Shown: one piece after another, positions 1-55,429 of the stretch
Layout of the letters: each line of letters begins with the position of its first letter
Position numbering within the stretch: position 1 is the first letter of the stretch
Assembly: GCA_026386845.1 (NCBI GenBank)
Contig: JAPLMW010000036.1
Span: 1-55,429, forward strand
Direction: 5' to 3'
From: Phycisphaerae bacterium
GTDB taxonomy: Bacteria; Planctomycetota; Phycisphaerae; Sedimentisphaerales; UBA12454
Length of the DNA: 55,429 nt
Program-made: the position numbers and the translations under genes
Notes under the pieces: generated by a model
Told to the model about the DNA's origin: nothing
Database searches by the model: none
Seen by the model: the letters and a program-made list of their open reading frames with translations, nothing else

Positions 1-150
1 AACGAAATCGCCAATGGGACACTAAAGGCAATACCGTTTTCAAATGAAAAATTTACAAGGCCGACCGGCGTAATAATAAGAAAGAACCGTGTGATGAACG
101 ACAATTTAAAGGCGTTTATCGAAATCCTCCGCGGCAAACCAACTAAGTAG
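1..150 (+). CDS. LysR-type transcriptional regulator, C-terminal fragment
   Basis: The window opens inside this gene; frame 1 is open from the first base to a TAG at 148-150, giving 49 residues. The peptide has the look of the end of a LysR substrate-binding domain: a short stretch leading into an 'IPFSNEKFTRPTGVIIRKNR' strand and a final amphipathic helix ending in 'AFIEIL'. LysR proteins are DNA-binding regulators that respond to small-molecule effectors. The HTH part lies outside the window, so neither the target nor the effector can be told. The assignment rests on one short tail. Confidence 0.6.
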   Translation, partial: NEIANGTLKAIPFSNEKFTRPTGVIIRKNRVMNDNLKAFIEILRGKPTK

Positions 151-161
151 CCGACAGTTAA

Positions 162-752
162 ATGAAAATCAAAGCAATCATATTTGACCTTGATGGGACG
201 ATAACAGAGCCGTATCTGGATTTTGACAGGATTCGGACTGAAATAGGTCTTGCTGCCAACGCAGGCCCGCTGCTGGAGGCGATGGAGAAAATGAGTCCTG
301 CCGCCAGAAAAAAGGCTGAAGAAATCCTGTATAAGCACGAACAGGCGGCAATCAAACATTCTGTTTTGAACGCAGGTGCAACGGAAACTCTTAAACAGCT
401 TCGCCGAATGAAAATACATATCGGTGTTATGACGAGAAATACCCGCTCAAACGCCTCAGCGGTAGCCAAAAAGCACAATATCGAATTTGATGCGGTAGTT
501 GACCGCGATGATGGACCTGTAAAGCCGGACCCTTTTGGGGTAAAGAGACTATGCAAATTTTTCAAGGTTAAACCGCAGCAGACATTGGTTGTGGGAGATT
601 ATCTGTTCGACCTGCAAAGTGCAAAGGCTGCCGGTGCTAAAGCTATCTTAATCAAAACCGGCAAAAATGCGGAACAATTTGCATCTTATGCTGACTATAT
701 AATTGACAAGCTGCCCCAAATCGTTGATATAATTAACTCTTATGAAAAATAA
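162..752 (+). CDS. HAD-superfamily phosphatase (phosphoglycolate phosphatase-like)
   Basis: A 196-residue HAD hydrolase. Motif I is DLDGT near residue 9, with the nucleophile and acid/base aspartates. Motif II is the Thr in 'GVMTRN' around residue 89. Motif III is the Lys of 'KPDP' around 123, and motif IV is 'VVGDYLFD' around 143. An alpha-helical cap of about 60 residues sits between motifs I and II, as in Gph-type enzymes. It should dephosphorylate a small phosphorylated metabolite in the cytoplasm; the substrate cannot be read from sequence. Its last 11 bases overlap the start of the LolA-like gene, so the two are probably translated from one message. The ATG at 162 lies only 11 bases after the LysR stop. 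Confidence 0.85.
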   Translation: MKIKAIIFDLDGTITEPYLDFDRIRTEIGLAANAGPLLEAMEKMSPAARKKAEEILYKHEQAAIKHSVLNAGATETLKQLRRMKIHIGVMTRNTRSNASAVAKKHNIEFDAVVDRDDGPVKPDPFGVKRLCKFFKVKPQQTLVVGDYLFDLQSAKAAGAKAILIKTGKNAEQFASYADYIIDKLPQIVDIINSYEK

Positions 753-1494
753 AATCGGATTATTAATATTCAGTTGTGTTTTACTTTTTTTGCAGTGGAA
801 TTGCCCTGCCGGAGAAACTGATGGCAGCAATGCGCTAATCAACGATATTATAGAAAAACTCAATCAGACAGCAATCAATCTTAAAAATCTCTCAGCCAAA
901 ATCGAATACATACACGCCCAGCCTTTATTTGAGACGCAAACGGTCAGAAATGGTAAGGTTTTTTATACCAAAGATATAAACTGCTGTGCACTTAGAATAA
1001 ATTTTATGACAATGAAACAGGATGATGCCGCCCAGCAGAATTACAGGGAAGATTATATCTTTGACGGCTGGAAAATGACTAAAATCGACTACCAGAGTAA
1101 ATCGGCAGCGTCGGAGCAGCTTGCCAAAGAAAAACCAATCGAGCCTTTCGAGCTTGTGCAAAGTTATTTTCCAATTATTGGCTTTGCCAGGCCTGCTGAG
1201 CTTGCAGAACAATTCGATATAAAGATTCAGGAAAATAAGAGGAATTTGGTTACTTTACTTTTGATACCAAAAGAAACTAGCGGATTTTCAAAAACATACA
1301 AACAGGTCGAGATAAAAATAGACCCAAAAAATTTTCTACCCTTCGATTTTTCCGCAGTAACTATTGAAGATGAGAAGATAACAATAAAATTAACTCAGAT
1401 AGATACGAAGTCTGAGGTTAAAAAAGATGTTTTTGGTGTAGTTATACCAGCTGATTTTGTAATGTCGGAAAAAAGAGCTGACGCAAACGATTAA
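742..1494 (+). CDS. LolA-like outer-membrane lipoprotein carrier homologue
   Basis: A 250-residue exported protein. An N-terminal hydrophobic signal segment covers about residues 5-23, with a Cys near 21 that could be lipidated. The mature part has the LolA-like pattern of alternating beta strands: 'NLSAKIEYIHAQPLF', 'NGKVFYTKD', 'DYIFDGWKMTKIDY'. LolA carries lipoproteins through the periplasm to the outer membrane. LolA-like paralogues in planctomycetes are common and often of unknown cargo. The gene overlaps the upstream HAD gene by 11 bases and converges with the GH130 gene, the two ORFs sharing four bases. LolA fold is likely; true LolA function is less certain. Confidence 0.6.
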   Translation: MKNKIGLLIFSCVLLFLQWNCPAGETDGSNALINDIIEKLNQTAINLKNLSAKIEYIHAQPLFETQTVRNGKVFYTKDINCCALRINFMTMKQDDAAQQNYREDYIFDGWKMTKIDYQSKSAASEQLAKEKPIEPFELVQSYFPIIGFARPAELAEQFDIKIQENKRNLVTLLLIPKETSGFSKTYKQVEIKIDPKNFLPFDFSAVTIEDEKITIKLTQIDTKSEVKKDVFGVVIPADFVMSEKRADAND

Positions 1495-2450
1495 TCCTCT
1501 GATTCGGGGCACATCATTATATATTCACGAACCTCACTCATATTGGCTATAGCGACCGCGATTTTGTCGTCTGCGGCGCCATAGTAAAGATACAATAGAT
1601 CGCTTTCCTTGTTCACCGTCGCGCCGGTTACAAAGACAACATCGCTGACATCGCCGATTCTTTCATAATCCGCTCGCGGACCGAGAATCCATTCCGGACT
1701 TCGGCGCAAGACCTTCCACGGCTCCTCAAGGTCAAGCAGTGCCACGCCAATGCGGTAAATCTGGCCGGCCACTGTAGCCCTTACGCCGTGATAGAAAATC
1801 AGCCAGCCTTCAGGAATCTCTATCGGCTGACAGGCAAGACCTATCCGCTGGCCGTCCCAGAAGGCGTGGCGGGTTCGCATAAGAACTCTGTGGTCGCCCC
1901 AGTGTTTCAAATCCGGCGACATACTAATCCACATATGAGCTTCGCCCTGCACTATCGGACGATGAATAAGCGCAAATCTGCCGTTAAACCTCCGCGGGAA
2001 AAGACAGGCGTCCTTGTCCTCCGGCGGCAGCATAGCGCCCATCCTGGCAAACGTGTGAAAATTTTTGGTTATCGCAAGCGAAACCAGCGGGCCGCCTTCG
2101 CTGAACGTTACGTAAGTAATCGCAAACTGTCCCTGCTCATCGAGCCAGACAATCCGCGGGTCTTCCAGCCCCCAGCGCTCCTCATGCGAGTCGTGGTCGG
2201 CTTCCATCGTGGGCTTGTCGTCAATCCACCAGTTCGAAAGACCATCCTTGCTCTTGCACAAAGTCAAATGAGAAAAACCACGTAAATCTTCCACTCGTGC
2301 GAGCAATAGCGTGCCGTCAGGCAGTTTTATCGCGGCAGGATTAAAAACAGAATTAACAGGATACGGCCAGTCCTTCGCCTCGAGTATCGGGTTGCCCTCA
2401 TACCTTCGGAAAAGGTCACGAGCAAGATGCTCACGAGAATTATTGGCCAT
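1491..2450 (-). CDS. Glycoside hydrolase family 130 protein (mannoside phosphorylase/hydrolase type)
   Basis: A five-bladed beta-propeller enzyme of family GH130. The hallmark 'WGLEDPRIVW' lies near residue 93 and 'FYHGVR' near 220; the Asp/Glu of these blades bind and activate the glycoside or phosphate. GH130 enzymes reversibly phosphorolyse or hydrolyse beta-mannosides, so a role in mannan or N-glycan-type sugar use in the cytoplasm is likely. The start is set at the ATG at 2450, preceded by a GAGGGA ribosome site about 8 bases upstream. An in-frame TTG at 2465 would add MRDQI but overlaps that site. No sugar transporter or other glycosidase lies next to it. Confidence 0.85.
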   Translation of the reverse strand: MANNSREHLARDLFRRYEGNPILEAKDWPYPVNSVFNPAAIKLPDGTLLLARVEDLRGFSHLTLCKSKDGLSNWWIDDKPTMEADHDSHEERWGLEDPRIVWLDEQGQFAITYVTFSEGGPLVSLAITKNFHTFARMGAMLPPEDKDACLFPRRFNGRFALIHRPIVQGEAHMWISMSPDLKHWGDHRVLMRTRHAFWDGQRIGLACQPIEIPEGWLIFYHGVRATVAGQIYRIGVALLDLEEPWKVLRRSPEWILGPRADYERIGDVSDVVFVTGATVNKESDLLYLYYGAADDKIAVAIANMSEVREYIMMCPESED

Positions 2451-2674
2451 TATCTGGTCCCTCAATATAGATATTTATACACAGACGTACTATGCGCCCG
2501 TACTTACAAAAGTCAATTCGGCAAAAAAACACCATTACTAAAGCCAGGTCTTGCGCATTTTAACAAAAATTACCGGACTGAAACACCAAATTATCCCTGG
2601 TCTTATAAAAACGAAAGATTTGACAAAATTCCATAACTTGTTATATTTTCAATCTTTCAAAATGGAACTTAGGT

Positions 2675-3319
2675 ATGCAGATTGACAAACTGGTTTTGGG
2701 AAGTTACGAAAATAATTCCTATATAGTTCGCCCAGACAGAAAAACGACAGACTGCATCATAATTGACACAGGTTTAACCGTCAAACTATTGATAGATTTT
2801 TTAAAGGAAAAAAATCTCAATCCTCATACATTAATACTAACCCACGGCCATGCCGACCACATCGCAGGCGCAGCTTTGCTGAGAAAAAAATTCGATAAAA
2901 TCAAAGTCTGTATTCACAAAGCAGATTCGGCTATGCTCGGCGATGCTGTGAGCAATCTTTCATCTTGGGCATACACAAACATTACCACCACACCGGCTGA
3001 TGTTATTTTTGACAAAGAGGGGCTGATTGAATTTGGCAATCTGGCGTTTCAACTCATACACACCCCCGGCCACACACCCGGCGGAATATGTCTCTATAAT
3101 AAAGACGAAAAAATAGTTTTCAGCGGCGATACACTTTTCGCCGGCTCTATAGGAAGGACTGATTTTCCAGGATATGATTCGCAAAAATGCCTCAAACTGC
3201 TTGTCGATAATATCAAAAGCAAATTGCTGATTCTGCCGGAGGACACAGCCGTTCTGCCGGGACACGGTGAAAATACAACAATCAAACAGGAAAAACTGCA
3301 CAATCCTTTCCTGCGTTAA
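2675..3319 (+). CDS. Metallo-beta-lactamase-fold hydrolase (glyoxalase II-like)
   Basis: A 214-residue MBL-fold protein with the di-metal motif 'THGHADH' at about residues 55-61, a further His in 'HTPGHTPGG' near 134, Asp in 'SGDTLF' near 152, and a terminal His in 'LPGHG' near 196. These five sites bind two metal ions. The family includes glyoxalase II and related thioester or ester hydrolases of the cytoplasm. The protein is shorter than full glyoxalase II (about 250) and lacks its C-terminal helical domain, so the substrate is open. It converges with the HAD gene at 3316, sharing four bases. Confidence 0.85.
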   Translation: MQIDKLVLGSYENNSYIVRPDRKTTDCIIIDTGLTVKLLIDFLKEKNLNPHTLILTHGHADHIAGAALLRKKFDKIKVCIHKADSAMLGDAVSNLSSWAYTNITTTPADVIFDKEGLIEFGNLAFQLIHTPGHTPGGICLYNKDEKIVFSGDTLFAGSIGRTDFPGYDSQKCLKLLVDNIKSKLLILPEDTAVLPGHGENTTIKQEKLHNPFLR

Positions 3320-3969
3320 AATAAACTTTTAAAGGCCTCATCGAAACTGTCGCAGACTTTCGCACCGCAGGCAACAAGCCTTTCCCTGGACTGATGGCCG
3401 GCGGGCAAAAGAAGGCAATCCGCTTCCAGTTCGCAGGCTGTCTGATAATCGTGCGTCGTATCGCCTATCAGAAGTATCTCTCTGCCGCTGATTGCAAGAT
3501 TCTTTAATAACTTCCTGCCGATATCAATCTTGCTGTGAGCATAATAGTCATCCAGACCCGCGATGTTTTCGAAAAACTCCTTTAAACCAAAAAATTCAAG
3601 TATTCCAAAAAGCGAAGACTGCTGCGAAGCGGAAAGAACCGACTGCAAAAATCCTTTAGCCTTGAACTGCTTTACAACGTCAATAACTCCCTGACGAAGA
3701 TGACATTCGCGGCACTGGGATTCGTAAGCACGAATATATTCTTTCGCGACATCGTCAAAAGATTCTTTTTCAAAGTTAAAACCAAGTTTTATGTAATAAT
3801 TGATTACTGGAAAATCAAAATACTTCTGGTACTCAAAAATTGAGGTGGTTTTCATCCCACGGCAAGCCAGCATTCGGTTGAGTATTTCAACACACAGCCA
3901 GCCATCATCTAAAAGCGTACCGTTCCAGTCCCAGATAATATGTTTGTATTTTGTAAAGGCGGGGTTCAT
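3316..3969 (-). CDS. HAD-superfamily hydrolase
   Basis: A second HAD phosphatase, 217 residues, unrelated in detail to the one at 162. Motif I reads 'WDWNGTLLDD' near residue 16: the first Asp is kept and the usual DxDGT is DWNGT, a variant typical of a phosphoglycolate phosphatase subgroup with Asn. Motif IV is 'LIGDTTHD' near 167, and a Ser/Thr in 'SVLSAS' supplies motif II. It starts 14 bases downstream of the large HEAT gene and is probably cotranscribed with it. The substrate cannot be read from sequence. Confidence 0.8.
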   Translation of the reverse strand: MNPAFTKYKHIIWDWNGTLLDDGWLCVEILNRMLACRGMKTTSIFEYQKYFDFPVINYYIKLGFNFEKESFDDVAKEYIRAYESQCRECHLRQGVIDVVKQFKAKGFLQSVLSASQQSSLFGILEFFGLKEFFENIAGLDDYYAHSKIDIGRKLLKNLAISGREILLIGDTTHDYQTACELEADCLLLPAGHQSRERLVACGAKVCDSFDEAFKSLF

Positions 3970-3983
3970 CTGGCAAAAAGTTT

Positions 3984-6269
3984 CTACAGAGCAGAAGTGT
4001 TTGGTTCTGCAGAAGTGTTCGGCTCCGCAGGAACATTCGGCTCAACAGATGTTCGGGAAGGAATTTTCACAAGTGTCTTCCATATCTCAAGCTGCCTGGA
4101 CCAGAACGGACGAGGGTTCCGGTCAGAAATATTTATCGAAGCTAATGCCGCAAAAGTCTGTCCGGACTGTTCCGAACTCTGATTCGCTGTGAAATAATTA
4201 TCAAGAACCCCGGTAATTTCAGCTTTCGGCGACAGGTCCGCAGACAGCAGGAAATTGGCGACAATTTGTTTGGCAGACTCGATTTGGCCGGAATACAAAT
4301 GCACAGCAAGAAGTTTGGCCGTTATGTCTGATGCCTGATTAGGGTCAGGGTTTGACTGCAAAAGAATACCATAATATTTTGCCGCTAAATCATATATTGC
4401 CGTTTCGGCGCAGAAATCTGCCATAGCGAATCGCACTGAAAACAAAAGCCGCTTATTCTGCTCAGCCTCCGCCTTCTTTTCGGCTGTCTCAAACAGAATT
4501 CTCGTTCTCGCCACAACGAATTCATCGCTTTTTGCTTTTGCCTGACGGGCAAATTTCTGTGCCCAGCCGAGCAAAACATCAGCCTTGCAGTATTGAAAGA
4601 TATTCATCATCGCATCCGCCGCCTGTTTTCGCTCATCTTCCGTTCCGGCGGTTATTACCATCGGACCAAGCCATTCGAGGTCGTCGATAGTGCCGATTTG
4701 GCCCGCTGCGGAAATAAGCTCACTTCGTATTTTGGCGCTCGGATGATTCGTAAATCCCTTTTGCTTGAGCAATTCGAAGGCGCCTGCCTGGTCCACTTTT
4801 ATAAAACCGACGACCGCGGGAGCCGCTATTTGACTGTTTGCGTCATCCACAGCCTGTTTGAAAATGTCCGCGAAAGTCTCGCCTGCCGCGGTTCTGTAAA
4901 AACTATCGCTGCCGCAAAGACGGACCATTTCCTCAAGAAGACGGCTTTTTACCTGTTCAGTATCTGCTTTCCTGAAACAGTTAGCTATAAGTTCAAAGTA
5001 AGGCTTTACCTTCTGGGCTTCCAAGCCGTTCTGCAAAAGAAGATTGCGAATCACTTCAGCTGCCGCTACAGGATTCGAGTCCTTAAGATACTCTGAAGCA
5101 ATTTGCAGCGTCTGAATGCGAATCTCAGGGTTAATTTTCACCTCGGCTCCGGGCGAAAGGGCAAAATTACAGACATGCGCCAGAGCGACCAGAATTTCAG
5201 TTTTCACATCAGATTGAATTTCTATCTTTAACTGAGTAAAAAGTGCATCGGCAGAGTTTACATTCGTCAGTATGCCAAGTAATTTCGTTGTCGCCAGCCT
5301 TACCACGGGGTCAGAGTCACTAACAAGAGCGATAAGGGGCTTCTGAAAAACCTCAAGAGGCAAAGGTTTGCCGCTCTTGCGCCACATATTGATTTTTTCT
5401 ATCGCCCACAATTTCACAGAGCTGTGGGCAAACGCAAGATTCTCCGCTATAAATTTCCCACGAGCGTTTTCATCTGTGGTAGCCTGATAGATATTGTCCA
5501 GCGACAAAATATACTTCTTCTGCCATAATGAAACTTCATCGGAAAGCCGCTCTATCTTCTGTTCCTGTGCAAGCAGCCTTTCACGAAGAATATCAGTTCG
5601 GCTTTTGCCTTCAAAATCCTTAAGAGTTTTCCGCCAAAGTTTTTTGTCCCTGACTGCCGGCAGCCATTCCTGCAATGCCCCGGCAGCGGCAGAAGCAATC
5701 TCCTCGTTATCATCATCAAGCAGTCTTATCAACTCTGAAACTGCTTCTTTGTCCGGGTATATCTGAAGGGCATATATCGCGTTTTTTCTTGCCGTAACAC
5801 CAAGGTCAGAACTCTCTGCTATATCCTCAAGCTGATTTTTAATCTGTCTGTAAGTAAAAATAAGCGATGCCTGTGCCGCAAGACGCGCAACTTCCGCATT
5901 CTGACCCCTGATAATATCCATCAGCGGAACAATAAAATCCTCTTTGTCGTCAATGAGCTGCGAAAAACTCCTGAACTGCCTGAGCGATTTGCACACAGAA
6001 GCCTGGGCGCCGGCATTATCCGCCGTGCCAAGAGCTTCGAGCAGGATTTGTCTTGCCTCACTGGAAGGATTCTTCAGAAGCTCAACGGCCGTATCAATGC
6101 GAATTTGCTCGTCCGTTGAATTAAACAGCGTCCAGCGGTTGATTTTCGATTGGCCGTCAAGATTTTCATCCGGCTTATTCGGCTCGGCAAAAATCAGCCC
6201 CGAAAAACAAAAAAACAGCAAAAATGCTGTAATAAATACCTTTGAGATTATAGGGCGAAAATATTTCAT
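3984..6269 (-). CDS. Secreted HEAT-repeat protein, 761 aa
   Basis: An exported alpha-solenoid. Residues 8-28 form a signal peptide ending in 'SGLIFA|EPN'. Most of the rest consists of HEAT/armadillo-like helical pairs: 'SSEARQILLEALG', 'NEEIASAAAGALQEWLP', 'DPVVRLATTKLLGIL'. A coiled coil lies around 235-265 and TPR-like helices near 650-700. The C-terminus is a low-complexity tail in which EPN-containing units repeat, after a similar 'EPNKPDENLD' at the mature N-terminus. HEAT solenoids bind proteins; large secreted ones are common in planctomycetes and generally uncharacterised. The gene lies downstream of murG on the same strand, separated by 96 bases. Confidence 0.8.
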   Translation of the reverse strand: MKYFRPIISKVFITAFLLFFCFSGLIFAEPNKPDENLDGQSKINRWTLFNSTDEQIRIDTAVELLKNPSSEARQILLEALGTADNAGAQASVCKSLRQFRSFSQLIDDKEDFIVPLMDIIRGQNAEVARLAAQASLIFTYRQIKNQLEDIAESSDLGVTARKNAIYALQIYPDKEAVSELIRLLDDDNEEIASAAAGALQEWLPAVRDKKLWRKTLKDFEGKSRTDILRERLLAQEQKIERLSDEVSLWQKKYILSLDNIYQATTDENARGKFIAENLAFAHSSVKLWAIEKINMWRKSGKPLPLEVFQKPLIALVSDSDPVVRLATTKLLGILTNVNSADALFTQLKIEIQSDVKTEILVALAHVCNFALSPGAEVKINPEIRIQTLQIASEYLKDSNPVAAAEVIRNLLLQNGLEAQKVKPYFELIANCFRKADTEQVKSRLLEEMVRLCGSDSFYRTAAGETFADIFKQAVDDANSQIAAPAVVGFIKVDQAGAFELLKQKGFTNHPSAKIRSELISAAGQIGTIDDLEWLGPMVITAGTEDERKQAADAMMNIFQYCKADVLLGWAQKFARQAKAKSDEFVVARTRILFETAEKKAEAEQNKRLLFSVRFAMADFCAETAIYDLAAKYYGILLQSNPDPNQASDITAKLLAVHLYSGQIESAKQIVANFLLSADLSPKAEITGVLDNYFTANQSSEQSGQTFAALASINISDRNPRPFWSRQLEIWKTLVKIPSRTSVEPNVPAEPNTSAEPNTSAL

Positions 6270-6365
6270 ACTCTAAACTTAAATTCGGCTATCTTTTCCT
6301 TACGCTTTAGCCCTATTTTATGTTCGCCGGCAGGGATTGCAAATAAAAATAAAATTTAGTTTCGG

Positions 6366-7469
6366 TCAGTAATTTAACAGTTTCTGTGCGATTTGTGCCG
6401 CTGCGCCAGGATTGACTATTTTGGCGATGTTAGCCTTCATTTGCTGCCGTTTTTCATCCGAACTCATAAGGTCGCAAAGAACAGGCCATAAAAGCTGGGC
6501 CGTCTTTTCTGTATCACATAAATCATCGACTAAACAGGCGCAGCCGGCATCGACAAGATACTGGGCATTGAGCCTTTGATGCCTGTCGCGATGGTAAGGA
6601 TAAGGAAGGCATACCGCGGGCGTCTGTGAAGCGGCAAATTCCGCAACACTCATCGCACCTGCTCGGCCGATAACAAGGTCTGCCGCGGCAAGAAGATTCG
6701 GCATGTCGTCAAAATAGTCCAGAATCTTATGGCTTATCTTTGCTTCCTTATAAAACGTTCTTACGGCATCAAAATGCGGGATACCGGCCAAATGAACAAT
6801 CTGCCAGTCTGCGGCAAAGGCATCAAGTTTGTCGAGAAGATAACCTATGACGTTATTTATATTGGCTGCGCCGCCTGAAGCGCCGGTAACAAGCAAAACC
6901 TTCTTTTTCGGACTTAAATCAAGTGCCGCAATCGCGGCGTTTTTGTCGGGATTGAAAAAGGCCGAACGTAATGGACATCCTGTTACCATAATTTTGCGGC
7001 GATTGGCGCCGAAACTGCGGCTGGTCGCCTCAAACTGAACAAAAATATCCTTTGCACAATAAGCAAGCAGCCTATTCGCTTTGCCCGCTACGGCATCGAT
7101 ATTCAGCATCGCCACAGGTATTTTCAATCTCCTGGCGGCAAAAACCGCCGGAGCAGAAACAAAACCGCCCATACTAAACAAAACTGCGTTCTGCGGCTGA
7201 TTGGCAAGAATCGTCTGCTCGACAATCTTTTTGGCGGCAAAAAGAGACCTCAAAAATACAAATATTTCATAAGGATTCTTTGAAAAACCACTGACAGGCA
7301 GAGGAATAAACTGAAAACCTGTCCCCGCAAGAATTCTGGTATCTATAGGTCTTTGACTGCAAAAAAAGGTTATTTTACAGGTAGGTTCTATCCTTAAAAG
7401 CTCGCCTGCCACGGCAAGGGCCGGATAAATATGCCCCCCGGTGCCGCCGCCTGCTAAATACACCCTCAC
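6366..7469 (-). CDS. murG: MurG: UDP-GlcNAc:undecaprenyl-PP-MurNAc-pentapeptide GlcNAc transferase
   Basis: MurG adds GlcNAc to lipid I on the inner face of the membrane, making lipid II. The glycine-rich 'GGGTGGHIYPALA' lies right at the N-terminus, a second Gly-rich loop 'VTGASGGAANIN' lies mid-protein, and the UDP-GlcNAc site 'GRAGAMSVAEFAASQTPAV' lies in the C-terminal Rossmann domain. I chose the GTG at 7469 because it gives the usual N-terminus 'MRVYLAGGGTGGH' and normal length (367 aa). ATGs at 7517 (AGGA ten bases upstream) and 7535 would add 16 or 22 residues without family support. The GTG falls inside one arm of an 18-bp perfect inverted repeat. It follows ftsW. Confidence 0.93.
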   Translation of the reverse strand: MRVYLAGGGTGGHIYPALAVAGELLRIEPTCKITFFCSQRPIDTRILAGTGFQFIPLPVSGFSKNPYEIFVFLRSLFAAKKIVEQTILANQPQNAVLFSMGGFVSAPAVFAARRLKIPVAMLNIDAVAGKANRLLAYCAKDIFVQFEATSRSFGANRRKIMVTGCPLRSAFFNPDKNAAIAALDLSPKKKVLLVTGASGGAANINNVIGYLLDKLDAFAADWQIVHLAGIPHFDAVRTFYKEAKISHKILDYFDDMPNLLAAADLVIGRAGAMSVAEFAASQTPAVCLPYPYHRDRHQRLNAQYLVDAGCACLVDDLCDTEKTAQLLWPVLCDLMSSDEKRQQMKANIAKIVNPGAAAQIAQKLLNY

Positions 7470-7568
7470 ACCTATTTGCTTTGTGTCGGTGGATAGTAAA
7501 TTCGATGATAATGACATTTTTTTAACATCCTGCATTTTCAGAACAACTTTGCAAATAGGTGTGAGGGT
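7462..7568 (-). repeat. Inverted-arm leader element at the murG start
   Basis: The 18 bases at 7462-7479 and 7551-7568 are exact reverse complements (ACCCTCACACCTATTTGC and its complement), with a 71-base loop. The downstream arm, in the direction of murG, spans the GTG at 7469 and the adjacent AGG. Pairing in the mRNA would bury the likely start region. It belongs to a family with matching geometry at coaX, mrdA, mreD, proA, mutS and tRNA-Gly. Confidence 0.85.
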
Positions 7569-7579
7569 AAATGTGCTTC

Positions 7580-7654
7580 ATCCCGCACCTTCTAAATATT
7601 CAATGTATCTGAAGAGTGATTTAAAAAAGATAGAATGGAAAGAAGGTGCGGGAT
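7580..7654 (-). repeat. Inverted-arm element between ftsW and murG
   Basis: Arms 7580-7593 and 7641-7654 pair perfectly over 14 bases (ATCCCGCACCTTCT and its complement), with a 47-base loop, the shortest in the family. The upstream arm begins right after the ftsW TGA. Thirteen bases of the arm are identical to the arms of the mreC-mreD element at 49953-50063. The downstream arm ends in GGGATGAAG and opens a 19-codon reading frame that closes before murG, a possible leader peptide. Confidence 0.8.
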
Positions 7655-8812
7655 TCATGCGTCCTCGGCCCTTCCGGCTATGCTCACAAGAATACCAACC
7701 GCTGCCGCAGTAAGAAAAAGATGTGTTCCGCCTGCGCTTATAAAAGGAAGGGCGATACCTTTCGTCGGCAAAAGCCGGGTAACTACGCCGAGATTCATCA
7801 CCGCCTGAGACGTTATCGCAAGAACAATTCCAAAGGCAAGCAGTTTCCCGAAGTCATCCTTGCATCTGCCGATTATGATAACGCCGAGAACAAGGAAAAA
7901 TATAAAAAGCAGAATAACAAAACAAACGCCGACAAAGCCAAGCTCTTCGGCGATTATCGCGAATATAAAATCGGTGGTATCTTCCGGCAGATGGCCGTAT
8001 TTGCTTATGCCGCCGCCAAGGCCTTTGCCGAGTATTCGGCCTGTCGATATCGCTATAAGAGATTGTTTGACCTGATAACCCGAAGTCTGAGCCGTGGAAG
8101 AATCAGGATTTATAAAGGTTTTGATTCTCTCGCGCCGTTCAGGAGAAGTAATAATCGCCAGAGTAAAAAGAATTGCCAGAATCGGCAGAGGCGTTAAAAA
8201 ATGCCACCATTTGGCGCCGGCTATAAACAAAATCACAAAACTGACAAACGCGACAAAAAACGCCGTGCCGAAATCCTCAATCACTATAAGACCGGCGATA
8301 AGTCCGATAACAACACATAATATCGCAAAATTTTTGAATCTTTTTATCTTTTCGCCGAGCAGAGCAGAAACGGCAGGGATAAACAAAACCAGCGACCATT
8401 TCGCCAGCTCTGACGGCTGAAAATTTATTGATGCCGGTCCCAAAGGAATTCTCAGCCATCGTCGGGCATAATTGATTTCTACGCCGATGCCGGGGATAAG
8501 AACCATCACGAGCAGGATGATACTTACAAAAACAAGCCAGACGGCCGGATTTGGAATCCAGCCTTTCCAGTTGCCGCTTTTGAAGGCTAAAATCCTGTAA
8601 TTAATCAGGGATAGTCCGAATAAAATCAGAATGGAGATAAGAAAAAAAACAGCCTGGCGAAATTCAGGATACGAATAGAACTTTGCAAGGTCATATTCAA
8701 CATCAATTTTGGCACTTGCGCTGAAAACAAAGACCACCCCTAAAGCCATTAGCGTAACAGCCAAACAGGCCGTCATATTCCCTATAGTTTTACCACTCAA
8801 ACTCAGCTTCAT
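7655..8812 (-). CDS. ftsW: FtsW/RodA-type SEDS peptidoglycan polymerase
   Basis: A 385-residue SEDS-family integral membrane glycosyltransferase that polymerises lipid II. About ten hydrophobic segments are visible. Family motifs are the N-terminal 'VFVFSAS', the 'YARRWLRIPLGPASINFQPSELAKW' block near residue 120, a polymerase-loop 'QTSGYQVKQSLIAISTGRILGKGLGGGISKYGHLPE' near 260, and the C-terminal 'LLPTKGIALPFISAGG' near 350. Placement directly upstream of murG favours FtsW over RodA, since ftsW-murG is a classical dcw pair. The partner transpeptidase ftsI lies about 37 kb away, at 45555. The spacer after the stop carries inverted-arm elements. Confidence 0.9.
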   Translation of the reverse strand: MKLSLSGKTIGNMTACLAVTLMALGVVFVFSASAKIDVEYDLAKFYSYPEFRQAVFFLISILILFGLSLINYRILAFKSGNWKGWIPNPAVWLVFVSIILLVMVLIPGIGVEINYARRWLRIPLGPASINFQPSELAKWSLVLFIPAVSALLGEKIKRFKNFAILCVVIGLIAGLIVIEDFGTAFFVAFVSFVILFIAGAKWWHFLTPLPILAILFTLAIITSPERRERIKTFINPDSSTAQTSGYQVKQSLIAISTGRILGKGLGGGISKYGHLPEDTTDFIFAIIAEELGFVGVCFVILLFIFFLVLGVIIIGRCKDDFGKLLAFGIVLAITSQAVMNLGVVTRLLPTKGIALPFISAGGTHLFLTAAAVGILVSIAGRAEDA

Positions 8813-8917
8813 ATAAGGAATTATCCGTCAAACAAAACAAAGAATCAATTATAAAAACACTCTGTTAATATCATCGGCTTTTACGCCGATTTTTTTGAAC
8901 AAAGCTCACCGACTTAT

Positions 8918-8952
8918 ACTATACATTAAATACCAAATACTATATACTATTC
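8918..8952. repeat. Degenerate tandem heptamer array
   Basis: Five 7-base units with pattern ACTATAC / ATTAAAT / ACCAAAT / ACTATAT / ACTATTC lie between the divergent ftsW and the membrane-protein gene at 8955. Units differ at a few positions but keep strict 7-base register. It is one of at least nine such arrays in the window. Confidence 0.65.
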
Positions 8953-8954
8953 GA

Positions 8955-9455
8955 ATGCCGACTACGCCTTATCATTTCGGACCAGCGGGACTTTTGGGTT
9001 ATATCTTTAGAAAATGGATAGACCTGCCGGTCTTTGTCTTGGCAAACGTGATAGTGGATATCGAAGTGCTGCTGGTCAATTTAATGGGGCGGCACGGGTC
9101 TACTATACACAGATTTGGTCATACGTTTTTAATAGGTGCCGTTGTCGGCGCTATGTGGGGATTTGTCGCTTATCTTGAACTGCCGCTGATTAGCTGGCTT
9201 ATGAAAAAAACAAGAATACCATATCAAACTAATGCCCCCAAAATGATTATCTCAGGCGTTCTGGGCGTATGGCTTCATGTATTGATTGACGGGATTTATC
9301 ATTATGATGTCAAGCCATTCTGGCCCATACAGAAAAATTATCTCTTGGGGCTGCTTAGCCACAGTCAGGTAAAATGGATTTGTGTTATCTGCGCGGCGAT
9401 ATTTGTGCTGCTGTATGTTCTATCACTGAAAAAACAAACCGCTGAAAAACAATAA
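8955..9455 (+). CDS. Membrane protein resembling YdjM-type metal-dependent hydrolases
   Basis: A 166-residue membrane protein with about four hydrophobic segments. It starts 'MPTTPYHFGPAG', similar to inner-membrane proteins of the YdjM (PF04307) or DUF4184 type, which keep an N-terminal His and further His/Asp residues; here 'HRFGHTF', 'WLHVLIDGIYHYD' and 'NVIVDIEV' supply candidate metal ligands. Function in the family is poorly known. The ATG at 8955 was chosen over a TTG at 8895, because the longer form would read through the heptamer array. It converges with the DUF4190 gene, which ends one base later. Confidence 0.55.
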   Translation: MPTTPYHFGPAGLLGYIFRKWIDLPVFVLANVIVDIEVLLVNLMGRHGSTIHRFGHTFLIGAVVGAMWGFVAYLELPLISWLMKKTRIPYQTNAPKMIISGVLGVWLHVLIDGIYHYDVKPFWPIQKNYLLGLLSHSQVKWICVICAAIFVLLYVLSLKKQTAEKQ

Positions 9456-10190
9456 TTATTTTTCCGGCCTGATATATATCTTTTGCCGGGCATCCTCGAA
9501 GATTACCTGCTCGGTGCCGTCATAAATAATCTTCTTTTTATTTGTGCTGACAGCATTTTCTCCGACGGAAAATGTTATGGTAAAATTATATACATCGGCC
9601 TGTTTTTCCTTGCCGGCAAACTGCCAGCTTAACCTGACAGGCTCCTGACCTTTCGGCCCGCACGTCATATTCATTGTAACAGCGGAAAATTGTTTCTCCG
9701 ACTCATTATTCACAAACAATATATTCTCGCAGCTCCTGTCTGGGGCGGATTTGTCCTCAACGCAAATTATTCCTTTAATATCCGGTCGCCCGGACATCTG
9801 CATGGTCGTTATAAAATCATCGTGCATTTCTAACTTTTTGTGCAGGGAAAATGTCGTTGCGGAATTAACAAACAGCCAAATCCCGATAATTGTCAGCAGA
9901 AGTGCAAGACCTACCGCGGAAGTTATAATTCCTGCGATTGCAAAACCTTTGCCTTTTACCGCTCCGCTCGCCTTGCTGATTTTGTTAAGCGCAAGTATCC
10001 CGAATACAAGACCGATTATCCACGTAATTCCAAACACGCCGAACATTGAAAAACCGCTTATACCCAGAATCATCGAAGTTATCGCCATTCCGCTTGTTCT
10101 CGTCGGCTGGCTGTAAACAAACACTCCGCCGCACTGCTGGCATATCGCGGCATTTTCAAGATTATCCATTCCGCATTTTTGACAATACAT
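9456..10190 (-). CDS. Zinc-ribbon plus DUF4190 membrane protein
   Basis: A zinc ribbon opens the protein ('MYCQKCGMDN', then 'ICQQCG'), giving four Cys in CxxC pairs. A DUF4190-type block follows around residues 38-105, two Gly/Ala-rich membrane helices around 'GKGFAIAGIITSAVGLALL'. The last 130 residues look like an extracytoplasmic beta-rich domain with no family I recognise. DUF4190 proteins are small membrane proteins of unknown role. The start is the ATG at 10190, with GTGAGG six bases upstream; a GTG at 10202 is also in frame. Confidence 0.75.
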   Translation of the reverse strand: MYCQKCGMDNLENAAICQQCGGVFVYSQPTRTSGMAITSMILGISGFSMFGVFGITWIIGLVFGILALNKISKASGAVKGKGFAIAGIITSAVGLALLLTIIGIWLFVNSATTFSLHKKLEMHDDFITTMQMSGRPDIKGIICVEDKSAPDRSCENILFVNNESEKQFSAVTMNMTCGPKGQEPVRLSWQFAGKEKQADVYNFTITFSVGENAVSTNKKKIIYDGTEQVIFEDARQKIYIRPEK

Positions 10191-10259
10191 ATTTCGCCTC
10201 ACTCAAAAATATATTACTTCTATTCTAATAGGCTGATGGAAAATATTCAACCCAAATAA

Positions 10260-10370
10260 ACCCCCACACCAATTTTTTTCATGGTGCCGGTTTCTTTCAA
10301 AATATTTGATGTTTATTCTTTTTTGAATATTCTGGACAGATGTAGGTGCCTGAAAAATTGGTGAAGGGGT
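10260..10370. repeat. Inverted-arm element downstream of mutS
   Basis: Arms 10260-10277 and 10353-10370 pair at 16 of 18 positions (ACCCCCACACCAATTTTT against its near-complement), with a 75-base loop. In the mutS direction it begins a few bases after the mutS stop and could act in transcript termination or protection. The arm sequence is shared with the element near tRNA-Gly at 35039-35211. Confidence 0.75.
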
Positions 10371-10374
10371 AAAA

Positions 10375-13041
10375 CTATTGTTTTTTCAGAAAATCCTTTA
10401 TTTCATTGAGCAAATTGATGGCCTGGATTGGCGTAAGATTATTAACGTCAAGGCCTTTGAGCTTTTCGAGAACATCTTTCTCTTTTTGGTCGAAAAGCTG
10501 CTGTTGCGGCTGTTTTGTCCGCTGCTTTGTGAGCTTATCGCCCGAAGTTTCCTTTTGAAAAGTATTTTCAAGCTCCGCGAGAATCTCTTTGCTGCGCTCA
10601 AGAACGGATTTCGGAATACCGGCAAGTTTTGCAACGTGAATACCGTAGCTTTTGTCCGTCCCGCCGGGAACAATTTTATGCAGAAATACTACCTCATCCA
10701 TCCATTCACGAACGGCCACATTATAGTTTTTCACATTGACTAAAAGCTCCGCAAGAGCCGTAAGCTCATGATAGTGCGTTGCGAAAAGTGTTCTGCATTT
10801 GATTTCGTTTGCGATATGCTCAGTTATCGCCCAGGCCAGAGACAGACCGTCATAAGTGCTTGTGCCTCTGCCGACCTCATCGAGAATCACAAGCGATTTT
10901 TCAGTAGCGTTGTTGATAATATTCGCTGTCTCGGTCATTTCTACCATAAAGGTTGACTGCCCCCGAACAATTTCGTCAGAAGCGCCGACTCGCGTAAATA
11001 TCCTGTCAACTAAGCCTATCGTCGCCTGCTTTGCGGGAATAAAACTACCCGTCTGAGCCATTAAAACAAGAAGAGCGGTTTGCCTGATATAAGTGCTTTT
11101 GCCGCTCATATTGGGGCCTGTAATTATCATCACATCGCCGCTACCTGTGGTGAGCGGAGTCGAACCATTTGCGCCAAGTTCGACATCGTTCGGCACAAAT
11201 TCGCTGCTGAGAATCTCTGCAAGCACAGGATGTTTGCCGTCACGGATTACCAGTTCGCCTCCGCCGGTTATCTTCGGCCTTGTGTAATTCCGCAAATCCG
11301 CAAGATGAGCAAAAGCACAAAGACAATCGCACGTCGCGACAGTTTCCGCTAAGTGCTGAATTCTGCTTATATAAGATGCGCATTGAGCGCGAAGCTGTTC
11401 AAAAAGCCGCTGCTCAAGCTCAAGACTTTTTTCGCCGGCAGTGAGAATCTTTTCCTCATATTTCTTAAGCTCATCGGTTATATAACGCTCGGCATTTTTT
11501 ATCGTCTGTTTGCGAACATAATCAGCCGGAATACGGTCCGCGTAAGAATTGGTAATCTCGATATAATAGCCGAAAACCTGGTTAAAACCGACCTTTAGAT
11601 GTGTTATGCCGGTCCGCTGAATTTCCTTCTGCTGATATTGAGCCAGCCACGCCCTTGCGTCTTTCGAGATGCTGCGCAGCTCATCAAGTTCGGAATTAAA
11701 ACCTGCTTTTATCACACCGCCGTCACGAAGATGATTGGGACATTCCGGCTCAATCGCCGATTCCAAAACAGCGGCAAGTTCCGGCAGACAATCGCATCGC
11801 TGCGTTAGTTTAACAAGAATATCCGCGGACAAACCGCCAAGCAATTGCTTCAGCGGCTCTGCCTTTTTCAAACTTTGACAAAGCGCTAAAAGGTCTCGCG
11901 GCGTTGCTCTCAGGGTGCTTATCCTTGCGACAATCCTTTCAAGGTCGGCAAAATTCTTTAAAATACCTCGTATCTTTTCAAGTGCCGTAAGGCATCCCTC
12001 AGCGGAGTCGGCCTTCTTCTCAACAAATTCTTCAACAGCATCCTGCCTTAGTTCGATTGAGCCGACATCGCACAAAGGCATACACATCCAGTATCGAAAC
12101 ATCCTGCCGCCCATTCCGGTAAGTGTCTGGTCGATACTTTCTACCAGCGAACCTTTGACACTGCCGCCGCGAATCGTTGAAAGAACCTCAAGACTCCGCA
12201 GTGTTGTCTGGTCTATCTGAAGAAACTTTTTCTGCTCGACAAGTTTCAGGCTTGAAATATGTCCTAATGCTGTTTTCTGCGTCTCTTTGAGATATTCAAT
12301 TATCGCACCGGCTGGACTAATCACAGAACTATCGTCTTTTATGCCGAATCCCTCCAGCGTCTTTGTGCCGAATTGCTCAAGCAGCCTCTTATAAGAATCG
12401 TAAGGCTCAAAATACCACGCCGGCCGAACCGTCACCGCTGTTTTGCCCGTCTGTTCAATCTGCGCTGCTAATTTTTTTACTTCAGTGCCGAAAAGTTCGC
12501 CTCGCGTCTCAGGCAAAATGCACTCCGCAGGAGAAATTCTTAAAATCTCATCAACTACCGCTTGTTCAGGAACAACACGGGCAAAAAAATGTCCCGTTGA
12601 AATATCAACCCAGCTTATTGCAGCATTTTTCGAATTGAGACTGATCGCACATAGAAAATTGTCCTGCTTTTCTTCGAGCAGGATATCATCGGTAAGTGTG
12701 CCCGGCGTGATAATCCGAATTACATCTCGTTTGACTACACCTTGGGCAAGTTTTGGATTTTCGATTTGTTCGCAGACAGCGACTTTATAGCCTGCCTTAA
12801 TCATCTTCTTGAGATAGCCGTCAACAGCGTGAAAAGGCACACCCGCAAGAGGCACAGGATTGTCCCCTTTATTTCTGCTTGTCAGCGTAAGCCCGCAGAC
12901 TTGCGAACAGATTTGCGCATCCTTATAAAATGTCTCGTAGAAATCCCCCATCCGGAAAAACAGAATACACTCCGGGTATTTTTTCTTGAAGCTGTCATAC
13001 TGCTTCATCGCCGGCGTCAATTTGTCCTGCTGTAAACTCAT
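10375..13041 (-). CDS. mutS: DNA mismatch repair ATPase MutS
   Basis: MutS recognises mismatches and small loops and recruits MutL. All parts are present: the N-terminal mismatch-binding domain with the 'FFRMGDFYETF' Phe-x-Glu motif near residue 30, the connector, core and clamp domains, Walker A 'GPNMSGKST' near 620, 'FTRVGASDEIVRGQSTFMVEM' and Walker B 'LVILDEVGRGTSTYDG' near 690, then the C-terminal helix-turn-helix dimerisation region. At about 888 residues it has the full MutS1 length. The ATG at 13041 gives 'MSLQQDKLTPAMKQY'; a TTG at 13050 directly after the mnmE stop is the alternative. It follows mnmE with almost no gap. Confidence 0.97.
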   Translation of the reverse strand: MSLQQDKLTPAMKQYDSFKKKYPECILFFRMGDFYETFYKDAQICSQVCGLTLTSRNKGDNPVPLAGVPFHAVDGYLKKMIKAGYKVAVCEQIENPKLAQGVVKRDVIRIITPGTLTDDILLEEKQDNFLCAISLNSKNAAISWVDISTGHFFARVVPEQAVVDEILRISPAECILPETRGELFGTEVKKLAAQIEQTGKTAVTVRPAWYFEPYDSYKRLLEQFGTKTLEGFGIKDDSSVISPAGAIIEYLKETQKTALGHISSLKLVEQKKFLQIDQTTLRSLEVLSTIRGGSVKGSLVESIDQTLTGMGGRMFRYWMCMPLCDVGSIELRQDAVEEFVEKKADSAEGCLTALEKIRGILKNFADLERIVARISTLRATPRDLLALCQSLKKAEPLKQLLGGLSADILVKLTQRCDCLPELAAVLESAIEPECPNHLRDGGVIKAGFNSELDELRSISKDARAWLAQYQQKEIQRTGITHLKVGFNQVFGYYIEITNSYADRIPADYVRKQTIKNAERYITDELKKYEEKILTAGEKSLELEQRLFEQLRAQCASYISRIQHLAETVATCDCLCAFAHLADLRNYTRPKITGGGELVIRDGKHPVLAEILSSEFVPNDVELGANGSTPLTTGSGDVMIITGPNMSGKSTYIRQTALLVLMAQTGSFIPAKQATIGLVDRIFTRVGASDEIVRGQSTFMVEMTETANIINNATEKSLVILDEVGRGTSTYDGLSLAWAITEHIANEIKCRTLFATHYHELTALAELLVNVKNYNVAVREWMDEVVFLHKIVPGGTDKSYGIHVAKLAGIPKSVLERSKEILAELENTFQKETSGDKLTKQRTKQPQQQLFDQKEKDVLEKLKGLDVNNLTPIQAINLLNEIKDFLKKQ

Positions 13042-13050
13042 AAGCTGCAA

Positions 13051-14196
13051 TTATACAACAACGGCGCCTTTTAACAACTCTGTAATCAGCTCCTTAATCT
13101 GCTGTTTTGTCCTGGCAGAAACAATTTCCCCTGTTATCTTTTTCTGCCTGTCTGTAAAACAGACCGTTTTTTTGATATCAAAATCATAAACGCCGAGTCT
13201 CCGCTCTATTTCGCCGACAAGCTCTTTTACTCCGCTGCCGGTTTTTGCGCTGATTTTTAAACCATCGGCAAGTAAATCCTTCGCCAAATCATATTTGTTA
13301 TAAACGGCAAGCACATTTTTTGCCGAAATGCGAAATTCTGTCTGTTTTGTCATATCCAGAACAAGCAAAACCAAATCAGCCGTTTCTATAAGCCCGGCAG
13401 CCTGCTTCTGTGATTCAGCGTCAACCGCATTTTTGCCGGCCGGTGTTTCATCAAGGCCTGCGGTGTCAAAAAATTCCACTGTGATTCTTTTTAAGCGGAC
13501 CTTGGCGGCCAGCCAGTCCCGCGTTGTGCCTGCGATATCCGTTACTATCGCTTTATCTTTGCCGCAAAGGTAATTAAACAATGTGCTTTTGCCGCTGTTG
13601 GGCGCCCCTGCAATCACAACTCTGGCGCCCTCTATAAACAAATCCGCGATTCTGCTGTCATTTAAAATCCGTTCTGCGCCGCTTTTGATATCGTCAGGTT
13701 CCAGCACATTTAGATTCTCAAGCCACCACTCGGCAGTTTGCAAAAGTCCCATTTTGGTCTGATGCCGGATTATCTTTGCACCATAAATTGTCGCTGCCTT
13801 TGCCATGGCGATATCCGCCTCTGCCGCAATCGTGTTACTGCCGTATTTTCTGTGGAGAATATAGGCCAAAACAGCGTCAGGCTCTGTAATTTTCACTCCG
13901 TGCTTTTTCAATAATTCAAGAATGTTTTCTACAATAAGTGGATTGCCGTGACAATTAATACTGAAAGAGTCTGTCTGTTCACAGCCGATTACAACTTCAT
14001 CAATATCTTTATCTTTATCAAAAAGAAAACCGTGAAGTATATTTCCTTCATTAAATTCAACAATTTTCCCCAAAGGCCTGAAAATACTCTTTAAAACATC
14101 TGCTGAATTTTCCCCCGCAATTTGTATGCTCGATATTGCGGCTGCGGATTTCGCCGTCATCAATGAAGCAATACAGCCTTGTCCTGGCGTTTTCAA
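13051..14196 (-). CDS. mnmE: MnmE/TrmE-like tRNA-modification GTPase, short and lacking the C-terminal Cys motif
   Basis: MnmE with MnmG modifies U34 of certain tRNAs, using an N-terminal folate-binding domain, a helical domain, a G domain inserted in it, and a C-terminal CxGK cysteine. The G domain is intact: G1 'GAPNSGKSTLFN' near 194, G2 'DIAGTTRDW', G3 'DTAGLDE', G4 'NKYDL'. The protein is 381 aa against about 450 usually, and it ends 'ITELLKGAVVV' with no Cys motif. The N-terminus is only loosely MnmE-like. Start: TTG at 14196 overlapping the coaX TGA, with GGAG six bases upstream. It could be a divergent MnmE or a relative with a changed role. Confidence 0.75.
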   Translation of the reverse strand: MKTPGQGCIASLMTAKSAAAISSIQIAGENSADVLKSIFRPLGKIVEFNEGNILHGFLFDKDKDIDEVVIGCEQTDSFSINCHGNPLIVENILELLKKHGVKITEPDAVLAYILHRKYGSNTIAAEADIAMAKAATIYGAKIIRHQTKMGLLQTAEWWLENLNVLEPDDIKSGAERILNDSRIADLFIEGARVVIAGAPNSGKSTLFNYLCGKDKAIVTDIAGTTRDWLAAKVRLKRITVEFFDTAGLDETPAGKNAVDAESQKQAAGLIETADLVLLVLDMTKQTEFRISAKNVLAVYNKYDLAKDLLADGLKISAKTGSGVKELVGEIERRLGVYDFDIKKTVCFTDRQKKITGEIVSARTKQQIKELITELLKGAVVV

Positions 14197-14993
14197 TCTT
14201 TCTCCCCGATAAATTTCTCGTATGCAAGGACAATGCCCTTCACGCCTAAGTCTGTAACAAATGAATCCGCAAATTCACAGCCGCTCTTGACGATTTCCAT
14301 ATTTCCGCCCGTTACAACCGTCTGCGGCCATCGGCCAATCTCTTCGGAATAGAGCCTTCCTATCGTTTCAAGAGCCCCTATCGCCGAGTAATACAGCCCG
14401 TTATTGATTGCCTCGATTGTATTTCTGCCTAAGGGCTTTTTGGGGATTTCTACTTTATCTATTTTCGGCAAAGCCGCCGTCTGTCTGTGCAGCGCATCAG
14501 CCGATATATCAAAGCCCGGCAGTATCGTCCCGCCTAAAAAAACGCCTTCGGCACTAACAAGGTCGATTGTTACCGCCGTCCCGAAATCAGCGACAATAAC
14601 CGCATCTTCAACAACGCTGTATGCCGCGAATGCGCACAATACCCTGTCAACGCCGACCTGCCCCGGCTCATCGACATTAAGTTTCATCGGCAGCGGAACA
14701 TCTTTACCAACGCCTATCTCAAGAATTTTTTCATCCAGTTCTTTTTTTGCAATCTCTCTAACCTTTTCCGTCCAGTCTGGCTTTACGCTTCCGACAACAA
14801 TAACGCCGTCGCGCTTTTTGTCCTTCTCCTTACCGGCTTTTACAAAAGGAATCTTCTGCCAGAATGATTTTAAACAGGCGGTAAGCTCTTCCGAATTGCC
14901 GCCGCCGATTTTCTCCATTATCGTCTCGGTATTATCAATAAAAAGCCCCGCCGTTATATTCGTATTGCCTATATCTATTGCTATAATATTCAT
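14193..14993 (-). CDS. coaX: Type III pantothenate kinase CoaX
   Basis: CoaX phosphorylates pantothenate, the first step of coenzyme A synthesis. The ASKHA-fold ATPase motifs are visible: 'AIDIGNTN' at the N-terminus (phosphate 1), 'GVDRVLCAFAAY' near 120, and 'VADFGTAVTIDLV' near 138 followed by 'GGTILPG'. Length is 266 aa, normal for type III. The ATG at 14993 is preferred over a GTG at 15008, because it gives the usual start 'MNIIAIDIGNTN'. This ATG lies at the edge of an inverted-repeat arm whose sequence GAGGTCTAACGGG also supplies the only ribosome-site-like bases. mnmE overlaps its stop. Confidence 0.93.
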   Translation of the reverse strand: MNIIAIDIGNTNITAGLFIDNTETIMEKIGGGNSEELTACLKSFWQKIPFVKAGKEKDKKRDGVIVVGSVKPDWTEKVREIAKKELDEKILEIGVGKDVPLPMKLNVDEPGQVGVDRVLCAFAAYSVVEDAVIVADFGTAVTIDLVSAEGVFLGGTILPGFDISADALHRQTAALPKIDKVEIPKKPLGRNTIEAINNGLYYSAIGALETIGRLYSEEIGRWPQTVVTGGNMEIVKSGCEFADSFVTDLGVKGIVLAYEKFIGEKD

Positions 14994-15096
14994 CCCGTTA
15001 GACCTCACTAAGCCTTTTAATTTGCGTATCTATGTAAAACATACTTGCCTTTTTCACAATTAAAACTCATATGATATTAAAGAGGTCTAACGGGAT
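14992..15096 (-). repeat. Inverted-arm leader element at the coaX start
   Basis: Arms 14992-15006 and 15082-15096 are perfect 15-base complements (ATCCCGTTAGACCTC), with a 75-base loop that itself holds an 8-bp TTTTAATT/AATTAAAA pair and a small TATGT/ACATA hairpin. The arm next to coaX covers its GAGG and the first two bases of the ATG. Pairing would hide the start of translation, suggesting a translational switch. Confidence 0.85.
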
Positions 15097-15127
15097 TCAT
15101 CCTATCCCTTAAAAAACCCATTTTACA

Positions 15128-16345
15128 TTATTTTTTGCCATTTGCAATCAGCAAACGGTTTACCATCATCGCCGCCACGGTATCGCCGGAAGAGTTAATC
15201 ATTGTCGCCGGCGCATCGACGAGAGTGCCTATCATTGAGATAATAGGCAGTGCCTCAGGCCCGAATCCGTAGAGTGATACAATCAAAGTCTCACCGAGAA
15301 AACCGCCGCCCGGTATGCCGCTCATTACAACCCCGCAAAGAATCGCGACTCCGACAGCGCCGGCTAAAGTTTCAATCCCCGAAAAATCCCGGCCATACAG
15401 CGAAAACAGCACCGCGATTTTCATAACAGCAGCTAAGCACGAACCGTCCATATGAATCGTCGCGCCCAGCGGAAGCACTATCTCGCGCACATCTTCCGGC
15501 ACGCCGATACGCCTGGCTGATTCAAGATTGGCCGGCAGTGCCGCAAGACTGCTTCCCGTCCCGAAAGCCGTCAATGCCGCCGGAGGAATGAACGTCCAGA
15601 AATCTTTCACGCCTTTATTGCCCCCGCCGATAAAAGCATAAATGGAAAATCCGAATACGAAATAGAGAATCGCCAAAGGATAATAGAGCGCGACCGCTCG
15701 CACGTATGAACCAATAATTTGCGGCCCGAACGTGCCGACAAGGTATGCGAAATATGCCCCAAGGCCAATCGGCGCATAGAGCATTATCAGCTTTATAAGC
15801 TGCCCCATCACTTCAGACCCGCTGACCAGAAATTCTCGAAATGTCCGCCCCTTATCGCCCGCCGCTTGCGAGGCAAAACCGGTTAGAATGGAAAAAACAA
15901 TCATCGCAAGCATATTTCTGCGGTTCAGCAGACCGGCAAAATCGCTTACAGTAACGGTATTGACAATTTTGTTCGCAAAGCCGTCCCCTTCTGTCGCCGC
16001 AGGCTCGGCAAGCTTTAACGTTAATCCTTTGGCAGGGTCAAAAACTTTCACCGCAAGCAGCATCAGGCACGATGAGATTACACCTGTCAGCAAAAACACA
16101 ACGAGCATCAGCCCCGCTATACGTCCTAAGCGTTTGAGATTGGAGCTTGCCGCTATTGCCGACGATAGAGAAAAGAATACTAATGGCACAACAGCGGTGA
16201 ACAATAGATTTAAAAACACATCTCCCAAAGGCTTTAATACCGCGGCTTTCGAACCGATTATATGCCCCAGCAGTGCGCCCCCTGCCACAGCGCTCATCAG
16301 TATCAATGTAAATCGCCAGCTCTTTAAAAATTTCTTCGCGTCCAT
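15128..16345 (-). CDS. Dicarboxylate/amino acid:cation symporter (DAACS family)
   Basis: A 405-residue sodium or proton-coupled carrier for glutamate, aspartate or C4-dicarboxylates. It has eight or more hydrophobic segments. The re-entrant loop HP1 'FGTGSSLAALP' lies near residue 260, where the family has a Ser-rich SSSTLP. 'LGATIHMDG' lies near 285, HP2 'GIPGGGFLGETLIV' near 335 and 'DAPATMINSSGDTVAAM' near 380, which carries the Asp and Asn of the substrate and cation sites. The substrate cannot be fixed from sequence. It lies upstream of coaX on the same strand, but an inverted-arm element separates them. Confidence 0.9.
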   Translation of the reverse strand: MDAKKFLKSWRFTLILMSAVAGGALLGHIIGSKAAVLKPLGDVFLNLLFTAVVPLVFFSLSSAIAASSNLKRLGRIAGLMLVVFLLTGVISSCLMLLAVKVFDPAKGLTLKLAEPAATEGDGFANKIVNTVTVSDFAGLLNRRNMLAMIVFSILTGFASQAAGDKGRTFREFLVSGSEVMGQLIKLIMLYAPIGLGAYFAYLVGTFGPQIIGSYVRAVALYYPLAILYFVFGFSIYAFIGGGNKGVKDFWTFIPPAALTAFGTGSSLAALPANLESARRIGVPEDVREIVLPLGATIHMDGSCLAAVMKIAVLFSLYGRDFSGIETLAGAVGVAILCGVVMSGIPGGGFLGETLIVSLYGFGPEALPIISMIGTLVDAPATMINSSGDTVAAMMVNRLLIANGKK

Positions 16346-16490
16346 GCTGTTTCTATTTTATCGCCCGACCGCCTAAATCGCAACCAAATCTCCCCTTGCC
16401 TTAATCCTACGTAGCCTTGGCGAAGTAGGATGCCAGGAGGTTCGTTTCCAAAATCCAAAATTGACACTTCCGCCGCAGGCGGCTCCTCAA

Positions 16491-16504
<14 letters not shown>
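16346..16504. other. Spacer with a hairpin, a GC palindrome and a heptamer array
   Basis: This spacer holds an ATCCTAC/GTAGGAT stem around 16405-16432, then a GC-rich CCGCCGCAGGCGG palindrome near 16470, then CCTCAAC leading into tandem CTTTTCA units at 16491-16518. A similar palindrome-CTCAAC-heptamer arrangement stands at 28002-28063 before smc. The obgE stop codon falls inside the array. Confidence 0.6.
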
Positions 16505-17527
<1,023 letters not shown>

Positions 17528-17531
17528 TTAG

Positions 17532-17580
17532 CAGTGAACAGAAAACCGTAAACTGTAAACCGTTAACTGTAAACTTTGAC
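17532..17580. repeat. Tandem heptamer array upstream of obgE
   Basis: Seven 7-base units in register: CAGTGAA, CAGAAAA, CCGTAAA, CTGTAAA, CCGTTAA, CTGTAAA, CTTTGAC. The array fills most of the space between the rpmA terminator and the obgE start, so any obgE promoter must lie in or next to it. Confidence 0.7.
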
Positions 17581-17590
17581 ATAGAATATA

Positions 17591-17619
17591 CAAAAAAAGG
17601 ATGGCATAAAGCCATCCTT
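17591..17619 (-). terminator. Rho-independent terminator after rpmA
   Basis: Read on the minus strand, a 9-bp stem AAGGATGGC / GCCATCCTT with a TTTAT loop is followed by a run of seven T. It lies 26 bases beyond the rpmA stop and has the canonical hairpin plus U-tract form. Confidence 0.88.
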
Positions 17620-17644
17620 ATTTTCATCTTAAAAAAATAAGAAA

Positions 17645-17881
17645 TTAGACATCAATGTGGATTTTCTTGCCCTTAAACCTTACTACGCCAAGCTTCAAAG
17701 CAAATAAGGTGTCGTCTCTGCCAATGCCGACGTTAAAGCCGGGATGCCAGACAGTGCCCTTCTGACGGACAAGTATAGCGCCTGCCTTTGCCACCTGGCC
17801 GGCATATAACTTAATGCCCAGATTCTTAGCATTGCTGTCGCGTCCGTTGCTGCTCGAGCCTTGTCCCTTCTTATGTGCCAT
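17645..17881 (-). CDS. rpmA: 50S ribosomal protein bL27
   Basis: A 78-residue bL27 starting '[16 protein letters not shown]', whose N-terminal tail reaches the peptidyl-transferase centre, with the typical body '[29 protein letters not shown]'. The ATG at 17881 has an AAGGTG site seven bases upstream; an in-frame GTG at 17890 is less likely. rpmA usually follows rplU (bL21), but here no rplU lies upstream: 196 bases of spacer and then the OLD-like gene occupy that place. Confidence 0.96.
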
Positions 17882-18077
17882 TGTAAACACCTTTAAATAA
17901 AGAGGTTATGTTTTATCAAAAAGTTAGAATACAGCCTTATACCAGAAAATAATACTCGTGTCCAGAGAAATTTGTTCGCTTTAATCGCAGATTATAGAGA
18001 ATAGATCGTAGAAAAACGAGGCAAGACGCAAAATTAATTCGGGGGAAAAAATAAACGGCCACTATTTATTTCCCTAT

Positions 18078-19730
18078 TTATTCTATCACTTTTTGTAAAT
18101 CGGTTAACATTTTTTTTATATCCTGATGAATTTCGCTTTTATCCATCATATCAGCAATTTGCCAATAATCCCTTTTATTGATTTTAAAATCGACTTCACG
18201 AAAAAATTCGTCGAGAAAATCACTTCCCTTGCCAGGATAATCATTATTAAGCGGGTCATTATAAACCTTAGGCGGGAGATTATCTTTCAAATACTGTTTT
18301 GCTCTTTCAGTCCGCTCCTGAGTGAATAATTCGCCTGGGGACTCTTGCTTACTCACAAATCTTTCAAGAACGGAAGGAATAATAAGATAATTCTCAATTT
18401 CCTGCCGAGGCCAATAACACACATCCAAACCAGGTGGTATATCTTTAGACTCGGTTTTGCTAACATTATCTCTAATAAAAAACCCCTTTAAACTCGGTTC
18501 GACAATTTTTAGAGAACAAAATTTTCTTTTAGCAACATCAATTTGGTTGTTTTGAGTTGATATACGAAACACATCGTTTAATTCTTTGCTAATATCCGGT
18601 TTCAGATTGGTAGCCCAACTTTTCAAAAGAGGGAAATCAGTATCGCCTTCTGCAAACAAAACAAATTTCTTTTCCTGCGCATTCAAAATCTCAATCGTGG
18701 ATATTTCCTCTAACGCTTTTATGACCTGTTTTTTATCACCCTTAAACGACTTCGGATCTTTCCCAAAGAAAGTGTAAATATAGTCCGTATCCGTATTGTT
18801 GATTATAACCTCTGAATGTGTAGAAATTAAAAGCTGGACATTATTCTTTGCCGCAATTTGCTGAAGCCAGACGTACATCCCTTGCTGCAGCCTTACGTGC
18901 ATATGACTATCGGGCTCATCAATTAATAATATAGAATTATCGTGAACATATAAAAACGCTGCCAATAAAAGAAATTGCAGGAAACCACTGCCGCCGTTTG
19001 CAATCTCAAGCAAACAACCTTTATTACGTGGCCATACTTCACGATAACGAACTAAAATATAGGCGTCTGTACTTGGATTAAAAGAGGTTTTCTCGAGTTG
19101 AACATTGAACATATTTTTAATCTGTGCACACAAATCATCCCATTTACCTTTTTCTTGAACTTGTAAAAGCAAATTTCGCAAAATTTCTCCCGGTCTGCCC
19201 TCGCCAATACTATGTCTTTGTGCTCCAAGTTCAACCTTTAATTCTTGTGTTTGAACTCCCGATAATGGCGGTAAATGAAAAATTTTGTAGACGTCTTCCG
19301 GAATATCTTTTGTTAAGTCCGTTGGTTTGCAATATAGCACCTCTTGACCACCATAATTTAATTCAATACCGTATTCCCACTCTTTACCGCTCTTATCTAT
19401 ACCGTCAGCAATAATTTGGATTTTAATAGGCTGTTGTTTCCCAGTTTGAGTTAACGTATTGAACCATAAAAGCTTCATTTCTTGAACCGGAACGGCATAA
19501 ATGGCATTTCTCGTTACTTGGGCGCCATATCTTTTTTTGGCCGTACTTTTTGAAGCTCTACCTTTCTTCTCGTTCCATTCTTGAATTAAAGAACCCCATA
19601 AAGCAATTGCCTGTAAAGCTGTAGTCTTACCTCCATTATTAGGCCCAACAAACAAAGAAACAGCAGGATTCACTTCATACGCCGCATCTGCAAATTTCTT
19701 AAAGTTTTTTATGGTAATTTTTTTTATCAT
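18078..19730 (-). CDS. OLD-like AAA ATPase with TOPRIM-type C-terminal domain
   Basis: A 550-residue two-domain protein. The ABC/SMC-like ATPase has Walker A 'GPNNGGKTT' at about 29-37, a signature-like 'NGGSGFLQFLLLA' near 250, Walker B 'ILLIDEPDSHMH' near 278 and the switch 'STHSEV' near 310. After 'KKFVLFAEGDTDFPLL' near 360 the pattern fits a TOPRIM nuclease (Glu, then DxD-like). This is the layout of OLD-family endonucleases, several of which act in phage defence. The start is firm: GGAGG seven bases before ATG. The gene is more AT-rich than its neighbours and stands alone, which suggests transfer. Confidence 0.75.
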   Translation of the reverse strand: MIKKITIKNFKKFADAAYEVNPAVSLFVGPNNGGKTTALQAIALWGSLIQEWNEKKGRASKSTAKKRYGAQVTRNAIYAVPVQEMKLLWFNTLTQTGKQQPIKIQIIADGIDKSGKEWEYGIELNYGGQEVLYCKPTDLTKDIPEDVYKIFHLPPLSGVQTQELKVELGAQRHSIGEGRPGEILRNLLLQVQEKGKWDDLCAQIKNMFNVQLEKTSFNPSTDAYILVRYREVWPRNKGCLLEIANGGSGFLQFLLLAAFLYVHDNSILLIDEPDSHMHVRLQQGMYVWLQQIAAKNNVQLLISTHSEVIINNTDTDYIYTFFGKDPKSFKGDKKQVIKALEEISTIEILNAQEKKFVLFAEGDTDFPLLKSWATNLKPDISKELNDVFRISTQNNQIDVAKRKFCSLKIVEPSLKGFFIRDNVSKTESKDIPPGLDVCYWPRQEIENYLIIPSVLERFVSKQESPGELFTQERTERAKQYLKDNLPPKVYNDPLNNDYPGKGSDFLDEFFREVDFKINKRDYWQIADMMDKSEIHQDIKKMLTDLQKVIE

Positions 19731-19867
19731 ATGCTCACCTCCACATACATTATCCGGTAAAACGGCCTTTTTGTCAAAACTTACTTTTCCTGAAAATTTG
19801 CTTTTTTTTACCTTCTGACAGAAATATTAACCCCCAAGATAAACCCGTCGAAGGCTGGTAATACTAA

Positions 19868-19888
19868 CCCCTAACATAAAGTTAGGGG
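19868..19888. repeat. CCCC/GGGG hairpin downstream of ygiQ
   Basis: A perfect 8-bp stem CCCCTAAC / GTTAGGGG with loop ATAAA. The hairpin at 33401-33421 has the same loop with a compensated base pair (CCCCCAAC / GTTGGGGG). It lies about 25 bases past the ygiQ stop. The T-run is weak, so a plain terminator is not certain. Confidence 0.65.
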
Positions 19889-19912
19889 CTTTAGGAATTT
19901 TTGATTTACCGC

Positions 19913-21730
19913 TTACTTACGTTCGCGGCTCTGTGACCTCATTTTTGAAATGAGGTCTTTTCGACCTTTGGAGGAAAGATAATTTATAAGTATTTTTCGA
20001 TTGGCCGGCTCCTGGTACTGCAAAAGAGCAATCTGCAGCTTTTTTTCGCTGTGGCCTTTCGGGACAAATATCTTTTTGCCCTTCGAATCTTTTTCCGAAA
20101 CGAACATCGCCGTTGAAAGCGTAAGCGGCACCGGCGTGAAATCCTGAACCTGCTTCAACCGCCAATTCCTTTTGACAAGATACTCCATAAGTTTCGTCGC
20201 GTCCTCTGCCGTGCAGCCGGGATGTGAACTTATAAAATACGGCACTAAATACTGCTCTTTGCCGGCCTTTCGAGAGGCCGCCTGAAATCTATTCTCAAAT
20301 TCCTCGAATACCTCAATTGGCGGTTTGCCCATAAGCTCCAAAACTCTCGGACAGGAGTGTTCCGGCGCGACTTTCAGATGCCCCCCGACAAAATGACTTG
20401 TCAGCAGATTAATATAATCGGTATTAAGCAGGGCCAAATCGTGCCGGACGCCGGAGGCGACATAAACATTTATTTTTTTCTTGTCCGCCCTGCTCCATTT
20501 TAAAATTGCATCCATCATTTTTAAAATCCGCGTAAAATCGGCCTTTAGAAATTTGCACGGCGTTGGGAACAGGCAGCTTGTTCGCCGGCAGGTTTTTGCG
20601 TTTTCGCAGCTCATACCATACATATTCGCTGTAGGCCCGCCGATATCGCTTATAGTGCCGCGGAATTGTTTATCTTTGCTTAGTTTATCCGCTTCATCGA
20701 GTATCGAACCGATAGAGCGGCTGCATATTTGTTTGCCCTGGTGAAAATATAACGAGCAGAACGAACATCCGCCGAAGCATCCGCGATGTGTCGTTATCGA
20801 AAACTGCACCGGCTCCAAAGCGGGAACACCGCCGAGCTTGTCATATTTCCAGTGCCAACGCCTTGTAAAAGGCAGGGCATAAATTTCATCTATTGTTTTT
20901 TCGTCGAGTTCTTCGGCAGGCGGCATAACGACTATCGCGGGTGCCCCCTCTTGCTGCTGAATAACAGGTTTGCCATTATTGGCAATTTGCTGCTGATATT
21001 TTATCTGGGCGTCCATCGCCAATTGCGGATTTTCTTTTTGCTGCTCAAACGATGGTAGCTCAACGGCACCGGCAGGAATTTTGACATCTTTATAAACCGG
21101 ATACGCGGTTCCGCGGATTTCTGTAAGCTCTCTTATAGACGCACCTGAATCGAGTCTTCTCGCGATTTCGAGTATCGCGAGTTCGCCCATACCATAAACA
21201 AGCAAATCGGCCTTGGCGTCGATAAGGACTGAGCGTTTAAACTGGTTTTCAATATAATCGAAATGTGCGAGTCGTTTAAGGCTTGCCTCAAGTCCGCCGA
21301 GGATTATCGGGACATTTGAAAACGCTTCCCTCGCTCTCGCGGCGTAAACAAGCAGCGGTTTATCAGGGCGAAGTCCTGTCGCGCCTGCCGGGCTATAGAG
21401 GTCTTCTTTGCGTTTATGGCCGAGCGAGGTGTAATTGTTGAGCCTCGAATCAATTGAACCGGAGGTGATGCCCCAAAAAAGTCTCGGTTTGCCAAGACTT
21501 CTGAATGCATCTGCGCTTTTCCAATCCGGCTGGGCGAGAATCGCCACGCGGTAGCCTTTTTTTTCGAGCCATCTTCCTATCAGCGCCGCGCCGAAAGATG
21601 GATGGTCAACATACGCATCGCCGGTTACAAGGATAATGTCAGGGCCGGACCAGCCCCTGTCCTCTATTTCCTCGGCTGTCGCAGGCAGGAACAATCCGTT
21701 GCTTTTAATTGTTTTTTGCGTTATCGGCAT
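19913..21730 (-). CDS. YgiQ family radical SAM protein
   Basis: A 605-residue radical SAM enzyme of the YgiQ family. The N-terminal domain ('[28 protein letters not shown]') resembles a cobalamin-binding-like fold, and the Fe-S cluster motif '[10 protein letters not shown]' lies near residue 315. '[24 protein letters not shown]' near 435 and '[15 protein letters not shown]' near 495 are typical of the family. The reaction is not established. The C-terminal tail 'SRERK' is encoded within a 26-base stretch that matches 22 of 26 bases of a spacer repeat at 31985-32010, so a repeat insertion may have replaced the natural end. Confidence 0.9.
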
Positions 21731-21836
21731 AAACCATCATTATATCTTAAAGCGTGAATTTTGTCATTGAGTTTGAGAGAGAAAAATATCTGCTTTAACC
21801 CCTCTAAACAGATAAACTTCCCCTGTTTTTAATTCC

Positions 21837-21899
21837 TTGACGGGATAGGCTTTCGGCAATATCATTTGAAAAACGCAAAAACTTTTATTGACGGGATAG
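21837..21899 (+). repeat. Direct repeat upstream of the flgI-like start
   Basis: TTGACGGGATAG occurs exactly at 21837-21848 and at 21888-21899, 51 bases apart, the second copy ending just before the ATG at 21903. The CGGGAT core recalls the inverted-arm elements, but no inverted partner is visible here. Confidence 0.6.
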
Positions 21900-21902
21900 A
21901 TT

Positions 21903-23579
21903 ATGCAAAATCAACCGACCCGAAAAAAACGCATATCCTTGGCTCTTTTGCTTTTAGCCGTTCTATTGTGTATGCCGCAATCCGATTGTTTCGGCAAAAA
22001 GGCGAAAACCAAAAAAGAAGACAAAAAAACCGAAGCTCCAAAGGAACAGCCTTTACAGATTGACAAGAGCATCGGCGACCTTGCCGAGGTGATGGCCTAC
22101 AATCCTATACCCGTCAAGGGCGTAGGAATAGTCGTCGGCCTTTCCGGCACAGGTTCATCCGAATGCCCCCCCGCGGTGCGTGATTATCTTCGCCAGTATA
22201 TTCGCACGCAGGTCGGCCAGAGAAAAACCGTTGACCCTGATACGATGATAAACAGCAAAGATACTGCCGTTGTTCTCGTCGAAGGCTTTATACCTCCCGG
22301 CGCCGTAAAACAGGAAGCCTTCGATGTCAGTGTAACGGCACTGTCCGGCACGCAGACCACGTCTCTCGAAGGCGGCAGACTCTATACCGCTGAACTGAAG
22401 TTTGTCAGCCGAGTTGAAGAAGTTGTAACATCTTCAAAAACGCTCGCCCTGGCGGCAGGAACGGTTTATATCGACAATGTCGCCGAGCCCAAACCCGACC
22501 CGCGGACAGGCTACGTCCTCGGCGGAGGCAAAGTCATGCAAAAACAACAGCTTATGCTGGCGATTTACAATCCGAATTTCCGCACCGTCGCGATTATACG
22601 AAACCGCATAAACCAGCGATTCGGCAAAGACACCGCGAATGCCGCTTCCGAAAGTATAATTTATCTGACCCTGCCGGAACAATTCAACGACAGAAAAGTA
22701 AGGTTTATCGAGCTTGTTAAATCGCTTTACATCGGCACGACCGCAGTCGCTGAAGACCGCCAGATGTTTTCGCTTGTGGAAAAACTGAAAACCGAGTCTG
22801 AAAAGGAAAAATACGAAACAGGACTTGAAGCCATCGGCAAACCGGCAATTGAAAAACTTCTGCCGCTGCTCGATAGCGAAAATATACAGGTAAGATTCAG
22901 CGCCGCAAGATGTCTGCTGAATATCGGCGACGACAGGGCCTTGAAAGATTTGAGGGATTTCGCGCAGGATACCGCTTCGCCGGTCCGTCTTGCCGCCATT
23001 GAGGCGGTCGGAAACGCAGGCGGCCAGCGGAACGTCATTACCCTTATGAGCAGGCTGGTTCGCGATGACGATTTCAATGTCCGATTCACCGCCTATAAGT
23101 TTCTACAGCAATATGATGACGCGTCAATAATTCGAACAACGGTGGGAAAGGATTTTTACATAGACCAGATAATTCAGCTTTCCCCGAAAACCGTCTATGT
23201 TTCGAGAAAAGATGAGGCTCGAATCGTCCTGTTCGGCGCCCCGATAGACTGCGAAAAAGACATCTTCATCGAGTCCGACGACGGCCAAATCATAATTAAC
23301 ACCCTGCCGGACGAAAACCGGATTTCAATAATGCGAAAGCACCCCATTACAGGCGAATTGATGGGGCCTTTGAAGACCAGTTTCAAACTTGCGGATTTGA
23401 TTAAAGCCCTCGGCGACGAACCCGCCCCGGAAGACTCAAAACTGCGGTCGGGACTGGGCGTTTCATATTCTCAGATAGTTGAATTGCTCAAGAAAATATG
23501 TGAAAAAGGAGCGGTCAAAGCCGTTTTCGTCTCCGGCCCCTTAACGCCATTAGTGCAGCAACCGCAGCAAAAACAATAA
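21903..23579 (+). CDS. FlgI-like P-ring domain protein fused to HEAT repeats
   Basis: A 558-residue exported protein. Residues 10-30 form a signal peptide, followed by a Lys/Glu-rich linker. Residues 50-300 match the flagellar P-ring protein FlgI: 'NPIPVKGVGIVVGLSGTGSSECPP', 'KDTAVVLVEGFIPPGAVKQEAFDVSVTALSGTQTTSLEGGRLYTAEL'. Residues 315-410 form HEAT pairs ('DSENIQVRFSAARCLLNIGDDRALKDL'), and a beta-rich C-terminus follows. True FlgI is about 365 aa and builds the ring around the flagellar rod. The fusion, and the absence of other flagellar genes here, point to a planctomycete-specific secreted protein rather than a standard P-ring. Confidence 0.75.
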   Translation: MQNQPTRKKRISLALLLLAVLLCMPQSDCFGKKAKTKKEDKKTEAPKEQPLQIDKSIGDLAEVMAYNPIPVKGVGIVVGLSGTGSSECPPAVRDYLRQYIRTQVGQRKTVDPDTMINSKDTAVVLVEGFIPPGAVKQEAFDVSVTALSGTQTTSLEGGRLYTAELKFVSRVEEVVTSSKTLALAAGTVYIDNVAEPKPDPRTGYVLGGGKVMQKQQLMLAIYNPNFRTVAIIRNRINQRFGKDTANAASESIIYLTLPEQFNDRKVRFIELVKSLYIGTTAVAEDRQMFSLVEKLKTESEKEKYETGLEAIGKPAIEKLLPLLDSENIQVRFSAARCLLNIGDDRALKDLRDFAQDTASPVRLAAIEAVGNAGGQRNVITLMSRLVRDDDFNVRFTAYKFLQQYDDASIIRTTVGKDFYIDQIIQLSPKTVYVSRKDEARIVLFGAPIDCEKDIFIESDDGQIIINTLPDENRISIMRKHPITGELMGPLKTSFKLADLIKALGDEPAPEDSKLRSGLGVSYSQIVELLKKICEKGAVKAVFVSGPLTPLVQQPQQKQ

Positions 23580-23588
23580 TTTGTTTAG

Positions 23589-23605
23589 CCCCAGTTTCAC
23601 TGGGG
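23589..23605 (+). terminator. CCCC/GGGG hairpin after the flgI-like gene
   Basis: A 7-bp stem CCCCAGT / ACTGGGG with a TTC loop lies 10 bases after the stop. Only a loose T-rich stretch follows, so it could be a weak terminator or a member of the dispersed CCCC/GGGG hairpin family. A second imperfect pair, CCCCGATGAAGT with ACTTCACGGGG, lies at 23643-23700. Confidence 0.55.
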
Positions 23606-23720
23606 GTCAGAGTTTTGGGGTTTTGTGGGAAATTCAAAGAGGCCCCGATGAAGTAGTTTTAAGAAACTCCATGAAGCAGTATAGAAAACACTTCACGGGG
23701 TAAACTCCCATAATTGTAGG

Positions 23721-24314
23721 TTAGGGGAAATTGAGAGAAGCGAAGTCTTTATGGTAGATTTTAGCGGCGGCATCATAAGCCTTAGCGGCGTCAATTTCGT
23801 TGTCGAAATATCCCAAAAATTTGCGTGTTCCATCATATCGTATCGCAGCATACCATTTTTTAGAAGGTTTATGAAAGCTGACACCTCTATATTTAGATTT
23901 GCAGTTTTCCAGCCGTCTGCGATTATAGTTATTTTGGCAAAGTGTCGCAAAACGTAAATTAGATTTAGTGTTATTCAGGCCGTTATTGTCTTTATGGTCA
24001 ATGATTGTGCCTTTAGGGGCATTCATAATTATTCTGTGCATACTCACAAGATGGTTGCCTTCGAGTCGGACGGCATAATGATTGCCGCTTTTGTTTTCAG
24101 AAAACAGCCAATTACAGCCGGTCAATTTTTGATAATCCTGGGGGTCAACGATTGCGTATTGGTACTTTTTATCAACGCTTTTGTCTGCAATTAGTTTGAT
24201 GCGTCTAAACGCAAAGCCGTAATGTTTTTTCCGGTAACGCAAAACAAAATAAACGATGATGCTTTCGATGAATGCTGGACAAGGAAGTTTAAAACTGATT
24301 TTGATTCTGGACAT
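23721..24314 (-). CDS. HNH endonuclease with AP2 DNA-binding domain
   Basis: A 197-residue free-standing homing-type endonuclease. The HNH core lies around residues 90-130: 'MHRIIMNAPKGTIIDHKDNN' followed by 'NNTKSNLRFAT'. The AP2/ERF-type DNA-binding domain fills the C-terminus: 'KYRGVSFHKPSKKWYAAIRY' then 'FLGYFDNEIDAAKAYDAAA'. Such proteins spread by cutting DNA that lacks them, or sit beside introns and phage genes. The start is firm, with AAGGAG seven bases before ATG. No intron was identified around it. It marks the left part of an AT-rich accessory stretch. Confidence 0.9.
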   Translation of the reverse strand: MSRIKISFKLPCPAFIESIIVYFVLRYRKKHYGFAFRRIKLIADKSVDKKYQYAIVDPQDYQKLTGCNWLFSENKSGNHYAVRLEGNHLVSMHRIIMNAPKGTIIDHKDNNGLNNTKSNLRFATLCQNNYNRRRLENCKSKYRGVSFHKPSKKWYAAIRYDGTRKFLGYFDNEIDAAKAYDAAAKIYHKDFASLNFP

Positions 24315-24864
24315 ACTAATTCTCCTTCTAAAAATTGCAGATTTGAATTTAGGTATGGAATAATCCTGAATGCGATTATTCGCTTATTCTACGTAAGAAT
24401 AAGGAGTTACGTGGAATATTAACTTTTTGTCTAACTATATGGGTATTTTACCATATTTTTAATAAAAGTCAAGAATAAAAACGAAAAAATTGAGGTTTTT
24501 TGCTTATCCGGATAATAACTATCCATTACTCTAAAAAATATCATGTTTTTTCAATATAGACTTTGACAGACATAATTAATCTTGTTAATATTTCTTTAGT
24601 TACCGCACAGCAGGGAGTTACATAAGGTTAGATAAAAAAATCGTGGCTTTTTTATCTGTGTTATGGTAAAATCATAACAGTCGTGGCAGGATCTGATTGG
24701 GAGTTAAAGGAAGAAGGAAAGAAGAAGTTAAAATGAAGGATAATCCTTAATTGCATTTTGTTTTGCATCTAAATATTCTTTTAACCTGCACAATCGATAT
24801 GGCCGAAAAGTATTAATATTAAAAGGTTGATATTGAGTTAAAAGAAAAGAGTTACGAGGGAATT
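24315..24864. other. AT-rich spacer with small hairpins
   Basis: No gene is supported here. Visible structure: a CTTATTC/GAATAAG hairpin near 24390, a GATAAAAAA/TTTTTTATC stem around 24628-24652 with TCGTGGC in its loop, and a TGTTATG/CATAACA hairpin around 24655-24680 followed by a second TCGTGGC. The last part leads into the GAGGG site of the gene at 24865. Confidence 0.4.
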
Positions 24865-25068
24865 ATGAGACCTAATATGGAAGAGATAGTTTGTCTACTC
24901 AATACAGATATGCCTGATCAAGGACCTGTTACGGAAGAAACGATAGCTTGTACGATTGAACAATCCCATCGTTTCAGAGGGAGTTTCCGCGTCTCTACAG
25001 GACTTATCTGGACTACCCAAGATTATGAAAGACGCCGCAAAGACACCTTAAGCCGGCCATTACCATAA
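24865..25068 (+). CDS. Small hypothetical protein, 67 aa
   Basis: A short gene with a plausible ribosome site (GAGGG five bases before ATG). The product starts 'MRPNMEEIVCLLNTDMPDQG', continues with a helix-prone region, and ends in the basic 'TTQDYERRRKDTLSRPLP'. I recognise no family and see no signal peptide or membrane helix. The gene precedes the 266-residue membrane protein by 28 bases on the same strand, so they may form one unit. It may also be a chance ORF; codon use is not decisive at this length. Confidence 0.5.
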   Translation: MRPNMEEIVCLLNTDMPDQGPVTEETIACTIEQSHRFRGSFRVSTGLIWTTQDYERRRKDTLSRPLP

Positions 25069-25096
25069 CAATGAGATAAACATCAGCAAAGGTTTC

Positions 25097-25897
25097 ATGG
25101 AACGAGACTTGTCAATACCAGCAGGAGATGAAAAAGTGCCTTACAATTGTGAAAGCTTATGGCAAGACATAGTGATAATCTATCAAGAAACAAAGAAGCT
25201 ACTTTTATGGGCGGAAGAGCACGAGATAAAAAAATGGAAAACTTTTACGCAACCTCTTTTGGAACATAGAAGTGCTCTCGACCATATCTGTAGAGCATTG
25301 GCTTGTGAAGTGGGCATCCTGTCACCAAACGAAGACTATTATAAGAAAAATCTTGATAAGGCAAAGGGACATATTTATCGCGCATTTTTTGATGTGGCGG
25401 ACTGGTTCTCCGTAGTTCTACGAGATAACATTACCGACATGCTTGATGATTTTGACACTGATTGTATTACGGCAGCTATACCTGATTATTACAGTATTAT
25501 ACGCCCTGACATTGAAAATATAACACAAGAAATAGCAGCTATTAGAGATGGTAAAGATATATCGACAAATAATGGCATAATAAGTGATATTGGTGATTAC
25601 CGGCAAAAAATTGAAAAATTACTTCAACATCATAAAACGATAGTTGGCAAGCTTCGATCGTTAAATGAATATAAAATTAAACATAAAAAGCATAATTTCA
25701 GAAAAGAATTATTAACTGTAGTTATAAGTCTTGTTATAGGAATTGTAATAACCATAATTGGCAACTATATTTGGGAGAAAGTAATTAACAAGAAAGCCTC
25801 AGAGAATTTACCCCGAACAGAAACATCTATACAGCAATATCATAAAACAGAAGGTTTATCTACGCCAGCACCAATAGCCCCAACAGACAAAAAATAA
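25097..25897 (+). CDS. Hypothetical protein with one C-terminal membrane helix, 266 aa
   Basis: Not recognised. Residues 1-200 are mostly alpha-helical, with charged segments such as 'LLWAEEHEIKKWKTF' and 'HRSALDHICRALACEVG', suggesting a cytoplasmic helical domain. A membrane helix covers about 209-228 ('LLTVVISLVIGIVITIIGNYIW'), followed by a 35-residue polar tail. The ATG at 25097 has AAAGG four bases upstream. Composition is AT-rich compared with the core genes. It may work with the small protein upstream. A membrane-anchored effector or sensor is one possibility, but nothing in the sequence proves it. Confidence 0.7.
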   Translation: MERDLSIPAGDEKVPYNCESLWQDIVIIYQETKKLLLWAEEHEIKKWKTFTQPLLEHRSALDHICRALACEVGILSPNEDYYKKNLDKAKGHIYRAFFDVADWFSVVLRDNITDMLDDFDTDCITAAIPDYYSIIRPDIENITQEIAAIRDGKDISTNNGIISDIGDYRQKIEKLLQHHKTIVGKLRSLNEYKIKHKKHNFRKELLTVVISLVIGIVITIIGNYIWEKVINKKASENLPRTETSIQQYHKTEGLSTPAPIAPTDKK

Positions 25898-25999
25898 AAA
25901 CTACAATTAAAAAATCCAAAATGGAATGATCCAAGATCCTTGCCCGTGAGATGTCCCCTTTTCCCATCCCAGATTTATGATTTTGTTATTCGACTTGAA

Positions 26000-26488
26000 C
26001 TAGCTCACAGTCTTTCGCGCCTCTTTGATAACATTTGCCACTGATGAAAGGGTTTTTGTTGAAAAGATTTCTGGAACGGAGAGATATTTTGCTTTTGGCA
26101 TAAGAAGATTTGCCACTTTTTCGAGTTGCCCAAAATCGTTGCCGGCTATGCAAAGTGCATCGGCCAATCCGTTAAATCGTGCCGCCAACTCAATTTCGAC
26201 AAATGCACTTCGACTGAGCAGAAAGCAGGCAAATGAAATTGCGAAGAGACCAAGAACTAGTGTTGCTATTGCTAAGAACTGAACATGAGCATCAACTGTA
26301 ACGCTACTGTTAATTCCTGAAGTCTGGCCCTCAATCTGGATGATAGAACTCAGAGTTTTATTCACAACCAATGGAAGCGAAATATAAGTGCCAATTAAAA
26401 TAATGACAGATAGACTCAACCACAAAGCGGCCAAGTAACGAGAGCGAGTTGCTCTGCGACGTAGAGAAAATTCAATTGTCATTGGCAT
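26000..26488 (-). CDS. Hypothetical two-helix membrane protein, 162 aa
   Basis: Not recognised. A basic N-terminus ('SLRRRATRSRYLAALW') is followed by membrane helices at about 20-42 and 70-92, with a polar loop between them, then a cytoplasmic tail with helical segments. It starts three bases after the stop of the 434-residue coiled-coil protein, so the two are almost certainly cotranslated and may form one membrane complex. Confidence 0.7.
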   Translation of the reverse strand: MPMTIEFSLRRRATRSRYLAALWLSLSVIILIGTYISLPLVVNKTLSSIIQIEGQTSGINSSVTVDAHVQFLAIATLVLGLFAISFACFLLSRSAFVEIELAARFNGLADALCIAGNDFGQLEKVANLLMPKAKYLSVPEIFSTKTLSSVANVIKEARKTVS

Positions 26489-26491
26489 AGG

Positions 26492-27796
26492 TCACTTATC
26501 TAAAATTTTCTTCTTAGAAAAATCTGCGGCTTGTCCAAGCATTTCTAGCGCCTCAGCCTCCGGTGTTATATCTTTGTGCTTGCCCTCATAAATTCTACCA
26601 GGACGTTCGGCAATTGCTTTTAGAACATTTACGCACAAGGTAGTAACCGGATTATTTGGACTCTCAAGCTGTCCGGCAGCGATTTTTTCCATTTCTCTCT
26701 TGTAACCTTCAAATGCCATAGAAATCGCCTCCTTATATGCATAATCTTCTTCAAGCCGGATCGACAGCATATAATTTCTACCAGAGTAGATTGCCAACCA
26801 TATGAGTGGTAGCAAAATCGGTAGACGCATTACAAAACGTTGGAAAATATCTGCCCAGGTTTTTATAGGATTATTTTCTGCTATTGCAAGCTTGAAAGTT
26901 GGATAAGCAACGTAGACAAGACCTGCCATACAGACAAGAAAGACTACAATCCAAAAGATCTTAGGAAAAGTGAATCGTTTTTTATGCTTGCCAAATGCGA
27001 ATGCGAGAGATGCGCCCGTAACGCCAGGCAGTAAGTTTTCTGTCCTTTTTATTAACGATTCCAAATCTTCCGCTGATTTTTTAACTCGCGATTCAAATTC
27101 ACTTGCAGTTTCATGACTCTTTGTGAGTTTGTCTAAGATTTCTTTGAGCTCTTCTTCGTCTGCGGTCGCTGCCGTCAATATTTTATTGATTTCGACGGAT
27201 GTTTCCGTGCTTGTCTTGTGGGCATTCGTTATTTGTGTTGTAAGCTCACTTGCTTTGGTAGAAAACTGTTCCACTTGGTTTTGCGCAGTCTCGGTTTTGT
27301 TGCGAGCCTCTATCGCTGCATTGCGTATTTGTTCAGTTTCTTTTAGCAAACTATCTGTAGTAACTTTTGATTTTTCGATTTCTTGAAGGCGTGTTGATCC
27401 AGTCTGTGCTATTGTTATAAGGTCTTGTGTAGCCTGATCAACTTCCTTTCGCCGTTCGCTGATATTTTTTGTATCAGCATCAATACCTGCCTTCGCATGC
27501 GTCAGGGCTGCCAACAATTCATCAGATTTTTGCTTGTTTGCAGCAATTGAGTTTTGGTCCGCCTCTGCAGTTCCTTTGAAAACGGCGGTTGCTTTTGAGT
27601 GTTCCTCGGCATTGATTTTGGCCTGATTCGCATATGAGGCGTGTTCGTCAGCTCCCTTTCGAGAAGATTCTGCCGCCTTCAAATGCTCCTCGGCTTGTGT
27701 CTTGAATTTTTTGATTTCGCTGAGAAGGCTTTTTGCTTCTGCCCGAATCTCGTTAAGATTTTGATCGCCAGATGGTTCTTCGCTTTTCTCGCTCAT
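26492..27796 (-). CDS. Coiled-coil protein with two membrane helices, 434 aa
   Basis: Residues 10-260 are a long Glu/Lys/Ala-rich coiled coil ('EAKSLLSEIKKFKTQAEEHLKAAE'). A membrane helix follows at about 283-303 ('FWIVVFLVCMAGLVYVAYP'), and another at about 325-345 ('LPILLPLIWLAIYSGRNYML'). The cytoplasmic tail contains 'EDYAYKEAISMAFEGYKREMEKI', reminiscent of tails seen in some uncharacterised coiled-coil membrane proteins. Start: the ATG at 27796 with GAGG eight bases upstream; a TTG at 27802 is less likely. It heads a two-gene unit with the small membrane protein downstream. Function unknown; a structural or defence role is conceivable. Confidence 0.75.
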   Translation of the reverse strand: MSEKSEEPSGDQNLNEIRAEAKSLLSEIKKFKTQAEEHLKAAESSRKGADEHASYANQAKINAEEHSKATAVFKGTAEADQNSIAANKQKSDELLAALTHAKAGIDADTKNISERRKEVDQATQDLITIAQTGSTRLQEIEKSKVTTDSLLKETEQIRNAAIEARNKTETAQNQVEQFSTKASELTTQITNAHKTSTETSVEINKILTAATADEEELKEILDKLTKSHETASEFESRVKKSAEDLESLIKRTENLLPGVTGASLAFAFGKHKKRFTFPKIFWIVVFLVCMAGLVYVAYPTFKLAIAENNPIKTWADIFQRFVMRLPILLPLIWLAIYSGRNYMLSIRLEEDYAYKEAISMAFEGYKREMEKIAAGQLESPNNPVTTLCVNVLKAIAERPGRIYEGKHKDITPEAEALEMLGQAADFSKKKILDK

Positions 27797-27802
27797 ATAC
27801 AA

Positions 27803-28372
27803 AACCTCATATAATAACTGCGATTTTCCACGTAACCTTAATATATTCGTACTCAGCTACACAGCTAAGTCTCATTTCTAATATAATACCAAGTCTGCCT
27901 GAAATTCAAACTTTAAGTTTTTCTGTTGTTGATTCCTCGATGTCTGCCAAAATTATATCCCTCTTTCTTCCCAAACTCAATGGAATAAATCCGCTTAAAA
28001 AACTTGCCCGCCGTTGGCGATTCCTCAACTTTTCACTTATCACTCTTCACTTTTCACTCTTTTTTGTGCTTTTTTCCTATTTTAACTTGCAAACTTGCCA
28101 AAAAATGTGGTATTTTCTCTTAAAACTCGGTAACTCAGTCCTATGGACTCCTTACGGAGAACTCAGTATTTGGTATTAAAAACGGCTATTTTTTAACTAT
28201 TTTTAACGATTTTTCGCGTTTTAGACCGATAACACATATAGTTTTTAATTTTGAGTTTTAAGTTTTGAGTTATTATATCTACTTGTCAATAAATGACTTA
28301 CGCCTATCGCCCGGACTTACGACTACAACCGGGTTTCGAGCGACGAGCGACTAATTAAAATGGAGGCCAGCA
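27803..28372. other. Long spacer before smc with two heptamer arrays
   Basis: No gene is supported. It holds a CCGCCGTTGGCG palindrome near 28004, followed by CCTCAAC and heptamers CTTTTCA / CTTATCA / CTCTTCA / CTTTTCA at 28029-28063. Small hairpins AGTCC/GGACT and CTCC/GGAG lie near 28137-28160. A second array of TTTTGAG-like units lies at 28242-28276. GGAGG at 28363 serves smc. Confidence 0.55.
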
Positions 28373-31300
28373 TTGAGGCTTGAAAAGATTGTTTTGGACG
28401 GCTTTAAGAGTTTCGCGGACAAAACGGAATTCAGTTTTAATCAGCAGATAACCGCAATTGTCGGGCCGAACGGCTGCGGCAAGAGCAATGTGGTTGATGC
28501 TCTGAAATGGGCGCTTGGCGAGCAGAGCACAAAGAGTTTGCGTTCTGGAATGATGGCTGATGTGATATTCAGCGGCTCGGCAGCGAGAAAGCCAATGGGA
28601 ATGGCGGAAGTAAGTCTGCATCTTTCACAGGCATCTTCGCTGACGACGGGACAGGATGAGCTTGTGATAACGCGGAGGTTATATCGGAGCGGGGAAAGCG
28701 AATATCTGATTAACAACAAGGCCTGCCGAATGAGAGATATCCGCGAATTGTTTATGGATACCGGCGTCGGCGTTCGGGCGTATTCGATCATAGAGCAAGG
28801 CCAAATAGCGCAATTACTGACGGCGTCGAAAGTGGACAGAAGAACCATCTTCGAAGAAGCGGCGGGGATAAGCAAATACAAGGCACAGAAAAAAGAGACG
28901 CTGCGCAAACTCGAAAGAACAGAACAAAATCTGCTGAGATTAGCTGATATTGTCGGCGAAGTGCAAAAACAACTTCGCAGCATAAAACTACAGGCGGGAA
29001 AGGCAAGAAGCTACCTGCAATACAGCCAAAGACTGAAAGAACTTCGCGTCAATTATTCACTGGCTCAATACCACCAGCTAAAAACAGAATCGGACGAGAA
29101 AAACAAGAATTTAAGCGGTTTACAAAACCATTTCGCATCGGTAGCAGCGGAAGTCGCTGACAAGGACGCGAAACTAAGCAGATTAGCCACTGAAATTATC
29201 GAAAAAGAAAATGAAATCAACCGCTGCGATAATACGCTCGTAGCGATAACAAGCAAAATCGAACAACAGCAGCAGCGGATAGAATTTCTGCATAAAAGGA
29301 CCGAAGAGCTGCAAAGCCGAAGCAACATCGAGCAGCAGCAGAGCCGGAAAATAGCCGAGCAACTGGCGGAATTTGAAAAACAGATTAAACAATGCCAGGG
29401 GGACGCTGAGAAAATAGAAAAAATAATCGCAGAAAAACAGGAGCAGCTTGAAAAACTTCAGCAGGATATCCGAAATATCAACATCAGCTGCGGCGAACTT
29501 GAAACCGAACTGGAAGACGAAAAGAGCGGCATTATAGATATCGTAAGACATACCGCACAACTTCATAACGAGATTCAGAGCACAACGGTTTACCGCAATA
29601 ATCTTCACGGCCAAAAAGACCGACTCAGCGGCAAGGCATCGCAAAGCAAACAACAGTTAGAACAACTGCTCGGGCTGCGGGCGCAAAATCAGGCCAGACT
29701 CGACGATATAAATAAGGTTATTTCAGAACTGCAGGCTGAACTCGATAACAAACGAGAGCAGATAAAAGCTATCAGCGAAGACGCCGCAGAAACAAATTAC
29801 AGCATCGCAAGAGCGAGGGAGCAAAGAAGCGCGGTGCAAAGCGAAACGGCAGTCCTTACCGATATGGAAGACAAACAACAGGGTATCGATAAGGCTGTGC
29901 GGGAAATACTAAATCTGCGCAAGCCATATATCAGGGGAATCGTAGCCGATGTAATCAGGGCAGAGCCTGAATATGCCACCGCTATCGAAGCGGCACTCGA
30001 AGGCAAAACGGACGCGGTAATCGTCAGCGATACTAATTCGCTGATAAACGATAAAGAACTTCTGAGCCAATCGCAGGGCAGAGTAAAATTCATCTGCACA
30101 GACAGGACGGGGCCTTTCGCTGACAGTAATAATTTTGAAAATCTAAACAGGGCAGTAGAATTTGTAAGCTTCGATTCCCAATACGCACCGCTGGCGTGGA
30201 ACCTGCTCGGGAAAATAATCATAGTCGAATCAATCGAAAAGGCGCTGGAACTGGCACATTTCTGTTCGCAAGGATACAGCTTTGTTACCACGGCAGGAGA
30301 GATACTTAACTACGACGGCAGCATTTCGGCAGGCCCTATAGGCAAGGCGCTGGGCCTTATTTCGCGCAAGAGCAGACTCGTCCAACTGAAACAGGAACTC
30401 GACGATGTATCGGCAAATATAAAACGACTCGAAGAAAAACTCGACAGCGACACGAGGGAAAATGAACATCTGGAAAGACTCTGCAAGGACTTCAGGACAA
30501 GCGTATATGAAGCCAATACCGAAAAAACAAATACCACAAGCGACCTGAATGTGGTTGAACAGAATATCAATCGCCTTACCGACGAGCAGCCTATTCTTGC
30601 CGGCGAAATCCAGCAACTCGAAAAACAGATTTCCGAGACTGTTCAAAAGGAATACGCCTCAAAACAACAATTGCAGGAACTCGAAGCCGTTAACGCCCAG
30701 CGAAGCGAAAGAATCGAACAACTCGAAAAGAGCCTGGCGGAAAAGAAACAATTACTTGAAACAAGCGTCGGCGAACTTACGGAACTGAAAGTCGCATTAG
30801 GCCAGGGGCAGGAACAGAAAAAAGCAACGGCACAGCAAATAGTCAGCCTTGAAAACCAGATTCAGAACGGCAAGGCCGCTTTTGTCTCAGCACAAAATAA
30901 TATCACGGCGTGCAGCGAACAAATTGAGCAGTCGCAAAAAGATATACAAAATATCGAGACTGAGATATCAGAGCTTTTCATACAAAAAGAAACGACAAGT
31001 AATCAAAGTATTGCTCTCCACGAGCAGGTTGAACAAATGCTCAAGCAGCAAAGCGAACTTGGCGAAGCCTTAAAACTTAAAAGACAAGAACAAAGCCAGA
31101 TAGACGAGCAGATTCACCAGATAAAACTGGAACTGTCTCAGCTTGAGGTCAAATCAGCAGACCTTGTCCAGCGTGTCACGGAAGAGCTGCAGATGGATTT
31201 GGCGGCTGAGTATCAAAATTACAAAGCTGAGGAAATTAACTGGGATGGCGTCAGAGATGAGATAACCGATTTGCGGGGCAAAATCGAAAGACTCGGCAAC

Positions 31301-31927
31301 GTCAACGTTGACGCAATCGAGCAGCAGGATGAACTCGAAAAGAGAAATGACTTTTTAACCGGCCAGATAGAAGACCTCAACAAGAGCAAAGAGCAGCTTG
31401 TGCAATTAATAAATCGTCTTAATAAGGAATCGATGGATAAATTCGCCACGACATTCGAACAGATAAGAATCAACTTTCAGGAGGTTTTCCGAAAGCTGTT
31501 CGGCGGCGGCAAAGCGGATATTATCCTCGAAGAGCCTGAAGATGTGCTTGAAAGCGGTATAGAGATTATGGCCCGTCCGCCGGGCAAGGAAACAAGAAGC
31601 ATAAGCCTGCTGAGCGGCGGGGAAAAAACAATGACCGCTATCGCCCTGCTGTTTGCGATTTTCAAGACCAAGCCTTCGCCGTTCTGCTTCTTAGACGAGG
31701 TTGACGCCGCACTCGATGAGGCAAACAATGAACGCTTCGACCTGATTGTGCAGGAATTCAAAAAGGAATCGCAATTTGTGATTATCACACACGCCAAGCG
31801 GACAATGAGCATCGCGGATGTTCTGTTCGGCATCACAATGCAGCAGAAAGGCGTCAGCAAGAAGATAAGCGTTACATTCGATTCTTACGAGCCGCAGCAG
31901 GAAGAAGAAACCGTCGCGGTAGCATAA
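28373..31927 (+). CDS. smc: Chromosome segregation ATPase SMC
   Basis: A full-length 1184-residue SMC, the DNA-embracing ATPase of the condensin complex. The N-terminal half-ATPase has Walker A 'GPNGCGKSN' at 31-39. Two long coiled coils flank a hinge at about 500-670 (around 'PYIRGIVADVIRAEPEYATAIEAALEGKTDAVIV'). The C-terminal half has signature 'LLSGGEKTM' near 1079, Walker B 'FCFLDEVDAALDEAN' near 1105 and the H-loop 'ITHAKRTM'. The start is a TTG at 28373 giving the classical 'MRLEKIVLDGFKSF', backed by GGAGG seven bases upstream. Partners scpA and scpB are not nearby. Confidence 0.97.
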   Translation: MRLEKIVLDGFKSFADKTEFSFNQQITAIVGPNGCGKSNVVDALKWALGEQSTKSLRSGMMADVIFSGSAARKPMGMAEVSLHLSQASSLTTGQDELVITRRLYRSGESEYLINNKACRMRDIRELFMDTGVGVRAYSIIEQGQIAQLLTASKVDRRTIFEEAAGISKYKAQKKETLRKLERTEQNLLRLADIVGEVQKQLRSIKLQAGKARSYLQYSQRLKELRVNYSLAQYHQLKTESDEKNKNLSGLQNHFASVAAEVADKDAKLSRLATEIIEKENEINRCDNTLVAITSKIEQQQQRIEFLHKRTEELQSRSNIEQQQSRKIAEQLAEFEKQIKQCQGDAEKIEKIIAEKQEQLEKLQQDIRNINISCGELETELEDEKSGIIDIVRHTAQLHNEIQSTTVYRNNLHGQKDRLSGKASQSKQQLEQLLGLRAQNQARLDDINKVISELQAELDNKREQIKAISEDAAETNYSIARAREQRSAVQSETAVLTDMEDKQQGIDKAVREILNLRKPYIRGIVADVIRAEPEYATAIEAALEGKTDAVIVSDTNSLINDKELLSQSQGRVKFICTDRTGPFADSNNFENLNRAVEFVSFDSQYAPLAWNLLGKIIIVESIEKALELAHFCSQGYSFVTTAGEILNYDGSISAGPIGKALGLISRKSRLVQLKQELDDVSANIKRLEEKLDSDTRENEHLERLCKDFRTSVYEANTEKTNTTSDLNVVEQNINRLTDEQPILAGEIQQLEKQISETVQKEYASKQQLQELEAVNAQRSERIEQLEKSLAEKKQLLETSVGELTELKVALGQGQEQKKATAQQIVSLENQIQNGKAAFVSAQNNITACSEQIEQSQKDIQNIETEISELFIQKETTSNQSIALHEQVEQMLKQQSELGEALKLKRQEQSQIDEQIHQIKLELSQLEVKSADLVQRVTEELQMDLAAEYQNYKAEEINWDGVRDEITDLRGKIERLGNVNVDAIEQQDELEKRNDFLTGQIEDLNKSKEQLVQLINRLNKESMDKFATTFEQIRINFQEVFRKLFGGGKADIILEEPEDVLESGIEIMARPPGKETRSISLLSGGEKTMTAIALLFAIFKTKPSPFCFLDEVDAALDEANNERFDLIVQEFKKESQFVIITHAKRTMSIADVLFGITMQQKGVSKKISVTFDSYEPQQEEETVAVA

Positions 31928-31928
31928 G

Positions 31929-31963
31929 AAAATCAAAAATTAAAAGTTAAAAATTAAAAATTT
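31929..31963. repeat. Tandem heptamer array after smc
   Basis: Five units AAAATCA / AAAATTA / AAAGTTA / AAAATTA / AAAATTT in strict register begin two bases after the smc stop. Confidence 0.65.
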
Positions 31964-31984
31964 AACGTCGATGAGAAAGTGAAT

Positions 31985-32034
31985 ACCGCTCCCTAACGGT
32001 CGCGGCTCTGAACCCCGTCAAAGTATTGACGGGG
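31985..32034. repeat. Spacer repeat plus CCCC/GGGG hairpin downstream of smc
   Basis: Bases 31985-32010 match 22 of 26 positions of the ygiQ 3' end at 19908-19933 (core TCGCGGCTCTG). Next to it, a perfect 9-bp stem CCCCGTCAA / TTGACGGGG with an AGTA loop lies at 32013-32034, followed by CTAAC. It could end smc transcripts or be a dispersed repeat unit. Confidence 0.65.
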
Positions 32035-32056
32035 CTAACCATATTGCTAACCATAA

Positions 32057-32142
32057 TGCCGAAGGTGGGAGTCGAACCCACACCCGGGGTGACCCGGACT
32101 GGATTTTGAATCCAGCGCGTCTGCCAGTTCCGCCACTCCGGC
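32057..32142 (-). tRNA. tRNA-Leu (CAA)
   Basis: An 86-nt class II tRNA on the minus strand. Acceptor GCCGGAG pairs with CTTCGGC with one G-U pair; discriminator A. The anticodon stem CTGGA/TCCAG encloses TTCAAAA, giving anticodon CAA for codon UUG. A long variable arm (CCGGGTCACCCCGG) and the T loop GGTTCGACTCC are present. CCA is not encoded. Confidence 0.95.
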
Positions 32143-32143
32143 G

Positions 32144-32185
32144 TTATTTAGTCGCTAGTCGCTAGTAGTTAGTCGCTAGTATTTA
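32144..32185. repeat. Tandem heptamer array upstream of tRNA-Leu
   Basis: Six units TTATTTA / GTCGCTA / GTCGCTA / GTAGTTA / GTCGCTA / GTATTTA begin two bases before the 5' end of tRNA-Leu. A GCCGCC/GGCGGC hairpin follows at 32189-32203. The array occupies the place where the tRNA promoter would be expected. Confidence 0.75.
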
Positions 32186-32221
32186 GAGGCCGCCAAAGGC
32201 GGCAGAATATCAGATATTAAA

Positions 32222-33322
32222 TCAATAATCAATCAGAACAATGTTTTCGGGCGTTGCGACAACGTCTTTTTTGCCGGTGCCGAGGATATTTTTTATTTCA
32301 CTACTATGTTTGCCGGCAATCTTCTTTAATTCATCACTGCTGAAATTAGTAACCGCCTTTGCAAACGTATTGAGCATAACCACGACACCTGCGTCGAAAC
32401 TGCCGCTGACTGATTTAATGCCTTTTGGCAGCAGAGATTTTTTCTTCCTTATCGCCTCGACCGCACCATCGTCAATCGTAATTGTCCCGGTAGCAGCACT
32501 GTTCAAGAGCCAGCGGAGACGATTGCTCAATTTGCGTTTAGGCATAAAGATTGTGCCGATATCGGCGCCTGCGATGATTTTCGTAATAACATCTTTTACT
32601 CTGCCATCGGCAAGGACAACGCGACAGCCTGCGTTTGAAGCGATTTTCACGGCCTCAATCTTGCTTTTCATCCCGCCGGTTGCGAATTTACTGCCGCGGG
32701 AGCCGGCACTTTTTATAATAGCATCGGTAATTTCGAAAACAGCCTTTACAGGTTTTGCATCGCTGAATTTACGGGGGTCTTTGTCATACAAGGCATCTAT
32801 ATCGCTTAACATTATCAAAACGTCGGCATCAAGCTTGCTCGCGACGAGTGCGCTTAATTTATCGTTATCGCCGAAGGCTGTGCCGATTTCTTCTGTCGCG
32901 ACACAGTCATTCTCGTTGAGGACAGGCACAACGCCAAGGGCCAAAAGCGTTTCAATGGCGTTTTTCAAATTCAGATAGGTCTGACGATTGTTCAGCACTT
33001 CCGCAGTCAAAAGGACCTGAGCACAGGTAAGGCCGACTTTGTCGAAGGCCTTTCTGTATTCGGTCATCAGCAGAGGCTGGCCGACGGCGGCGCAGGCCTG
33101 ACGTAATTTTATATCCGTAACAGGACTTGGGATTTTCAATTGGCCGGCACCCATTCCGATTGCGCCGGAAGTTATAAGAACGACTTGTCTATCGGCTTTG
33201 AGCAGAGAAGCAATCTGAGAGGCAATAGAACGGATAAACAGGCTGTCAATGACACCGTCTTTGCTGAGCGTATTTGTGCCTATTTTGACAGCTATTCGTT
33301 TGGAGTTAGTAAAGTTTCGCAT
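32222..33322 (-). CDS. proB: Glutamate 5-kinase
   Basis: ProB phosphorylates glutamate to gamma-glutamyl phosphate, the first step of proline synthesis. The amino-acid kinase domain fills residues 1-255: 'AVKIGTNTLSKDG', 'VLITSGAIGMGAGQL', 'PVLNENDCVATEEIGTAFGDNDKLSALVA', 'LMLSDIDALYDKDPR'. A PUA domain follows at about 275-350 ('GTITIDDGAVEAIRKKKSLLPKGIKSVSG'). At 366 residues it is full length. It lies downstream of proA on the same strand, with a 107-base gap holding a double hairpin, so the two steps are encoded together but may be expressed at different levels. Confidence 0.96.
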   Translation of the reverse strand: MRNFTNSKRIAVKIGTNTLSKDGVIDSLFIRSIASQIASLLKADRQVVLITSGAIGMGAGQLKIPSPVTDIKLRQACAAVGQPLLMTEYRKAFDKVGLTCAQVLLTAEVLNNRQTYLNLKNAIETLLALGVVPVLNENDCVATEEIGTAFGDNDKLSALVASKLDADVLIMLSDIDALYDKDPRKFSDAKPVKAVFEITDAIIKSAGSRGSKFATGGMKSKIEAVKIASNAGCRVVLADGRVKDVITKIIAGADIGTIFMPKRKLSNRLRWLLNSAATGTITIDDGAVEAIRKKKSLLPKGIKSVSGSFDAGVVVMLNTFAKAVTNFSSDELKKIAGKHSSEIKNILGTGKKDVVATPENIVLIDY

Positions 33323-33372
33323 TTATTGGTATTTGGTTTATAAAATAGTTCAAAAATCAAAAATAATATAAA

Positions 33373-33421
33373 CGTCGCCGTGCCGGCGACGGCTAAACAA
33401 CCCCCAACATAAAGTTGGGGG
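33373..33421. repeat. Double GC hairpin between proA and proB
   Basis: Stem 1 is CGTCGCCG/CGGCGACG at 33373-33391 with a TGC loop. GCTAAACAA joins it to stem 2, CCCCCAAC/GTTGGGGG at 33401-33421 with an ATAAA loop. In the proA direction stem 2 comes first, 8 bases after the stop, followed by TTGTTT. It may attenuate proB. The two-hairpin layout matches the 57-bp element inside lnt. Confidence 0.7.
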
Positions 33422-33429
33422 CTTTTGGA

Positions 33430-34728
33430 TTACAATCTAAATTCTTTTTTCAATTTTTTGTGCGTAAATTGTTTAGCGTCCGGGCCGCAATAATCAGCGA
33501 CAATCTGGCCGGAGCCGATGAGCTTCCATTTATATATAACCAGACCTTCAAGGCCGACAGGGCCGCGAGCGTGAATTTTGCTTGTGCTTATTCCGACTTC
33601 TGCGCCAAGACCGTAGCGGTAACCGTCGCTGAAACGCGTGCTGGCGTTAAGAAGAACATTGGCGGAATCGACAAGCTGTAGAAACTCGGCGGCAGCAGTG
33701 CGGCTTTGCGTAACAATCGTATCGGTATGGTGCGAGCCGTAAGTATTTATATGGTCTATAGCCTCATCGAGCGAATCGACCGTTCTTATCGACAGAATTT
33801 CGGCGAGATATTCCGTCCGCCAATCTATTTCATCAGCGGGCTTAATATCTATTATTTTTCTTGTTTTTTCACAGCCGCGAAGCTCGATTCCCTTGGCGTG
33901 GAGAGTCGTCTTTATCACAGGCAGAAATTTTTCAGCGATATCCTTATGAACCAAAAGCGTTTCCGCGGCGTTGCATACCGCGACATACTGCGTTTTGGAA
34001 TCAACCGTTATTTTAACCGCCATATCAATATCAGCCTGATTATCAACGTAAACATGGCAGATGCCGTCCGCATGGCCGAGGACCGGTATATTGGTGTTGT
34101 CCATAATGAATCGCACAAACTGATTCGAGCCACGCGGAATGAGCAGGTCTATAAACTTGTCCAAACTGAGCATCGCCTGAACATCAGCGCGTGTCTGCAA
34201 AAGCTGAATCCAATTTTCAGGCAGTCCTGCCTTTATGCTTGAGTCGTGAATAATCTCGGCAAGAATATTATTCGTATTTGCAGCCTCTATACCGCCTTTG
34301 AGCAAACAGGCATTGCCGCTTTTGAGGCAGAGCATTGAAATCTGCACGAGCGCGTCAGGCCGGGATTCAAAAACAACGCCGATAACTCCGATTGGACAAC
34401 TGACTTTGTAAACCTCAAGACCTTTATCCATCTGCATCGCGTAAAGCGTTTTTCCGACAGGGTCGTCGAGCTTAATCAGGTCTTCAATTCCATCGCATAC
34501 ATCATTTATTTTGCTTTCATCGAATTTGAGCCTCTTGAGCAGAGCGAGAGGTATTTTTTCATCTTTAGCCTTTTCGATATCCTGCTCATTGGCCCTTACA
34601 ATCTCCACAACATTGTTCCTGAGGGCCTGCGCGACAGCCTTAAGGGCACTATTTTTGTGCTCGGTATTCACCGCTGCCAGGCGGATAGCCGATTTTTTGG
34701 CCGATTGTGCAAGTGCCGTTAAATCCAT
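33430..34728 (-). CDS. proA: Gamma-glutamyl phosphate reductase
   Basis: ProA reduces gamma-glutamyl phosphate to glutamate semialdehyde with NADPH, the second step of proline synthesis. It is an aldehyde-dehydrogenase-fold protein of 432 residues, a normal length. Recognisable parts are 'PIGVIGVVFESRPDALVQISMLCLKSGNACLLKGG' near 115, 'LIPRGSNQFVRFIM' near 185, 'AVCNAAETLLVH' near 250 with the catalytic Cys, and 'STRFSDGYRYGLGAEVGIST' near 365. The start ATG is overlapped by an inverted-repeat arm (AAGTCTAACGGG before ATG), one of three stacked arms in the leader. Confidence 0.96.
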   Translation of the reverse strand: MDLTALAQSAKKSAIRLAAVNTEHKNSALKAVAQALRNNVVEIVRANEQDIEKAKDEKIPLALLKRLKFDESKINDVCDGIEDLIKLDDPVGKTLYAMQMDKGLEVYKVSCPIGVIGVVFESRPDALVQISMLCLKSGNACLLKGGIEAANTNNILAEIIHDSSIKAGLPENWIQLLQTRADVQAMLSLDKFIDLLIPRGSNQFVRFIMDNTNIPVLGHADGICHVYVDNQADIDMAVKITVDSKTQYVAVCNAAETLLVHKDIAEKFLPVIKTTLHAKGIELRGCEKTRKIIDIKPADEIDWRTEYLAEILSIRTVDSLDEAIDHINTYGSHHTDTIVTQSRTAAAEFLQLVDSANVLLNASTRFSDGYRYGLGAEVGISTSKIHARGPVGLEGLVIYKWKLIGSGQIVADYCGPDAKQFTHKKLKKEFRL

Positions 34729-34956
34729 CCCGTTAGACTTCCTTTTCCCGTTAGACTTCCTTTCCAGTATAAAATCAATATAAAATAATTCCCGTCTTTT
34801 TCGTCCCGTTAGAAATCCATATTTCCATTATATCGTTTCATTTTTCTAACATATAAGTGAGGATTCATTCCCACAAAAAAACTCTTTAAATTTATGATTT
34901 CTAACGGGATTCGTATTTTAAAGCACTTATAAAAATCCGACAAAATCTAACGGGAT
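34727..34956 (-). repeat. Nested inverted-arm leader element upstream of proA
   Basis: An outer pair, 34727-34737 with 34946-34956 (ATCCCGTTAGA), encloses an inner pair, 34804-34817 with 34896-34909 (TCCCGTTAGAAATC, 14 bp perfect), whose loop is 78 bases. A third left arm, CCCGTTAGA at 34747-34755, offers a competing partner, and a degenerate right half lies near 34851. The outer arm touches the proA ATG. Alternative pairings are possible, as expected of a switch or of repeated insertion. Confidence 0.8.
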
Positions 34957-35038
34957 CCATATCTTAAACCCTGTTTTACCATAATAACCAATTTAAAAAA
35001 ATATTTTAACAACCTTTTTGTAATTAAACAACGATTTT

Positions 35039-35211
35039 ACCCCCACACCAATTTTTCAAATTATCGACTTATTTTAGACTATTTAATGATAATTCTTTGG
35101 GATGATTTTTAAACAAAATAACGTCGATGTGAAATTGGTGTACTATTTAATGATAATTCTTTGGGATGATTTTTAAACAAAATAACGTCGATGTGAAATT
35201 GGTGTGGGGGT
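35039..35211. repeat. Inverted-arm element carrying an exact 64-bp tandem duplication
   Basis: Arms 35039-35054 and 35196-35211 pair perfectly over 16 bases (ACCCCCACACCAATTT). Inside, 35078-35141 is repeated exactly at 35142-35205. The loop is 141 bases; without the duplicate it would be 77, matching the other elements. Inner complementarity (CGAC plus TTATTTT near 35065 with its complement near 35120-35132) extends the stem. It lies between proA's leader and tRNA-Gly. Confidence 0.85.
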
Positions 35212-35257
35212 AAATATTTGACAAATTCCATCCTGAGACTAAAATCTAAGCACAAAA

Positions 35258-35328
35258 GCGGGCGTAGCTTAATGGCAAAGCTCCAGCCTTCCAAGCTGGT
35301 TATGTGAGTTCGATTCTCATCGCCCGCT
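35258..35328 (+). tRNA. tRNA-Gly (TCC)
   Basis: A 71-nt tRNA. Acceptor GCGGGCG pairs with CGCCCGC; discriminator T. The anticodon stem CCAGC/GCTGG encloses CTTCCAA, giving anticodon TCC for GGA. The T loop is GAGTTCGATTCTC. CCA is not encoded. The capsid-carrying element starts about 150 bases downstream, but no duplicated tRNA 3' end was found at its far side. Confidence 0.95.
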
Positions 35329-35482
35329 TTAAAAACAAACCCTTGTGTTAATATAGGCAATTTGAATAAACTTTACCGATTGTAAACCGCAAGGCTATAT
35401 GGCAATTCTGGGATTCGACGGGGAGCGGCGGTAAATCATGGGAAAAATAAGGAGTTATGAGATATTGCGAGGGATTTCCTAT

Positions 35483-35537
35483 ATGGCACACATTGCAGGT
35501 TTTGCCAATTCTGCGCATCTATATGGCACACAATTAC
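35483..35537 (+). repeat. Left end repeats of the capsid-carrying element
   Basis: ATGGCACACATTGC at 35483-35496, TCTGCGCATC at 35510-35519 and ATGGCACACAATTAC at 35523-35537. A weaker outer copy (ATATGGCAATTCTG) lies at 35397-35410. The order TCTGCGCATC, 3-base gap, ATGGCACACA is mirrored at the right end. Confidence 0.75.
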
Positions 35538-35592
35538 AAACCATTTAAAAGTCGTTTAAAAGCACGCCGTTGGGCGTATAAGTCAAAATCGA

Positions 35593-35626
35593 GCGCTCCA
35601 CCTTATGACGATTATAAGGTGTGCGC
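35593..35626. repeat. Long hairpin inside the left end of the element
   Basis: The 8-bp stem CACCTTAT/ATAAGGTG (35599-35606 with 35614-35621) is extended by GCGC on both sides. It is preceded by an ACGCC/GGCGT hairpin near 35563 and followed by more GTGCGC words. Such clusters can mark replication or recombination sites, but no such role is shown. Confidence 0.5.
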
Positions 35627-35909
35627 TGTGCGCCAAACGTGCGCTAATATCGGACAAAATAGGTCATTCATCTGTTAAGATGGATTGAGTTTTTGGGAAG
35701 ATAGAAAAGATGTTAGATGCCCAGTGAATAAAGGCCAAAATTTTTATAAATTTTTTTTAGGCGTTAAAATAGGTGGTTTTAATAAGCTAAATCTATTAGC
35801 AAAGTCTTAATAAGTGATACAAAGTATAGATAATCAATCAAAGTTTAAGGTCTTTTGCTATTTAGGGTGTTTTAGTGTTTTTTGGTGTATTTTAGTGTTT
35901 TTTTGTATT

Positions 35910-36413
35910 TTAGATTTTTTCGCCAAACGGTTTTAATGCCTCATTTATTGCGTCTGTAACGGCCTTATATTCTGCGTGTAAATCTTCAATTTTCTTTTGT
36001 TCTTTCTCTAAATTTAAAAATGCCTGGGTTTGTTCTACGCCCACAGGCAAATTGTGCATTACGGCCTCAGTGGTTTGCTGACGTATTTTAGTACGTCGCT
36101 CCTCTATCTCTTGTATCTTATTTGTTATGGTTGATAAATAACTGTAAACAAAAGGTTTGAGGGCTTTTACGGCCTCTGTTGTGCCGGGCGAAAGTTTACC
36201 TGTTATAAGCCAATGAAGGTCTATATCGAGGATTTCGGCTATCTTTTCAAGTGCTGGAACGTTTGGAAAACTCTTACTGCTTTCATATCGAGATATTTGG
36301 CTTGGATTGCTTAGGTTGAGTTTTTTTGCAAAATCGGCACTGCTCAAACCACGTTTTTTGCGGATTATCCTTAATCTTCCCGAAAAATTGTTATTTTTTT
36401 GAGAATTGTTCAT
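35910..36413 (-). CDS. Xre-family phage-type repressor
   Basis: A 167-residue regulator. The N-terminal helix-turn-helix covers residues 12-68: 'LRIIRKKRGLSSADFAKKLNLSNPSQISRYESSKSFPNVPALEKIAEIL', a typical HTH_3 domain. The C-terminal half is a helical, coiled-coil-prone region, probably for oligomerisation; there is no S24 peptidase motif, so induction by RecA-style self-cleavage is not expected. AAGG stands five bases before the ATG. It is divergent from the element's structural genes, and the shared 89-base intergenic region carries a near-consensus promoter and an operator-like palindrome. It likely represses the element. Confidence 0.85.
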   Translation of the reverse strand: MNNSQKNNNFSGRLRIIRKKRGLSSADFAKKLNLSNPSQISRYESSKSFPNVPALEKIAEILDIDLHWLITGKLSPGTTEAVKALKPFVYSYLSTITNKIQEIEERRTKIRQQTTEAVMHNLPVGVEQTQAFLNLEKEQKKIEDLHAEYKAVTDAINEALKPFGEKI

Positions 36414-36420
36414 TTTCGCC

Positions 36421-36472
36421 TTGACATCTATGAATTAACTCCGCATAATATGCCGATATATGCTTAATCGGC
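36421..36472 (+). promoter_or_regulatory. Near-consensus promoter and operator-like palindrome of the element
   Basis: TTGACA (36421-36426), a 17-base spacer and CATAAT (36444-36449) form a sigma-70-type promoter reading toward the structural genes. Right behind it, GCCGAT (36452-36457) and ATCGGC (36467-36472) form a 21-base dyad, placed where a bound Xre repressor would block transcription. Confidence 0.7.
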
Positions 36473-36502
36473 AGAAAACATTTAAAACATTTAGGACTTA
36501 AT

Positions 36503-36682
36503 ATGGCACGAACAAAGATAGGAACTCCAGTTAAAGCCTTTCGCGTTACGGACGCTGCTGCCGTAAAACTTATCAATAAAAGAGCCGCTGTCGAGTCGCG
36601 TTCGGCGGCCAATGCCGCCGCTATAACAATTATTGAATCCTTAAGTCGGCAAGGTAAACCGCCGAAAAAGTCTAATCACTAA
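36503..36682 (+). CDS. Small ribbon-helix-helix-like protein, 59 aa
   Basis: A short gene with AGGA six to seven bases before its ATG, the first gene behind the element promoter. The product reads 'MARTKIGTPVKAFRVTDAAA' and continues through a likely helix ('VKLINKRAAVESRSAANAAA') into 'ITIIESL' and a basic tail. A short strand followed by two helices fits an Arc/MetJ-type ribbon-helix-helix DNA-binding protein, but the match is by pattern only. It would suit a second regulator of the element. Confidence 0.6.
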   Translation: MARTKIGTPVKAFRVTDAAAVKLINKRAAVESRSAANAAAITIIESLSRQGKPPKKSNH

Positions 36683-36754
36683 GTGTTGCTCTTACAAGAG
36701 AAAACAGAATGAATTTTTCTACTGAGCCATATAAAAAAAATTAAGGAGAAAAAA

Positions 36755-37150
36755 ATGAAAACCGAATCAGAAAAATTAGACCATTATTTTGAGCAAGTCA
36801 AAGACAATCTCGAAGTCTATGCTGCGCCATGTCAGCGATTAATAATACTGCATGTAAGCAAAGGCTCAAAACCCAGGAAAGATATATCCAGGGATATAAC
36901 TTATGCCGTCGGAAAACTTAAAAAGTTGTTTGACGGCTGCAAGGTTTCTTTTCGCAACAAGGTTTTGTTTATGTATTTAATAAATGTCCTGCCGAAGCTG
37001 GAAGAAAAATACAACAAAGAGGTGGCGATACAGGATGCAACCGATGAATTATTAAATCTAACCATAGGCAAAACTGTACAGCAGATAAAGGCTATGATTG
37101 AAATGCTTAAGGCAAACGGTTTTGCCAAAAAATATAAAAAGTGTGGTTAA
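36755..37150 (+). CDS. Hypothetical element protein, 131 aa
   Basis: Not recognised. It has a strong ribosome site (AAGGAG seven bases before ATG). The protein is soluble and mostly helical, with many Lys, including 'DISRDITYAVGKLKKLFDGC' and 'KTVQQIKAMIEMLKANGFAKKYKK'. It lies between the small regulator and the prohead protease, where phages often carry terminase or portal genes, but its size and sequence fit neither. The stop is 20 bases before the protease start. Confidence 0.75.
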   Translation: MKTESEKLDHYFEQVKDNLEVYAAPCQRLIILHVSKGSKPRKDISRDITYAVGKLKKLFDGCKVSFRNKVLFMYLINVLPKLEEKYNKEVAIQDATDELLNLTIGKTVQQIKAMIEMLKANGFAKKYKKCG

Positions 37151-37169
37151 TTTACAGGAGTCGAGCGAA

Positions 37170-37949
37170 ATGGAATTTGCTGAACTTGTTCAAAGTAAAA
37201 AGGATTTTAAAAGTAAAAAAACTCTCAACGTCAAGCAATTTGAGTCGGCGTTATCCGTTAAAGCGGTTGACATCGAAAAACGAACAATCAGAGTTTTGGC
37301 AAGTAACGCCGATTTAGACCGAGACGGCGAGAGGATTTTACCAGAGGCTTTTAAAAACAGTCTGGACATTTTCAAGAGCAATCCCGTTATACTTGCGGCT
37401 CATTCGCATCGGCTTGATAGTGGAAATTCACCTGTTGTCGGACGTGCCATAAATATATGGATAAATGAAGGTCTTTGGGTTGTTATTGAATTTGCGAAAA
37501 CAAATTTAGCTGAGGAGTATTGGCAGCTTTATCGTGATGGATTCCAGAAGGCCGTTTCTATCGGTTTTGCTCCGCTTGCCTGGAGCGATACCAACGAAAA
37601 CGGCAAATCAGTAAGGATATTCTCAGCAGTCGAGCTTTTTGAAATCAGCCTGGTTGCTGTTGGGAGTAACCGAGCAGCTCTGTCAAAATCTAAGCAGGGT
37701 AAAGTTGACTGGCTGACAGACAAAAAAATTCTCGATGAAATAAAAAAGCAAAATCCCGATTTTGAAAAAGACAGCAATGAATTTGCCGAGTGTCTCCTGG
37801 GCGTTAATGAAGACGGCGAAACGGCTGAAATCGACGAGCCTGGTTGCGGCGAACAATCAGGCGACAGTCGATTTGAATTAGCCAAAACAGTACATCCACA
37901 AGGCAATTACGAAGATAACGAATTTGTTCGATTAGTAACCAAACGATGA
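37170..37949 (+). CDS. HK97-family prohead protease
   Basis: A 259-residue serine protease of the HK97 prohead type, which trims capsid scaffold during head maturation. 'ILAAHSHRLDSGNSPVVGRA' near residue 72 carries the catalytic His, 'KAVSIGFAPLAW' near 128 the catalytic Ser, and 'FEISLVAVGSNRAAL' near 155 is the usual conserved strand. The C-terminal 80 residues are acidic and probably cleaved or disordered. Start: the ATG at 37170 with AGGAG nine bases upstream, not the earlier in-frame ATG at 37098, which lies inside the previous gene. The capsid gene follows, as in HK97-like phages. Confidence 0.85.
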   Translation: MEFAELVQSKKDFKSKKTLNVKQFESALSVKAVDIEKRTIRVLASNADLDRDGERILPEAFKNSLDIFKSNPVILAAHSHRLDSGNSPVVGRAINIWINEGLWVVIEFAKTNLAEEYWQLYRDGFQKAVSIGFAPLAWSDTNENGKSVRIFSAVELFEISLVAVGSNRAALSKSKQGKVDWLTDKKILDEIKKQNPDFEKDSNEFAECLLGVNEDGETAEIDEPGCGEQSGDSRFELAKTVHPQGNYEDNEFVRLVTKR

Positions 37950-37955
37950 TAAAAA

Positions 37956-38048
37956 ATGCTGAAGATGTCGGTAATGTTCGGTATGAAGCTGGCGCCTCAC
38001 CGCTGCGATTACTGTGTTGCCGATATTGTGAGTCCAGGAAATGCTTAG
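37956..38048 (+). CDS. Possible small Cys-containing protein, 30 aa
   Basis: An open frame between protease and capsid gene encodes 'MLKMSVMFGMKLAPHRCDYC' and ten more residues. The CxxC with a nearby His could bind a metal. There is no clear ribosome site, and the length makes chance likely. I know no matching family. Confidence 0.25.
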   Translation: MLKMSVMFGMKLAPHRCDYCVADIVSPGNA

Positions 38049-38084
38049 TTATTAATCGGCCATGATTTTTTCTCCTGTTTTCGG

Positions 38085-38109
38085 GGGCGGGTGTGTGCCC
38101 GCCCTTTTT
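38085..38109 (+). terminator. Rho-independent terminator between protease and capsid genes
   Basis: The stem GGGCGGG/CCCGCCC (38085-38091 with 38098-38104), a 6-base loop and then TTTTT form a textbook terminator. Placed before the capsid gene, it should uncouple capsid from protease transcription, or act as a partial stop that sets their ratio. Confidence 0.85.
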
Positions 38110-38145
38110 AAAATGTAATTAAACTTGATTTAATGAGGTAACAAA

Positions 38146-39330
38146 ATGCCACCAGTAACATTTGAAGATAAAGTCGCCAAAGGCTTCGAGGCCGCAGGCG
38201 AAAGAATGAATAGTATTGATATGAACGTCAAGGAAATAGAGGCCTGTTACAAAACACTGACAGCGCAGTTTGCGCGTTACGGCAAAGCTCTTATTTCCGG
38301 CACAATGGACGGTAAAGGTTATCCAGGCTTTTGGCCGAATGAAGGTATGGCTAAAGAATTTGGCATGCACGTATTGAGGGTTATCGGCGCCAAAATAAAA
38401 ACTGGGGGTATGAGCACAATCGACCAGGGCAGCAATTTAGTACCAACAGAGCTTTCCAACTGGATTATTCAGAAACTTGGCACTTATGGCAAGTTCAGAA
38501 AATACGCTACAAAGGTTCAGATGGGCAGCAGTTCTCAGATAGTTCCAAAAGTAACCGCCGACCTGACTATTTTCTGCCCTGGTGAAAAAAACACAATCGT
38601 AGCAAGTGATGTAAATGTCGGTGCAGTTACACTAACCCCCCGAAAATTTGCCTGTCTTACTGCTATCAGCCGAGAACTCGAAGAGGACACCGCAATCGGT
38701 ATCGGCGAAATAGTCGGTATTTCCGTAGCGCGTTCGATGGCAAAAAAAGAAGATGCAATCGGCTTTACGGGCGATGGTACTGAGGAATTTTTCGGAATGA
38801 CGGGTATTGTTGCCTCTCTATTGGGAGTTGCTGATGCTGTAGAAGATATTCCAGGCCTGATTATTGGCAGCGGCAATGCTTATTCAGAATTGGTACTCAA
38901 AGACTTTCGCAACGTAGTCGGTATATTGCCGGACGATGCGGACGATAATGCCCGATGGTATATGAATAAGAAATTTTACTACAGCGTTGTTTATCCCCTG
39001 GCCGAAGCGGCAGGTGTCGCAAGCATCTTTGAGATACTTTCAAACATTAAAGGCAGATTTTTGTTAGGCTATCCGGTTGAGTTTATAAGCGCCATGCCTG
39101 CAAAAGAAGCCGATAGTCAAATCTGTGCGGTTCTCGGCGATTTGGAGCTCGGAGCAATGTTAGGTGAGCGTCGTCAACTTGAAATTGCCAGAAGCGAGGA
39201 CGTCTTTTTTGTCAATGATATGGTTGCTCTTCGCGGCTCTGAAAGAATAGACGTATCAGCGCACGGCGTCGGCGATAAAGATGAGCCTGGGGCAATCGTA
39301 GGCCTGATTACGGCAGCCGCTCAAGGTTAA
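38146..39330 (+). CDS. HK97-fold major capsid protein
   Basis: A 394-residue phage capsid protein of the HK97 fold. A short N-terminal helical region (residues 1-100) would be the scaffold-like delta domain. The body starts near 'STIDQGSNLVPTELSNWIIQKLG' and includes 'QIVPKVTADLTIFCPGE', 'TLTPRKFACLTAISRELEED' and 'GEIVGISVARSMAKKEDAIGFTGDGTEEFFGMTGI', all typical of this fold, ending with the domain strand 'ARSEDVFFVNDMVALRGSERIDVSA'. It assembles into the icosahedral shell. The prohead protease is just upstream. No portal gene is visible, which is unusual for a capsid meant to package DNA. Confidence 0.88.
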   Translation: MPPVTFEDKVAKGFEAAGERMNSIDMNVKEIEACYKTLTAQFARYGKALISGTMDGKGYPGFWPNEGMAKEFGMHVLRVIGAKIKTGGMSTIDQGSNLVPTELSNWIIQKLGTYGKFRKYATKVQMGSSSQIVPKVTADLTIFCPGEKNTIVASDVNVGAVTLTPRKFACLTAISRELEEDTAIGIGEIVGISVARSMAKKEDAIGFTGDGTEEFFGMTGIVASLLGVADAVEDIPGLIIGSGNAYSELVLKDFRNVVGILPDDADDNARWYMNKKFYYSVVYPLAEAAGVASIFEILSNIKGRFLLGYPVEFISAMPAKEADSQICAVLGDLELGAMLGERRQLEIARSEDVFFVNDMVALRGSERIDVSAHGVGDKDEPGAIVGLITAAAQG

Positions 39331-39360
39331 TAATAAAAACAGTAAACTGTTCATATTACA

Positions 39361-39410
39361 CCTGCCGTTTGGATTTATCGTAGAACTTCAGGTCCAGACG
39401 GCAGGCTTTT
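39361..39410 (+). terminator. Rho-independent terminator after the capsid gene
   Basis: A 13-bp stem with one G-U pair (39361-39373 with 39393-39405, CCTGCCGTTTGGA) is followed by CTTTT. It ends the capsid transcript 30 bases after the stop. Confidence 0.75.
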
Positions 39411-39434
39411 ATAAAATGATTTTGGAAATATAAA

Positions 39435-41057
39435 ATGTCGGACAAAGACATTAACATCCACGTTCGAGCGAAGGATACTGCCGAAACCAAACGGCAAATC
39501 GACGAGACCACATCATCTATGTATGATTTATGGAAGGCAACGGGGGAAGGCGCCAAACAAGCCGGCGACGGCACAGAAAAGGCAACTGAAAAATTAGGGT
39601 TTATGGGGCGTACCCTTGAAAGCTTAAAACGCCAGGCCTTAGGTTTTATTTCCGGATTTGTCGGATTAGCGGCAGTTGTAACGCTTGTCAATGAACTCGC
39701 TAATGGCCTGAAACGTGTACAGGAATTGCAAAAGGCAACTTATGAAAAAGGGCTTGATTATTCTGAATTAGGTCAGAGGCTTGCGTTCCAGGCGGGAGCT
39801 CCTGGCAAACAACAATATTTTGCCGAACAAATAGCAGGGATTCAACGAGCAGGTTTAATAGCCGACAAACAGACGGCATATCAACTGCTAAGCTCTGCCG
39901 ATACTACTTACAAATCCCTGGGGGGCATTAAAAATCCGAAAATTTTATCATTAGCAAATGAACTTGCTCCGACCATCGGAGCGGCGGGGATGTCGCAAGG
40001 GGAAATCAAAAGCCTTTTCGAGCTTGCAGAAAAGGTAAAAATTGCCCCGACAGCCGAGGCATATAAAAAACTAATGGCAGAAGCCAAAACCGCTGCCGAT
40101 ATTTCAAAAACAACAATGGGAGAATTTATAACCGGCTTTGAAGGGGCAACTGCCGGATATTTAGCCAAAGGCGGCACACTAGAAACGGCAATGAGTACTT
40201 ATTCGGCTCTCAGGTCTGTTACGGGCAGCGAAGAGGCTGCCGCATCTATTTTCAAACTGGTTGTTAAATTATCAGAAGGCGGGAATAAAAAATTTACAGG
40301 AAAAATCGAACGCAAATTAGGCGTTCAATGGGAAAAGCTTAATGAGGACCAGCAGCTGGACTCGTTTTTGCGATATCTCAATACTTTGCCGCAATCAGAG
40401 GTAACGCAGATTTTAGCAGAACAAGGGGTTCAAGGGGCTGGCAAAATAGGGTTGCTGGCAACGCCTGAGGCACAGCAAGTATTTAAAACAACTCAACAGA
40501 AAATTACAGTTTCAAACACTGAAGAATTAAATCAGCAGACAAAAGCATATCGCGATTCGATGCTGGGGAAAAAGATAGCAATCAAAACCAAATACGCAGA
40601 AAAGGCTGTTCAAGAAGCGCCGGAATTTGCAACATGGCAGGAAAAAAAAGATGAAATACAAAACCAGTTTGAAGAAGCCCAAAAACACGGCAAGGATTCA
40701 TTGTTAATTAACGACAAAATTGAAGCTTCTGTAATGATGCTTAAACAAGAGGCAGAGGATATAAAGCAGTATATGAAAACCGTGCCTAAAGGCAGCAAGC
40801 AATGGAAAGAGGCTCAAGAATTACTATCAGACGTTCAATCCGATATCGGTACAACTTCCGGATTTATAGCACAAGGATTGGCTGAAATTCCTTCTAATCC
40901 GCCGTTTGTAGAAAATGTTACTCAGAGATATTATAATAGACTCGAAGGTATTAAAGCAGAGCCGAATCAGGTTGTTATAAATAATAATTACGGCGATACG
41001 ATTAATCCGGCAGTCGGCGCAATAGATGTAAATAGGCATGACCCGAATGCGAGGTGA
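39435..41057 (+). CDS. Tape-measure-like protein, 540 aa
   Basis: The N-terminus 'DINIHVRAKDTAETKRQIDE' followed by alternating Gly/Ala-rich helices matches the opening of phage tape-measure proteins, which set tail length and help DNA entry. A hydrophobic segment lies at about 70-92 ('ALGFISGFVGLAAVVTLV'), as in many tape-measure proteins. The middle is helical; the C-terminus ends in a polar tail. At 540 residues it is short for a tape measure, and no other tail gene is present, so it may have another structural role. No clear ribosome site precedes the ATG at 39435. Confidence 0.6.
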   Translation: MSDKDINIHVRAKDTAETKRQIDETTSSMYDLWKATGEGAKQAGDGTEKATEKLGFMGRTLESLKRQALGFISGFVGLAAVVTLVNELANGLKRVQELQKATYEKGLDYSELGQRLAFQAGAPGKQQYFAEQIAGIQRAGLIADKQTAYQLLSSADTTYKSLGGIKNPKILSLANELAPTIGAAGMSQGEIKSLFELAEKVKIAPTAEAYKKLMAEAKTAADISKTTMGEFITGFEGATAGYLAKGGTLETAMSTYSALRSVTGSEEAAASIFKLVVKLSEGGNKKFTGKIERKLGVQWEKLNEDQQLDSFLRYLNTLPQSEVTQILAEQGVQGAGKIGLLATPEAQQVFKTTQQKITVSNTEELNQQTKAYRDSMLGKKIAIKTKYAEKAVQEAPEFATWQEKKDEIQNQFEEAQKHGKDSLLINDKIEASVMMLKQEAEDIKQYMKTVPKGSKQWKEAQELLSDVQSDIGTTSGFIAQGLAEIPSNPPFVENVTQRYYNRLEGIKAEPNQVVINNNYGDTINPAVGAIDVNRHDPNAR

Positions 41058-41104
41058 AAAATAATAAATTATTCTCAGTCGGTGGACTTTGAATTAGGTA
41101 TGGA

Positions 41105-41126
41105 CAGGCTCACCTGTTTGAGCCTG
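41105..41126 (+). terminator. Hairpin after the tape-measure-like gene
   Basis: An 8-bp stem CAGGCTCA/TGAGCCTG with a 6-base loop, followed by AT-rich DNA and a second CAGATT/AATCTG hairpin. There is no real T-tract, so termination is only possible. Confidence 0.45.
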
Positions 41127-41188
41127 ATAATAATCAGATTTTAATCTGTTAATAATAAAGCCGTAAAAGATGTTTAAGACAGTAAAAA

Positions 41189-41722
41189 ATGCCTGAACCC
41201 AAAAAAACAAAATGTTGCACCAGGTGCGGAACAAGAAAACCTTTGAAGGCGTTTAGCAAAAATCGTCGGCAAAAAGACGGCCTGGCAGGTATTTGTAAAA
41301 AATGTCAAAAAAAATATGCAGCCGGAACACTTTTTACAAATCTCCCAAAATCAAGGGAAAACAATAGCCCCGTAAATCAAAAGGATTTGCTGGAAAGAAA
41401 CACTGTTGGAATAAATGACTATAAACAGATAAACAGCGTTCTTCGCGAAATGGCCGAATCGCAAATCGCAATCGACCGCGAAAATGCAGCCCTTGAAATA
41501 AAACTCAACCGTATAAAATCTGAATCAGCCGTATATATTGAGCCGGTAAAGTCTCATCAAATTACCTTACGGCTGATGCTCGAAACGTTTTTAAAGAAGA
41601 TTTTTTCAGATATTGAAAAGGCAAGCAGGTTATTTGAGTTCGGTATGATTTTTTGGAATAACGGCACGGTAAGCATAAACTTAAACACTGAATTGGCTGA
41701 GAATCGGATGGACAAGCCTTGA
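41189..41722 (+). CDS. Zinc-ribbon protein with Gam-like C-terminal half
   Basis: Residues 7-45 form a four-Cys zinc ribbon ('CCTRCGTRKPLKAFSKNRRQ', then 'GICKKCQ'), of the kind found in phage and HNH-associated proteins. Residues 85-170 resemble the Mu Gam fold: a long helix ('MAESQIAIDRENAALEIKLN'), a second helix, then a strand pair 'FEFGMIFWNNGTVSI' like the closing strands of Gam. Gam binds DNA ends and blocks host exonucleases. The resemblance is by pattern and needs a structure prediction to confirm. It is the first of three overlapping genes. Confidence 0.5.
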   Translation: MPEPKKTKCCTRCGTRKPLKAFSKNRRQKDGLAGICKKCQKKYAAGTLFTNLPKSRENNSPVNQKDLLERNTVGINDYKQINSVLREMAESQIAIDRENAALEIKLNRIKSESAVYIEPVKSHQITLRLMLETFLKKIFSDIEKASRLFEFGMIFWNNGTVSINLNTELAENRMDKP

Positions 41723-42204
41723 AAAATCAATCTCTATTCCCGGCATTGTTTGACTTTTTAAAGGCCGTTGTGGAATTCTTATTCACCCTTTTAAAAACAG
41801 TGTCAATCTTATTATTTATATGGTTGAGAAATTTTCTGATGATTCGTCTCGGCCTTTTGTCGTTTTTAATGCGATTCTCAAAAATTAACAGAGTGATGAA
41901 AAGATGTCGAACGAAAATCCATAAAACACTGAAAGCCGTTGAAGAATTAGATAATGCCCTGGTTGCTCATATTCGAGAGGCTTTTGAAAAAACGAAAACA
42001 GGGCAAAGAACCGTTAAAACGGATCCTAATCGCAGGCTTTATGCGGTATTGATTCCGACTAAAGAAGAAAATATTCAGCGGATAAAGAACGTTTTTGACT
42101 CTATGAATTATGAGGAAAAATTATTGAAACTTAATGAGCTTAATTATCTATTAAAAGACAATGCCCTAAAAACCCTCAAGCAATCTGTGAGTTTTTTAAA
42201 ATGA
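41719..42204 (+). CDS. Hypothetical element protein with N-terminal membrane segments, 161 aa
   Basis: Not recognised. Residues 5-52 are strongly hydrophobic ('FLKAVVEFLFTLLKTVSILLFIWL'), with one or two membrane helices, followed by basic and helical cytoplasmic parts. The start is a TTG that overlaps the upstream TGA (TTGA), so translation is coupled. The next gene overlaps its stop as ATGA. It could be a holin-like or membrane-anchoring element protein; nothing proves either. Confidence 0.65.
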   Translation: MKNQSLFPALFDFLKAVVEFLFTLLKTVSILLFIWLRNFLMIRLGLLSFLMRFSKINRVMKRCRTKIHKTLKAVEELDNALVAHIREAFEKTKTGQRTVKTDPNRRLYAVLIPTKEENIQRIKNVFDSMNYEEKLLKLNELNYLLKDNALKTLKQSVSFLK

Positions 42205-42623
42205 AAAATACAAACGAAAAGCCGTTAAAATATTCTTTGACCATAGATACCCCTTCTGGTAGATGTCAAATTGCAACGGAAAGCTGGCAGCTTTTAATTG
42301 AGTTGCTTGACCCCTTCGCTTCTACCGATACTCATCAAAATATGCATAACCTGGCTAAACGTGCCCAAATTGCTTACCACAAGAGCTACAAACGTGCCAA
42401 TTATGTAAGTCCGATAGTTCATAAGGATGGTTTGGAAATTCAGGTAATTATTTGTTATTTGCGGGGATGGAACGTATATAATACGGTTGACTGGCTTTTT
42501 CATAAAAAGAAACACAAAGCCTCTAAATCAGCAATCGGGCGATATTGGACGAGATTGCGAAAAATTGGTATTCTTCCTGTTCATAATTCAGGCAGAAACG
42601 ACAAAGGCAAAGATAAAGTATAA
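42201..42623 (+). CDS. Hypothetical element protein with possible HTH, 140 aa
   Basis: Not recognised. A beta-strand-like N-terminus ('LKYSLTIDTPSGRCQIATES') is followed by helices, and the C-terminal part 'KASKSAIGRYWTRLRKIGIL' could be a helix-turn-helix. It is the last gene of the element, overlapping the upstream stop by ATGA. About 120 bases separate its stop from the right end repeats. Confidence 0.65.
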   Translation: MKNTNEKPLKYSLTIDTPSGRCQIATESWQLLIELLDPFASTDTHQNMHNLAKRAQIAYHKSYKRANYVSPIVHKDGLEIQVIICYLRGWNVYNTVDWLFHKKKHKASKSAIGRYWTRLRKIGILPVHNSGRNDKGKDKV

Positions 42624-42745
42624 ATATATCCGGTTTTTATTGGTTAAATAAAAGGATTTTAAAGCCTTTTTAAAGTAGTTATATATTGGATTCATTATAT
42701 CCGCTTAAGGTGCTAAATAGCCCCCAGCGGAGATTTTATGCGCGG

Positions 42746-42779
42746 GCAATGTGTGCCATTTTGATGCGCAGAGTGCCAT
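42746..42779 (-). repeat. Right end repeats of the capsid-carrying element
   Basis: Read on the minus strand from outside inward: ATGGCAC (42773-42779), TCTGCGCATC (42763-42772), a 3-base gap, ATGGCACACATTGC (42746-42759). The last two words are exact inverted copies of the left-end words at 35510-35519 and 35483-35496. Confidence 0.75.
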
Positions 42780-42849
42780 TTAGGTCGGCGGTCTACAACA
42801 GTCCTATAAGAAAATTTTTACATTTTTTTGAAAAATTGGTTTTTTGTTT

Positions 42850-42906
42850 TGACTAAAGTGGGAGAGAGTGGTAAAGATTGGTACAGTTTAGTTAATGAAG
42901 TGGGAC
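42850..42906 (+). promoter_or_regulatory. mraZ promoter and MraZ operator
   Basis: TGGGA (42860), TGGTA (42870) and TGGTA (42880) repeat at exactly ten-base steps, with a further TGGGA at 42902. This is the layout known for MraZ operators in enterobacteria (TGGGN repeats separated by five bases). A TTGACT (42850) with TAAAGA 17 bases further overlaps them, so MraZ binding should repress the cluster. Confidence 0.7.
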
Positions 42907-42913
42907 AATAGCT

Positions 42914-43495
42914 ATGCTTTTACTAACAGGCGAATACGAAGGCACCGTCGATGAGAAAGGCAGAGTTTTCATCTCTAATAAACTCCGCAGCCAGATAGAT
43001 TGCGACGAGCACGGCAGTAATTTCTATCTGACAATCGGCCCCAACGGAGTATTAAGTCTTTATCCCGAAAAATATTTCAGACAGTTCGCCCTTGCCGAGT
43101 CGCCAGGGACGGCGGCCCCCGATGAGGCAGTAGTCTTTGAGCGAATGAGCTTCGCATTGGCCAGCAAGGTAGAGAGACTGGGACAAATATGTTTCAGACA
43201 ATTTCCGGCAGTTCCAGCAACAGACTATGCAGGCAAGACAGGCTATTCTGCAAAAACAAAGCAAAGAACTTTAAGGAGAAGGTTTATGTACAGAACGGAA
43301 ATGGACCACTGTCAAGCAGTTCTCGACAGCCTGACAGGTGACAGAGCCACCGACGAGCAGACATTCACTTCGATAAATATCCTTGCGGAAAGGCTCGGAA
43401 ACGTCCGTAAACAGCACCGCGCACTTATCGACGTTGAGTTCTCGCCTTTTGTGCAGGAGCTTGTCGAGCAGGAAATGAAACTTGCCGTCAGTTAA
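42914..43495 (+). CDS. mraZ: MraZ with broken second domain, open frame running into the next small gene
   Basis: MraZ is the SpoVT-AbrB-type regulator heading the dcw cluster. The first domain is intact: 'LLTGEYEGTVDEKGRVFISNKLR'. The second would start at 'FALASKVE', but instead of the usual DkqGR core the frame goes on as 'RLGQICFRQF', which is not MraZ-like. In the +1 frame the bases right after this point encode 'RDWDKYVSDNF', like an MraZ tail, ending at 43274. So about 35 codons seem deleted with a frame change. The 193-residue reading frame then runs through the next small gene. Either a true lesion or a sequence error. Confidence 0.7.
   Translation: MLLLTGEYEGTVDEKGRVFISNKLRSQIDCDEHGSNFYLTIGPNGVLSLYPEKYFRQFALAESPGTAAPDEAVVFERMSFALASKVERLGQICFRQFPAVPATDYAGKTGYSAKTKQRTLRRRFMYRTEMDHCQAVLDSLTGDRATDEQTFTSINILAERLGNVRKQHRALIDVEFSPFVQELVEQEMKLAVS
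43286..43495 (+). CDS. Small hypothetical protein between mraZ and rsmH, 69 aa
   Basis: In the same frame as the mraZ read-through, but with its own strong ribosome site (AAGGAG ten bases before the ATG at 43286). The product starts 'MYRTEMDHCQAVLDSLTGDR' and is helical and acidic throughout, without a membrane segment. In an intact mraZ it would be a separate gene starting 11 bases after the mraZ stop. I know no family for it. Position suggests a role with cell division, but this is only context. Confidence 0.6.
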   Translation: MYRTEMDHCQAVLDSLTGDRATDEQTFTSINILAERLGNVRKQHRALIDVEFSPFVQELVEQEMKLAVS

Positions 43496-43536
43496 CCGGC
43501 ATAATTCTAAACTGGCAGTATGACAGGTGTTTAAAA

Positions 43537-44445
43537 GTGAATAATACGCCGGCAGTTTCAGAACATATACCTGTACTCGCAGAATTCACTGCCGGAATAA
43601 ACCTCAAAGAAGATGCCGTTGTTGTCGATGCCACAATAGGCTTCGGCGGACACAGCAAAATCTTCGCAAAATCTCTCGGCAAAGACGGAATTCTTGTCGG
43701 GCTTGATATCGACAGCAATTGTCTGAAAATTGCCGGAGAAAATTTGGCACCCCTGCCCTGCAGGATACTGCTTGTGCGGGAAAATTTTGCGAACATTACG
43801 GACGCCCTGCGACAAAACGGGATTGAAAAGGCTGATTTGATTTTCGCAGACCTGGGCGTTTGTTCCGCTCAGCTGGCGGATACAAATAAAGGCCTGAGCT
43901 TTAACGAAGATATGAAGCTTGATATGCGGCTGGATGACAGACTTGAGCTTTCAGCCGCTGATATTGTCAACAGCACGGACGAAAAGGGATTGGCGGACTT
44001 GATATACAATTTTGGACAGGAACGGGCGTCAAGGAAGATAGCCCGTTCCATCGTTTTTTACAGACAGAAGAAAAGAATAGACTCAACTGCAGAACTCGTT
44101 AATATTATATGCCATAGTCTTAAATGCAGTCCGAAGTCGCGAAAGAGCAGGATTCACCCGGCCACGAAAACTTTTCAGGCGTTGAGAATAGCCGTGAACA
44201 GCGAGCTTGAAAATCTTAAGAAATTTCTTTCGGCCGCACCGAACCTGCTGAACAAAAACGGCAAAATAGCAGTTATCAGTTTTCATAGTCTTGAAGACAG
44301 AATCGTAAAAATGAATTTCAGGGAAAATAAGGCTGCAGGCATTTATGAAATAGCCACAAAGAAACCTGTAACCGCTTCGGAGGCTGAACAGCATGAAAAT
44401 CCGCGCTGCCGAAGCGCGAAATTAAGAATGGCTGTTAAACTTTAA
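43537..44445 (+). CDS. rsmH: 16S rRNA (cytosine1402-N4)-methyltransferase RsmH
   Basis: RsmH (MraW) methylates C1402 of 16S rRNA using SAM. Motifs: 'HIPVLAEFTAGINL' at the start, the SAM loop 'VVDATIGFGGHSKIFAKSL', 'ADLIFADLGVCSAQL' near 100, 'HPATKTFQALRIAVNSELENLKKFL' near 205 and 'SFHSLEDRIVKMNFRE' near 245. Length is 302 residues, normal. The GTG at 43537 is used; no earlier ATG fits. It stands in its usual place after mraZ. Confidence 0.96.
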   Translation: MNNTPAVSEHIPVLAEFTAGINLKEDAVVVDATIGFGGHSKIFAKSLGKDGILVGLDIDSNCLKIAGENLAPLPCRILLVRENFANITDALRQNGIEKADLIFADLGVCSAQLADTNKGLSFNEDMKLDMRLDDRLELSAADIVNSTDEKGLADLIYNFGQERASRKIARSIVFYRQKKRIDSTAELVNIICHSLKCSPKSRKSRIHPATKTFQALRIAVNSELENLKKFLSAAPNLLNKNGKIAVISFHSLEDRIVKMNFRENKAAGIYEIATKKPVTASEAEQHENPRCRSAKLRMAVKL

Positions 44446-44467
44446 AAATGAAAATGGAGTTCCGTCA

Positions 44468-45316
44468 ATGACAACCGATGCAAAAATTGGATTGATTTTA
44501 GCACTTGTTTTTATTGTAGCCATAACATTCGTTATTAATGGTCTCCCCGCTTTTCTAAGCAAGAACAACAAAGAACCCGATACCGCAAGCTACATAAGCC
44601 ATTACAAGGAGCAGCAGCCGGCACTTGTAGGCGCCAGCAGAAACATCGCCACTGTCCTGAGCCGCAAACCTGATATGCCCGTGATAACAGAAACTCCGAA
44701 AATCGACCTGAACAGTCCCGCGGAAACCCGCTACCAGGCCCTTATGCCCGCGGCCCAGGAGGCGGTAAAAACAACAGAGACGGTTGATACTAACACTATG
44801 CAGAAAGAGCCTGTTGCGATAAAACCCGCTGAAAAAACCGCAGACCGGCAGGAAGCAGGCATAACTTATGTTGTCGGTCCGGGAGACAATCTGGCGGAAA
44901 TCGCACAAAAAATGTATGGGCCTGAAATCGGCAAAAAACCCGCTTCCATCCAAAAAATCTTTAATGCAAACAAAGACAAACTTTCATCCATAAATGCTAT
45001 TCAGGTCGGACAGAAATTGGTTATACCGCCGCTTGAAGACAAGACGAATACACTCCTAAAGACAGGCCTTTTTGAAAAGGTTTCTGAAAAGGTTTCAAAA
45101 ATTACATCTCCTCAAACCGCCAAAGCCTCCAATCAATCATCCAAAGAACAGTATAGAGAATACGTTGTGAAGGAATCCGACAGTCTATGGCAGATAGCCC
45201 AGGCACAATTGGGCAACGGCAACAGATTCTCTGAAATTATTCAGTTAAATCAATCCGTACTTACCGACCCGGAGAAACTCGAGGTCGGTATGAAATTAAA
45301 ACTTCCGGCACGTTGA
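44468..45316 (+). CDS. Membrane-anchored protein with two LysM domains
   Basis: A 282-residue protein with an N-terminal membrane helix (about 6-26), a proline-rich linker and two LysM domains: near 138-192 ('YVVGPGDNLAEIAQKMYG' to 'VGQKLVIP') and 232-280 ('YVVKESDSLWQIAQAQLG' to 'GMKLKLP'). LysM binds N-acetylglucosamine in peptidoglycan, so the protein should bridge membrane and wall. GGAG stands eight bases before the ATG. It is inserted between rsmH and the ftsL-like gene, a place usually empty in other bacteria, which hints at a division role. Confidence 0.85.
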   Translation: MTTDAKIGLILALVFIVAITFVINGLPAFLSKNNKEPDTASYISHYKEQQPALVGASRNIATVLSRKPDMPVITETPKIDLNSPAETRYQALMPAAQEAVKTTETVDTNTMQKEPVAIKPAEKTADRQEAGITYVVGPGDNLAEIAQKMYGPEIGKKPASIQKIFNANKDKLSSINAIQVGQKLVIPPLEDKTNTLLKTGLFEKVSEKVSKITSPQTAKASNQSSKEQYREYVVKESDSLWQIAQAQLGNGNRFSEIIQLNQSVLTDPEKLEVGMKLKLPAR

Positions 45317-45320
45317 CAGC

Positions 45321-45551
45321 GTGAGTATTTTTCGTTACATTTTCGTAGTTCTTGTCCTGTGTTTTGTTTGTTCAGCGGTGATTTATCTGCGCAGAGAACA
45401 GAACATCGCTTTCTACAAATTCCGCACCTGTCAGGCAATACAGACAAGACTCAAACAGCAGCTCTGGCAGCAGCAGCTGCAGCTTGAATCTCTCATCAAT
45501 CCCGCTTCTGTTTCCGAAGCACTCAAAAATAAAAACAAAACAACAGACTAA
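45321..45551 (+). CDS. ftsL: FtsL-like division protein
   Basis: A 76-residue bitopic protein with a short N-terminus, a membrane helix at about 4-23 ('FRYIFVVLVLCFVCSAVIYL') and a coiled coil of Lys/Gln/Leu ('CQAIQTRLKQQLWQQQLQLE'). Size, topology and place between rsmH and ftsI match FtsL, the scaffold that activates FtsWI in the divisome. FtsL is poorly conserved in sequence, so the call rests on these features. The start is a GTG five bases after the LysM gene's stop. Confidence 0.7.
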   Translation: MSIFRYIFVVLVLCFVCSAVIYLRREQNIAFYKFRTCQAIQTRLKQQLWQQQLQLESLINPASVSEALKNKNKTTD

Positions 45552-45554
45552 TAT

Positions 45555-47264
45555 ATGCGAAATAAATTTGCGTTAGCGATATTATTTCTCGTCACGGCAG
45601 GTTTGGCGGCGGTCGGGGTCCGCTGCTTTTACCTTCAATATTTCGAGGCCGGTTATTATGATGGAATCTCAGTAAAAGCCCAGAAGTCCAATTTTCTTGA
45701 AAGACCCCGCAGAGGCGCGATACTCGACCGCCGGGGCAGAATCCTTGCTGCAAGTTATAAGGTCGATACCTTATTCGCCGAGCCGCGAGCAATCACAGAC
45801 ATTAAAAAAACAGCACAAGAGCTGTCAACTGTCATCGGCATCGGCCCTATTGAAATTTCCAAACTAATACTCACCGGCCGCAATCAGGGATATATCCCCA
45901 TAATCACCGACGCAAAACTTACCGACGAGCAGAGAAAGCAGATACTCAAAATAGACGGCATCGGCATCGAAAGCGGATGGAAAAGATATTACCCTCTCGG
46001 CTCCGCAGCCGCTCACGCGATAGGTTTTGTCGGCACAGACCAGGAGGGACTTGCGGGACTGGAATTAAAATACAATAAGGAGATTAGCGGCTCTTGTGGC
46101 CGGAGTATTTTTTTTTCCGATGCCGCAAGAAGACCAGTTCGGCTGGGCCGATTCGAATCCTTCGCAGAGGATGGTTCAGATATAATAACGACAATAGACG
46201 CAACAATTCAGGAATTCACGCATTCCGCCCTTCTGAAACAGTTTAAAGCCTTTCAGGCTGAATCCGCAGTTGCTCTTGTTATGGACCCGTGCAACGGCGA
46301 GATCCTTTCAATGGTTTCTCTGCCTGATTTTGACCCGATAAATTTAAAAGACGCGGACGCGAAAAGTCTCGGCAATCATATACTCAGCGATCCTTATGAG
46401 CCGGGCAGTATTTTTAAGCCGATGGTCGCCGCCTGGGCACTTGAAACAGGCTCAATCAATCCGAATGACTCTATCTTCTGCGAAAACGGTCATTACAGCG
46501 GCAAGGGTTTCGGCACAATCGGCGAATATCGCGAAGGAGGTTATGGAACTCTTACCATCAGCGAAATCCTTTCACATTCGAGCAATATCGGAATGGCAAA
46601 AATCGGTCAGAGAATGGGAGCTGCGAAACTTTACGAAGGCGTAAAACTTTTCGGCTTCGGCAGAAAAACAGGCATTGACCTGCTCGGCGAAGAGCCGGGC
46701 CTGGTGCGGGACCTCAAGAAATGGAACGGCTACAGCGTTGCGAGAGTGCCGTTTGGTCATGAAGTGTCGGTAACCTCGATGCAAATGGCCTGTGCTTATT
46801 GCACTATCGCCAACGGCGGCAGAGTAATAAAACCTCATCTCGTAAAAGCTGTAGTTTACAACGGAGGCAAAAAGGTTGAAATAACAGAACCTGCGCAGAC
46901 CAGCAGTTTTGTTATCAGCAATAAAACGGCACAATGGCTGGTTTCAAAGGCAATGGTTGAGGTCGTCAAAAACGGCACAGGCAAAAGTGCAGCGCTGGAA
47001 AACTGGCAGGTCTGGGGCAAAACCGGAACTGCCAACATCGTAAATCCCAACGGCACTTACGATGAGGAAAATTATGTCGCATCGTTTATCGGCGGCGCTC
47101 CGGTGGACAACCCGGCAGTTGTCGTTACGGTCTCCATCAGAAAACCAAATAAACATCTCGGCAAAGGCTACGCAGGCGGAGCCGTCGCAGCACCTGTCGC
47201 AGCAGAAATTCTGGATAAAACTTTAACATACCTGAAAGTTGAAAAATTGAAGAAGGAAGAATGA
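45555..47264 (+). CDS. ftsI: Division transpeptidase FtsI (class B PBP)
   Basis: A 569-residue class B penicillin-binding protein that crosslinks septal peptidoglycan with FtsW. An N-terminal membrane anchor at about 5-26 is followed by the pedestal domain ('RPRRGAILDRRGRILAAS'). The transpeptidase domain has SxxK in 'EPGSIFKPMVAAW' near 280, SxN in 'SHSSNIGM' near 337 and KTG in 'WGKTGTAN' near 490. It starts three bases after the ftsL-like stop. murE, murF and mraY, the usual followers, are missing; mrdA faces it. A heptamer array overlaps its 3' end. Confidence 0.95.
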   Translation: MRNKFALAILFLVTAGLAAVGVRCFYLQYFEAGYYDGISVKAQKSNFLERPRRGAILDRRGRILAASYKVDTLFAEPRAITDIKKTAQELSTVIGIGPIEISKLILTGRNQGYIPIITDAKLTDEQRKQILKIDGIGIESGWKRYYPLGSAAAHAIGFVGTDQEGLAGLELKYNKEISGSCGRSIFFSDAARRPVRLGRFESFAEDGSDIITTIDATIQEFTHSALLKQFKAFQAESAVALVMDPCNGEILSMVSLPDFDPINLKDADAKSLGNHILSDPYEPGSIFKPMVAAWALETGSINPNDSIFCENGHYSGKGFGTIGEYREGGYGTLTISEILSHSSNIGMAKIGQRMGAAKLYEGVKLFGFGRKTGIDLLGEEPGLVRDLKKWNGYSVARVPFGHEVSVTSMQMACAYCTIANGGRVIKPHLVKAVVYNGGKKVEITEPAQTSSFVISNKTAQWLVSKAMVEVVKNGTGKSAALENWQVWGKTGTANIVNPNGTYDEENYVASFIGGAPVDNPAVVVTVSIRKPNKHLGKGYAGGAVAAPVAAEILDKTLTYLKVEKLKKEE

Positions 47265-47314
47265 CGATTGAAGATTGAAAAATGAAGATTGAAAATTGTT
47301 ATCGGTTATCAGTT
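47259..47314. repeat. Tandem heptamer array between ftsI and mrdA
   Basis: Eight units in register, such as GATTGAA (three copies), AAATGAA, AATTGTT, ATCGGTT and ATCAGTT, fill the whole space between the two convergent genes. The ftsI stop codon lies at the array's left edge. Confidence 0.75.
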
Positions 47315-47318
47315 CCTT

Positions 47319-49319
47319 TTATTTAAGGTATCCTAATTCTATACAGAAACTAAGCAAGTCTCTCGCAATGGGGCCTGCGTCACTTGCGCCGTGCTGGCCG
47401 CCTTCGATAAGCACCGCAAAAGCCACCGACTTACCGAGACTGTCTTTCGCAAAACCCGCGAACCAGGCATCATAAGGTTTTTCAGTCGAGCCGGTCTTGC
47501 CGAAAACTTTTATGCCCTTTTCCTCAAAGCCGCTGTCGGCAAACTGCTTGAACGCGGTGCCGCCCTGTTCGCTGACAACAGCGTGCGTCCCATCATAAAT
47601 TATTGAAAGAATATTTTCATTAAGGCCGAGGTTGTAACCTGCATCTGCCGGCTGAGAGGCTACAATCCTTGCCTTTTTAAAAACCCCTTCTCTTGCAAGG
47701 GTCGCAAATACATTTGCAACCTGCAGAACTGTCGTGCGGAAATTACCGTGGCCTATTCCGAAGAATCTTCTCTCGGCAGGGTCAATACCGGGCAATTGGT
47801 CAAAAGGTAAATCGTTCCCCTGCGGCACACTGCTCGATATAATTCCCGAAACCTGTCTGAAATTTTGCAGCGTATTTTTGCCGAAGCCAAAGCTGAACAG
47901 CCATTTTTGAAGACTTTCAGGCGAAATCCTGTCTGCAAGCTGCGAAAAATAAATATTGCAGCTTCCCCTTAAGGCGTTTCTTGCCTTGTTTCCGCCTTCG
48001 TTAGCCCACTGCTCATCGTGGCCGTAGCCGAGAGTTTTTAAAATCCAGCAGTTCGGCCAGCCCGCCGGCGAGGGATGGGAAGGACAGGAAATTATCTGGT
48101 CGCCGGTGATTTTATCTCCCGCAAGAGCTGCCGCAAGAATCACAGGCTTTACAGTTGAGCCGGGCGGATAAAATTCTTCGATAGCACGATTGACGACAGG
48201 CTTATTTCCATCAGCAAGAAGTTTTGAATAGTCCCATCTTGCCTTGTTCAGGTCAAAATCGGGCAGTGACACAAGAGCAAGTATATCAGTCGAATTTACA
48301 TCAATAACCACTACCGCCGCGGGATGGCCGAAGCAGGGATTGAGATTCCTGTTTTTAAGAATATTTTCAATTTTCCGCTGCAGCTCAATATCAATAGTCA
48401 ATTTTACATCGCCGCCGAAACGTGTTTCCGTTTTGCTTAAAATTTCTTTGTTAGTGTCATAAACAACTTTGCCTCTGCTGCCCCTGAGATACGGCTCAAA
48501 GACATATTCAACTCCGCAAAAGCCGATTGTCTCGCCATACATATACCTTCCGGATTCGTCCCTCAAATTCTGATTGTCCGCCGGTGCGGCCAGCCTGACC
48601 CATCCGATAAGCTGCGATGCCGAGCTCTTAAACGGATAATATCTCTGTGCCCTGGGCTGTATCTGGACGCCGCTGGTATCGAGAAATTTAAGCTGAGCGG
48701 CAAGGACTTCGTCATCGTTTTCGAGCTTGAACAATTCCTGAGACTGGTGCATTTCCGCCACGTCAATTTCCGCCGCAAGCAGAAGTCTTTCATCGGCATC
48801 AGGCACCGCCGTCTCGAATTCCTTATCAGGGTATTTTCGTTTCCAGGCAAGATAATACCGCAGCTGCCATATCGGCTCGTTTATCTGCCGGTTTATTTGC
48901 TCTTTAACCTGTTCAAAGGTGAGATTTTCAAATTGCGCGCACCTGTAAATAATCTCGCTGAGCGTATTAAAATCTTCGATAAATTTTTTACGTATTTTCT
49001 CGCCGGCATTTTCCGCATCCGGGCCGTCAAGAGCCCGCAGCAGCTGCGCCTGCCAGAATCTTTCGTCGGCCAGTCGGGCAAAGTTATAATCTATGCACAG
49101 GGCAAATTTCGCCTCGTCAGCCGCAAGGATTTTGCCGTTTCTGTCGAGGATTTTGCCCCGAAGAGCCGGAAGCTCTTTGCTTTTTGACGCGTAAATTTTC
49201 TCAAGCTGGCTTTGCCAGGCAGAACGTGGATTGAGCTGAATATATGCAAGCCGGACGACACAGGCCGCCGCAAACAAAAAACAGAGAAACGCGAATATTT
49301 TCAGCCGCCTGTCGTACAT
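47319..49319 (-). CDS. mrdA: Elongation transpeptidase PBP2 (MrdA)
   Basis: A 666-residue class B PBP of the elongasome, crosslinking side-wall peptidoglycan with RodA. A membrane anchor at about 7-25, the pedestal ('LPALRGKILDRNGKILAAD') and a long insertion before 'YPFKSSASQLIGWV' precede the transpeptidase domain: SxxK in 'YPPGSTVKPVILAA' near 390, SxN in 'GSCNIYFSQLAD' near 455 and KTG in 'VFGKTGSTEKPYDAWFAGF' near 610. It ends the mreB-mreC-mreD-mrdA row; no rodA follows. Its ATG is covered by an inverted-repeat arm. Confidence 0.92.
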   Translation of the reverse strand: MYDRRLKIFAFLCFLFAAACVVRLAYIQLNPRSAWQSQLEKIYASKSKELPALRGKILDRNGKILAADEAKFALCIDYNFARLADERFWQAQLLRALDGPDAENAGEKIRKKFIEDFNTLSEIIYRCAQFENLTFEQVKEQINRQINEPIWQLRYYLAWKRKYPDKEFETAVPDADERLLLAAEIDVAEMHQSQELFKLENDDEVLAAQLKFLDTSGVQIQPRAQRYYPFKSSASQLIGWVRLAAPADNQNLRDESGRYMYGETIGFCGVEYVFEPYLRGSRGKVVYDTNKEILSKTETRFGGDVKLTIDIELQRKIENILKNRNLNPCFGHPAAVVVIDVNSTDILALVSLPDFDLNKARWDYSKLLADGNKPVVNRAIEEFYPPGSTVKPVILAAALAGDKITGDQIISCPSHPSPAGWPNCWILKTLGYGHDEQWANEGGNKARNALRGSCNIYFSQLADRISPESLQKWLFSFGFGKNTLQNFRQVSGIISSSVPQGNDLPFDQLPGIDPAERRFFGIGHGNFRTTVLQVANVFATLAREGVFKKARIVASQPADAGYNLGLNENILSIIYDGTHAVVSEQGGTAFKQFADSGFEEKGIKVFGKTGSTEKPYDAWFAGFAKDSLGKSVAFAVLIEGGQHGASDAGPIARDLLSFCIELGYLK

Positions 49320-49424
49320 CCCGTTAGAAATCCTTTTTTCACACCGTTAGAAATTTTTTTCATACCGTTAGAAACCAGGTTTCTAATGAGATTCATTATA
49401 ACCTTTTATGATTTCTAACGGGAT
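49318..49424 (-). repeat. Inverted-arm leader element at the mrdA start
   Basis: Arms 49318-49332 and 49410-49424 pair perfectly over 15 bases (ATCCCGTTAGAAATC), with a 77-base loop. Two further ACCGTTAGAAA copies lie in the loop (near 49344 and 49364), the second forming a tight hairpin with GTTTCTAA. The arm beside mrdA covers the first two bases of the ATG. The mreD stop lies six bases beyond the other arm. Confidence 0.85.
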
Positions 49425-49429
49425 ACATC

Positions 49430-49954
49430 TTAGACTCTGCCGTCAGTTTTTAAACCGAACCGATGGGCCCCTACGCCAAGCCATTTGCCGATTTTTGTTA
49501 CCGGCCATTTTACCAGAAACCACAGAATGGCCGAATAAGCGGCAACCGCAGTGATTTCAAACAGTCCTGTCTTTGTCATTTGGGGGGCTTTTATCTGCGT
49601 AAGAACCAAGGCGATTATCGCCACTGCAATTCCAGTTATAAAAACAGCCGCCGCCTGCTGGCGTGTGGTTTTGAGCAGGATTAATTTCCTGATATGAGCT
49701 ATCGCCGTGCCGATAATCCCGTAGCTTATAAAGTGCGGTCCTAAAACCATCCCTGTCATATCCGCCGCGAAACCGAGTGCAAATGAAATTATAACCGCAT
49801 CGTAAACATCACAGTAAACGGCAAAATAAACAAGCAGAATCAAAAGAACATCCGGCTTGATTCGCAAATTCGTCAGCGACAGAACATTCATCGCCGCGCT
49901 TACCTGCAGCACGGCAACGAGTATTACCACAAATGTAAATCGCCACCATTTCAT
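49430..49954 (-). CDS. mreD: Rod-shape protein MreD
   Basis: A 174-residue membrane protein with about five hydrophobic segments, the size and topology of MreD, which links MreC and PBP2 in the elongasome. Family-like positions include 'NLRIKPDVLLILLVYFAVYCD' near 30 and 'ALGFAADMTGMVLGPHFISYGIIG' near 60. MreD is weakly conserved, so place between mreC and mrdA is an important part of the call. The ATG at 49954 overlaps the arm of the inverted-arm element (GAAGGTGCGGGATG). Confidence 0.85.
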   Translation of the reverse strand: MKWWRFTFVVILVAVLQVSAAMNVLSLTNLRIKPDVLLILLVYFAVYCDVYDAVIISFALGFAADMTGMVLGPHFISYGIIGTAIAHIRKLILLKTTRQQAAAVFITGIAVAIIALVLTQIKAPQMTKTGLFEITAVAAYSAILWFLVKWPVTKIGKWLGVGAHRFGLKTDGRV

Positions 49955-50063
49955 CCCGCACCTTCTTTACATTCTTTTGATATATGTTTCATATTATTGC
50001 ATCTCCAACCGGTTACTCTTCCAACCCTTCAAATTATTATTTGAATATCTGAAGGTGCGGGAT
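49953..50063 (-). repeat. Inverted-arm leader element between mreC and mreD
   Basis: Arms 49953-49965 and 50051-50063 pair perfectly over 13 bases (ATCCCGCACCTTC), with an 85-base loop. The arm beside mreD covers the first two bases of its ATG. The same arm sequence stands between ftsW and murG at 7580-7654, more than 42 kb away, although the loops differ. Confidence 0.85.
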
Positions 50064-50071
50064 TCATTTTA

Positions 50072-50878
50072 TCATTTCAGTTCTTGTTTAATAACAATTA
50101 CCGCTACATCCGTTATATCATCAAATTCATAAGCCGGTTTGACGGTTATATCCCACAGCAGAGGCCTGGTCTCATCGACGACGCATTTGGATATTTTGCC
50201 GATAATCCGCGGCGAAAGCAGAAAGCCCGTTTTCGGCGCGGCATATACATAGTAACCATCTTTTATTTTATATTTTTTCGGCACGTTCAGGATTTTCGCA
50301 CGATTTTTGTCGTCACCCTGTATCGTGCCGTTGAAATAAGAATTCACATCCGGCGCGGATATCTTGACGTGGAGTTTGCAGGCCGAACTCGTAATCAGTT
50401 TAACGCTCGATATATCCGCCGAGGCCTGTTCGATACAGCCAATAACGGCATTGTCGCCGAGAACGTATTGTCCTTTTACAAGGCCGTCGGCAGAACCGCG
50501 ATTTATGATGAACTCGTTTTGTCTGCGATTGACAATTTTTGCCAGCACAAGCCCCGCGGCGGGGTCGGGTTCGGTCATCCTGACCCGGCTGAGCTGCTCG
50601 ATTTGCTTTTCCTGTTCAGAAACTTTCTCCTGAAGATTCTCGTAAGCAGCCTGCAGTTTGTTATATTCCTGTCGAGACACAGAGAAAAGCGGGTCGTTTT
50701 GAGAATTCTGCTGATAAGCCGCTGAGGAGCCGATGTTCAGGAAAAAGCCGAAAATATCGATAAATGCAAAATTCAGTTTTGAGGTTATATCCTGCGGGAT
50801 AAGCAGCAGAATAAAACCCATTAAAACCAGGCCGACTAAAAGTGTAAGTTTCGACGGTTTGAATCTCGATCGTGCCAT
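50072..50878 (-). CDS. mreC: Rod-shape protein MreC
   Basis: A 268-residue bitopic protein: a membrane helix at about 10-30 ('TLLVGLVLMGFILLLIPQ'), a coiled coil around 72-100 ('YNKLQAAYENLQEKVSEQEKQIEQL') and two beta-barrels of the MreC type ('AKIVNRRQNEFIINRGSADGLVKGQYV', 'VIGCIEQASADISSVKLIT'). MreC scaffolds the elongasome in the periplasm and activates PBP2. It follows mreB by 49 bases. The stop is eight bases from an inverted-arm element that separates it from mreD. Confidence 0.92.
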   Translation of the reverse strand: MARSRFKPSKLTLLVGLVLMGFILLLIPQDITSKLNFAFIDIFGFFLNIGSSAAYQQNSQNDPLFSVSRQEYNKLQAAYENLQEKVSEQEKQIEQLSRVRMTEPDPAAGLVLAKIVNRRQNEFIINRGSADGLVKGQYVLGDNAVIGCIEQASADISSVKLITSSACKLHVKISAPDVNSYFNGTIQGDDKNRAKILNVPKKYKIKDGYYVYAAPKTGFLLSPRIIGKISKCVVDETRPLLWDITVKPAYEFDDITDVAVIVIKQELK

Positions 50879-50927
50879 TTAATCTCTCAAACCGGTGTGC
50901 CCGCTGCAGGCGGATTAATTTGAGCTC

Positions 50928-51986
50928 CTATTCCCATCCGTAGCCGCTATGTTCCATTGTGTCTTTCCAGAGTTCGAGGTTCTCAAGATATACACTGGTG
51001 CCTCTGGCAACGCATGTTAAGGGCTCATCGACTCTCTTTACGGTCAGTCCGGTCGCATTTGCAAGAGTTTTATCTATGCCTCGAAGCAGCGAACCGCCGC
51101 CGCAAATATGCATTCCATTGTCGATGAGGTCGGCAGCAAGCTCCGGCTCGGCCTTTTCAAGTGTTCTGGTAACCGCTTCGATAATTCCGCTTATAGGCTC
51201 CTTGAGCGCCTCGCGGATTTCTTCACTGGTTATGACAATCTTTCTCGGCAGTCCCGATATGGTATCCCTGCCGGCTATTTCCATTGTAAGCTCCTGTTCA
51301 AGCGGAGCAGCGGAACCGAGCTGAATCTTAACCTGCTCAGCCCTCGGCTCGCCGATAAGGAGATTGTATGTGCGTTTGAGATGATTGATTATCGCTTCGT
51401 CCATATCGTCGCCGCCGATACGTACGGATTCGCAGGTGCTTATATCTGCAAGACTCATAATCGCAACTTCGGTAGTGCCTCCGCCGATATCGACTATCAT
51501 AGAAGCGGTGGGCTCGGTAATCGGCAGTCCTGCGCCGATTCCGGCGGCCATCGGCTCGTCAACAAGATAAACCTTTCTGGCGCCCGCCCTTTCGGCGCTG
51601 TCGATAACGGCTCGCCTTTCTACAGCGGTTATTCCGCTCGGCACGGCGATAACCACACGAGGTCTTATCCATCGTCCGCCTCTGCCGTGAACCTTTTTTA
51701 TGAAATAGCTTAACATCGCCTCGGTTATTTCAAAGTCGCTTATTACGCCGTCTTTGAGCGGTCGGATTGCTGAAATACTCCCCGGTGTTTTTCCGAGCAT
51801 TTCCCTTGCCACAAGCCCTACCGCCTCGCCGTTGTTGAGAACTATATTGGTTCCCTTGCGAACAGCGACAACGCTCGGCTCATTAAGCACAATACCTTCG
51901 TTCTTGACGCAGACAAGCGTATTGCAGGTCCCGAGGTCGATACCCATATCCATGCTAAACCAGCCAAGTATCGAGTCAAGAAACAC
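50928..51986 (-). CDS. mreB: Actin-like cytoskeletal protein MreB
   Basis: MreB forms membrane-bound filaments that guide side-wall synthesis. ATPase motifs: 'GIDLGTCNTLV' near residue 15, 'RVVIAVPSGITAVERRAV' near 105, 'SMIVDIGGGTTEVAIMSLADI' near 160 and 'GMHICGGGSLLRGIDK' near 290. The GTG at 51986 gives 'MFLDSILGWF', the usual amphipathic start, with AAAGGA six bases upstream; a TTG at 52001 is the other candidate. At 352 residues it is of normal length. It leads the mreB-mreC-mreD-mrdA row. Confidence 0.96.
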   Translation of the reverse strand: MFLDSILGWFSMDMGIDLGTCNTLVCVKNEGIVLNEPSVVAVRKGTNIVLNNGEAVGLVAREMLGKTPGSISAIRPLKDGVISDFEITEAMLSYFIKKVHGRGGRWIRPRVVIAVPSGITAVERRAVIDSAERAGARKVYLVDEPMAAGIGAGLPITEPTASMIVDIGGGTTEVAIMSLADISTCESVRIGGDDMDEAIINHLKRTYNLLIGEPRAEQVKIQLGSAAPLEQELTMEIAGRDTISGLPRKIVITSEEIREALKEPISGIIEAVTRTLEKAEPELAADLIDNGMHICGGGSLLRGIDKTLANATGLTVKRVDEPLTCVARGTSVYLENLELWKDTMEHSGYGWE

Positions 51987-52045
51987 TTCAAATCCTTTCA
52001 AAAATATAGCGACCTAAGTAAATTTCCGTCGGTCAGTGCCGTCGA

Positions 52046-52213
52046 TTAACGAACATTCTCCACAATTTTTAAGAGCGTCCCGTAAATAAACCAGCATTTA
52101 TAGGCAACAAAGCCGGCTGTTCCCGCAACAGCACCGCAGGCCAGCGCCAGCAGAGCCGTGTAAAGATTGCTCGATGCCTTTACTTTGCCAGTCGTTGTTC
52201 CTGATTCATTCAT
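52046..52213 (-). CDS. Small membrane protein next to mreB, 55 aa
   Basis: A short open frame, 'MNESGTTTGKVKASSNLYTA' followed by a hydrophobic helix ('LLALACGAVAGTAGFVAY') and ending 'LLKIVENVR'. Topology is one membrane helix with a short polar N-terminus. It lies on the same strand between the coiled-coil envelope protein (30 bases upstream) and mreB (59 bases downstream), so it is probably expressed with them. No family is recognised. Its position suggests a small partner of the shape machinery, an inference from context only. Confidence 0.65.
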   Translation of the reverse strand: MNESGTTTGKVKASSNLYTALLALACGAVAGTAGFVAYKCWFIYGTLLKIVENVR

Positions 52214-52243
52214 TTCAGTTCCCGTTATATCAAACTGCCGGTT

Positions 52244-53098
52244 TTACCACGTTGTGGAGACGATATCGCCGACCTTCGGCGGCTGCTGAATGAGCTGAAT
52301 CGTCCCTGCCGAGGTTTCCGTATCCACATCTGTTATCTTCACATCGCACACAAAACTATCGTTGCGAATAACATGAAATATCATATCTTTTACAACGCCG
52401 TCCGCGCTTCCTATCGAAAGCGTTACAAGCGAGCCGTCAATCGCCGTAATTTTCCCCTGCAGCGCGGTAGTTGGCGGCGGCTCAATCGCATTCGTTGCGG
52501 TATCCGGTATAGTTGTAACCGGCTCTATAGTGCCCATCGGCCCCGCTTTTCCTGCAAGCTGCTGTTCGAGCTTTGTCTTTTCCTCAAGCAGTCTTTTCTT
52601 TTCCGCATCGAGAGACTGCAGCTGCGCCATTTTCTCTTCCAGACTTGCCGTTATCTCATTGAGATTCTTGGCAAGCTTAATTCCTTCGGCTCTTGCCTGC
52701 TCAAGTTCGTCTCTTGTCTTTGTGAGGGAACTTTCCATACCGCCGACGGTTTGTTCAAATTTCATCGCCGACGCTGCAAGGCTCTGCACTTTCTCATCAA
52801 GCGCGGCCTTGGCAACCTTGGCATCTTTCAAATCCTGCTCAAGCTGGGTTTTTTCCGTCTTGAGATTTGCTATCTCGGAATCCAGCTTTTTTGAAAGCTC
52901 ATCCATCTGCCGCTTCTTCTCTTCAATCTGCTGCTGATAGCTTTTGTTCTTTTCCTGCAAAGCGGACACATCGGTTTTTAAATCTTCATAGGCGCTTTTA
53001 TAATTTTTTGCCGTGCCGACATAGGTTACAATAGTACCACACAGAAAAAGAGAGAATAATGACAACAAAACTATCAAAATCTTCGTAAGCGTACTCAA
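52244..53098 (-). CDS. Coiled-coil envelope protein with C-terminal beta domain
   Basis: A 284-residue protein: a membrane helix at about 6-26, a long Lys/Glu/Leu coiled coil at 35-185, a Thr/Pro-rich linker and a 75-residue beta domain ('GKITAIDGSLVTLSIGSADGV' to 'SAGTIQLIQQPPKVGDIVST'). The beta domain has a 'GSADGVVKDM' turn like MreC-type and other envelope beta-barrels. It is anchored in the membrane, with the bulk in the periplasm. Start: TTG at 53098 with GGAG seven bases upstream. It heads the mreB group and may take part in shape or envelope assembly. Confidence 0.75.
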   Translation of the reverse strand: MSTLTKILIVLLSLFSLFLCGTIVTYVGTAKNYKSAYEDLKTDVSALQEKNKSYQQQIEEKKRQMDELSKKLDSEIANLKTEKTQLEQDLKDAKVAKAALDEKVQSLAASAMKFEQTVGGMESSLTKTRDELEQARAEGIKLAKNLNEITASLEEKMAQLQSLDAEKKRLLEEKTKLEQQLAGKAGPMGTIEPVTTIPDTATNAIEPPPTTALQGKITAIDGSLVTLSIGSADGVVKDMIFHVIRNDSFVCDVKITDVDTETSAGTIQLIQQPPKVGDIVSTTW

Positions 53099-53240
53099 AA
53101 CAGGCTCCTTTCGCTCCTGACAGCTAAAAAAGTTACCATCATCTAACTACTCACTAAAACTATAAGTAAAATTCAGGCTACAGGGATTCTAAGTTTATAA
53201 GGCCGGAAGGTCAAGTTATTTTTACCCCCACATTTTCGTA

Positions 53241-54215
53241 TTAATTGGGTTTTTCGAGGATAAAAACACTCTTTGCCGCTGCAAGCCGGGCGGCTGGGGA
53301 GTCGTTTTTAAGCAGTTTGGGCAGGTATTCCGTGAGTTTATCGGTGCCGATTCGCCCTATTGCCAGTGCGGCAAGGATATCGCACCTTTCAGCCGAAAAT
53401 TTTTCCTGCTGCTTTGGACCGGCCAGGTATTCGAGAACAACGAATTGTCCGCTTTTATCGCCCAGAGCGCCAAGCTGCTCTGCAGCGATAAGTCTGACTT
53501 GTGGAATATCATCATCGAGCATAGTCAAAATGGTATCCCTTCCCCTCTCGCCGCCAAGAGCTCCCATAGCATAGATACCCATACATCTATCGTCCACATA
53601 AACACTTATGAGCATCGTCCAGATTTTATTATATATTTTTTCATCGCCTATTCTGGCGATTGCTTCTGTGGCGACAAAGGCCACTTTATCGCTTGAATCT
53701 CCGCTGTCTTTCAGCCGGTAAAGAATCGGCAGGGACTCGGTGCTCTTGAGTTTTCCCAGCAGCCATGCAGCGTTCGCTTTGACAGCTTGGTCATTAACTT
53801 CAGCCGCTTTCTGAATAATGGCCAGATGCTGTTTTTCTCCGAGCTTGCACAGCGCATAAGCTGCTGCTATCTTTACATTTACGTCAAGGTCGTTCAAAAG
53901 CTGCTGCAGTTGTTTTTCGCTCCCTTTATATTCCATATCCCCTATCGCGACTGCCGCCGCAAATCTGACAAGCATTATATTGTCATTTAAAAGCCCGACA
54001 ATTTCAGGCAAAAACTCGATTTTTTTGCTTGATGAGACTACCTCAATGGCATTGGTGCGAATTATGCCTTCCGGACTTTTCAGGCCATCTGATACAATCT
54101 TTTCCGCATTTGCGACAAGACTTTTTACCGTCTCAGACGCACTGCCGTAACAATTTGTAAATAAACAGGTTAAAATTAAAATAAGGACAAATATTCTTAA
54201 TTTTTCTTTACTCAT
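53241..54215 (-). CDS. Secreted HEAT-repeat protein, 324 aa
   Basis: A signal peptide (residues 6-24, 'IFVLILILTCLFTNCYG', with a Cys that could be lipidated) is followed by about eight HEAT repeats over 35-320: 'DNIMLVRFAAAVAIGDMEYKGSEKQL', 'DLDVNVKIAAAYALCKLGE', 'DDIPQVRLIAAEQLGALG', 'NDSPAARLAAAKSVFIL'. It is an exported alpha-solenoid, likely a protein-binding scaffold, smaller than the 761-residue one at 3984. Its ATG overlaps the lnt stop by one base (TGATG), so translation is coupled; Lnt could act on it if it is a lipoprotein. Confidence 0.85.
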   Translation of the reverse strand: MSKEKLRIFVLILILTCLFTNCYGSASETVKSLVANAEKIVSDGLKSPEGIIRTNAIEVVSSSKKIEFLPEIVGLLNDNIMLVRFAAAVAIGDMEYKGSEKQLQQLLNDLDVNVKIAAAYALCKLGEKQHLAIIQKAAEVNDQAVKANAAWLLGKLKSTESLPILYRLKDSGDSSDKVAFVATEAIARIGDEKIYNKIWTMLISVYVDDRCMGIYAMGALGGERGRDTILTMLDDDIPQVRLIAAEQLGALGDKSGQFVVLEYLAGPKQQEKFSAERCDILAALAIGRIGTDKLTEYLPKLLKNDSPAARLAAAKSVFILEKPN

Positions 54216-55429
54216 CAGCTTCTTTCTGCATTATGTTTTCTACTTTTATATATCGACACAAAGACGGTAAAAATCAAACATACGCCGCAACTGATTTCCA
54301 AGTTCTGACCTGTTTGGCTGAAAAACGTAACCCTTTTGTCGATAACTATTTGGTCAGCAAACCAGCCCCTTTGGCCTGCCCTGTCAAATACCTGTTTGGC
54401 AACTGTGCCATCGGCGTAATCATTATGCATTCGCCCAAGCGAATCTATATAACAGCTTATGCCGGTATTTACGCTGCGAATTACAGGCACACGATTTTCC
54501 ACCGCACGAAAGACACATATCGCCGTATGCTGCCCAAGTTCAACTGTCGGTTTTATTTTTTCTTTCCCCTGCCTTACGAACCAGCCGTCATTGCTTATAT
54601 TGACAAGCCAGTCGATTTGTTTATTTTTATTTTTATCAAGCGTTAATGTCCGGGCGATTTTCGGCACAGTATCCTCATAGCAAATCAGCACGCCAAACCG
54701 ATATGTTTTATCGGCGGCTTTAATTTTAAAAACGGTAAAATCCCGGCCGGCATTCAGCGTGTAATCGTAGTCATAAGGCGTAAGCTCCATCAGATACCTG
54801 CCGAGAACCGGCAGAATATTTTTAAAAGGAATATACTCGCCGAACGGCACAAGATGAATTTTATTGTATTGCTGGCGAGCGCCTGTCTGGTTCGGCTCAT
54901 ACAAAAAAGCGGAGTTGTAATTCGTTTTAAGTTTAATTTTATCACCTGTTTTCTGTGCCTCTCCCGCAAACGCACCGACAAGAAGATAAACGCCTTCGCT
55001 CGAATGACGCAAAAGTGCGCTGTGAAATATTTTTGCCGTATCGTCGTCCGATACGAGTTTTAAATAACTGTCGTCAAGCACAGCCTCGACCATTGTCTCC
55101 GGCCAAATAATAAGCGATGGCTTAGTCATCGAAAAACAAGTCCTGCTGTCGATAAGCAGTTTCAGGAATGTTTCCTCTAACGGCTCAGTCTCCCTGCCTG
55201 CCTCGACCGGCAGATTCGGCTGCACTACGCCGATTACCGGCCCGTTTTCAAGAAAAGCCGCTGTTTGATTAATTCTGTATCGGCCGTAAAAAATCGCCGC
55301 GGATACAGCGCAAATCGTAAGAATAATACCAACAAATTTAGCGGCCGCCGTTTGCGGCGGCCTAACCCCGCCCCAAGTGGCGGGGGCTAAATCAGCAATG
55401 AAACCGTTGACCATAGCGATAAGAAAACT
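54215..55429 (-). CDS. lnt: Apolipoprotein N-acyltransferase, N-terminus outside the window
   Basis: Lnt adds the third acyl chain to lipoproteins in the inner membrane. The nitrilase-fold domain is complete: catalytic Glu in 'LIIWPETMVE', Lys in 'NKIHLVPFGEYIPF' and Cys in 'GVLICYEDTVP', then 'VNISNDGWF', with a final membrane helix near the C-terminus. The reading frame stays open past the window edge ('SFLIAMVNGF'), so most of the N-terminal membrane bundle is missing and the ATG at 55414 is internal. A 57-bp palindromic element at 55336-55392 lies in frame inside the gene, coding for an extra 19-residue stretch. Confidence 0.92.
   Translation of the reverse strand, partial: SFLIAMVNGFIADLAPATWGGVRPPQTAAAKFVGIILTICAVSAAIFYGRYRINQTAAFLENGPVIGVVQPNLPVEAGRETEPLEETFLKLLIDSRTCFSMTKPSLIIWPETMVEAVLDDSYLKLVSDDDTAKIFHSALLRHSSEGVYLLVGAFAGEAQKTGDKIKLKTNYNSAFLYEPNQTGARQQYNKIHLVPFGEYIPFKNILPVLGRYLMELTPYDYDYTLNAGRDFTVFKIKAADKTYRFGVLICYEDTVPKIARTLTLDKNKNKQIDWLVNISNDGWFVRQGKEKIKPTVELGQHTAICVFRAVENRVPVIRSVNTGISCYIDSLGRMHNDYADGTVAKQVFDRAGQRGWFADQIVIDKRVTFFSQTGQNLEISCGVCLIFTVFVSIYKSRKHNAERS
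55336..55392 (-). repeat. 57-bp double-hairpin element in frame inside lnt
   Basis: Outer ATTTAGC/GCTAAAT arms enclose hairpin GGCCGCCG/CGGCGGCC (55343-55362), TAA, then hairpin CCCCGCC/GGCGGGG (55366-55385). Its length is 19 codons, read on the lnt strand as 'LAPATWGGVRPPQTAAAK'. The layout matches the double hairpin between proA and proB. Confidence 0.8.

Follow-up and report, generated by a model that had tools for sequence, protein, structure and literature searches.

Gene content of the element

The stretch of DNA analyzed here (the window; 55,429 bp) is part of a 2.4-Mb planctomycete MAG (G000:C83). Between tRNA-Gly and mraZ, the window carries an element with nine genes in all, laid out as a divergent Xre-type repressor gene and a rightward operon (36503-42623) in the order orf59, p131, S78 protease, HK97-type capsid, tape-measure-like protein, zinc-Gam, tm161 and p140 (Table 1). 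The Xre repressor, HK97 protease and capsid protein named in the initial annotation of this DNA were confirmed by profile matches (HTH_3, PF04586 and PF05065, respectively). A near-consensus divergent promoter had also been described; the predicted site exists, with 11/12 matches, but is oriented only towards the operon.

Table 1. Features of the window element (positions refer to the window)
Feature	Position	Strand	Evidence
Whole element, 7417 bp, 5'-TGTA...TACA-3'	35381..42797	+	Comparison with other islands; empty sites in G198, G128, G174
Left terminus TGTAAACCGCAAGGCTATATGGCA, including outermost site	35381..35404	+	Comparison with related islands
Internal end site ATGGCACACATTGC	35483..35496	+	
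Internal end site TCTGCGCATCTATATGGCACACA	35510..35532	+	
Xre-type repressor, 167 aa	35910..36413	-	HTH_3 6.4e-12; equivalent position in related islands
Predicted promoter-like site, TTGACA-17-CATAAT	36421..36449	+	11/12 matches; prediction only
orf59, small conserved protein opposite xre	36503..36682	+	In related islands; 85% identical in L002
p131	36755..37150	+	55% identical in L002
Prohead serine protease S78, 259 aa	37170..37949	+	PF04586 1.8e-10, phrog_80 5.1e-25
HK97-type major capsid protein, 394 aa	38146..39330	+	PF05065 1.5e-35, phrog_10 1.3e-33
Tape-measure-like protein, 540 aa	39435..41057	+	Family match to Mu-like phage proteins
Zinc-Gam protein, N-terminal Cys motif (zinc-ribbon-like) and Mu Gam-like part	41189..41722	+	
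tm161, hydrophobic N-terminus, island-specific	41719..42204	+	
p140, island-specific, HTH-like motif common to Mu gp27	42201..42623	+	
Internal right end site, TCTGCGCATCAAAATGGCACACATTGC on - strand	42746..42772	-	
Right terminus TGTAGACCGCCGACCTAAATGGCA (- strand reading, from 42797)	42774..42797	-	Comparison with related islands

The products also include the tape-measure-like and Gam-like proteins named in the initial annotation. The tape-measure-like protein of the window has no direct profile match, and its family matches proteins in tail position of Mu-like phages (43-48%). The Gam-like match of the window protein is weak (PF07352, 6.8e-05, under the curated cut-off); the Gam profile is matched in 4 of 5 island members (best 5e-08). 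No match was obtained in profile searches for p131 or for orf59, which by eye is ribbon-helix-helix-like. In other islands the place of p131 is occupied by similar-sized proteins without assigned function.

MuA, MuB, gp25-27, terminase, portal and a tail module are missing from the element. As the initial annotation had stated for the packaging motor, portal and recombinase, none of the nine products showed a profile match to terminase, portal, transposase, integrase or recombinase, and a search of the unassigned ORFs for terminase or portal homology found none. The 540-aa tape-measure-like ORF is the only one without a profile match that is large enough for a portal or terminase; in true phages its relatives stand in tail position, beside separate portal and terminase genes. 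The motif shared by p140 and gp27 scored an hhalign probability of 81% over 22 columns. p140 was considered as a small terminase and rejected: the match covers just these 22 columns, the AlphaFold model is weak (pLDDT 62) and gave no usable fold match. Moreover, p140 is not simply gp27, since a true gp27 and a relative of p140 occur together in a capsid-less element described below (L118).

Termini and insertion site

Two words, ATGGCACACATTGC and TCTGCGCATC, had been reported to stand inverted at both ends of a 7.3-kb element. The inverted repeats are real. ATGGCACACATTGC has exactly two copies in the window, at 35483-35496 (+) and 42746-42759 (-), and TCTGCGCATC forms an inverted pair at 35510-35519 (+) and 42763-42772 (-). 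The arms 35510-35532 and 42750-42772 are complementary at 91% over 23 nt, and the best local match between the left and right end regions was equalled by 0 of 2000 first-order shuffles. No further copy of the 23-nt end motif was found in the 2.4-Mb genome with up to 3 mismatches allowed. As termini, however, the two words were rejected; they are internal, binding-site-like repeats, and the real termini lie further out, which extends the element by ~100 bp at its left end and by 18 bp at its right end. An ORF at 35457-35678 was likewise rejected as a gene, as it overlaps the end sites and has no profile match.

In related islands the ends carry repeated ATGGC-cored sites, inverted between the two ends and with fixed spacing. 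Each TGT terminus (mostly TGTAAA-like at the left end and TGTAG-like at the right) is found 18 nt beyond the outermost site. The window element has TG...CA termini and repeated inverted motifs resembling transposase sites. The end architecture is conserved in other copies, whereas the exact words are not. Three islands (L034, L035 and L038) have two left termini each, ~94-133 bp apart, and L036 has no clear left terminus. Note that the terminus coordinates for L034 and L038 are inexact by several bases and that those for L036 do not represent termini.

Checking for empty sites, we found proA, tRNA-Gly and mraZ contiguous and the island absent in three members of the host's family (G198, G128 and G174). 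In the best empty site (L132, in G198), the alignment to the left flank ends at 35380 and that to the right flank resumes at 42800, with about 11 bp extra at the join relative to the window. The flanks of the window copy differ (CCGAT and ACAGT) and show no target duplication. The extra ~11 bp suggest that a small deletion beside the element probably took this duplication away. Perfect 5-bp target duplications are present in L042 (AATAT), L155 (CCTGG) and L118 (ACTGA), the last with TGT ends, and 4 of 5 positions match in L034, L035, L037 and L038; for the islands with doubled left ends, the better copy was used in this comparison. The 5-bp duplications resemble those of Mu, which has a 5-bp target preference and packages flanking host DNA (PMC5977238).

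Related islands

Capsid searches recovered some twelve related islands, from genomes of a single planctomycete order and from IMG/VR; one relative from the capsid scan is a Sedimentisphaerales MAG. The gene order of the window element recurs at L034 (G280), L035 (G158), L036 (G218), L037 (G318), L038 (G075), L042/L003 (G235), L044 (G378) and L110 (G408), and in the IMG/VR contigs L002 and L121-L123/L155. The islands measure 7.2-8.7 kb. Their insertion loci are unrelated and their neighboring genes differ. In most islands a conserved protein of ~150 aa is encoded next to the capsid gene; the window copy is without it.

Larger versions of the island (L039, L043, L111 and L155) contain MuA-like genes and mostly also MuB-like genes. 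The Pfam matches in L039 are DDE_2 (3.8e-15), Mu-transpos_C (3.9e-11) and an AAA domain. L155 contains two elements in tandem; each encodes protease, capsid and MuA, and terminase and portal are missing from both. The tandem pair (121-17692) lies inside one 5-bp duplication, as if it had moved as a single unit. In L037, L042 and L110 we observed short proteins whose similarity to MuA is confined to its N-terminal DNA-binding part, the catalytic domain being absent; these may compete with or guide the MuA of a helper. L118 (G099:C100, 476-9170), 8.7 kb in length, has no capsid gene but encodes Xre, MuA and MuB together with a relative of p140 and the small-terminase-like gp27; it possibly represents a second kind of satellite of Mu-like phages.

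The ends, the target duplications, the empty site and the MuA-carrying relatives place the window element in a Mu-type transposable lineage. Its mobile, non-autonomous nature is well supported by these sequence features.

Mu-like phages of the same host order

True Mu-like phages of the same host order have virion genes and end type in common with the islands. Distant capsid homologs occur in Mu-like phages that encode gp25-27, terminase and a portal-position protein of 745-805 aa. One genome, G218, contains both a transposase-less island (C52) and a phage (C46) with MuA, MuB, gp25, gp26, gp27, terminase and portal. At their right ends the two begin with TGTAGTTTATCACCCAAAGTGGCGGAAATTATCTGTAAATGGCGGAGA and are identical for 48 bp from the terminus before they diverge, a match that concerns one genome and one end only. 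The pattern AAATTATCTNTAAATGGCGGA (up to 3 mismatches) occurs in G218 at 3 places, the phage end and two island ends, and its reversed-control version gave 0 matches in that genome. Thus, the G218 island shares an end with an autonomous MuA-encoding element, and the G218 pair provides a concrete candidate helper. For the G075 island end, a search of that genome found no further copy. The right end of a full phage in G099:C98 shows the same architecture (TTGTAGTTTCGCGCGCAAAATGAGC) with a different core.

Terminase was detected in G218, G099, G318 and G450, and was not found in the window's own genome or in the other island genomes searched. MuA was also not found in the window's own genome, so that no helper is seen there at present. 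The genomes of this analysis are mostly MAGs or fragments.

A comparison with nine phage loci gave matches for the protease, the capsid, the 150-aa protein and the tape-measure protein, and none for orf59, p131 and its counterparts, tm161 or p140.

A probable satellite of transposable phages

The element combines Mu-type ends and shell genes with an absence of machinery for jumping, packaging and tail formation, and therefore probably spreads by means of the functions of a full Mu-like phage. We consider it likely that it is a capsid-encoding satellite of Mu-like transposable phages. The initial annotation had offered a helper-dependent satellite, a domesticated capsid and a decayed transposable phage as three options; our reading joins the first with the transposable-phage origin of the third and disfavors domestication and simple decay, both of which are less likely.

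As a satellite, the element would be held silent by Xre, its ends serving as arrays of predicted MuA-type binding sites. When a Mu-like helper becomes active in the same cell, helper MuA and MuB would recognize these ends and transpose the element in trans. The element's own protease, capsid and tape-measure-like protein would then be expressed, the first two forming heads. Filling of these heads would depend on the terminase and portal of the helper, which would also contribute the tail parts for a finished particle. The tape-measure homolog may take part in tail assembly and the Gam-like protein in protecting DNA ends, and the motif common to gp27 hints that p140 could steer packaging. The island-specific proteins orf59, p131, zinc-Gam, tm161 and p140 may regulate, protect DNA ends or steer packaging. 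Several points count against a satellite: neither MuA nor terminase was found in the window's own genome, the window copy has no target duplication, the shared end concerns one genome and one end, the G075 island end is single in its genome, and a satellite that makes heads yet brings no portal is unusual.

The element genes evolve under purifying selection. Relative to L002, dN/dS was 0.27 for orf59, 0.29 for p131, 0.33 for the protease, 0.41 for the tape measure and 0.20 for the capsid, the last determined in two pieces around an in-frame stop in L002, as the undivided value (0.62) is distorted by that stop. The stop is a TAG at ~2467 in the capsid gene of L002, the closest relative, and may be genuine or stem from misassembly. 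In a maximum-likelihood capsid tree, which leaves several deep forks open, island capsids stand apart from phage capsids, except that one (L155_2) adjoins the phage side.

These results bear on whether the islands are decayed or internally deleted Mu-like prophages that lost terminase, portal, tail and MuA and whose remnants are functionless now. Their ends and virion genes are plainly of phage origin, and the missing target duplication of the window copy, the stop in the L002 capsid gene and the unclear left terminus of L036 would fit such an origin. However, the same genes have been retained and lost in islands of several host families, the islands are alike in size and have island-specific genes in common, dN/dS is well under 1, and the capsid tree does not place the islands inside the groups formed by phages from the respective hosts. 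The conserved gene set, the purifying selection and the separate capsid clade thus argue against simple decay, which we regard as unlikely. Alternatively, the element may move with Mu-like phages while its capsid and tape-measure proteins serve chiefly to disrupt assembly of the helper, to the benefit of host defense. Homology of these two proteins to phage counterparts and the missing portal and terminase agree with such interference, but a full protease-capsid pair, accompanied in most copies by the ~150-aa capsid neighbor, exceeds the needs of a decoy and makes it improbable. A shell retained by the host, for instance as an encapsulin-like compartment or for gene transfer, would explain purifying selection on capsid and protease without terminase or portal, but is very improbable because the islands occupy unrelated loci and are missing at the same site in relatives, rather than lying at a fixed host-conserved locus with a cargo gene, and because of their patchy distribution (of 161 genomes in the host order, 18 have capsid homologs, some inside full phages), transposon ends, target duplications and transposase-carrying versions.

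Comparison with known systems

A phage satellite is defined by packaging in particles made wholly or partly by a helper, and the families reviewed are P4-like, PICI, cfPICI, PLE, PICMI, VEIME and Tycheposon (PMC11389934). The capsid-encoding satellite proposed here resembles cf-PICIs in that both are chromosomal islands that encode a phage-type repressor as well as a capsid and head protease of their own, and in a need, read here from the genes, for a helper tail. However, the gene set of cf-PICIs includes portal, connectors and both terminase subunits (PMC10690885). The window element has none of these and is therefore not a cf-PICI, though it may work partly like one; it also differs in its Mu-type ends, with no profile match to an integrase and transposon ends instead of a site-specific attachment site. 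P4-like satellites and classic PICIs are likewise helper-dependent islands with a repressor, a dependence that our reading extends to the window element, but they remodel or reuse helper capsids and integrate site-specifically. Like mini-Mu constructs and MITEs, the element is transposase-less DNA within transposon ends that presumably moves in trans; in contrast to these, it is natural and carries a conserved virion-gene operon with a repressor. The Planctomycetota Mu-like phages (such as G099:C98 and G218:C46) share its end type, protease, capsid and sometimes tape-measure homologs, and some islands also bear MuA/MuB, but the window element differs in the functions it lacks and in its island-specific genes.

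No earlier report of a satellite of transposable phages was found in the open-licence literature. On balance, we favor the view that the islands form a class of satellites not described before, which depend on transposable (Mu-like) phages of Planctomycetota, replicate by transposition and divide head building and packaging between satellite and helper in a way not known from other satellites. The class would have at least three forms: with capsid and without transposase (the window element), with capsid and MuA/MuB, and capsid-less with MuA/MuB and a gp27-type protein (L118). If so, a satellite with a head of its own but borrowed terminase and portal would mean that satellites and helpers can share heads and packaging motors, and mini-Mu would have a counterpart in nature. 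Similar elements can be sought elsewhere by their end signature and gene set.

Further repeats were observed at the window locus. A perfect 64-bp tandem duplication (35078-35205) lies just before tRNA-Gly, outside the element, and short GTGTTTTAGT-like tandem repeats (35857-35914) are found directly 3' of the xre stop codon.
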